From IMG/VR virus record IMGVR_UViG_3300048508_000206, positions 1 through 25,186 of that record: DNA of 25,186 bases; one strand, written 5' to 3'. The translations under genes were made by a program, and so were the position numbers. This stretch comes from a virus. This document shows, one piece after another, positions 1 to 25,186 of this stretch (position 1 is the first letter of the stretch; each line of letters begins with the position of its first letter). Under the pieces are notes generated by a model that was not told where the DNA came from, ran no database searches, and was given only the letters and a program-made list of their open reading frames with translations.

Positions 1-1
1 C

Positions 2-589
2 AAACTGAAGGGTAAGAAGGGTCAAGATCTATCTTACAATCAGACCATGACTGGTTACAAGTCTGTAAGAGACAAGGCGAAGTCAGCGATTAAAGCAAAG
101 GCAAAGGCAAAAGCAGCAGAAGCAGGAAACAAGGCAAAATCTGCTGCTAAGGCGGCAGGAAGCGCAGCGAAGACTGGTGCAGCAGTTGCTGTAGGTGCAG
201 GTGTAGCAGCAGGTAAGGCAGCGAAGAGTGCTGCAAGTTCTGCTAAGAAGGAAGTCCAGAAGAAGGCAGCATCTGCAGCAGTCTCTGGATATGCTGCTGC
301 AAAATCTGCTAAGGATAAAGTTTCTGACGTTAAGAATAAAGCAAAGCAATCTATTAAAAATAGAATTGCTAATGCAAAGCGCAATGTAAAAGGTGCAGTT
401 GGTAAAGTGGCACGTAACGTTGCTAATAAGGCGGGTGGAGTTGCTACCAGAATGGGTGAAGAGACTAACTATGATTCAATTCTTAAGTATCTCTACCTTG
501 AGTGTCATGCCGAGACTTTGGAAGAGGCAGAGAAGATAATGGTTGACCTTACTCCAGAAGATATCCAAGTGATTTTAGAGGATTGCTAA
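2..589 (+). CDS. Lys/Ala-rich histone-H1-like protein (5' end outside the window)
   Basis: The reading frame is open from the first complete codon at base 2, so the ATG at 47 is probably internal and the gene starts upstream of the window. The visible part is dominated by short Ala/Lys/Ser repeats (AKAKAKA, KSAAKAA and similar) over roughly 140 residues, giving a strongly basic, low-complexity helical character like the tails of histone H1 or bacterial H1-like proteins. The last 40 residues or so change abruptly to a normal acidic sequence (YLYLECHAETLEEAEKIM), which resembles the short helical C-terminal segment I associate with some marine cyanophage structural proteins. A terminator follows directly. 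DNA binding or a virion role is inference; the product is not recognised. Confidence 0.75.
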   Translation, partial: KLKGKKGQDLSYNQTMTGYKSVRDKAKSAIKAKAKAKAAEAGNKAKSAAKAAGSAAKTGAAVAVGAGVAAGKAAKSAASSAKKEVQKKAASAAVSGYAAAKSAKDKVSDVKNKAKQSIKNRIANAKRNVKGAVGKVARNVANKAGGVATRMGEETNYDSILKYLYLECHAETLEEAEKIMVDLTPEDIQVILEDC

Positions 590-608
590 ACTCAATACTT
601 TATTAAGA

Positions 609-633
609 GACCTCCGAAAGGGGGTCTTTTTTT
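609..633 (+). terminator. Rho-independent terminator
   Basis: A 7-bp stem GACCTCC/GGGGGTC (one T-G pair) with a GAAA tetraloop is followed by seven T residues. It lies 20 nt after the stop codon of the Lys/Ala-rich gene and just before a late-promoter-like motif, so it separates two transcription units. Confidence 0.9.
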
Positions 634-635
634 AT

Positions 636-642
636 CTAAATA
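636..642 (+). promoter_or_regulatory. T4-type late promoter motif CTAAATA
   Basis: CTAAATA resembles the T4 late promoter TATAAATA. It lies between a terminator and the next gene at 663, the position expected for a promoter. The same motif recurs in other gaps of this window. Confidence 0.5.
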
Positions 643-662
643 TGCTAAAGTGGGTAATATAG

Positions 663-1100
663 ATGGTAGATTATGAAAATCCTTGGATCTACATGGAACG
701 AGCTTTTGATAGTGATGATGTTGGGGACTACTTTGGTTTTGTTTATAATATTACCAATCTCACAAACCAACGACAGTACATTGGGAGAAAGTATTTTTGG
801 TCCTTCAGAACACCGAAGGGAAAAAAGCGCAAAGTAAAACAAGTATCTGATTGGAAAAAGTATTATGGATCTTGTCCAGAACTTAAAGAAGATGTTGTCA
901 AATTTGGTAAACAGAATTTTAGTAGAACTATCATCAGCCTTCATAAAACGAAGGGCAAAACTAATTTTGAAGAAACCAGACAGCTCTTCGGGAACAATGT
1001 CCTCATCGAATCACTTGACGACGGAACCCCTGCCTACTACAATAGCAACATCCTCAGCAGGTACTACCGAAAGGACTATTATGGCAGAGATGACGACTGA
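663..1100 (+). CDS. GIY-YIG family nuclease
   Basis: The 145-residue protein carries a GIY-YIG-type core. GFVY at residues 25-28 takes the place of the GIY strand, and QYIGRK at 38-43 is a clear YIG element with the following basic residue. An acidic pair in NFEETRQ (residues 101-107) sits where the catalytic glutamate of I-TevI-like nucleases is found. A SDWKKYYGS segment lies between. In T4-like phages this fold occurs in Seg-type homing endonucleases and related stand-alone nucleases; which applies here cannot be told, and no intron is visible. It overlaps the next gene by 20 nt. Confidence 0.7.
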   Translation: MVDYENPWIYMERAFDSDDVGDYFGFVYNITNLTNQRQYIGRKYFWSFRTPKGKKRKVKQVSDWKKYYGSCPELKEDVVKFGKQNFSRTIISLHKTKGKTNFEETRQLFGNNVLIESLDDGTPAYYNSNILSRYYRKDYYGRDDD

Positions 1101-1281
1101 AGAAATTGTATCCAAGGTCAACACTTGGGCAATGGATCGGGTTACTGATATCATGACATCATCAGACTCTAGTACTGAGGATATCAAAAATGCTATTGCT
1201 ATTGCTAGTGAATTTGATGAATGGTTTGATGATGGTGAGCAGGGAGGTGACATTGAAATCATGTCAATTGAGAAGTATTGA
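1081..1281 (+). CDS. Small acidic hypothetical protein
   Basis: 66 residues starting MAEMTTEEI. This ATG was chosen over an earlier in-frame one at 865 because the latter would overlap the nuclease by 236 nt; the chosen start overlaps it by 20 nt, a normal arrangement here. The protein is acidic, probably helical, with no membrane segment or recognised motif (EFDEWFDDGEQGGD near the end). Function unknown. Confidence 0.7.
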   Translation: MAEMTTEEIVSKVNTWAMDRVTDIMTSSDSSTEDIKNAIAIASEFDEWFDDGEQGGDIEIMSIEKY

Positions 1282-1283
1282 CA

Positions 1284-1291
1284 CATAAATA
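1284..1291 (+). promoter_or_regulatory. Late promoter-like motif CATAAATA
   Basis: CATAAATA lies just after the stop codon at 1281 and matches the T4 late consensus TATAAATA at seven of eight positions. The next gene begins about 100 nt downstream, leaving an unusually long leader. Confidence 0.5.
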
Positions 1292-1297
1292 ATAAAA

Positions 1298-1314
1298 TCC
1301 CATTTAATATGGGA
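1298..1314 (+). other. Short inverted repeat in the intergenic gap
   Basis: TCCCAT and ATGGGA flank a 5-nt loop TTAAT. There is no T-run after it, so it is not a standard terminator. The rest of 1282-1394 shows no gene. Confidence 0.4.
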
Positions 1315-1394
1315 CCATCCAAAAGAAGTTTCCTGATGCCTATTACTACTTGTGTTATATTTTGTGACTTCTTGTTGGCTACCTACAATTCCGT

Positions 1395-1598
1395 ATGTCT
1401 AACTTAACTAGGGATGCTCTAATTAAAACTATCGTTGCAGAAGAGATGAGGATGTGTATGCGTGGATGTGATTATACCAACCAACTTAAAAGTACTTACC
1501 GCTATTGGGAGAACTTATCAAGTGAAGATCTCTGCAACAAGTATAATCAGATCCACAATACTAATGTAACTGTGGATTGTTTGCAACCTAAATATTAG
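1395..1598 (+). CDS. Hypothetical protein, 67 aa
   Basis: A short soluble-looking protein with four cysteines (in MCMRGC, DLC and VDC contexts) spaced too widely for an obvious zinc site. It sits between the nuclease group and the lysis pair, 17 nt before the holin candidate. No family recognised; support comes from the good ATG, the tiling with neighbours and a normal composition. Confidence 0.65.
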   Translation: MSNLTRDALIKTIVAEEMRMCMRGCDYTNQLKSTYRYWENLSSEDLCNKYNQIHNTNVTVDCLQPKY

Positions 1599-1615
1599 AG
1601 CGTTGTTCTCTGCAC

Positions 1616-1921
1616 ATGGCCGATAATAAGCCCAAAGTAGAGAAGCAAGACGATGATGATAAAAGTGAAGTTCTTGGTAATCTGGTGAAAGTCGTTGTAC
1701 TTATTTGGTCTGCTTCTTTACTCACATTTTCTTACGTCAGACTTCCAAACGGACAAAAGATTCTTGATTTTGATCCAACTTTTATAGCTTCAGTTTTTTC
1801 TGGATCTTTAGCTGCTTTTGGATTGAGTCCTGCTAAAGCTGGTGGGGGTAACTCTTCTACTAAAAAGAAGCAAGATGAACCACCTGTCGTATCTGCTATT
1901 GACAAACCCAAATCTTCTTGA
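1616..1921 (+). CDS. Putative holin, two membrane segments
   Basis: 101 residues: a charged N-terminus (about residues 1-18), a first hydrophobic segment at about 20-41, a short loop with PNGQK, a second hydrophobic segment at about 53-72, and a hydrophilic Lys/Ser/Pro tail. A small two-helix membrane protein directly before a lysozyme-like gene (18 nt gap) is the classical holin position. The assignment rests on topology and context, not on a recognised sequence motif. Confidence 0.55.
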   Translation: MADNKPKVEKQDDDDKSEVLGNLVKVVVLIWSASLLTFSYVRLPNGQKILDFDPTFIASVFSGSLAAFGLSPAKAGGGNSSTKKKQDEPPVVSAIDKPKSS

Positions 1922-1939
1922 TACACTCATGATGTCCAC

Positions 1940-2515
1940 ATGACTAAGGTTATGAATTTCTTTGTTATTGCCTCCATGTTGGCAGTCTCTGGGAGCTCCA
2001 TGCCAGGTACTCCCACACCTCCTCCTGTAGAAGCACCAGTAGTTCAGTATGAACCTACTTGGAAGTGTGAAGACTGTACTCCAGAAGAACAGTATGTTCT
2101 CTCACAACTTCAGGAGCATACAAAGATCTTTGATCGTAATGCCCTTGCTACACTGATGGGTAACATCAAGCAGGAGAGTAAGTTCATCTCCAACATCTGT
2201 GAAGGTGGTGCTCGCGTATCCTACACTGAATGTAAGGTTGGTGGATATGGTTTGATTCAGTGGACTAGTATTGGTCGCTACAAGGGTCTTGGAAACTTCT
2301 GTGCTAAATACGTGTGCGATCCCAGTAGTCTGGAAGGTCAGACTCGCTGGATGATTAACGAACCTATCTTCCAACGTGTTCTTCCTATATTTGAAGGGCA
2401 TGATCAAAGTATTTCTTATTATATGCGACCTGCATATACATGGTTGGGATGGGGTATCAAAGGCAACCGAGAGGTTTATGCTTGGAACTATGCAAAGAAA
2501 CTTGTATTGTCGTAA
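1940..2515 (+). CDS. Exported tail-lysozyme-type endolysin
   Basis: 191 residues. The N-terminus (MTKVMNFFVIASMLAVSGSS) looks like a signal or signal-anchor peptide followed by a Pro-rich linker. The catalytic part resembles the phage tail lysozyme fold (Pfam Phage_lysozyme2): LMGNIKQES at 72-80 with E79 as probable catalytic acid, then YGLIQWTS at 103-110, and later aromatic elements near the C-terminus. CEDC near residue 43 and further cysteines suggest disulfides outside the cytoplasm. Role: peptidoglycan cleavage at lysis, paired with the upstream holin candidate, although a virion-associated lysozyme is possible. An alternative start at 1952 would leave a shorter signal. Confidence 0.75.
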   Translation: MTKVMNFFVIASMLAVSGSSMPGTPTPPPVEAPVVQYEPTWKCEDCTPEEQYVLSQLQEHTKIFDRNALATLMGNIKQESKFISNICEGGARVSYTECKVGGYGLIQWTSIGRYKGLGNFCAKYVCDPSSLEGQTRWMINEPIFQRVLPIFEGHDQSISYYMRPAYTWLGWGIKGNREVYAWNYAKKLVLS

Positions 2516-2546
2516 GTAGTAGATTAACTTTATAGGAGACTGAACA

Positions 2547-2720
2547 ATGAGCGGAGTACCTACAGACGCACTTAACGATTGGGGTCATAATGATCTTGAT
2601 GGGTTTGCCAATTATATTGGATCCCCTATTGAACATATTAGGAAACTATCAAAAAAGAATGAAATTGTAATTAGAAAAGAAAATGGTGAAGATGTGGTTG
2701 ACGAAGAAGAGATTGACTGA
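2547..2720 (+). CDS. Small hypothetical protein, 57 aa
   Basis: Begins MSGVPTDALNDWG and ends in an acidic tail (DVVDEEEID). The start is supported by a good ribosome binding site, AGGAGA at 2534-2539, 7 nt before the ATG. The gene fills the gap between the lysozyme and tRNA-Arg, and the -35 hexamer of the probable tRNA promoter lies in its last codons. Function unknown. Confidence 0.7.
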   Translation: MSGVPTDALNDWGHNDLDGFANYIGSPIEHIRKLSKKNEIVIRKENGEDVVDEEEID

Positions 2721-2726
2721 TATAAT
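2698..2726 (+). promoter_or_regulatory. Sigma70-type promoter before tRNA-Arg
   Basis: TTGACG (2698-2703), 17-nt spacer, TATAAT (2721-2726). It is embedded in the end of the preceding 57-aa gene and lies 8 nt before the tRNA. Confidence 0.65.
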
Positions 2727-2734
2727 TAACACAT

Positions 2735-2808
2735 GACTCAGTAGCTCAGCTGGATAGAGCAACTGCCTTCTAAGCAGTCGGTCGTTGGTTCGAGTCCGAC
2801 CTGAGTCG
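2735..2808 (+). tRNA. tRNA-Arg (UCU)
   Basis: Complete cloverleaf: acceptor GACTCAG/CTGAGTC, D stem GCTC/GAGC, anticodon stem ACTGC/GCAGT with loop CTTCTAA (anticodon TCT at 2769-2771), T loop TTCGAGT. Discriminator G; no CCA encoded. Reads AGA, a codon frequent in these AT-rich phage genes. Confidence 0.95.
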
Positions 2809-2823
2809 CTTAAATAATAAACT

Positions 2824-3522
2824 ATGTTATACCCTTTACCCGATAAAGAATATATTTACCACGTAGTCATGGGAAGATTCTTTACACAAGAAGAAATCAA
2901 TCCTGCACTTAATTTGCTTAGTCTTAATTACGAATTGATTCGTGATGAGTTTAGGTCTGTTAAAGAAGGATTGGTTTGGACAAATTGGCATGGTAAGAAT
3001 CAATATACTAGCATAGAGAAAAATCCATACGCAGGTTGGCAAGTTGCTGCTCTTTATGGGGAGTATGACTCTAATGAAGACTACGATCATATTGCCAAAA
3101 TGGAGAAGGTATATGATCAGGCATGTTATATTGATCCAGAGAAAGAAATTTTATACACGCAAAATGCTGTAAAGATGCCTAACTTGTTTAAGTTGGCATA
3201 TGAATCTGGTATTTTCAAGAGAGTTGGAATCAGTGTTCTGCATCCTGGCAAATCTATTCCTTGGCATGTTGATAATGATCCAGAACATCCAGACTATGCT
3301 GTTATACGGGGTCTATGGGGAATAGATGTTAATCCTCAAAACAATGAAGTATGTACTATATCTTTAGACACTAAAGATAGTGGAGTCTTAACTGAAGATT
3401 TTCTTCCTAATAGATATCATTTCTTTTGGGGAAGAACGCCACATATGGTACATAATAATCTTACTACTCCCAGATACTGTTTATGCTTTGATATTGAAGT
3501 TAACAGGAATGATCTGCTCTAA
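2824..3522 (+). CDS. 2OG/Fe(II) oxygenase, aspartyl/asparaginyl hydroxylase type
   Basis: 232 residues. The C-terminal half shows a double-stranded beta-helix oxygenase core. ISVLHPGKSIPWHVD holds the first iron ligands (H148, D150). FWGRTPHMVH at 201-210 provides the distal histidine (H207 or H210), and R217 is placed to bind 2-oxoglutarate. The pattern fits the Asp/Asn beta-hydroxylase family (Pfam Asp_Arg_Hydrox). The N-terminal half is not recognised. The substrate is unknown. A TTAAATA motif at 2810-2816 precedes the start closely. It is one of about six related oxygenases in the window. Confidence 0.75.
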   Translation: MLYPLPDKEYIYHVVMGRFFTQEEINPALNLLSLNYELIRDEFRSVKEGLVWTNWHGKNQYTSIEKNPYAGWQVAALYGEYDSNEDYDHIAKMEKVYDQACYIDPEKEILYTQNAVKMPNLFKLAYESGIFKRVGISVLHPGKSIPWHVDNDPEHPDYAVIRGLWGIDVNPQNNEVCTISLDTKDSGVLTEDFLPNRYHFFWGRTPHMVHNNLTTPRYCLCFDIEVNRNDLL

Positions 3523-3525
3523 ATA
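3519..3525 (+). promoter_or_regulatory. Late promoter-like motif CTAAATA
   Basis: CTAAATA overlaps the stop codon of the preceding oxygenase and lies 21 nt before the next ATG. Confidence 0.45.
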
Positions 3526-3546
3526 ATATTACTTCGTTTGAAGGTG

Positions 3547-3756
3547 ATGAATCCAGTAATTTTAATCGGTTGCTTTACACCGCTGGTTATTATTTTTTTA
3601 GTAATGAAACTCGCGGTGTGGGTATCTGCAGTTAATTCAGAAAACTCTTATGTCGGAAAAGAACCCTTCAGGAAAAGAGGACCCTTTGTGGCAGATGCAT
3701 ATGCGGACGTTGATGAAGAGGAAGAAGAATTTACAGATCGCACAGACTATCGATGA
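3547..3756 (+). CDS. Small membrane protein with acidic tail
   Basis: 69 residues: one N-terminal hydrophobic segment at about residues 3-27, then a charged tail rich in Glu/Asp (VDEEEEEF). The first ATG was chosen; TTG and GTG codons just upstream (3538, 3544) are in frame but less likely. The last 107 nt overlap the following gene in another frame, and both proteins look natural. Function unknown. Confidence 0.65.
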   Translation: MNPVILIGCFTPLVIIFLVMKLAVWVSAVNSENSYVGKEPFRKRGPFVADAYADVDEEEEEFTDRTDYR

Positions 3757-3877
3757 AGCGATTAGCGAGTGGTATTCGCTTCATAACTTACCAGTTCCTG
3801 ATTGGAAACAAAAAAGAGATCCAGACTGGTGGATCGATTATCTAAAAGAATTGGGTATTGACAAGAACAATCCATAG
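3650..3877 (+). CDS. Hypothetical protein overlapping its upstream neighbour
   Basis: 75 residues from the ATG at 3650; internal ATGs at 3695, 3701 and 3713 could also serve, which would shorten the overlap with the preceding gene to as little as 44 nt. The C-terminal half (EAISEWYSLHNLPVPDWKQ, then a DPDWWIDYLKELG segment) looks like a genuine folded protein rich in aromatics. No family recognised. Confidence 0.6.
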   Translation: MSEKNPSGKEDPLWQMHMRTLMKRKKNLQIAQTIDEAISEWYSLHNLPVPDWKQKRDPDWWIDYLKELGIDKNNP

Positions 3878-3886
3878 TGGTATATT
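3858..3886 (+). promoter_or_regulatory. Sigma70-type promoter
   Basis: TTGACA (3858-3863), 17-nt spacer, TATATT (3881-3886). The -10 box directly abuts the ATG at 3887, so a transcript from it would start inside that gene; it may instead serve the tRNA-Asn-Tyr-Val cluster downstream. Confidence 0.5.
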
Positions 3887-4096
3887 ATGATCAAGTCAAT
3901 AAATGAGTATGAATTTGGTAGTCGCAAACCAAATGCAATTAACATTCTTCTTCTCATCAGCGACTTAGAGGGGTCTTATCAAAATCTTAAATATATGGGT
4001 TTTGAACAGGACATGAAAGTACTAGAGGAAATAAAAAGTAAGTACTATAAACTCTACTTCAGAACAAAGAAGGAAGAAAAACTCAATCCTCTATAG
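3887..4096 (+). CDS. Hypothetical protein, 69 aa, ending inside tRNA-Asn
   Basis: A short, probably helical protein (MIKSINEYEFGSRKPN, later a Lys-rich end). Its last 10 nt overlap tRNA-Asn, and its TAG stop codon is formed by tRNA positions 8-10. A sigma70-like -10 box abuts the start codon, so either the start is further downstream or that promoter serves only the tRNAs. Function unknown. Confidence 0.55.
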   Translation: MIKSINEYEFGSRKPNAINILLLISDLEGSYQNLKYMGFEQDMKVLEEIKSKYYKLYFRTKKEEKLNPL

Positions 4097-4159
4097 CTCA
4101 GTTGGTAGAGCGCGGAACTGTTAATTCTGTTGTCCCTGGTTCGAGTCCAGGTGGAGGAG
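4087..4159 (+). tRNA. tRNA-Asn (GUU)
   Basis: Acceptor TCCTCTA/TGGAGGA (one T-G pair), D stem GCTC/GAGC, anticodon loop CTGTTAA with GTT at 4120-4122, T stem CCTGG/CCAGG, T loop TTCGAGT. Discriminator G. First of three adjacent tRNAs. Confidence 0.95.
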
Positions 4160-4162
4160 TCG

Positions 4163-4244
4163 GGGTAGGTGTCCGAGTGGTTAATGGAGGTGGACTGTAA
4201 ATCCACTGGCTCTGCCTACGTTGGTTCAAATCCAACCCTGCCCA
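4163..4244 (+). tRNA. tRNA-Tyr (GUA)
   Basis: 82 nt with the long variable arm typical of bacterial tRNA-Tyr. Acceptor GGGTAGG/CCTGCCC, anticodon stem GTGGA/TCCAC with loop CTGTAAA (GTA at 4197-4199), T stem GTTGG/CCAAC. Starts 3 nt after tRNA-Asn. Confidence 0.95.
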
Positions 4245-4247
4245 TAC

Positions 4248-4319
4248 GCTCGAATAGCTCAGCGGTAGAGCACCTCCTTTACACGGAGATTGTCGGGGGT
4301 TCGATCCCCTCTTCGAGCA
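4248..4319 (+). tRNA. tRNA-Val (UAC)
   Basis: Acceptor GCTCGAA/TTCGAGC, D stem GCTC/GAGC, loop TTTACAC with anticodon TAC at 4280-4282, T loop TTCGATC. The outermost anticodon-stem pair is a C-A mismatch. Third tRNA of the cluster. Confidence 0.93.
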
Positions 4320-4337
4320 TCTATAAAGTAAAGTATT

Positions 4338-4586
4338 ATGAAAATACGTTGTAAAGAGTGCAACACAGAATTGTGTTCCCATGTAATAAAAACAGTGTGT
4401 TGTGGGTGTCCTAATATGGCATCTCTTAGGGGAGATGTGATATCCGCAAATGACTTGAGTAAGATTTTAATTATACAATCAAATACTGACAATAAAAAAC
4501 CAGATCCTATATCTCAAGAAGATAAAGTCTGGCGGGAGAATCGTAGTAAGAGAAAGATTCGTAAGATAAACTTTGAAATTAAATAG
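4338..4586 (+). CDS. Small Cys-rich (zinc-ribbon-like) protein
   Basis: 82 residues starting MKIRCKECNTELCSH. Cysteines at C5 and C8 (CxxC) and a second set, CCGC at 21-24, suggest a zinc-ribbon-type knuckle pair. The C-terminus is basic (RENRSKRKIRK). It follows the tRNA cluster and overlaps the convergent minus-strand gene by 8 nt at the 3' end. Metal or nucleic-acid binding is plausible but unproven. Confidence 0.65.
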   Translation: MKIRCKECNTELCSHVIKTVCCGCPNMASLRGDVISANDLSKILIIQSNTDNKKPDPISQEDKVWRENRSKRKIRKINFEIK

Positions 4587-5184
4587 GATGCATATCTAAG
4601 TCATCTCCTATAATTGCATATTGCATACCATCTTCTTTAACTTCTCCAAATTTAAATACTTTTTTGGACAGAATACTTCTGTGATGCGATCCTTCTTGTT
4701 TAGATTCATCAGTGAATCCCATATCAAATTTTATTCCTAAAGGGTGTGAGACAATAATATCTCCTGGTTGAGTATGAATTCCTCCCAACCATTCTCCTTT
4801 TAAGATAAGTTTACGAAATTTTTTAAATCCTGAAATTAAAATTCTTCCTCGTTCAGAAGGTGTAAAAAGATTTGGATCTGTAATATAGTCTGCTTCCCAC
4901 CCCATCTCACCAACTCTTCCTGGGTTTTCGTATTTAATATTTTTAATTAGATGCTGCATTCTAATATTGATATCTTCATCAGACAAACCTAATCGTATAG
5001 AATCTTTTAATTCTATATCAAGGTAACTTTTTTTACTATAATATGGAATAATGAATGGACACAAATTTATTTGCCTATCGTCAAAAACGAATGGAATTTT
5101 AATTTGAAGTTTTTCGCCAGGTTCTAGTAATTCTTCATCGTAATGATGTCCCAAATTGGATAAATAATTATCGATTAAATTCAT
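4579..5184 (-). CDS. Minus-strand protein of unknown function, 201 aa
   Basis: One of only three minus-strand genes here. It starts MNLIDNYLSNLGHHYDEE and contains a Gly/Trp-rich middle (GEMGWEADYITDP), a GDIIVSHPLG segment and a C-terminal part with SHHRSILSKKVFKFG. It has no signal peptide, no membrane segment and no clear 2OG-oxygenase HxD set. Composition is normal and it ends convergently with the Cys-rich gene (8-nt overlap). A TATAAT on the minus strand (5211-5206) lies upstream of the start. Family not recognised. Confidence 0.65.
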   Translation of the reverse strand: MNLIDNYLSNLGHHYDEELLEPGEKLQIKIPFVFDDRQINLCPFIIPYYSKKSYLDIELKDSIRLGLSDEDINIRMQHLIKNIKYENPGRVGEMGWEADYITDPNLFTPSERGRILISGFKKFRKLILKGEWLGGIHTQPGDIIVSHPLGIKFDMGFTDESKQEGSHHRSILSKKVFKFGEVKEDGMQYAIIGDDLDMHPI

Positions 5185-5216
5185 TGCAAGTCAACACTTC
5201 CATACATTATAACATG

Positions 5217-5245
5217 TTGACAAAAATGTTGCATATACATAGAAT
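5217..5245 (+). promoter_or_regulatory. Sigma70-type promoter
   Basis: TTGACA (5217-5222), 17-nt spacer, TAGAAT (5240-5245), in the divergent gap between the minus-strand gene and the + strand gene at 5287. It would give a leader of about 35 nt. The gap 5185-5286 contains no other gene. Confidence 0.65.
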
Positions 5246-5286
5246 GGTTATGTATCCTATTGATACATACTAAGATTAGTATTCAA

Positions 5287-5523
5287 ATGCAGGTTCCTAC
5301 ATCTCTTGTTGGGTTTTATTTTACCTTATTCTTATTAATTTGTTTAGTATGTTATGGTGGATATGAATCAACACTAAGATTATTTACTTATATTGAATTG
5401 CAATTGAGATATGCTATTGTTAGAATTAAGATAATGATTTTGAGTGCGAGAATTAGGAAACAACTTATTAAGGATACTGATAACTACTCAAAACTAATAA
5501 AGGAATTAAAAAATGGCCGATAA
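5287..5523 (+). CDS. Small membrane protein
   Basis: 78 residues from the ATG at 5287; an in-frame TTG at 5260 is possible, but the ATG gives a better leader length relative to the promoter. MQVPTSLVG is followed by a strong hydrophobic segment (about residues 7-26) and then a long amphipathic basic helix (RYAIVRIKIMILSARIRKQ). Cytoplasmic-tail membrane protein of unknown function. Overlaps the next gene by 11 nt. Confidence 0.65.
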   Translation: MQVPTSLVGFYFTLFLLICLVCYGGYESTLRLFTYIELQLRYAIVRIKIMILSARIRKQLIKDTDNYSKLIKELKNGR

Positions 5524-5761
5524 AGAGCTGTCTGATCTGTCGCTTAGCAGAAAAGAATGCCCAAAATGTGGTGCTGTTTGGATTAATGGGAATCATATCT
5601 GGAGAGGAACTGCCAATGAAGGTAGTGAGATAAACCTCGCAGGTTTAGTGTGTAATAAGTATGGAGACCAAACTTGCATCAATCCTATGAAAGGAGTAGA
5701 AGGTGGAGTTACTTGGGAAGATAGATTAAAAACACTTGAGGTTCTAGACAAAGAAATATAA
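5513..5761 (+). CDS. Small zinc-ribbon-like protein
   Basis: 82 residues with CPKC at about residues 16-19 and two further cysteines (LVCNKYGDQTC) about 28 residues later, the spacing of a treble-clef or zinc-ribbon site; TWEDRL near the end. Overlaps both neighbours (11 nt upstream; TAATG overlap downstream), so it is translated in a tight three-gene chain. Function unknown. Confidence 0.7.
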   Translation: MADKELSDLSLSRKECPKCGAVWINGNHIWRGTANEGSEINLAGLVCNKYGDQTCINPMKGVEGGVTWEDRLKTLEVLDKEI

Positions 5762-5964
5762 TGTTATTCAATAAACGACCAGATTATATAACCAAAGAAC
5801 AAGCACAGGAGATGATTGACGATGCAATACGAAAGCATAATCGTAACGCTTCAATTATCTCTATGTGTGTTGGTTGGGTTGTTCTCGCACTTTTTGCTGA
5901 GGGTTTACTTCGACTCATTGGAGTAATACCACCACTGTTACCTTGGCTTAAAATTTCATTGTAA
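5761..5964 (+). CDS. Small single-span membrane protein
   Basis: 67 residues: a hydrophilic N-terminal helix (PDYITKEQAQEMIDDAIRK), then a hydrophobic region at about residues 32-60 (one or two spans). Its ATG shares an A with the stop codon of the preceding gene. Not recognised. Confidence 0.65.
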   Translation: MLFNKRPDYITKEQAQEMIDDAIRKHNRNASIISMCVGWVVLALFAEGLLRLIGVIPPLLPWLKISL

Positions 5965-5974
5965 TAGATGGCAC

Positions 5975-5981
5975 CTAAATA
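5975..5981 (+). promoter_or_regulatory. Late promoter-like motif CTAAATA
   Basis: CTAAATA in the 40-nt gap 24 nt before the next start codon at 6005. Confidence 0.5.
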
Positions 5982-6004
5982 AATTTGAAAATTTTTTAAT
6001 ATCT

Positions 6005-6604
6005 ATGTTTGTTGATGACAAAATTAGTCTAATTGATCCAAAAATTTTTACCGACAATTATGGAAAGATTAGAGAGGATTACATAAAGAATCGTAATTAT
6101 GATTTTTTTATTGATTATTCTCACACCTATGATATGACTGCAAATCCTGATGATGATTTTTTAGGATTTGATCTAACATTGACTGAAGAAAGTCCTTGGA
6201 AGATTTCCCCCCTCGTTTTTAATCGCAAGATTATTGGACGAACTCCCAAACAATGTAGGGAGTGCTTTACTACAAATCTTCTTCTCAGTCAACCAGTTCT
6301 CCCTGTCTTAGCAGTGTTCTCTATATTGGAACCTGGTGTAGAGTTAGAACCTCATAGTGATGGTGATCAAAGGATTGATGAGAACTATAAAGATTCTAGT
6401 GTAATTAAATATCATTTTAGTATTGATATACCATCAGATGGTGAGTGTGGGTTAGTGGTTAATAATGAAAAAAGAATTCTAAATAACGCTGATCTTAATA
6501 TGTTTGATGAGAAGTTATCTGAACATTATGCTTACAACAAATCTGATAATCGTAGAGGAGTATTGATCGTATCTTATATTAGAGATGAAGTATTGACCTA
6601 TTGA
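6005..6604 (+). CDS. 2OG/Fe(II) oxygenase, aspartyl/asparaginyl hydroxylase type
   Basis: 199 residues. EPGVELEPHSDGD supplies the HxD ligands (H117, D119), EHYAYNKSDNRRG the distal histidine (H164) and the 2OG-binding arginine (R173 or R174). The intervening YHFSIDIPSDGECGL strands fit the Asp/Asn beta-hydroxylase fold (Pfam Asp_Arg_Hydrox). Close in layout to the enzyme at 2824 but only distantly similar in sequence by eye. Its last codons contain the -35 box of the tRNA-Pro promoter. Substrate unknown. Confidence 0.8.
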   Translation: MFVDDKISLIDPKIFTDNYGKIREDYIKNRNYDFFIDYSHTYDMTANPDDDFLGFDLTLTEESPWKISPLVFNRKIIGRTPKQCRECFTTNLLLSQPVLPVLAVFSILEPGVELEPHSDGDQRIDENYKDSSVIKYHFSIDIPSDGECGLVVNNEKRILNNADLNMFDEKLSEHYAYNKSDNRRGVLIVSYIRDEVLTY

Positions 6605-6621
6605 TAAATTTTTGATATAAT
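6593..6621 (+). promoter_or_regulatory. Sigma70-type promoter before tRNA-Pro
   Basis: TTGACC (6593-6598), 17-nt spacer, TATAAT (6616-6621), 12 nt before tRNA-Pro. The -35 box is inside the last codons of the oxygenase gene. Confidence 0.65.
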
Positions 6622-6633
6622 ATAATTGATCTG

Positions 6634-6707
6634 CGGGGTGTAGCTCAGCTTGGTAGAGCACGCGCTTTGGGAGCGTGAGGCCGCAGGTTCAAATCCTGTC
6701 ACCCCGA
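6634..6707 (+). tRNA. tRNA-Pro (UGG)
   Basis: Acceptor CGGGGTG/CACCCCG, D stem GCTC/GAGC, anticodon stem CGCGC/GCGTG with loop TTTGGGA (TGG at 6668-6670), T stem GCAGG/CCTGT, loop TTCAAAT. Discriminator A. Confidence 0.95.
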
Positions 6708-6722
6708 TTTTGCTAAGTAAAA

Positions 6723-7346
6723 ATGTACGTATCTGCATATACTCCTCCCGAACCAATTGATCAAGAATCACATAGAGTTGCTGACTCACCAGTGATGTAT
6801 TACAGGGAAATAATCCCTGCAAAGTTAGTTGACATTATGGTTGATGAACTTAAAGAAATGGAGGAATTTAGAGTTGATTTTGAGGATGCTGGTGTTGGTG
6901 GAGATAGAGATGATCGAAATGATCATGCAGTAAGAAATTCAAAAGTTCATTGGTGGCCAGAGCATCACTGGGTCTGTAGTATAATGTCGCATTATATTGG
7001 ACTTGCAAATAAACACTATTGGGAATATGACTGCAGTTTTATGGAGAGCATTCAGGTATCTGTATATGAAGCGGGTGGGCATTATGCTTGGCATAGTGAC
7101 TATGGTACATCTAGTGACACCAACTTTACTAGGAAACTTAGTGCAAGTCTTTTAGTTAGTGAACCAAGTGAATATATAGGAGGAGATTTGGAGTTTATTG
7201 ATTATCATGGTAATCTAGTTAAATCTCCTAAGGAGAAAGGATCTATTATTGTGTTTGACTCTAGAGCTCCTCATAGAGTTGCTCCTGTAACGCATGGTAG
7301 AAGAGTCTCTCTTGTTACGTGGATGTATGGACCTAAATTACGATGA
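6723..7346 (+). CDS. 2OG/Fe(II) oxygenase, PKHD/prolyl-hydroxylase type
   Basis: 207 residues. SVYEAGGHYAWHSDYG gives the HxD pair (H124, D126), YIGGDLEFID the core strand, FDSRAPHRVAPVTHGRR the distal histidine (H184) and the 2OG-binding arginine (R193/R194). This is a textbook P4H-like (PKHD) oxygenase core in a full-length soluble protein. Its stop overlaps the next start as ATGA, so it is probably translated together with the next oxygenase. Substrate unknown. Confidence 0.9.
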   Translation: MYVSAYTPPEPIDQESHRVADSPVMYYREIIPAKLVDIMVDELKEMEEFRVDFEDAGVGGDRDDRNDHAVRNSKVHWWPEHHWVCSIMSHYIGLANKHYWEYDCSFMESIQVSVYEAGGHYAWHSDYGTSSDTNFTRKLSASLLVSEPSEYIGGDLEFIDYHGNLVKSPKEKGSIIVFDSRAPHRVAPVTHGRRVSLVTWMYGPKLR

Positions 7347-7990
7347 TTAATACTCCCTGGCCAACTTTTTCTAATCCCCCATTTAAAAAAATAAAACTTG
7401 ATCCTGAGTTATTATTTGATATTCTTTTAGAATATAATAAATGTAGATTCAATGAAATTTGTGATCAATCTTACTACGAGACACAATATGATGCCTATGT
7501 TTGTGAGGGGTCTATTTCTGCATTAAACAACGATAATCCTTTTACGTTGTGTTCTTTTGTTCCTGAAGAAAAATTTGAGGAATGGAATAAGAATCTTCAA
7601 CCGATCGCTGAGGAATGGTGTGGAAAAGAACTAAGGTTCCAACAAGCTTTTGGAATTAGGTCATATCAAAAAGATTGTATGTTGTGTGTTCATAGAGATA
7701 ATATAGATACACATGTGATCAGTGCTATAGTTTTTATTGATGAGTATCCTGATTGTAAATGGCCATTAGATTTTGTAGATCACGACGGTAAACATCATCA
7801 GGTCACCTTTGAGAAGGGGGACATGTTACTATATGAAAGTTTGTGTGCTCATGCTAGGGTAACACCATTTCCAGGTGAATTTTATAGGAACATGTATTTT
7901 CATTGGAGTCCTTCTGATTGGGAGTATAGAGAATATAAAGATAATAAAGTTCGTTACAGAAGTATTCAAGAGGTTCAAGATGAGTATTGA
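7343..7990 (+). CDS. 2OG/Fe(II) oxygenase, P4H-like
   Basis: 215 residues. IRSYQKDCMLCVHRDN holds H117 and D119; FEKGDMLLYESLCAHAR the distal histidine (H170); FYRNMYFHW the 2OG arginine (R182). The order and spacing match the double-stranded beta-helix of P4H-type oxygenases, although the HxD environment is unusual (VHRDN). Starts inside the stop of the preceding oxygenase and overlaps the following Phd-like gene by 11 nt. Confidence 0.8.
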   Translation: MINTPWPTFSNPPFKKIKLDPELLFDILLEYNKCRFNEICDQSYYETQYDAYVCEGSISALNNDNPFTLCSFVPEEKFEEWNKNLQPIAEEWCGKELRFQQAFGIRSYQKDCMLCVHRDNIDTHVISAIVFIDEYPDCKWPLDFVDHDGKHHQVTFEKGDMLLYESLCAHARVTPFPGEFYRNMYFHWSPSDWEYREYKDNKVRYRSIQEVQDEY

Positions 7991-8156
7991 AGTTTACACG
8001 GTTCAAGAATTTCAAGATCGATGGGATGAGATGATTGAAAGGGTAGAGAACGGTGAGCATATTGGAATAATTAATGAAGATGGAAATGCTGCAGTGATGA
8101 TGCCAGCAAAAGATGATATAATACGGATACACACGGATCATGATGATGCATCCTGA
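7980..8156 (+). CDS. Phd/YefM-like antitoxin
   Basis: 58 residues starting MSIEVYTVQEFQDRWDE. The pattern (tV-x-E-F-x-x-R-W-x-x-x-I-x-R-V-E-N-G-E-x-I-x-I-I-N-E-D-G) fits the N-terminal domain of Phd/YefM antitoxins, which bind DNA as dimers. The inner ATG at 7980 was chosen over 7875 because the longer form adds an unrelated hydrophobic segment antiparallel in logic to the fold and overlaps the oxygenase by 116 nt. No Doc- or YoeB-like toxin gene is adjacent, so it is an orphan. tRNA-Ile begins directly after its stop. Confidence 0.65.
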   Translation: MSIEVYTVQEFQDRWDEMIERVENGEHIGIINEDGNAAVMMPAKDDIIRIHTDHDDAS

Positions 8157-8228
8157 GGGACTGTCGCCTAACGGTTAAGGCCCACTGCTTATAACGGTGT
8201 GACCTGGGTTCAACTCCCAGCAGTCCTA
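8157..8228 (+). tRNA. tRNA-Ile (UAU)
   Basis: Acceptor GGGACTG/CAGTCCT (G-T first pair), D stem GCCT/AGGC, anticodon stem CACTG/CGGTG with loop CTTATAA (TAT at 8190-8192), short variable loop, T stem CTGGG/CCCAG. It would read AUA directly without lysidine modification. Abuts the preceding stop codon. Confidence 0.88.
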
Positions 8229-8231
8229 TTT

Positions 8232-8304
8232 GCTTCCTTAGCAATCTGGTGAATGCAGCAAACTCATAATTTGCCTAAGGTGAGTTCGATCCTCACAGGA
8301 AGCA
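8232..8304 (+). tRNA. tRNA with CAU anticodon (tRNA-Met, elongator type)
   Basis: Acceptor GCTTCCT/AGGAAGC, anticodon stem GCAAA/TTTGC with loop CTCATAA (CAT at 8265-8267), T stem GTGAG/CTCAC, loop TTCGATC, discriminator A. The first acceptor pair is G-C, so it is not an initiator. With CAT it is either elongator Met or a lysidine-modified Ile tRNA; the presence of a separate Ile(UAU) next door favours Met. Confidence 0.88.
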
Positions 8305-8305
8305 C

Positions 8306-8334
8306 TTGACGAATCTTCGTCAGTCCATTAAAAT
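8306..8334 (+). promoter_or_regulatory. Sigma70-type promoter with overlapping inverted repeat
   Basis: TTGACG (8306-8311), 17-nt spacer, TAAAAT (8329-8334). A perfect 7-bp inverted repeat TGACGAA/TTCGTCA (8307-8322) covers the -35 box and could be an operator or, in RNA, the hairpin end of the tRNA transcript. It precedes the gene at 8358. Confidence 0.5.
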
Positions 8335-8357
8335 TAAATTGTCAACACTACAGACAA

Positions 8358-8573
8358 ATGACTATCACTGCAAAGTTTAAAAAGGACATCAGTATTCTTC
8401 GTGCTGCTGCCGCTGGTGAAATTTTCCTTGATGTGAAGAACCCAAAACTTTTTAAAAAAGTTCGTCGCTATTATGAGAATACTGGAATTGTATTCTCTGG
8501 AGAACCTCTTGATGATTATGATATTTTGATGGAGTCACTTTCTGTTGACCTTGAATCTGTTGAAGTTGCTTAA
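8358..8573 (+). CDS. Small hypothetical protein, 71 aa
   Basis: Starts MTITAKFKKDISILRAAAAG and ends in an acidic stretch (DILMESLSVDLESVEV). Soluble, no cysteines, no membrane segment. It has its own promoter-like sequence 24 nt upstream and is followed after 2 nt by an oxygenase gene. Looks like a conserved small phage protein but I cannot name it. Confidence 0.7.
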   Translation: MTITAKFKKDISILRAAAAGEIFLDVKNPKLFKKVRRYYENTGIVFSGEPLDDYDILMESLSVDLESVEVA

Positions 8574-8575
8574 CA

Positions 8576-9190
8576 ATGTCGAATAATCAAAATTTAGAAG
8601 ATATTGCGTCAAAAGAATATCTGCATCAAGACTTTATTATGGTCTGGGATGATATTATACCGAGTGATTTTTGTGATTGGTTGGTAACTTATTTAAACAA
8701 TAGTAATTATCTTCATCCTCGTAGTAATAATTATCTGTCTGATAAACAAGTTGAGATGCATAACTTTTCTCCTGGAGAAGCAGATTACTTGCAGATGTTG
8801 GTAAATGGATGTGCCTTAGAGTATGTTAACAAATATCCATATCTTAAAGCATTCCCTTACACCAGTAGTTGTGTTTTGCTTCAGCAAACTAATCCTAAAG
8901 AGGGGTATCATGCATTTCATGCAGAAGATTCTACCTGGAACAATCAGTTGAGAACTCTTGCATGGATGGTTTATCTTAATGATGTTGATGATGGAGGAGA
9001 AACTGAATATCTATATCAACAACTTAAAATTAAACCTAAGCAGGGGCGAGTGGTTATTTGGCCAGGATCATTTACTCATATTCATAGGGGTAATCCACCG
9101 ATGAGTGAGAAGTTTATTGCTACTGGTTGGTATGCTGGATGTACAGGTCATGAACAAAGACTCTTCTCCCCTCTCGATTCCTCATCTTGA
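8576..9190 (+). CDS. 2OG/Fe(II) oxygenase, P4H-like with HxE variant
   Basis: 204 residues. GYHAFHAEDST provides the iron site with H115 and E117 (HxE in place of HxD), DDGGETEYLY the core turn, and WPGSFTHIHRGNPP the distal histidine (H168 or H170). The residue expected to bind 2-oxoglutarate appears to be K179 (SEKFIATGWY) rather than Arg. These substitutions keep the fold but may alter activity. Overlaps the downstream radical SAM gene by 41 nt, so the two are probably coupled. Confidence 0.8.
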   Translation: MSNNQNLEDIASKEYLHQDFIMVWDDIIPSDFCDWLVTYLNNSNYLHPRSNNYLSDKQVEMHNFSPGEADYLQMLVNGCALEYVNKYPYLKAFPYTSSCVLLQQTNPKEGYHAFHAEDSTWNNQLRTLAWMVYLNDVDDGGETEYLYQQLKIKPKQGRVVIWPGSFTHIHRGNPPMSEKFIATGWYAGCTGHEQRLFSPLDSSS

Positions 9191-10001
9191 GTGGCATGTA
9201 ACACATTCTTGTAATTTCACATGTCAAGGTTGTGGGCATTACACTAATGATGGGTATAGAGAAAATATTACATTACAAACTCTCAGGGAATGGTATCTCT
9301 TATGGAATAAGAGAATTAGACCTCGGGAGTTATCTATGTTAGGTGGAGAACCATTCTTGAATAAAGAGATCGTTGATATAATCTATATGACAAAAGAAGT
9401 TTGGGATGTTGGAGAAGATCAAGAACTTGAATTGGTATCTAACGGACTTCTTTTTGATAAAGTATCTGGAATTGATAAGGCGTTAATAGAAACTAATTGT
9501 ATTCTTACAATTACAAAACACTCTCTTGATCAAGATTACATTAAATTATTTGATAATGCAATACATAGAATAAAAAAATCTGGTGTAAATTATAGAATAC
9601 ATGATGCAACCGATTATTGGTTGAGGTCCTATAATGGATACGGGTCTTCAATGGAACCAATAACTAGTAACGACTATAGAGAGTCTTGGGATAATTGTCC
9701 TGTAGGGCAAGAGAATTTTATTTTACAAGACTCTAAAATATATAAGTGTGCTCCTTTGGCATATTTACCCCTACAGAAAAAAAAGTATGGTAATATTTTA
9801 TCTTCAAAGTGGGATCCATATTTAAAGTATGTTCCATTAGATTCTTCTTCATCTGACTTAGAAGTCTTTGAGTTTTTTATTAGGACTGCAGAATCTGTAT
9901 GCTCTATGTGTCCTTCTTCAAAACATTTATTTAAGAAAGAAACACCATTACATTCTCCTAACTATGTCAAAAAATTGTACGAAAAAAACTTTAAGAGTTG
10001 A
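9150..10001 (+). CDS. Radical SAM enzyme
   Basis: 283 residues starting MNKDSSPLSIPHLEWHV. CNFTCQGC at 21-28 is the CxxxCxxC motif that binds the 4Fe-4S cluster and SAM, and LGGEPFL at 64-70 is the GGE motif. Further cysteines (C183, C200, C241, C244) in the C-terminal part suggest an auxiliary cluster as in SPASM/Twitch enzymes. The internal ATG at 9150 was chosen because the earlier one (9105) adds an out-of-place hydrophobic stretch. It overlaps genes on both sides (41 and 38 nt). The substrate is unknown; position between oxygenases suggests a shared modification pathway. Confidence 0.85.
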   Translation: MNKDSSPLSIPHLEWHVTHSCNFTCQGCGHYTNDGYRENITLQTLREWYLLWNKRIRPRELSMLGGEPFLNKEIVDIIYMTKEVWDVGEDQELELVSNGLLFDKVSGIDKALIETNCILTITKHSLDQDYIKLFDNAIHRIKKSGVNYRIHDATDYWLRSYNGYGSSMEPITSNDYRESWDNCPVGQENFILQDSKIYKCAPLAYLPLQKKKYGNILSSKWDPYLKYVPLDSSSSDLEVFEFFIRTAESVCSMCPSSKHLFKKETPLHSPNYVKKLYEKNFKS

Positions 10002-10683
10002 TACTTTTGATGACTTCTTAGATGAAGATCTTAGAGAGTCTTTACATGCGAGTTCTTTAAAGCATTACGAACATAATCTTTATACTACGGACTGTATAGA
10101 TATAACCAAATCTATAATTGATTGTCATGGGTTAGCACTTTCGACTACAGCATACTTTCCGTATGATGATAATTGTTGGAATATCTTTTGTCTTTCTATA
10201 AAGGAGAAAGTTCAAACTTATGTTTTAGAGGAGTTTGGATATAGTTCTGATTATATTATTCCATTTTCTTGCTGGGGAGAGAGAGTTGATAGTCCCCAAT
10301 CTTATATAAAAAATGATGATATTAGAAATGGGATAATTGAAGACAGTATTAAAGAACATGTCATCTTAACGGCAGGGGATACTCCAGCAAAAGCGATTGA
10401 TTATTATCAAAATAAACATATTATTCGTTGTGTGTATAATATAATATCACCAGAGAATGATAATTTATATGCACTTAAAATTCTATACTCTAACGGTAAA
10501 TCTGCCCCATCAATTATCAAGGTCTTATCCAAACCAAATAGGTTGACAATTTTTGATGGACATTCTTTTGATCATCAATTGTGCTATCCAATAAAAGAAC
10601 TGCATAAAATTCCTAAGTATAATATAATTTTTGATTGGTATATCAATGATCCGTTTGATGTTCCTGATTGGATTCTTCCGTAA
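9964..10683 (+). CDS. Uncharacterised protein, possibly a degenerate 2OG oxygenase
   Basis: 239 residues from the ATG at 9964 (MSKNCTKKTLRVD); earlier in-frame starts would run deep into the radical SAM gene. The end (RLTIFDGHSFDHQLCYPIK, then a strand IIFDWY) has the shape of the distal-histidine strand of 2OG oxygenases. No convincing HxD pair is seen upstream and the usual Arg seems to be Lys. It overlaps the radical SAM gene by 38 nt and the convergent minus-strand oxygenase by 41 nt. Oxygenase ancestry is only a suggestion. Confidence 0.6.
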   Translation: MSKNCTKKTLRVDTFDDFLDEDLRESLHASSLKHYEHNLYTTDCIDITKSIIDCHGLALSTTAYFPYDDNCWNIFCLSIKEKVQTYVLEEFGYSSDYIIPFSCWGERVDSPQSYIKNDDIRNGIIEDSIKEHVILTAGDTPAKAIDYYQNKHIIRCVYNIISPENDNLYALKILYSNGKSAPSIIKVLSKPNRLTIFDGHSFDHQLCYPIKELHKIPKYNIIFDWYINDPFDVPDWILP

Positions 10684-11365
10684 AGCTACAGTCCATAACA
10701 ATTGATATTCTTGGACTTAATGCCAAATCTTCAAACTTTGGATAAACTGCTGTATGATATAGTCGGGGATTGAATATGAGTAAACTATTTTCTTCCCCAT
10801 CATTTTTGAACATTTTGGTATCGCTTAGTTTTACTATTGTTCCATATTTTGGATCTGGATTTTTTGCATAATATATTAATCCAATATCATTTGTTTCGTG
10901 AGAGTGCATGTTTCCAAATGTATTGTTCTGTGACAATCTTCTTTTTATTTCTTCTCGCGTATGTTTGTCATAGACTTCTTTTTTTAAGTGTTCTGTCCAT
11001 TCTGAAGATTTAGTTTGTACTGATGTGTAACCTGGAGTTTGTATTGAATTGTCTGCAACTCTAGTCATCCATGATTGGTCTACCTTTAATTTAGATATGT
11101 CCTTTTTTGTGACACTACAATATTTTAAAATATGTTTTTTTAATTCGGTATAGAATGATGTCCAAAAGGGATGGTCCTCTAATAGTTTGTAGCATTCTAT
11201 TGATGCTTCTGGTGGATATGTCTCTTCGTTGAATGGTTTCCTATTATTGTCTATCCAGTTACAGGACTCTTTTACTATATCATCTAGAAGATGTTCTGGA
11301 AAAACATTTGATGCTTTATAAAAATAGTTATCACCATGTCTTTTCACACTAATTGTTTTTGACAT
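10643..11365 (-). CDS. 2OG/Fe(II) oxygenase-like protein (minus strand)
   Basis: 240 residues. GNMHSHETNDIGLIYYAKNP (H154, H156) followed by LLIFNPRLYHTAVYP (H204) and LSPRISIVMD (R219) follows the pattern of the putative 2OG-Fe(II) oxygenase family with an HxH start (Pfam 2OG-FeII_Oxy_5). The N-terminal 120 residues are helical and not recognised. It converges with the preceding + strand gene and its 3' end overlaps it by 41 nt. A T4-late-like AAATAAATA on the minus strand lies upstream of its start, near 11395-11387. Confidence 0.7.
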   Translation of the reverse strand: MSKTISVKRHGDNYFYKASNVFPEHLLDDIVKESCNWIDNNRKPFNEETYPPEASIECYKLLEDHPFWTSFYTELKKHILKYCSVTKKDISKLKVDQSWMTRVADNSIQTPGYTSVQTKSSEWTEHLKKEVYDKHTREEIKRRLSQNNTFGNMHSHETNDIGLIYYAKNPDPKYGTIVKLSDTKMFKNDGEENSLLIFNPRLYHTAVYPKFEDLALSPRISIVMDCSFTEESNQEHQTDH

Positions 11366-11405
11366 AACATAGAATCAATCGTATAGTATTTATTTGGATT
11401 TGTGG

Positions 11406-11411
11406 TATAAT
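11406..11411 (+). promoter_or_regulatory. Consensus -10 box upstream of the glycan operon
   Basis: TATAAT lies 21 nt before the gmd start codon in the divergent gap 11366-11432. No good -35 hexamer is found at 16-18 nt upstream, so activation by a phage or host factor is possible. Confidence 0.4.
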
Positions 11412-11432
11412 CTAATTATAGGTATCTAAATT

Positions 11433-12440
11433 ATGAAGACAGCACTTATTACTGGCATTACTGGGCAGGATGGTTCCTATCTTGCAGAGTTGCTTATCGA
11501 GAAGGGATATATGGTTCATGGGATTGTTCGACGAGCATCCCTTATTAATACCCATCGCATTGATCACATTTTTGATCACCCTCAGATGAAACTTCACTAT
11601 GGTGATCTTACTGATGCTGGTAATTTGATTCATGTAATTCAGAAGTCTCAACCAGATGAGATTTATAATTTGGGTGCTCAGAGTCATGTTAAAGTATCTT
11701 TTGAGATGCCTGAGTATACTGGTAATGTTGATGGACTAGGAACTCTGCGTATTCTTGAGGCAGTTCGTATTCTGGGGATGGAAGATAAAGTTCGTATCTA
11801 TCAGGCGTCTACAAGTGAATTGTATGGTGAGGTTCAGGAGGTTCCTCAAACGGAAACTACACCATTTTATCCAAGATCTCCTTATGGAGTAGCAAAGTTG
11901 TATGGATATTGGATTATTAAAAACTATCGTGAATCATATGGAATGTATGCATGTAGTGGTATCCTATTCAATCATGAATCTCCTCGTAGAGGAGAGACCT
12001 TTGTGACTAGGAAGATTACTATGGGATTATCTAAGATTAGTTGTGGACTTCAGGATGTTCTTCTTCTTGGAAATTTAAATGCAAAACGTGATTGGGGTCA
12101 TGCAAAAGATTATGTTGAAGCAATGTGGTTGATGCTTCAACAGGATTCGCCAGAAGATTATGTTATTGCAACGGGCAATCAATACTCTGTTCGAGAGTTT
12201 GTTGAAAAGTCTGCTAATTATTTTGGTATGAATATTGTATGGCAAGGTGAGGGTCAAGATGAAGTTGGGATTGATAAAAATACTGGAAGAGAGGTTATTA
12301 AAGTTGACCATAAATACTTTCGCCCAGCAGAAGTTGAGTCTCTTTTAGGGGATGCAACAAAAGCAAAAGAGCAACTTGGTTGGGAACCAAAAATTTCGTT
12401 TGATGAGTTAGTTGAGGACATGTGTATCTATGGACAGTGA
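11433..12440 (+). CDS. gmd: GDP-mannose 4,6-dehydratase
   Basis: 335 residues, near the usual family length. The N-terminus shows the Rossmann motif [14 protein letters not shown], then RRAS (nucleotide site), STSELYGE with the catalytic Ser/Thr-Glu, and YGVAK, the Tyr-x-x-x-Lys pair of short-chain dehydrogenases. It converts GDP-D-mannose to GDP-4-keto-6-deoxy-mannose in the cytoplasm. First gene of the glycan operon; the next gene, which takes its product, overlaps it by 11 nt. Confidence 0.97.
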
Positions 12441-13365
12441 TTCTAGAATTTTGGTTGCTGGTGCCAACGGTTTAGTTGGATCAGCAATAGTGAGGTGTCT
12501 GAAGGATAAAGGGCACTCATTTGTTATTGAAGCAACTCGTAGACAAGTTGATTTTACAGATCAAGTTCAAACTGAATCGTATTTTGGTTCTGTAAGACCT
12601 GAATATGTTTTTGTTGCAGCTGCCAAAGTTGGTGGCATTATGGCAAACAAAACATTACCAGCAGATTTTATTTACAAGAACTTGATGATTCAAACCAACA
12701 TCATCAATTGTGCTCATGGATATGGAACTAAAAAATTAGTATTCCTTGGGTCTTCTTGCATTTATCCAAAGCACGCTAACATTCCTATTACGGAAGATCA
12801 GTTGATGACTGGTCCATTAGAACCCACTAATGATGCGTATGCCGTTGCAAAGATTGCTGGCATCAAGATGTGTCAAGCATATCGTCATCAACATGGGTTT
12901 GATGCTATCTCTCTTCAACCAACTAATCTGTATGGTGTTGGAGATAACTTTGATCCTCTGTCGAGTCATGTTATTCCTGGAATTATGCGTAGGATGCATG
13001 AAGCAAAACTAAATGGTGATGAACAGTTCTGGTGTTGGGGTGATGGATCTCCTTTGAGAGAGTTCCTTTACATTGATGATATGGCAGAAGCGTGCTATGC
13101 TTGTATGCAGAATTATAGTGATTCTGAAATCATTAACATTGGCACTGGATATGACATCTCAATTAAAGAGTTGACACAAGTTATTGCTGAGGTTATTGGA
13201 TATAGTGGTGAAATTTATTGGGATACTTCCAAACCAAATGGAACCCCTAGGAAGGTTATGAATGTAGATAAACTACTTGATCTTGGGTGGAAACCTAAAG
13301 TTGATATTGTAGAGGGATTGACTAAAACTTACGAATGGTTTAAAGAGAATTATGATCGGATTTAA
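12430..13365 (+). CDS. fcl: GDP-L-fucose synthase
   Basis: 311 residues. [10 protein letters not shown] at 11-20 is the NADP-binding loop, AAAKVGGI and SSCIYP (108-113) are typical of WcaG/Fcl, and YAVAK (137-141) contains the catalytic Tyr and Lys. It epimerises and reduces the Gmd product to GDP-L-fucose. The ATG at 12430 was taken because the family starts just before the Rossmann strand. Overlaps gmd by 11 nt and the fucosyltransferase by 14 nt. Confidence 0.96.
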
Positions 13366-14155
13366 TGCGTTAGGGCAACTAGGTAGACTTGGCAATCAAA
13401 TGTTTCAGTATGCATCTCTTCGTGGGATTGCTGCTAAAAATGGACATGTTTGGATGATGCCTCCTCCAGCAGAATCTTACGACAAACTGGATGAATGGAA
13501 AGATCACCAACTCTTCTATCCTTTTAATATGAGCACAGTTCAAAATTTAAATGTTCAATATACTGATGGTGAAAGACCAGTTGTAAATGAAAAGACTTTT
13601 GGATTTGATGATGATCTCTATAACAACTGCCCCAAGTGGGTAGACGTTAGGGGGTACTTGCAATCTGAAAAGTACTTTAAAGATATTGAAGATACTATTC
13701 GTGAAGATTTTACCTTCAAACCTCAGTTCCTTAGACCTAGTAGGTCTATGATCAATTCCTTTGAGAATCCAGTTTCTTTACACATTAGAAGAACAGATTA
13801 TTTAACATTGTCACACAATCATAATAATCTTGGTCTTGATTATTATGAGGAAGCATTGACTCATTTTGATGGGGATAGAAATGTTGTTGTCTTTAGTGAT
13901 GATCCAGACTGGTGTAAAGAGCAGAGTCTGTTTGACGACGATCGATTCTTAGTTGCTGAAGGTAATATAAATTATGTTGATATGTGTTTAATGAGTCTTT
14001 GTAACGCACATATTATTGCAAACTCATCATTCTCTTGGTGGGGTGCATGGTTAGCGAAGAGCGAAAAGGTTATCGCTCCTAGCAAATGGTTTGGTCCAGA
14101 TAATAAGCATCTGGATACAACTGATCTTTATTGTGAAGGATGGATTATTATCTGA
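13352..14155 (+). CDS. GT11 alpha-1,2-fucosyltransferase
   Basis: 267 residues with the three hallmark GT11 blocks: GRLGNQMFQYA at 11-21, HIRRTDY at 144-150 (the HxRRxD donor-binding motif) and NSSFSWWGAWL at about 224-234. The enzyme transfers L-fucose from GDP-fucose, made by the two preceding genes, to a galactose-like acceptor. No signal peptide or membrane span, so cytoplasmic. Overlaps fcl by 14 nt and shares one base with the GT6 gene. Confidence 0.93.
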   Translation: MIGFNALGQLGRLGNQMFQYASLRGIAAKNGHVWMMPPPAESYDKLDEWKDHQLFYPFNMSTVQNLNVQYTDGERPVVNEKTFGFDDDLYNNCPKWVDVRGYLQSEKYFKDIEDTIREDFTFKPQFLRPSRSMINSFENPVSLHIRRTDYLTLSHNHNNLGLDYYEEALTHFDGDRNVVVFSDDPDWCKEQSLFDDDRFLVAEGNINYVDMCLMSLCNAHIIANSSFSWWGAWLAKSEKVIAPSKWFGPDNKHLDTTDLYCEGWIII

Positions 14156-14874
14156 TGAAAGTTGCTGTAATTTTTATTGGCACCGAGAAGTATCTAAACT
14201 TCCTGCCAACTTGGTATGAGAGTTGTGAAAAGTTTCTTCTTCCTGGAGTTGAGAAGAAGTATGCCATCTTTACTGATGGTGAAATTCCTGAAGCACCTGA
14301 TAACGCTGTCGTCTATAAGCAAGAGCATCTGGAATGGCCATACATTACTTTGTATCGCTTCAAGATGATTCGTAGATGCTTTGAAGATATTAAGGATTGT
14401 GATTGGTTACTCTTCCTTGACGCTGATATGCGTGTGGTTGATACCGTAAATCCAGAAGATCTGTTTGATGATACTAAGAAGTACATTGGTGTTCATCATC
14501 CATGTGATTACTTAAACTTCCCTCCACACGATAATATTCCTGGAGCATTTGATGTTACTCCTCTCTCCAGGGCATGTGTAGCAGAAGATGATGATCTGTC
14601 TATTTACGTGCAGGGTTGTCTGTGGGGTGGTAAAATGCCATATGTCATGGAGATGATTGAAGAACTTGATAGTAGAACTGATGAAGATGAGTCAAACAAC
14701 ATCATTGCAACCTGGCATGATGAGAGTCATTTGAATAAGTTTTATGTTGAACATCGAGATGAAGTATTTGTTGCTTCTCCCTCTCTTGCCTTCCCAGAAT
14801 TATTTGAGCAGGCATGTACATTCGATGCAAAAATTGTCCATCTAGCAAAAGATAATAGTAAGTATCATGTCTAA
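14155..14874 (+). CDS. GT6 (ABO-type) glycosyltransferase
   Basis: 239 residues from the ATG at 14155. LLFLDADMRV contains a DxD metal site (D89-A-D91), YVQGCLWGG (151-159) corresponds to the family's acceptor-side loop, and WHDESHLNK (187-195) is the signature of GT6 enzymes such as the human ABO transferases. The family adds Gal or GalNAc in alpha-1,3 linkage. Many bacterial members have NxN in place of DxD, so retention of DxD is notable; as I recall, a DxD-type GT6 has been described in a Prochlorococcus phage. No membrane anchor, unlike the vertebrate enzymes. Starts in the stop of the fucosyltransferase gene (ATGA-type overlap). Confidence 0.9.
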   Translation: MKVAVIFIGTEKYLNFLPTWYESCEKFLLPGVEKKYAIFTDGEIPEAPDNAVVYKQEHLEWPYITLYRFKMIRRCFEDIKDCDWLLFLDADMRVVDTVNPEDLFDDTKKYIGVHHPCDYLNFPPHDNIPGAFDVTPLSRACVAEDDDLSIYVQGCLWGGKMPYVMEMIEELDSRTDEDESNNIIATWHDESHLNKFYVEHRDEVFVASPSLAFPELFEQACTFDAKIVHLAKDNSKYHV

Positions 14875-15571
14875 GGTAGCTTTGATCTATTCAGGTCAAC
14901 CAAGACACCTGAAAGAATGTTTTGAGAATCATCAGTCTATGATTTGGGATGCAAATCCTGACGCAGAGATCGATGTATTTGCACATATATGGTATGATGA
15001 AGAATGGGTAGGATCATACTTTTGGGATCAATATAAAGATCGTGGACGTTGGGAAGCAGATCTTAAAGACTTTATGGTCGATAAGTGGCAACCTAAGGGT
15101 CTGGTCTTTGAAGAACCCAAACAGTTTGATGCTGAAGATATTCATCCTGATCCTAGATTCCCTCATCCTGTGAATAACATTATTTCTATGTTTTACAGTT
15201 TGAGTGAAGCAAATAACCTCAAGAAAAAATACGAGGAAGAAAATGGTTTTAAGTATGATTGCGTTGTTCGATTACGAACTGATGAATACTTTAATACACC
15301 AATTGGGTCACTTGACAATTACGATTTAAATACCGTAAATGTCCTTAATGAATGGGCGCATGTAGATCATGGTATTAATGACCACTTTGCATTTGGGTCC
15401 TCTGAACTAATGGATAAATATCTCGACGTATTTGAAAACTTCGTTGAAATTTGTGAGATGGGTGCAGAGATTAACCCTGAGTGTCTTATTGGATTCAATG
15501 CTCAAAAGAGACACAAACTTCCCATCACTAAAAATCCCTGGCACTATGTTCTTTGGAGAGACAAAAAATAA
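14867..15571 (+). CDS. SGQPR-motif protein, glycosyltransferase-like
   Basis: 234 residues starting MSKVALIYSGQPRHLKEC. The first strand plus SGQPR loop, VFAHIWYDEEW, NNIISMFYSLSEAN and YDCVVRLRTDEYF (an RxD-type acidic site) form an alpha/beta pattern seen also in the protein at 16947, so the two are paralogues. The architecture resembles a GT-A-like transferase, but no activity is established. Overlaps the GT6 gene by 8 nt and shares one base with the next gene. Confidence 0.7.
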   Translation: MSKVALIYSGQPRHLKECFENHQSMIWDANPDAEIDVFAHIWYDEEWVGSYFWDQYKDRGRWEADLKDFMVDKWQPKGLVFEEPKQFDAEDIHPDPRFPHPVNNIISMFYSLSEANNLKKKYEEENGFKYDCVVRLRTDEYFNTPIGSLDNYDLNTVNVLNEWAHVDHGINDHFAFGSSELMDKYLDVFENFVEICEMGAEINPECLIGFNAQKRHKLPITKNPWHYVLWRDKK

Positions 15572-16947
15572 TGACAACTAAACTTGTTATATTTGATTTG
15601 GATGGAGTCCTTATCGACAGTAAGGATTATCATTACGATGCTCTGAATCAAGCACTTGGTTCAGAATATGCAATCAGTAGGGGAGATCATGTCAGTATCT
15701 ACGATGGTCTTCCTACTAAAGCAAAACTGGAACTTCTTACGAAGAATAAAGGTCTTCCTGTAGATCAATATGATACTATCTGGAAAGACAAGCAGGAAGC
15801 AACTCTTAAGATCTTTAATGAGTGTGTTGCTAAAGACTATGAATTGATGGGTTACTTCCAACAGTTGGTAGATTCTGGTTATAAGATTGCAGTTGCCTCT
15901 AATAGCATTCGCAATACTGTGAAGATTATTCTCTTGCGTTTGGGATTGCTTGAGTTTGTAGATATGTACGTGTCTAATGAAGACGTTGTACGCAATAAAC
16001 CATTTCCAGCAATGTATTGGAAGTGCATGACCGCACTTGGTGCTATTCCAAACAATACTGTTATTATTGAGGATAGTCATATTGGTCGTCAAGGTGCATT
16101 AGATAGTAAGTGTCACCTTGTTCCCGTAGAAGATCGCAAAGATCTCAATCAAAGTAAGATTGACCGAATTAAAAAGATTTTAAATGGCACTAAGAAAAAA
16201 GTTGCATGGGAGAGTAAGACGATGAATGTATTAATTCCTATGGCAGGTGCTGGTAGTAGATTTGCTAGTCAAGGATACACCTTCCCTAAACCTCTTATTG
16301 AAGTTAAAGGAAAACCAATGATCCAAGTGGTCACTGAGAATCTCAATATTAAAGCAAACTATACATTCATTGTACAAAAGGAACACTATGATAAGTATAA
16401 TCTCAATTACCTGCTTCCTCTTATTGCTCCTGGGTGCAATATTGTACAGGTCGAAGGCATCACAGAAGGTGCAGCTTGTACCACTTTACTTGCGAAACAA
16501 TTCATCGACAACGACGAACCGTTAGTAATGGCAAACTCTGACCAGTTTGTTGAGTGGGATTCTAATGAGACTCTTTATGCCTTCCAGAATGGTGAGGTAG
16601 ATGGTGGTATTGTTACCTTCCCAGCAACTCATCCTAAGTGGTCTTATGCCAAGTTGGGAGATGATGGATACGTTGCTGAAGTTGCCGAGAAGAAACCAAT
16701 CTCAGAACATGCCACTGTTGGTATCTACTACTGGAAGAGAGGATCTGATTATGTTAAGTATGCTGAGCAGATGATCGAGAAAGATGTTCGGGTCAATAAT
16801 GAATATTATGTTTGTCCAGTCTTTAACGAAGCAATTGGTGATGGCAAAAAAATTCGCATCAAAGAGATCGATAAGTCTGGTATGTGGGGTATTGGAACTC
16901 CCGAAGATCTGAATTATTTCTTGGAGCATTACGAGGGTGAAGTTTGA
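15571..16947 (+). CDS. HAD phosphatase / sugar nucleotidyltransferase fusion
   Basis: 458 residues with two domains. Residues about 1-205 are a HAD hydrolase of the beta-phosphoglucomutase/phosphatase type: DLDGVLIDS (D9, D11), ASNS (S110), K143 in RNKPFP, and EDSHIGRQGA (E167, D168). Residues about 218-458 are a nucleotidyltransferase: PMAGAGSRF (223-231), FPKPLIEVKGKPM, NSDQFVEW as metal-binding acid, and GTPEDLNYF at the end. The two could prepare and activate a sugar or other phosphate for the operon's transferases. An internal ATG at M218 would yield the second domain alone. Confidence 0.88.
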   Translation: MTTKLVIFDLDGVLIDSKDYHYDALNQALGSEYAISRGDHVSIYDGLPTKAKLELLTKNKGLPVDQYDTIWKDKQEATLKIFNECVAKDYELMGYFQQLVDSGYKIAVASNSIRNTVKIILLRLGLLEFVDMYVSNEDVVRNKPFPAMYWKCMTALGAIPNNTVIIEDSHIGRQGALDSKCHLVPVEDRKDLNQSKIDRIKKILNGTKKKVAWESKTMNVLIPMAGAGSRFASQGYTFPKPLIEVKGKPMIQVVTENLNIKANYTFIVQKEHYDKYNLNYLLPLIAPGCNIVQVEGITEGAACTTLLAKQFIDNDEPLVMANSDQFVEWDSNETLYAFQNGEVDGGIVTFPATHPKWSYAKLGDDGYVAEVAEKKPISEHATVGIYYWKRGSDYVKYAEQMIEKDVRVNNEYYVCPVFNEAIGDGKKIRIKEIDKSGMWGIGTPEDLNYFLEHYEGEV

Positions 16948-17675
16948 TGAAAGTAGCACTAGCGTTTTTTGGTCAACCTAGATTTGTTGATAATCAGCAA
17001 ATTATTGATACCTACAAACAAGTAATTCTTGATAGGTATGACACCGATGTCTTTGGGCATATGTGGTGGAAAGAAGAGACAGAAGGAGAGTATGAGTACT
17101 CTTCTTGGTCAAAGATTGCAAAGTGTCCTATTTCAAAGGATGCTCCTAAAATTATTGCTGATAACTATGCCCCAATCATTATGGGTATAGAAGATCCAAG
17201 AACTTTTGAATTGCCTCCTAACGCACTTAAGTACGTTGATGAGAGATTCACTGGTAAGCATCCTGATGGTCCACACTGGAATCACAAGAACTATAGTAAT
17301 GTGATGTCCCAGTTGTTTTCTATTAAGTCAGTTGCTAATATTGTAAAGTCTTACGCGGAAGAGACTAATACCAGTTACGACTTTATTGTCCTTGCTAGGT
17401 ATGATACTGTCCTGATGAGGTTTCCTGATCTCAATACTTGTGACAAGTATAAGTTCTATCTTCCTGGACATCACCCCAGATTCCCTGATACTATTCAGTT
17501 CTTTGGTCCAAAGTATCTCACATGGGCACTAAATGCCTTTGATGATATTGATGATGTCTGTGAGGGAATTTGGGAACCTTCTCCAGAAGCATTTAAAATG
17601 GGTGCGTTTTTGCGTAGGTTTAGTCAGTCGGATCTTGCTCCTTGTCCTATGGATGCTGCTTGTATTAGAGGTTAA
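16947..17675 (+). CDS. FGQPR-motif protein, glycosyltransferase-like
   Basis: 242 residues starting MKVALAFFGQPRFVD, a paralogue of the protein at 14867: same first strand plus GQPR loop, VFGHMWWKEE matching VFAHIWYDEE, NVMSQLFSIKSV matching NIISMFYSLSEA, and DFIVLARYDTVLMRF matching DCVVRLRTDEYF. The ATG overlaps the stop of the fusion gene (ATGA). Function presumably similar to its paralogue; activity unknown. Confidence 0.7.
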   Translation: MKVALAFFGQPRFVDNQQIIDTYKQVILDRYDTDVFGHMWWKEETEGEYEYSSWSKIAKCPISKDAPKIIADNYAPIIMGIEDPRTFELPPNALKYVDERFTGKHPDGPHWNHKNYSNVMSQLFSIKSVANIVKSYAEETNTSYDFIVLARYDTVLMRFPDLNTCDKYKFYLPGHHPRFPDTIQFFGPKYLTWALNAFDDIDDVCEGIWEPSPEAFKMGAFLRRFSQSDLAPCPMDAACIRG

Positions 17676-17676
17676 A

Positions 17677-18135
17677 ATGAAATTAATTGCACATCGTGCC
17701 AATATCAATGGTCCAGATTCTTCTACTGAGAATAGTCCAGATCAAATTGACAAATGTATCGAACAGGGATATGATGTTGAAGTTGATATTAGATATGATC
17801 CCAAAACAGAACGTCTGTGGTTGGGACATGATGAGCCTCAACATGCGGTAACTTGGTGGTGGTTAGCGGCAAGAGCACAACATCTTTGGATTCATTGTAA
17901 AGATATTACTACTATGTTTGCTTTTTCTGATGGCACTAGTGGATATAATTACTTCTGGCATCAGGAAGATGACTTTACCCTAACCAGTAAACAATTTATC
18001 TGGAGTTATCCAGGTAAACCATATACAAGTAGAAGTATTGTTGTAATGCCAGAGTGGAATAATCCCAAATGGGATTCTCTGAAGGTTACTAACTGTTATG
18101 GTGTTTGTACAGATTATCCAGAAAAGTTAAAATGA
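17677..18135 (+). CDS. Short GDPD-like phosphodiesterase family protein
   Basis: 152 residues from the ATG at 17677. MKLIAHRANINGP (H6, R7), TENSPDQI (E18, N19), YDVEVDIRYD (E35, D37) and LGHDEPQ (H51, D52) reproduce the catalytic order of glycerophosphodiester phosphodiesterases. The barrel is far shorter than the usual 240 or more residues, with WIHCKD, NYFWHQEDDF and a CTDYP end, a layout suggesting a compact viral-type subfamily rather than a truncation. It may act on a phosphodiester-linked glycan. ATGA-type overlap with the next gene. Confidence 0.75.
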   Translation: MKLIAHRANINGPDSSTENSPDQIDKCIEQGYDVEVDIRYDPKTERLWLGHDEPQHAVTWWWLAARAQHLWIHCKDITTMFAFSDGTSGYNYFWHQEDDFTLTSKQFIWSYPGKPYTSRSIVVMPEWNNPKWDSLKVTNCYGVCTDYPEKLK

Positions 18136-19082
18136 AAATTGTATTAGTTGGTCCTGGTATTATGCCTATTCCCCCAACAGGTTGGGGTGCAGTAGAGATT
18201 CTTGTTTGGGACACAAAGAATGCCCTTGAGGAACTTGGGCATGAAGTTTACATCATCAATACCAAAGACTCTAGGCAGATTATTAATGGTATTAATGCCT
18301 TTGTCCCTGATTTTGTACATGTGCATTATGACGAGTTTATTCCGATAATGCCTTATATTCAGTATCCTAGTGCTATCACAAGTCACTTTGGATACCTAGA
18401 GCGTAAGGAAATGTTTGGTGGATATGCCAGTGTTTCTGCAGAATTTCAAAAGATTAAACCTAACGTCTTCTGTTTGTCTGAAGGAATTCAAAAGGTTTAT
18501 AATATCATGTTTGATATTCCTAAAGAAAATACTTTTGTAACACCTAATGGTGTAAACATTGATCGATTCAGAGTTTCAAAAGATCCTCTACATTCGGATC
18601 GTAGTATCTACCTTGCAAAAATTGACTATCGTAAACGTCAACATCTATTCCAAGGAATTGATAGTCTTTGGTTTGCTGGTAATCTTGCAGACAATAGGTT
18701 TGATACTAATAAAAATTATCTCGGGGAGTGGGATAAGGAGACTTTATATAACGAGTTAACTGACTACGGCAATCTTGTTCTTCTATCTGATGGTGAAGCA
18801 CATCCACTTGTTTGTATGGAAGCACTTGCTGCTGGATTGGGTGTTGTTGTATGTGAATGGGGCAAAGCAAATTTGGATCTTGATAGGGAATTTATTACAG
18901 TAATACCTGAAAATAAAATCAACGATCTTGAATTTGTTGAAGATGCAATAATTAAGAATCGAGAATATTCTATTAATAATAGAGATGAAATTATTGAATA
19001 CGCTAAGAAGTTTGAGTGGAAAGAAGTTTTACGTAATAACTATATCCCTAGTGTAGAGAAGGTAATTGAACGTCATGGATAG
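18132..19082 (+). CDS. GT4-type glycosyltransferase
   Basis: 316 residues from the ATG at 18132. The N-terminal Rossmann half begins MKIVLVGPGIMPIPPTGWGAVE, the typical acceptor-side loop of GT-B enzymes. TPNGVNIDRF (137-146) is the linker signature, and DGEAHPLVCMEALAAG (220-235) contains the E-x7-E motif (E222, E230) that binds the nucleotide-sugar donor. A cytoplasmic retaining transferase; donor and acceptor unknown. Confidence 0.92.
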   Translation: MKIVLVGPGIMPIPPTGWGAVEILVWDTKNALEELGHEVYIINTKDSRQIINGINAFVPDFVHVHYDEFIPIMPYIQYPSAITSHFGYLERKEMFGGYASVSAEFQKIKPNVFCLSEGIQKVYNIMFDIPKENTFVTPNGVNIDRFRVSKDPLHSDRSIYLAKIDYRKRQHLFQGIDSLWFAGNLADNRFDTNKNYLGEWDKETLYNELTDYGNLVLLSDGEAHPLVCMEALAAGLGVVVCEWGKANLDLDREFITVIPENKINDLEFVEDAIIKNREYSINNRDEIIEYAKKFEWKEVLRNNYIPSVEKVIERHG

Positions 19083-19881
19083 TGCTGTTGTAGATAAAAA
19101 CAAGTCCGCATATAAACTGAAAAACTTTGGTCCAGTTTATTATTTGAATATGGATGCCGATGAAAATCGTAAAGGTTATATGGAAGAGCAGTTTGCTCAT
19201 TGGAATGTAACTGACTATCATCGTATTTCTGCATATGATGGACGTGAAGATGATTTGAGTGGCATTCTTAAAGGTCGCTATCCTGATATGATGTCTTCTG
19301 GGGAAGTTGGTTGTATCACTTCACACTTGAAGGCGATTAAACATTGGTATGACACTTCCGATAGTCCTTATGCTATAATTATGGAAGATGATTGTAACTT
19401 AGATACTGTTCATTTTTGGAACTTCTCTTGGAGTGATTTTGTCGCAAACCTCCCATATGATTGGGATGTTGTACAAGTTGCAATTATTCAAACAGGTGAT
19501 GTGCATATTAAATTGCATCGCAGGTTTGTAAATGACTTCTCTACTGCTTGTTATATGATTACCAGGCATCATGCTGAGAAGTTAATTAAGCATCATGTCA
19601 AAGGTCCAGATAAGTATCGTTTAGATAATGGTGTCAAACCCCGTCCAGTTGCAGATGATCTCATTTACAATTCGGGGAATACTTATTCCATCCCATTACT
19701 GCTGTATAGACTTCAGTTGGGATCATCCATTCATCCAGAACATGTCGATGTCTTCCATAAACAGAACTTTGATGGTATAATGAATTGGTGGACACAGATG
19801 GGGGCAACAATGGAAGTTAAGACTATTACTGACTTCGATCCTTATCTGGGTAAAGTAAGTGATCCTTCTCAACATCGGTAG
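19075..19881 (+). CDS. GT25-family glycosyltransferase (LPS type)
   Basis: 268 residues from the ATG at 19075 (a TTG at 19066 is also in frame). VYYLNMDADENRKGYM at 21-36 matches the family's first strand with donor-binding Asn/Arg, GEVGCITSHLKAIKHW at 76-91 is the GCxxSH block, and IIMEDDCNLD at 101-110 the EDD metal site. Family members add galactose or similar to lipo-oligosaccharide cores. Last gene of the operon; overlaps the GT4 gene by 8 nt. Confidence 0.88.
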   Translation: MDSAVVDKNKSAYKLKNFGPVYYLNMDADENRKGYMEEQFAHWNVTDYHRISAYDGREDDLSGILKGRYPDMMSSGEVGCITSHLKAIKHWYDTSDSPYAIIMEDDCNLDTVHFWNFSWSDFVANLPYDWDVVQVAIIQTGDVHIKLHRRFVNDFSTACYMITRHHAEKLIKHHVKGPDKYRLDNGVKPRPVADDLIYNSGNTYSIPLLLYRLQLGSSIHPEHVDVFHKQNFDGIMNWWTQMGATMEVKTITDFDPYLGKVSDPSQHR

Positions 19882-19883
19882 GG

Positions 19884-19892
19884 TTATCCACA
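19884..19892 (+). other. DnaA-box-like nonamer
   Basis: TTATCCACA, an exact match to the bacterial DnaA-box consensus, lies 2 nt after the operon's last stop codon. A single box may be chance. Confidence 0.3.
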
Positions 19893-19896
19893 CTAC

Positions 19897-19930
19897 TTGA
19901 CAAACATTTAAAGTTCAGGTAGTATAAATA
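19897..19930 (+). promoter_or_regulatory. Overlapping sigma70-type and T4-late-type promoters
   Basis: TTGACA (19897-19902), 17-nt spacer, TAGTAT (19920-19925). Overlapping its -10, TATAAATA at 19923-19930 is an exact match to the T4 late promoter consensus. The gene at 20038 could thus be expressed early and late. Confidence 0.65.
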
Positions 19931-19932
19931 CT

Positions 19933-20037
19933 TAACCTTTTGTCATAATATAACAAAGGGTATACTTAATAACGGGGCACGTCGAGTCCCTATTCATCTG
20001 CGGGTATTCATTCCGCAAGTAACTAAAGGTAATTCAA
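19933..20037 (+). other. Structured 5' leader of the outer-membrane protein gene
   Basis: About 105 nt of untranslated leader. It holds two inverted repeats: CCTTTTGT with ACAAAGGG around an AT-rich loop near 19937-19961, and TGCGG/CCGCA around GTATTCATT near 19999-20017. AAAGG lies 8 nt before the start codon. No gene is present. Confidence 0.45.
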
Positions 20038-20409
20038 ATGATTAAATCTGTATTCGCAGCAACTGCTGCTCTGTTCGCATCCGCTGGCGCTGCCCTTGCA
20101 GGTCCCTACGTCAACGTAGAAACCAATGCTGGTTGGACTGGATCGGAGTACAATGGCGCTGGAACAGACGTTCACGTAGGCTACGAAGGTGCTCTTGGCG
20201 AAGCTGGTTCTTACTACGTTCAGGGTGGCGCTACCGTGCTGACTCCTGATGGTGGTGATAGCGACACCGTTCCTTCTGGTAAGGCAGGTCTGGGTCTTGG
20301 TTTGACCGACAACCTCGGTGCATATGGTGAAGTTTCCTTCGTAGGTTCAGGCGACGAAGATCTTGACCGTGGATACGGAGCTAAGTTGGGCGTTAAGTAC
20401 AACTTCTGA
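20038..20409 (+). CDS. Secreted small beta-barrel outer-membrane-like protein
   Basis: 123 residues. A classical signal peptide (MIKSVFAATAALFASAGAALA, cleavage before GPY) is followed by a Gly-rich series of alternating strands (YVNVETNAGWTGSEY, HVGYEGAL, YYVQGGATV, AGLGLGLT, AYGEVSFVG) and the C-terminal YNF typical of proteins inserted by BamA. Eight-strand or shorter barrels of the OmpA/porin-like type look like this. The gene is visibly richer in G+C and better in codon choice than its neighbours, suggesting high expression or recent origin in a host. It has its own promoters and a strong terminator, so it is a single-gene unit. Confidence 0.7.
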   Translation: MIKSVFAATAALFASAGAALAGPYVNVETNAGWTGSEYNGAGTDVHVGYEGALGEAGSYYVQGGATVLTPDGGDSDTVPSGKAGLGLGLTDNLGAYGEVSFVGSGDEDLDRGYGAKLGVKYNF

Positions 20410-20428
20410 TCTTTTAGTCAGACACGTA

Positions 20429-20442
20429 AACATCTAGATGTT
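20429..20442. other. Perfect 14-bp palindrome
   Basis: AACATCTAGATGTT is its own reverse complement. It lies between the stop codon at 20409 and the terminator stem; a protein-binding site or a minor hairpin is possible. Confidence 0.5.
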
Positions 20443-20447
20443 ATACT

Positions 20448-20474
20448 GGGGGTGCGACGGCATCCCCTTTTTTT
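20448..20474 (+). terminator. Rho-independent terminator
   Basis: GGGGGTGC/GCATCCCC (one G-T pair) with loop GACG, followed by seven T. The next start codon follows the T-run immediately. Confidence 0.92.
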
Positions 20475-20684
20475 ATGAAAGATTATTTTATACGGATCGT
20501 CAATCATCCTGCTACACACTTTAATGTAATATCTATTGGGGTATTGGTTATGATTGGGATGCTTCATAACCATGCTCACTTCACAATGGATAAGGATGCA
20601 GATGCTTATGTGAGGCAGTGGTGTAGGTCATCAGCAGAAAACAAAAAGACCTGTATTCGTTATGGTGGTAACATGGACTATTGA
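20475..20684 (+). CDS. Small membrane protein, 69 aa
   Basis: MKDYFIRIVNHPATHFN, a hydrophobic segment at about residues 16-30, then a periplasm- or cytoplasm-facing part with two cysteines (QWC and TC). The ATG immediately follows the T-run of the terminator, so most transcripts reaching it would have to read through, or it uses an unseen promoter. Its stop codon lies in the -35 box of the hli promoter. Function unknown. Confidence 0.6.
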   Translation: MKDYFIRIVNHPATHFNVISIGVLVMIGMLHNHAHFTMDKDADAYVRQWCRSSAENKKTCIRYGGNMDY

Positions 20685-20709
20685 CAAAACTTTACGTTAC
20701 CTATATAAT
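20681..20709 (+). promoter_or_regulatory. Perfect consensus sigma70 promoter for hli
   Basis: TTGACA (20681-20686), 17-nt spacer, TATAAT (20704-20709): both hexamers and the spacing are ideal. The -35 box contains the stop codon of the preceding gene. Start codon 27 nt downstream of the -10. Confidence 0.85.
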
Positions 20710-20736
20710 ATGTAAAGATTTATAACGGAGTGTAAC

Positions 20737-20955
20737 ATGACTGTAACAACTGAAGACGGTGGACGCACAAACATGTATGCCACTGAACCACAAATGTATA
20801 TTTCTAAGACCGACGCAGAACGTTATGGTTATGAGTCATATGCCGAGAAAGCAGAGAAATTAAATGGACGCACTGCTATGGTTGGATTTGTTGCTGCTGT
20901 TGTCTCTTATGCTTTCAGTGGTAGCGTATTTTTCTTTGGTGTCTTCGGATTCTGA
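20737..20955 (+). CDS. hli: High-light-inducible protein (Hli)
   Basis: 72 residues. The chlorophyll-binding helix contains EKLNGRTAMVGF at 40-51, the ExxNGRxAMxGF signature of Hli/LHC-type one-helix proteins, followed by a hydrophobic membrane stretch and an aromatic C-terminus. The N-terminal 35 residues are soluble. In cyanobacteria such proteins bind pigment and protect photosystem II; cyanophages carry them to keep photosynthesis running during infection. GGAG at 20727-20730 provides a ribosome binding site and a perfect sigma70 promoter lies upstream. Confidence 0.93.
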   Translation: MTVTTEDGGRTNMYATEPQMYISKTDAERYGYESYAEKAEKLNGRTAMVGFVAAVVSYAFSGSVFFFGVFGF

Positions 20956-20979
20956 CAAATAACATCTATCTGCTATAAT
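20952..20979 (+). promoter_or_regulatory. Sigma70-type promoter
   Basis: CTGACA (20952-20957), 16-nt spacer, TATAAT (20974-20979). The -35 box contains the stop codon of hli, the same arrangement as one gene earlier. Confidence 0.65.
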
Positions 20980-21010
20980 TGCCAATAGATAGTAAAGATG
21001 TTTTATTAAA

Positions 21011-21160
21011 ATGCCAGATCACAACGCTCTATACAAAGACATGCAAAAACTTGATGATATGTATGAAGAGTTGCTTTGGCATCCCGATGACGAGTTACAG
21101 TTCTCTCATGATGGAGAGAAAATTATTATCACTAACAAAACTTTGGAGAACAAACAATGA
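21011..21160 (+). CDS. Small acidic hypothetical protein, 49 aa
   Basis: MPDHNALYKDMQKLDDMYEE followed by a DDELQFSHDGEK segment. Acidic, soluble. It has a promoter upstream and its stop overlaps the next start as ATGA, so it is probably the first gene of a short transcript with the second Hli. Function unknown. Confidence 0.7.
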   Translation: MPDHNALYKDMQKLDDMYEELLWHPDDELQFSHDGEKIIITNKTLENKQ

Positions 21161-21264
21161 ACGAAAACGCAGAACGCATCAACGGTTGGGCAGCAATGCT
21201 CGGTGTTATTGCAGCAATGGGTGCCTATGCATCTACAGGACAGATCATCCCAGGAGTATGGTAA
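21157..21264 (+). CDS. hli: Second, minimal high-light-inducible protein, 35 aa
   Basis: MNENAERINGWAAMLGVIAA, then a short tail GQIIPGVW. ENAERINGWAAMLG is the Hli signature with Trp in place of the usual Arg after NG (typical: NGRxAMxG). The protein is little more than the single pigment-binding helix plus the conserved TGQIIPG end. Its ATG overlaps the preceding stop codon. Photoprotection of the host photosystem is the expected role. Confidence 0.88.
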   Translation: MNENAERINGWAAMLGVIAAMGAYASTGQIIPGVW

Positions 21265-21384
21265 ATGTTAATTCTAGGGTCTATTTTACTTGGATCCTTT
21301 GTCTTTTATTCATTACTCTCTGAGGATGAAGATGATGACAATGGTCCAGATAGTGGTATAATGACACCAGTATTTAATAATTAA
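21265..21384 (+). CDS. Tiny membrane protein, 39 aa
   Basis: MLILGSILLGSFVFYSLLS is a single membrane helix, followed by a very acidic tail (EDEDDDNGPDSG). It begins on the base after the stop codon of the second Hli and so is probably cotranslated with it. It may associate with a thylakoid complex, but nothing identifies it. Confidence 0.6.
   Translation: MLILGSILLGSFVFYSLLSEDEDDDNGPDSGIMTPVFNN
21335..21362 (+). promoter_or_regulatory. Sigma70-type promoter before peroxiredoxin
   Basis: ATGACA (21335-21340), 16-nt spacer, TATAAT (21357-21362), inside the end of the 39-aa gene and 26 nt before the peroxiredoxin start. Confidence 0.5.
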
Positions 21385-21388
21385 CTAT

Positions 21389-21934
21389 ATGCAAATGGAA
21401 ACACATGTACCCCAAGTAAAATTTGTTCTTCGTAAAGAAGGTCCATGTCTTACTTGTGGTGAATTTGAAACTGTTAATTCTATTGACTTGTTCCAGGGAA
21501 AAAGAGTTCTTGTATTCTCTCTCCCTGGTGCATTTACACCAACTTGTACTACTCAGCAACTTCCTGGATACGAGTCTTTTTATGATAAGTTTTTGCAACT
21601 TGGAGTTGATGAAGTATATTGTATCTCTGTAAACGATGCGTTTGTTATGAATGCATGGGCAAATGAGTTGGGAATTAAAAAGGTCAAGATGCTCCCTGAT
21701 GGTAACGCAGACTTTACCCGCAATATGGGTATGCTTGTTTCTAAGGATAATCTTGGTTTTGGTAACCGCTCTTGGCGTTATGCAATGGTTGTTGATGATG
21801 GTATTGTTCAATTCATGACTACTGAACCTGGACAAAAATCTAATGCAACAGAAGATCCTTATGGTATGACTGCACCAGAAGAACTTCTAAAGTACCTTGA
21901 AAGATATGCAAAAAAACGTACAGTTAATTTCTAA
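21389..21934 (+). CDS. Peroxiredoxin, Prx5 type
   Basis: 181 residues. FSLPGAFTPTCT at 43-54 contains the peroxidatic cysteine C53 in the PxxxTPxC motif, and R127/R130 in NRSWRYAM are placed for the catalytic arginine. The general layout (KMLPDGNADFTRNMGM, MVVDDGIV) is that of Prx5/AhpE-like thiol peroxidases. CLTC at 20-23 near the N-terminus is an additional Cys pair that might act in resolution. It reduces hydrogen or organic peroxides, which fits the neighbouring Hli genes. An ATG two codons further on (21395) is an alternative start. Confidence 0.92.
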   Translation: MQMETHVPQVKFVLRKEGPCLTCGEFETVNSIDLFQGKRVLVFSLPGAFTPTCTTQQLPGYESFYDKFLQLGVDEVYCISVNDAFVMNAWANELGIKKVKMLPDGNADFTRNMGMLVSKDNLGFGNRSWRYAMVVDDGIVQFMTTEPGQKSNATEDPYGMTAPEELLKYLERYAKKRTVNF

Positions 21935-21939
21935 AAATA

Positions 21940-21946
21940 CTAAATA
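21940..21946 (+). promoter_or_regulatory. Late promoter-like motif CTAAATA
   Basis: CTAAATAAATA begins at 21940, 6 nt after the peroxiredoxin stop and 33 nt before the next start codon. Confidence 0.55.
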
Positions 21947-21978
21947 AATATACTAGTAAAGATATTTGGACAAATCAA

Positions 21979-22173
21979 ATGGCTCTTAACGAACCCACCT
22001 TAAATAGACTGAGATCAATTGCTGCCTCTGTAAAGGCAGGCGACTCAGTGTCCTCCATGAATCTGGTCTGGGCACAAAAGAATGCGATCTATGACGAGAC
22101 TGCAACAGCAGATCTCAAGTCAGCAGGTAAGTATATTGAAGCGGCAGATCAGGAAGACACCACAGAAGTCTGA
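21979..22173 (+). CDS. Small hypothetical protein, 64 aa
   Basis: MALNEPTLNRLRSIAASVK, then NLVWAQKNAIYDE and an acidic end (DQEDTTEV). Soluble, helical, no recognised motif. It sits between a late-type motif and a terminator, so it may be expressed alone as a late gene. Confidence 0.7.
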   Translation: MALNEPTLNRLRSIAASVKAGDSVSSMNLVWAQKNAIYDETATADLKSAGKYIEAADQEDTTEV

Positions 22174-22210
22174 TTCTCCAACTTAAGTTGTATACATATA
22201 GTAAATGTTA

Positions 22211-22234
22211 GTCCCTCTAGTAGGGACTTTTTTT
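22211..22234 (+). terminator. Rho-independent terminator
   Basis: GTCCCT/AGGGAC stem with a 5-nt loop CTAGT, followed by seven T. As at 20474, the next ATG follows the T-run directly. Confidence 0.9.
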
Positions 22235-22441
22235 ATGAACTTATTATTGCGTCCACTAGATAATCCATCTGATCCTGTATGGTCAGTAATTCTTATGACA
22301 GCCATGGCTGCTGGATTGGCATTAGTATACATTGTATACATATTAAGAATAGCATTTGCTGAATTAAAATATGGCAGATCAAATCAACCAGAAGGATGCG
22401 AATCAGGACCAGCAGATAGCACTCCTGACACACAGGATTGA
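22235..22441 (+). CDS. Small membrane protein, 68 aa
   Basis: MNLLLRPLDNPSDPVW, one strong hydrophobic segment at about residues 15-40 and a hydrophilic tail. The start at 22235 was chosen because the earlier in-frame ATG at 22205 would place the terminator hairpin inside the gene. Overlaps the XhlA-like gene by 71 nt in another frame. Unknown; small size, topology and the neighbour allow a holin- or spanin-related role. Confidence 0.55.
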   Translation: MNLLLRPLDNPSDPVWSVILMTAMAAGLALVYIVYILRIAFAELKYGRSNQPEGCESGPADSTPDTQD

Positions 22442-22655
22442 AGACGCTGAGAAAACTCAAGAAGAACTTCGTGATAGAGTTCGTAAACTAGAGAAGTGGG
22501 TATGGGGTGCTGGTGCCGTCATATCAGCAGCGATCACAATCATAGGAATAGCAACGGCAGCAGATGCCAAGGAGATCAATTATGGGCGCAATGACACCAC
22601 CAAGCAGGAAGTCCTGCTACAACTTCCGAGTGACGGAGATCAACCGTGTTCTTGA
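22371..22655 (+). CDS. XhlA-like coiled-coil membrane protein
   Basis: 94 residues. Residues about 10-42 form a heptad-rich coiled coil (IALLTHRIEDAEKTQEELRD), followed by KWVWGAGAV and a membrane helix at about 43-63. This is the architecture of haemolysin XhlA (Pfam XhlA), which works with holins in some phages. The tail after the membrane span (EINYGRNDTTKQ) overlaps the nuclease gene by 74 nt. A role in lysis or membrane anchoring is plausible; the main holin candidate is at 1616. Confidence 0.6.
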   Translation: MADQINQKDANQDQQIALLTHRIEDAEKTQEELRDRVRKLEKWVWGAGAVISAAITIIGIATAADAKEINYGRNDTTKQEVLLQLPSDGDQPCS

Positions 22656-23043
22656 TGGCGATACTATCGATGTCACTATTGACCTCGGGTTTGATCTATA
22701 CAAGAAAGAAAGAGTTAGAGTTGCTGGAGTTGATACGCCAGAGAAGAGGACGAAGAACCTAGAGGAGAAGGCACTTGGAATCGACGCAACCAACTGGCTC
22801 AAAGAAAAACTGGAGAGTACTATCGCTGGTGATGATGAGTTGTCTGTTAGGACTGAACTTGTTGGTGGCGTCGGTAAATATGGGCGTCTTCTTGGTTGGC
22901 TTTACATTGGGGACAGCAACGTGTCACTCAACGAACAAATGATTGAAGAAGGTTATGCTCATGCATACGATGGTGGCACCAAGGATATGAACCTTGAAGC
23001 ACTAAGAGAGATTCGTAGAGCACATGGAACGTTAGTAGATTAA
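22582..23043 (+). CDS. Thermonuclease (staphylococcal nuclease family)
   Basis: 153 residues from the ATG at 22582 (22564 and 22591 are also in frame). VLDGDTIDVTIDLGF (D25, D27), ERVRVAGVDTPE (R46, D51, E54) and GKYGRLLGWLY (R102) give the calcium and catalytic residues of SNase in order, and SLNEQMIEEGYAHAY is the conserved helix. Length is normal for the family. No signal peptide with this start, so it would act in the cytoplasm, for example on host DNA. Overlaps the XhlA-like gene by 74 nt. Confidence 0.93.
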   Translation: MGAMTPPSRKSCYNFRVTEINRVLDGDTIDVTIDLGFDLYKKERVRVAGVDTPEKRTKNLEEKALGIDATNWLKEKLESTIAGDDELSVRTELVGGVGKYGRLLGWLYIGDSNVSLNEQMIEEGYAHAYDGGTKDMNLEALREIRRAHGTLVD

Positions 23044-23086
23044 TTGTCTGCCGTGATACAGTTTGCGAATCTCAAGAAATCTTAAG

Positions 23087-23093
23087 CTAAATA
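23087..23093 (+). promoter_or_regulatory. Late promoter-like motif CTAAATA
   Basis: CTAAATAAGAATA starts at 23087, 28 nt before the start of the first secreted-protein gene. Confidence 0.55.
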
Positions 23094-23120
23094 AGAATAC
23101 ATACCTCTTTGGTAAATCAT

Positions 23121-23615
23121 ATGAAAAGGTTTTTACCCTTCATTATGTTACTGATGACGGCACCAGCAGCGAATGCAGGTGCTCTTACGCATAAGTTATC
23201 TTCTAGTGTTCAGTTAACCGTTGATGCTGCTGCTACCAATGTCACAAGACTTGGTAGTAACTTCTCAATTTCAGGTAGCGGTGTAGATACTACTGACGGG
23301 ACAACAGTTAATACAATTTCTACTGGTGCAATTACTAGTGGAATTTATGCTCCAGGCACAATTTCTGCTACTCAGGATAATCCTGGTAGTGCTTTTAGTT
23401 TCTCTCAGTCTTATACACAGGCTGATGCGATTCCAACAGCAGCAGTCACTGTTGGTGATGTAGCAAACTTTGGCAACATTACATCTACAACTGCAGGATC
23501 TGCTGGTTCTCTAGCTGGTACTCTTAGTACTGCTGGTGCTATTACTTTGACGGCTGGTGGAGCTGGTACGAATGCTACGGGACAATTTGTCTCTGAGCTC
23601 ACAATTCTACACTAA
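23121..23615 (+). CDS. Secreted Ser/Thr/Gly-rich protein (paralogue 1)
   Basis: 164 residues from the ATG at 23121. Signal peptide MKRFLPFIMLLMTAPAANA, cleaved before GAL. The mature part is rich in Ser, Thr, Gly and Ala with beta-strand periodicity (ISTGAITSGIYAPGTIS, NPGSAFSFSQSY, STAGAITLTAGGAG), resembling adhesin-like or surface proteins. NPGSAFSFSQSYTQ aligns with DPGAAFQFTQTYMG in the next gene, so the two are related. No recognised family. A TTG 12 nt upstream is an unlikely start. Confidence 0.7.
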   Translation: MKRFLPFIMLLMTAPAANAGALTHKLSSSVQLTVDAAATNVTRLGSNFSISGSGVDTTDGTTVNTISTGAITSGIYAPGTISATQDNPGSAFSFSQSYTQADAIPTAAVTVGDVANFGNITSTTAGSAGSLAGTLSTAGAITLTAGGAGTNATGQFVSELTILH

Positions 23616-23618
23616 ATA
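23612..23618 (+). promoter_or_regulatory. Late promoter-like motif CTAAATA
   Basis: CTAAATA overlaps the stop codon at 23613-23615 and is followed by a strong ribosome binding site, GGAGG at 23622-23626, 9 nt before the next ATG. Confidence 0.5.
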
Positions 23619-23635
23619 AATGGAGGTCAAAGATC

Positions 23636-24106
23636 ATGACTTCTGGAAAGACAATCACATATATTGTGATGTCTGCGGTGGGAGTAAGTCTTATTCCTGC
23701 CGTTGCCCTGGCGGTCCCCGTGGTCCCAAACTTCAGCCAGGGAAGCATGACCAGCCACACGGAGACAACCTCTAAAGTGACTGAAACAATTAACTCTATA
23801 GATTATGCAACAGGATGGCAATATTCAGTATCGGGAACAAACGTGACCAACGGGGGGCAATCCCTCAGTCCGAACCCAACAACAAACTCAGTGATAGTGA
23901 ATCCATTAGGAGGAACAGAGGGGCAAGTAACAAGCGCCAACTCTGGTCTAGATTTAAATGGTCAGAGTTTTACGATCGCAGATCCAGGAGCGGCATTCCA
24001 GTTCACCCAGACCTACATGGGACCAGGGGTAACGAATCAAACTGTGATTCAAAGAACCACCGAGGTTACCAGCATAACCGACACAACAAGTATCTTTACT
24101 CAATAA
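23636..24106 (+). CDS. Secreted Ser/Thr-rich protein (paralogue 2)
   Basis: 156 residues. Signal peptide MTSGKTITYIVMSAVGVSLI... ending ALAVP. The mature part repeats the style of the preceding protein: YSVSGTNVTNGGQ, then DPGAAFQFTQTY and a Thr-rich end (TTEVTSITDTTSIFTQ). Strong ribosome binding site GGAGG. The ATAA at its stop overlaps the proposed AUA start of the next gene. Confidence 0.75.
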   Translation: MTSGKTITYIVMSAVGVSLIPAVALAVPVVPNFSQGSMTSHTETTSKVTETINSIDYATGWQYSVSGTNVTNGGQSLSPNPTTNSVIVNPLGGTEGQVTSANSGLDLNGQSFTIADPGAAFQFTQTYMGPGVTNQTVIQRTTEVTSITDTTSIFTQ

Positions 24107-25113
24107 AAACAATATGTCTATCTGTTCTGACTGCGGTTGTAACTGCCCCTGCTCATGCAGCAGATGTCGGGGGTGTAAGTGCAACAGCAAACCCAATCGC
24201 AAATAGTTCAGGCTCGGTTACCAACCAGGCCATTCAGGTATTACAAGGACCATATATAACCAATCAATATGGTGGGGGTATTGCATGTCAAGGACCGACT
24301 GCTAATATCACGCCATTCATTACTCATGCTCGTAATGAGAAGGATCCATTTGAAAGATATTACTATGAACCACAGTATGATAACAGAGATTTTACAGGTC
24401 AGTTAGTAGAAGTTCAAAAGAATGTGAAGAACTGGCCTTGGTCTGAACATTATGATAATAGAACATATACAAACTCCGAAGGTGAGACTGTTCGTGCCTA
24501 TGAAGATGGTGCAGATATGCCTATCACTGTTATGGAAATGACAGGGGATGGAGTACCAGACCATCCAGGACAGGAACTCTGGCAGAAACCAGTAAGAACT
24601 GGTGATGCAATTAGTAACAGCACTAGTCTTGGATTATCTGCAACTATCTCTTTTCCACTTGATGGTGGACTACAGGAACGATGTAAAACTGCAGCAGATA
24701 CACAGATTGCTTTACAAGGTCAGATGCTTGCCAATAAAAGATTAGACTTTGAGATTGCCCGTTTGAAGAATTGTGGCGAATTAATGCAAAAAGGAATCAG
24801 TTTCCACCCCAGAAGTCCTTATTTTAAAGTGTGTGCGGATGTGGTAGTTCAAAATGTTAATACTATCAAGCAACACCGTCACTCTATCCCTTCGGTTTCA
24901 GTGCCGAACGTAAGATCTTTATCGCCCGGTTCCGATCCCGTTGCTCCGCCTTCCTCTCAGCAGCAGACAATACAGGGGGCTTCTTACCCCGTAAGGCAGC
25001 AATCTTCTTCACAACCTTCTTCGTCACAGGTTTCACCACTTTTAACAAAAGATCAGCAAGAGGCTTTGCGAGCAGTGCAGAGGTCGTCGCAACTACAGCA
25101 ATTGAGGCGGTAA
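24103..25113 (+). CDS. Secreted protein of unknown function with apparent AUA start
   Basis: 336 residues if translation begins at ATA 24103. That codon is followed by KTICLSVLTAVVTAPAHA/AD, an excellent signal peptide like those of the two preceding genes, and it overlaps the preceding stop as ATAA in the style of the usual ATGA overlaps. No ATG, GTG or TTG is available near it in frame; the ATG at 23815 would add about 96 residues read out of frame through the upstream gene. Mature features: IACQGPTANITPF, NWPWSEHYDN, a helical part with paired cysteines (QERCKTAAD, LKNCGEL, FKVCADV) and a Ser/Gln/Pro-rich tail from about residue 262. That tail is antisense to the minus-strand gene. Not recognised. 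Confidence 0.6.
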   Translation: MKTICLSVLTAVVTAPAHAADVGGVSATANPIANSSGSVTNQAIQVLQGPYITNQYGGGIACQGPTANITPFITHARNEKDPFERYYYEPQYDNRDFTGQLVEVQKNVKNWPWSEHYDNRTYTNSEGETVRAYEDGADMPITVMEMTGDGVPDHPGQELWQKPVRTGDAISNSTSLGLSATISFPLDGGLQERCKTAADTQIALQGQMLANKRLDFEIARLKNCGELMQKGISFHPRSPYFKVCADVVVQNVNTIKQHRHSIPSVSVPNVRSLSPGSDPVAPPSSQQQTIQGASYPVRQQSSSQPSSSQVSPLLTKDQQEALRAVQRSSQLQQLRR

Positions 25114-25186
25114 CAGTTATCATACCTGCTGATGGTATGTTCTGTACAATCTGATCAGGTATTGTAAGGTTTTCAAATACAGGGAG
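24884..25186 (-). CDS. Minus-strand membrane protein with basic tail (5' end outside the window)
   Basis: On the minus strand the frame is open to the window edge: 21 further sense codons precede the ATG at 25123, reading LPVFENLTIPDQIVQ before SAGMITVTAS, so the start probably lies beyond 25186. The visible 100 residues contain a hydrophobic segment (ITVTASIAVVATTSALLA), an amphipathic Lys/Val helix (LLLKVVKPVTKKVVKKI) and a basic C-terminus. The composition looks natural for a small phage membrane or virion protein. Its last 230 nt overlap the + strand secreted gene antisense. Function unknown. Confidence 0.65.
   Translation of the reverse strand, partial: LPVFENLTIPDQIVQNIPSAGMITVTASIAVVATTSALLAKPLADLLLKVVKPVTKKVVKKIAALRGKKPPVLSAAERKAEQRDRNRAIKILRSALKPKG

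Follow-up and report, generated by a model that had tools for sequence, protein, structure and literature searches.

Four successive, overlapping genes of a cyanophage place a radical SAM enzyme with extra cysteines beside 2OG oxygenases and an oxygenase-like partner. Do they constitute one dedicated modification pathway, and does such a pathway act on a peptide, a tRNA, a nucleotide or a glycan, as the initial annotation had left open? The analysis covered the window, by which we mean the complete virus record of 25,186 bases, and the genes were read within these 25 kb. The relatives of the window among the records are Synechococcus and Prochlorococcus phages, and two IMG/VR contigs (3300017719_003925 and 3300017713_000272) carry an identical block with 100% protein identity. 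The reading that we favor, with a probability of roughly 0.55, is that the block is glycan-tailoring cargo of a T4-like cyanophage, in which a radical SAM enzyme of the SpeY/BtrN type (rSAM) would oxidize a sugar and the oxygenases would decorate.

Results

Positions and overlaps of the four genes

The four ORFs were found in the window sequence at the places given in Table 1. With the ATG starts listed there, the OxyA/rSAM, rSAM/OrfC and OrfC/OxyD overlaps are 41, 38 and 41 nt, as had been reported; the last pair is convergent, and its overlap is independent of start-codon choice. Judged by homology, all four ORFs are real genes because numerous independent contigs carry conserved homologues of them.

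Table 1. Positions of the block, its borders and other features of the window
Feature	Position	Strand	Assignment or basis
OxyA	8576-9190	+	2OG-Fe(II) oxygenase, prolyl-4-hydroxylase-like (by sequence)
rSAM	9150-10001 (ATG 9150)	+	SpeY-like twitch radical SAM enzyme (by sequence and model)
OrfC	9964-10683 (ATG 9964)	+	best called a catalytically dead 2OG-oxygenase-fold protein, OxyD paralogue
OxyD	11365-10643	-	putative 2OG oxygenase
phrog_552, left border gene	8358-8573	+	PHROGs; also in phages without the block
GDP-mannose 4,6-dehydratase (GMD), right border gene	11433-12440	+	PF16363, E 2e-156
Glycan island	12412-19881	+	Pfam
GT11, then GT6	13352-14874		fucosyltransferase family, then blood-group A/B transferase family
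HAD phosphatase + nucleotidyltransferase	15553-16947		fused
Three oxygenase-like genes	6005-7990		upstream of the block
Phd-like antitoxin gene	7980-8156		small
tRNA-Ile and tRNA-Met	8157-8305		immediately before phrog_552

The repeated overlap of about 40 nt had also been taken as the signal of a module, and this reading was dropped because the lengths are not conserved and range from 4 to 41 nt across relatives. Among these, the OxyA/rSAM overlap is 4, 23, 32, 35 or 41 nt and the rSAM/OrfC overlap 4-26 nt. For OrfC/OxyD, relatives have 4, 8 or 29 nt and the window alone has 41 nt, and in one locus (L015) the two genes are separated by an additional gene. Other adjacent gene pairs in the window overlap too, by 4-31 nt and by up to 143 nt. 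The regularity is a coincidence of general compaction.

rSAM as a twitch enzyme

rSAM matched the radical SAM core above the cutoff (PF04055, E 1e-8). Seven of its cysteines are invariant in 22/22 phage and bacterial sequences; three form the CxxxCxxC motif of the radical cluster (C21/C25/C28), and four are assigned to an auxiliary cluster (C183, C200, C251 and C254). The structure predicted for rSAM (pTM 0.83) has strands 190-193 and 196-198 in the stretch from C183 to C200, and the arrangement of cysteines flanking a beta-hairpin, followed by a later cysteine pair, corresponds to the single auxiliary cluster site of a twitch enzyme. A PDB profile search with rSAM placed SpeY at the top (7wzv/7wzx/7x0b, E 1.8e-12), and the SpeY entries also came first in a fold search with the model (E 3e-11, 261-262 columns, TM 0.62); viperin, MoaA and SPASM enzymes reached a TM of about 0.4. 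The PDB title reads 'The structure of a Twitch Radical SAM Dehydrogenase SpeY', and we take SpeY to be an enzyme of spectinomycin biosynthesis. rSAM resembles SpeY in its domain layout, full-length fold, radical-cluster motif and auxiliary-cluster region. However, the two proteins are only 17-18% identical, and SpeY belongs to an antibiotic cluster whereas rSAM lies beside a phage glycan island. The SPASM motif, which has seven cysteines for two auxiliary clusters (PMC6231123), is absent from rSAM, where only the four extra cysteines are conserved. By sequence and predicted fold, rSAM is a twitch radical SAM enzyme and not a generic maturase.

BtrN, the 2-deoxy-scyllo-inosamine dehydrogenase (butirosin), partners the aminotransferase BtrS. 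The auxiliary cluster of BtrN is fully ligated by four cysteines and is the proposed electron acceptor in the oxidation of a cyclitol alcohol, and that of MoaA has three cysteine ligands and binds substrate (PMC9012708). Like BtrN, rSAM has four cysteines available for the full ligation of one auxiliary 4Fe-4S cluster, and since these are invariant, oxidation would be favored. BtrN was absent from the sequence matches of rSAM, so that this likeness is one of architecture only. Three points count against sugar oxidation: the TM of 0.62 to SpeY is a distant match, a twitch dehydrogenase cannot be told from an epimerase or dehydratase by its sequence, and function does not track clustering in this subfamily (a warning given in PMC6231123).

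The oxygenases and the oxygenase-like partner

OxyA is, by its sequence, a P4H-like member of the 2OG family with conserved iron residues. It matched PF13640 above the cutoff (E 1.2e-10) and phrog_61 (E 4e-46), and the best solved structures in a profile search were bacterial prolyl 4-hydroxylases (3itq/5hv0, E 2e-10). The iron triad and the basic 2OG residue are present as H115-x-E117, H168 and K179, roles that were assigned by position; these residues are invariant (n = 14 sequences), and E117 stands where D is usual.

OxyD matched the 2OG oxygenases of phrog_81 (E 1e-5), and a PDB profile search gave no relative. H154, H204 and R219 are invariant in 32 homologues, whereas residue 156 is His in 28/32 and Glu in 4/32 and is never Asp. 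OxyD is a putative 2OG oxygenase, with a His/Glu at the second iron position that makes activity uncertain and that counts against the glycan-tailoring reading. The gene is tandemly duplicated in several of the loci L015-L022, and in L019 and L021 the putative iron site of one copy reads HTE rather than HSH/HAH.

OrfC had no family match in Pfam, PHROGs or NCBIfam, a tblastn search in phages found nothing, and a profile comparison with OxyA gave no match. The alignment of OrfC matched that of OxyD with an hhalign probability of 98.6 (E 6e-16), and the AF2 model of OrfC (pTM 0.76, mean pLDDT 68) resembled PHD2 prolyl hydroxylases in a fold search (E 8e-6, TM about 0.52). Because of this profile comparison and this fold, OrfC is best called a 2OG-fold pseudo-oxygenase and an OxyD homologue. 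The fold is present, and the triad and the Arg are missing: among 24 OrfC homologues, His occupies OxyD column 154 in one and column 204 in none, and Arg occupies column 219 in none. The family has invariant residues of its own, which include DCHGL and ER. The catalytic motifs are thus not kept across the block, since its third gene has lost the Fe-His and 2OG-Arg residues.

The block occupies a cargo slot

The content between phrog_552 and the GDP-fucose/glycosyltransferase island varies across phages, and the site of the block is therefore a cargo slot. Loci of the window's lineage share the gene order OxyA-rSAM-OrfC-OxyD(-)-GMD-FCL-GT11-GT6 even where rSAM identity falls to 59%. OxyA is missing from L011-L014, where the glycan island is kept, and L131-L133 read phrog_552-rSAM-GMD, with OxyA, OrfC and OxyD absent. 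L118-L122 have a distant OxyD homologue in the slot and no rSAM. The GMD islands of P-SSM2 and S-SKS1 are like that of the window in having phrog_552 on the left, and GMD and a nucleotide-sugar epimerase on the right; they differ from it in lacking all four block genes, and the space between the borders is taken up by just one or two small ORFs. The initial annotation had itself named independent occurrence of the genes in relatives as a ground against a dedicated pathway, and the loci just described are such independent occurrences. OrfC was seen beside rSAM only, with the exception of one remote copy (L086). In summary, rSAM travels with the glycan island and OxyA is optional. The synteny with glycan genes could reflect hitch-hiking at the cargo slot, which counts against a sugar reading.

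Glycan islands occur in many cyanophages. That of the window encodes a GDP-fucose synthase-like protein, GT11, GT6, a DUF7796-like protein, the HAD and nucleotidyltransferase fusion, two unassigned proteins, a GT4-like protein and GT25. No aminotransferase was found among these genes by Pfam, and this counts against a sugar reading. GT11 and GT6, downstream of the GDP-fucose genes, resemble a blood-group assembly set, here carried by a cyanophage; GT6 was reported earlier in two cyanophages (PMC3961637). The fused HAD phosphatase and nucleotidyltransferase is of the kind found in activated-sugar pathways.

Of the three additional oxygenase-like genes upstream of the slot, one belongs to the Asp/Asn hydroxylase family and one to PF13640, and the third encodes a protein of 215 aa related to a phage family that is annotated as ferrochelatase; most relatives keep the same order. 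The window has seven tRNA genes, two of which directly precede phrog_552, and the small Phd-like antitoxin gene is also close to the slot.

Neighbors of distant rSAM homologues

Seven distant viral loci (L157-L159, L161, L163, L167 and L175) have a full-length DegT/StrS aminotransferase gene immediately upstream of the rSAM homologue, with a spacing between a 10-nt overlap and a 24-nt gap, and the DegT protein of L161 is closest to glutamine-scyllo-inositol transaminase and WbpE. This arrangement parallels the pairing of BtrN with BtrS. A Pfam survey of 61 proteins that flank distant viral rSAM homologues found DegT most often, then other aminotransferase models, GT2 and Asp/Arg hydroxylases; GDP-mannose dehydratase is also present.

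In Synechococcus phage S-SCSM2R (PQ898602), the genes around an rSAM homologue with 41% identity encode GT25 or other glycosyltransferases, a 2OG oxygenase, a short DegT protein and an amidinotransferase that matches the StrB inosamine-phosphate amidinotransferase (1bwd) with an E of 1e-60. L149 has the same gene set, and the two amidinotransferases are 75% identical. This glycan cluster is like the window in that rSAM lies beside a 2OG oxygenase and glycosyltransferases. It is unlike the window in that OrfC and OxyD do not adjoin rSAM and in that it has amino/guanidino genes not seen in the island of the window. Other, unrelated arrangements also have a 2OG oxygenase gene next to a member of this rSAM family. 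A literature search on SpeY/7WZX, S-SCSM2R, and phage radical SAM with amidinotransferase found nothing relevant in the collection of papers that it covered.

The bacterial rSAM homologues are 31-37% identical. In three genomes they adjoin sugar genes, which encode EryCIII-like glycosyltransferases in two cases and a GT2/GT4 protein in one. In contrast, the rhizobial homologues adjoin genes for metallo-beta-lactamase-fold, amidase and GNAT proteins and not sugar genes, which counts against a sugar reading. No single consistent pathway was found in the bacterial neighborhoods.

Other features of these viral loci were recorded. The DegT proteins beside rSAM at L025:8408-8995 and L149:4906-5496 have about 195 aa, approximately half of the 350-371 aa seen elsewhere. 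Several viral contigs (L134, L136, L137, L141 and L143) have islands of paralogous radical SAM genes, which in some of them are adjoined by an Asp/Arg hydroxylase. In marine virus AG-345-D19 (L028:4528-6774), the rSAM homologue adjoins a protein with a carbamoyltransferase C-terminal domain.

Discussion

The combination of a radical SAM enzyme that has four extra cysteines with 2OG oxygenases, as first described, holds up, and in one cyanophage lineage the majority of loci have it with the genes in the same order. Of the dedicated pathway that had been proposed, the glycan alternative is supported by fold, profile and neighbors, and the obligate partnership of four genes is not. These same three lines of evidence point to chemistry on a sugar or glycan and not on a peptide, tRNA or DNA. 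The glycan reading is also drawn from the observation that rSAM stays with the GMD island where OxyA, OrfC and OxyD are absent.

In the proposed mechanism, rSAM would cleave SAM at the CxxxCxxC cluster and abstract the carbinol hydrogen from a sugar that is free, nucleotide-bound or within a glycan. The second electron would pass to the fully cysteine-ligated auxiliary cluster, and a keto-sugar would be left. In related phage loci, the DegT/StrS-type aminotransferase would convert the ketone to an amine, and in some of them the StrB-like amidinotransferase would then give a guanidine. In the lineage of the window, OxyA is predicted to be active and would oxidize the sugar further, or else a residue of an acceptor protein; OxyD may act as a second oxygenase in this additional oxidation, and OrfC probably serves as a scaffold or as a partner without catalysis. 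The pathway would yield an unusual, oxidized sugar, carried either by the glycan of the phage itself or by an altered surface polysaccharide of the host. Both a nucleotide sugar and an assembled glycan are possible substrates, and the glycan may be a virion decoration or a changed host surface.

The strongest competitor, though we consider it improbable, is that a tolerant slot gathers unrelated moron genes and that each of the four acts alone. The slot lacks the block in P-SSM2 and S-SKS1, holds only rSAM in L131-L133, and in L118-L122 contains an OxyD-like gene but not rSAM; OxyD is duplicated in several loci and lies on the opposite strand. Against this, the order and orientation of rSAM, OrfC and OxyD are kept across diverged loci, and OrfC keeps to rSAM bar its single remote copy. 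Somewhat less probable is a division of labor in which OxyA hydroxylates Pro/Lys-type residues of a structural protein, GT25, GT11 and GT6 build a glycan on them, and rSAM tailors the sugar. This would fit the P4H-like character of OxyA, the GT25 in the island, and the OxyA-like 2OG gene that precedes at least one GT25, DegT and rSAM in L139, L148-L152 and S-SCSM2R. However, L011-L014 and L131-L133 keep the island without OxyA, and the acceptor protein is only hypothetical.

We regard it as distinctly unlikely that rSAM is a RiPP-type maturase of the SPASM/twitch kind that acts on a phage peptide, with the oxygenases hydroxylating the same peptide. The depositors of S-SCSM2R named the homologue 'radical SAM superfamily maturase, SkfB/NifB/PqqE family', rSAM gave weak partial matches to NCBIfam peptide maturases, and OxyA is prolyl-hydroxylase-like. 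Yet those matches were all far under the cutoff and covered the core only, and the best solved relative of rSAM is a sugar enzyme. The CxxxCxxC motif begins at residue 21, which leaves no space for an N-terminal recognition domain, and no such domain was found in rSAM, nor was a precursor peptide gene found among the adjacent ORFs; the small upstream phrog_552 protein is encoded by phages that lack the block too. Least credible by far is a viperin- or MoaA-like enzyme that acts on nucleotides, possibly in antiviral chemistry. Viperin and MoaA were the next best matches of rSAM by fold and profile, but their alignments covered only the core (about 160 columns, at the low TM given above), rSAM scored 37 bits on the viperin model against a cutoff of 180, and it has the four auxiliary cysteines.

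The block assembles members of known families, and what is new is their combination and their setting. A more specific and more tentative proposal, which we hold to be possible but doubtful, is that chemistry in the style of the aminocyclitol antibiotics, with twitch radical SAM oxidation, transamination and amidino transfer, is applied by marine phages to their own glycans, and that in one cyanophage lineage rSAM works with a dedicated, dead 2OG-fold protein. OrfC represents a clear instance of a viral pseudo-oxygenase retained beside presumably active relatives. In related phages, a SpeY-like rSAM accompanies DegT and StrB-like proteins, and this points to a testable product, which is a keto-, amino- or guanidino-sugar. 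If this is true, the sugar radical chemistry of antibiotic biosynthesis would reach the surfaces of viruses or the alteration of host surfaces.

Follow-up and report, generated by a model that had tools for sequence, protein, structure and literature searches.

A putative glycan-modification operon of a cyanomyovirus pairs a GT11-family fucosyltransferase with an ABO-family GT6 glycosyltransferase

A 25,186-base virus record, the whole of which was analysed here (hereafter “the window”), carries four genes at positions 11433–14874: gmd, fcl, GT11, and GT6. They overlap head to tail on the plus strand, and their family matches are far above chance. We moderately favor the interpretation that these genes belong to a cyanomyovirus glycan-modification operon, in which GDP-L-fucose would be synthesized, transferred by the GT11 enzyme, and the fucosylated product extended by the GT6 enzyme on the host surface, with exclusion of other phages as the benefit. 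The comparison of viral gene neighborhoods supports the GT11–GT6 pair as the fixed and functionally coupled core of the operon. The closest relatives of the window are T4-like phages of Synechococcus and Prochlorococcus, and the window shows synteny with Kyanoviridae genomes; we regard it as a cyanomyovirus that infects photosynthetic bacteria of the ocean or of lakes.

The four genes open a longer same-strand glycan operon that extends to approximately position 19881. The gene gmd (GDP-mannose 4,6-dehydratase, 11433–12440) is preceded by a 67-nt gap containing a promoter-like site on the plus strand (TTGACA-17-TATAGT, 11359–11387) with 11 of 12 consensus matches. This site is among the best two of the 53 found in the region 8000–20500, where the total is not above that of shuffled sequences (53 vs. 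46.9). The gene fcl (GDP-L-fucose synthase) overlaps gmd and spans 12430–13365 from an ATG, with the open reading frame listed from a TTG at 12412. It is followed by GT11 (13352–14155) and GT6 (14155–14874 from the ATG at 14155, although the open reading frame may start at 14140), and the GT11 stop and GT6 start codons overlap as TGATG. Downstream of GT6, also on the plus strand, are a phrog_13607 protein that may be a glycosyltransferase (14867–15571; phrog_13607, 148 bits; weak DUF7796 match), overlapping GT6 by 8 nt; a fusion of a HAD phosphatase and a sugar-1-phosphate nucleotidyltransferase (15571–16947; PF13419, 83 bits; PF00483, 40 bits; phrog_8468 and phrog_3980); a second phrog_13607 protein (16947–17675; 165 bits); a gene of unknown function (phrog_34507, 17533–18135; 105 bits); a GT4-like glycosyltransferase (18105–19082; phrog_33732, 598 bits; weak PF13439/PF00534 matches); and, as the final gene, an LPS-type GT25 glycosyltransferase (19066–19881; PF01755, 44 bits; phrog_2835, 393 bits). 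As in cyanophage LPS islands, nucleotide-sugar and glycosyltransferase genes, including GT25, are thus clustered in synteny with T4-like cyanophages.

The identification of gmd and fcl as GDP-L-fucose genes, proposed in the preliminary description of the sequence, agrees with the profile matches. Gmd scored 568.7 bits against the equivalog profile TIGR01472, above the cut-off of 415 bits, and 520.7 bits against PF16363, while Fcl matched the GDP-L-fucose synthase profile NF047922 over its full length with 455.6 bits (equivalog cut-off 500; next-best family 86). The GT11 protein matched PF01531 with 98.6 bits (gathering score 23.9) as well as phrog_2644, and contains the motifs HIRRTDY and NSSFSWWG (H-x-R-R-x-D type), whose core residues are invariant across 21–26 relatives. 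A sequence search of solved structures with GT11 returned no related entry, and a fold comparison was used in its place: the 50 PDB matches listed for the AF2 model are all fucosyltransferases (including FUT8, POFUT1, NodZ, and plant FUT1), with modest TM-scores of approximately 0.5. The family and hallmark motifs proposed for this enzyme stand, whereas its description as an alpha-1,2-fucosyltransferase goes further than family membership allows, because GT11 also holds the alpha-1,3-fucosyltransferase HhFT2 (PMC4202792).

The GT6 protein, assigned to a family of retaining glycosyltransferases, matched PF03414 with 75.5 bits (gathering score 25) and phrog_3317, and its best solved relative by sequence is BoGT6a of Bacteroides ovatus (E-value 9e-20), followed by the human ABO transferases (E-value approximately 2e-16). 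The AF2 model has a GT-A fold, and the best structural matches listed all belong to GT6, with TM-scores of 0.84–0.86 to BoGT6a and 0.77–0.84 to human GTA/GTB. Profile searches and structure prediction, which had been suggested as checks on both transferases, agree with each other and with the motifs, with models of high pLDDT (92.7 for GT11 and 93.9 for GT6). The DxD and WHDESHLNK motifs previously described for the ABO-family enzyme are likewise present, as DAD at residues 94–96 and as WHDESHLNK with the catalytic Glu (E195) in WHDES. The DAD motif occurs in 115 of the 117 viral sequences of the window type, while 56 of the 75 bacterial GT6 sequences retrieved have NAN in its place. Bacterial GT6 enzymes are known for an NXN motif and metal independence (PMC3961637), and the window GT6, judging from its DAD motif, is probably of the metal-dependent type. 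The enzyme also keeps the His at human H233, a Glu at human D326, and the C-terminal Lys.

The donor site is less conventional. Human positions 266 and 268 separate the A from the B enzymes (PMC4202792), and prediction of the donor from these positions was abandoned, as the window GT6 has Q158 and C160 there, which fit neither GTA (L266, G268) nor GTB (M266, A268). We know of no characterized counterpart with Gln and Cys at these positions. The residue at human T245 is A137, and relatives mostly have Ala or Ser. The Q-G-C donor site is invariant in eight phage GT6 sequences and occurs throughout a large viral GT6 group, although that group was itself defined by Q-G-C. Because of the Gln/Cys pair and the Ala at human T245, the donor sugar of GT6 cannot be read off from its residues.

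Two characterized systems are instructive in this respect. In the O-antigen pathway of Escherichia coli O86, which makes blood group B, a GT11 alpha-1,2-fucosyltransferase (WbwK/WbnK) acts first and the GT6 enzyme WbnI then acts on the fucosylated galactose, so that GDP-L-fucose, GT11, and GT6 follow each other as in the window (PMC4202792). Unlike the O86 system, the window system is phage-borne and known from genes, and its GT6 has DAD instead of the NxN typical of bacterial members; moreover, the O-unit polymerase and flippase of O86 have no recognized equivalent in the window, in which no flippase, polymerase, or ligase was recognized. BoGT6a, which like WbnI has Fuc-alpha-1,2-Gal as its acceptor (PMC3961637; PMC4202792), is the top match to the window GT6 both in fold and among PDB sequences. 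Both are compact single-domain proteins of approximately 245 amino acids and share WHDES and the Glu at human 326. However, they are only 26–28% identical in the fold alignment, and BoGT6a has the metal-independent NAN motif and an A-G-G donor site, in contrast to DAD and Q-G-C in the window GT6. The resemblance to ABO blood-group synthesis that had been suggested for the cassette thus holds for the enzyme families, the gene order, and the GT11–GT6 coupling, but not literally for the A/B donor residues. A literal ABO reading is also weakened by the GDP-mannose-3,5-epimerase (GDP-L-galactose) that stands in place of gmd and fcl in a similar number of relatives (see below).

A rather unlikely alternative is that the product is a fucosylated branch of another kind than H/A/B, with GT11 forming a different linkage or fucosylating a different sugar and GT6 adding a different sugar at a different site. 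Such a product would be consistent with the donor-site residues, with the GDP-L-galactose donor module of related phages (see below), and with the breadth of both families, as GT11 includes an alpha-1,3-fucosyltransferase and GT6 includes fucose-independent linear alpha-1,3-galactosyltransferases (PMC4202792). On the other hand, the enzyme retains the catalytic His, WHDES, the conserved Lys, and a Glu at human D326, and BoGT6a, which has the same Glu, uses fucosyl-lactose. Coupling of GT11 and GT6 also fits the known O86 pathway, and an H-to-A/B type of logic remains the preferred reading.

The coupling was examined in 196 viral GT6 genes, which formed 87 clusters at 90% identity; 37 clusters that were at least 49% identical to the window GT6 were regarded as window-type. 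GT11 is located upstream on the same strand in all 37 of these clusters, and no more than 60 nt away in 33. The pair is kept while the gene on the 5′ side of GT11 varies (fcl, GDP-mannose-3,5-epimerase, a GT4 gene, and others), as does the gene on the 3′ side of GT6 (phrog_13607, GT25, and others). GT6 is missing from 43 of 76 GT11-anchored loci, whereas none of the 37 window-type GT6 clusters lacks GT11, as would be expected if GT6 needs the product of GT11. In the P-SSM2 type of GT6, GT11 is often several kb distant and sometimes was not seen. The phage GT6 clusters share descent. As a control, cyanophage islands were drawn by their GT25 gene regardless of GT6 or GT11, with contig ends adding noise, and these showed no association in the presence of the two genes (both in 31, GT6 only in 10, GT11 only in 12, and neither in 5; p = 0.75). 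Plain co-occurrence in cyanophage islands was accordingly dropped as evidence of coupling, and the evidence for linkage in phages rests on adjacency and on the persistence of the pair when its flanks differ. The suggested order of donor synthesis, fucosylation, and extension agrees with the gene order and with the position of GT11 upstream of GT6, but the gene-order argument is weak by itself because GT11 and GT6 co-occur across islands no more than expected.

Outside phages, the 80 best bacterial loci of GT6 include 53 with GT11 nearby, 25 of them within 150 nt. A single GT11 gene is present in 11 of 12 bacterial genomes checked; since 11 of the 12 had been chosen for a nearby GT11, the information in this check lies in the copy number alone. 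Among 386 Cyanobacteriota genomes sampled without selection, 11 had GT6, 64 had GT11, and 8 had both. GT11 is therefore present in 8 of 11 genomes with GT6 compared to 56 of 375 without (Fisher p = 4e-5, uncorrected for kinship among genomes), and among the psbA-negative genomes in 8 of 10 with GT6 compared to 17 of 194 without (p = 6e-7, likewise uncorrected). The two genes directly adjoin in two genomes (G037 and G281).

These data bear on a further alternative, slightly less probable than the previous one, in which GT11 and GT6 are neighbors of a modular LPS island through block inheritance only and act on different acceptors or at different positions of the glycan. Cyanophage islands are rich in glycosyltransferases, the high frequency of both GT11 and GT6 in them makes joint presence non-significant, the phage clusters have a common ancestry, and the two genes are apart in ACG-2014f and P-SSM2, all of which are consistent with inheritance as a block. 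However, the pair outlasts the exchange of both of its flanks, and GT6 and GT11 co-occur and abut in unrelated bacteria in which GT11 is often a single-copy gene, which argues for functional coupling.

The same pair is associated with different donor modules. Among the 37 window-type loci, 13 have gmd and fcl, 15 have an epimerase, 2 have gmd and an epimerase, and no donor module was seen in 7. An example of a gmd/fcl-type phage is DSL-LC03. In the Synechococcus phage S-CAM9, GT11 is preceded by a single SDR gene, which matches plant GDP-mannose-3,5-epimerase with 275 bits (next family 85), and the motifs SSACIYP, YGxEK, and GGxEKAP align with their Cys, Tyr-Lys, and Lys residues. GDP-mannose-3,5-epimerase is described as yielding GDP-L-galactose or GDP-L-gulose (PMC9602691). 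On these bit scores and aligned residues, we rejected the view that the S-CAM9-type gene is another fcl. The same type of epimerase gene was detected by tblastn in Bellamy, S-PRM1, S-8S55, and SynMITS9220M01. L-galactose is L-fucose with an additional 6-hydroxyl group, and from this likeness GT11 could plausibly take either sugar. On the GT11 tree, loci with the same donor label group together, and a minimum of four switches is required. We tentatively suggest an exchangeable supply of L-sugars, in which one glycosyltransferase pair would be served by either GDP-L-fucose or GDP-L-galactose and would form blood-group-like branches with L-fucose or L-galactose on the host surface, as a form of antigenic variation against rival phages.

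Comparison with individual phages shows the same modularity. In the Synechococcus phages S-CAM9, S-PRM1, Bellamy, S-8S55, and SynMITS9220M01, GT11 and GT6 adjoin in the order of the window, with the single epimerase in place of gmd and fcl, and in S-CAM9, S-PRM1, and S-8S55 the pair is followed by the same train of phrog_13607, HAD-nucleotidyltransferase, GT4, and GT25 genes. P-SSM2 resembles the window in that a single island contains gmd and fcl along with GT11, GT6, and a GT25-like gene, and a role in LPS has been suggested for its gene clusters (PMC2984593); in contrast, its GT6 is 34% identical and of another clade (AGG donor site), and its GT11 and GT6 are non-adjacent. The Synechococcus phage S-SCSM1 has a gmd 82% identical to that of the window, and one of its GT11 neighbors is annotated as a DNA beta-glucosyltransferase. 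The gmd, fcl, GDP-mannose-3,5-epimerase, and GT11 genes of S-SCSM1 were described as cell-wall genes in 2022, and GT6, unlike in the window, is not named in the available portion of that description (PMC9602691).

The following account of the window operon is inferred as regards the sequence of steps, the linkages, the acceptor, and the site and purpose of the glycan. Gmd and Fcl would convert GDP-mannose of the host to GDP-L-fucose, which is established chemistry for these families. The GT11 enzyme would then transfer L-fucose onto a glycan of the surface, with a terminal galactose as the probable acceptor residue, and the metal-dependent GT6 enzyme may add a hexose (Gal, GalNAc, or similar) beside the fucose, giving a branched trisaccharide by the logic that leads from H to A/B. 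The likeliest target is the lipopolysaccharide, or another surface polysaccharide, of the infected host, because an LPS-type GT25 gene closes the operon, which belongs to a type of island for which a host-surface role has been proposed. Two reports suggest that cyanophage LPS genes modify the host surface as a defense against other phages (PMC2984593; PMC9602691), and the likeliest benefit here would similarly be the blocking of later phages or an altered recognition of the infected cell. The preliminary description had also considered the virion as the site of the glycan. Glycosylation of the phage’s own virion proteins or DNA, to which the annotation in S-SCSM1 could point, is very unlikely given the terminal LPS-type GT25 enzyme, the make-up shared with known cyanophage LPS islands, and the fact that no structural gene was recognized in the glycan operon.

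If the host-surface pathway is correct, infected cells would bear a sugar foreign to the normal repertoire of the host, so that they may be stained with lectins and infection may be tracked, and it would offer a handle on the old conjecture that cyanophage LPS genes exclude competing phages. The GT6 step is nearly missing from photosynthetic cyanobacteria: among 182 psbA-positive genomes, a GT11 match was found in 39 and GT6 in one. This sole photosynthetic GT6 (genome G269, locus L437) is a distant member located directly after a SecA-like open reading frame, with no GT11 found in the surrounding 20 kb. A host origin of the window GT6 was considered and rejected, as the best cellular match found is just 39% identical. 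Cyanophage GT6, gmd, fcl, and GT11 have each already been reported singly, and GT6 had been noted in two cyanophages by 2014 (PMC3961637). Our literature search, for which most subscription papers were beyond reach, found no paper joining the four genes into one pathway. With the present analysis, anonymous “glycosyltransferase” genes in viruses that are widespread in the sea and in lakes would become a defined two-step branch pathway with enzymes inherited as a pair. Several phages in GenBank carry the GT11–GT6 pair, but their annotations go no further than glycosyltransferase, GT6, GT11, or hypothetical protein.

A GDP-mannose-3,5-epimerase gene stands in place of gmd/fcl before the fucosyltransferase-family and ABO-family gene pair (GT11-GT6) in Synechococcus phage S-CAM9 (L002:8074-9192) and at loci L003, L004, L007, and L008, and many IMG/VR loci are arranged likewise. 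This replacement points to GDP-L-galactose as the probable donor in the epimerase-carrying phages.

Some cyanophage islands (L310, L318, L370, and L429) have two or three copies of GT11 without GT6. Among the 182 psbA-positive cyanobacterial genomes, the sole DAD-type GT6 was found in genome G269 (L437:9242-9997), where it is immediately preceded by a SecA-like ORF, and GT11 was absent from the surrounding 20 kb.

Within the glycan operon, an HAD phosphatase-nucleotidyltransferase fusion (15571-16947, plus strand) has a phrog_13607 paralogue on either side, and may belong to a pathway for an activated sugar.

Upstream of the operon, seven tRNA genes (Arg, Asn, Tyr, Val, Pro, Ile, and Met) are dispersed over 2735-8305. 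A small ORF (7875-8156) is directly followed by tRNA-Ile. At a comparable position, between tRNAs, phage Bellamy has a short ORF whose annotation reads Phd-like antitoxin; a toxin partner was not seen. The gene for a radical SAM protein (9105-10001) is overlapped by the next ORF (9868-10683), which has no assigned function. Adjoining the operon is also a series of genes encoding small proteins, either 2OG-Fe(II) oxygenases or similar to aspartyl hydroxylases (2824-3522, 6005-6604, 6723-7346, and 8576-9190), with perhaps one more on the minus strand (10643-11365).
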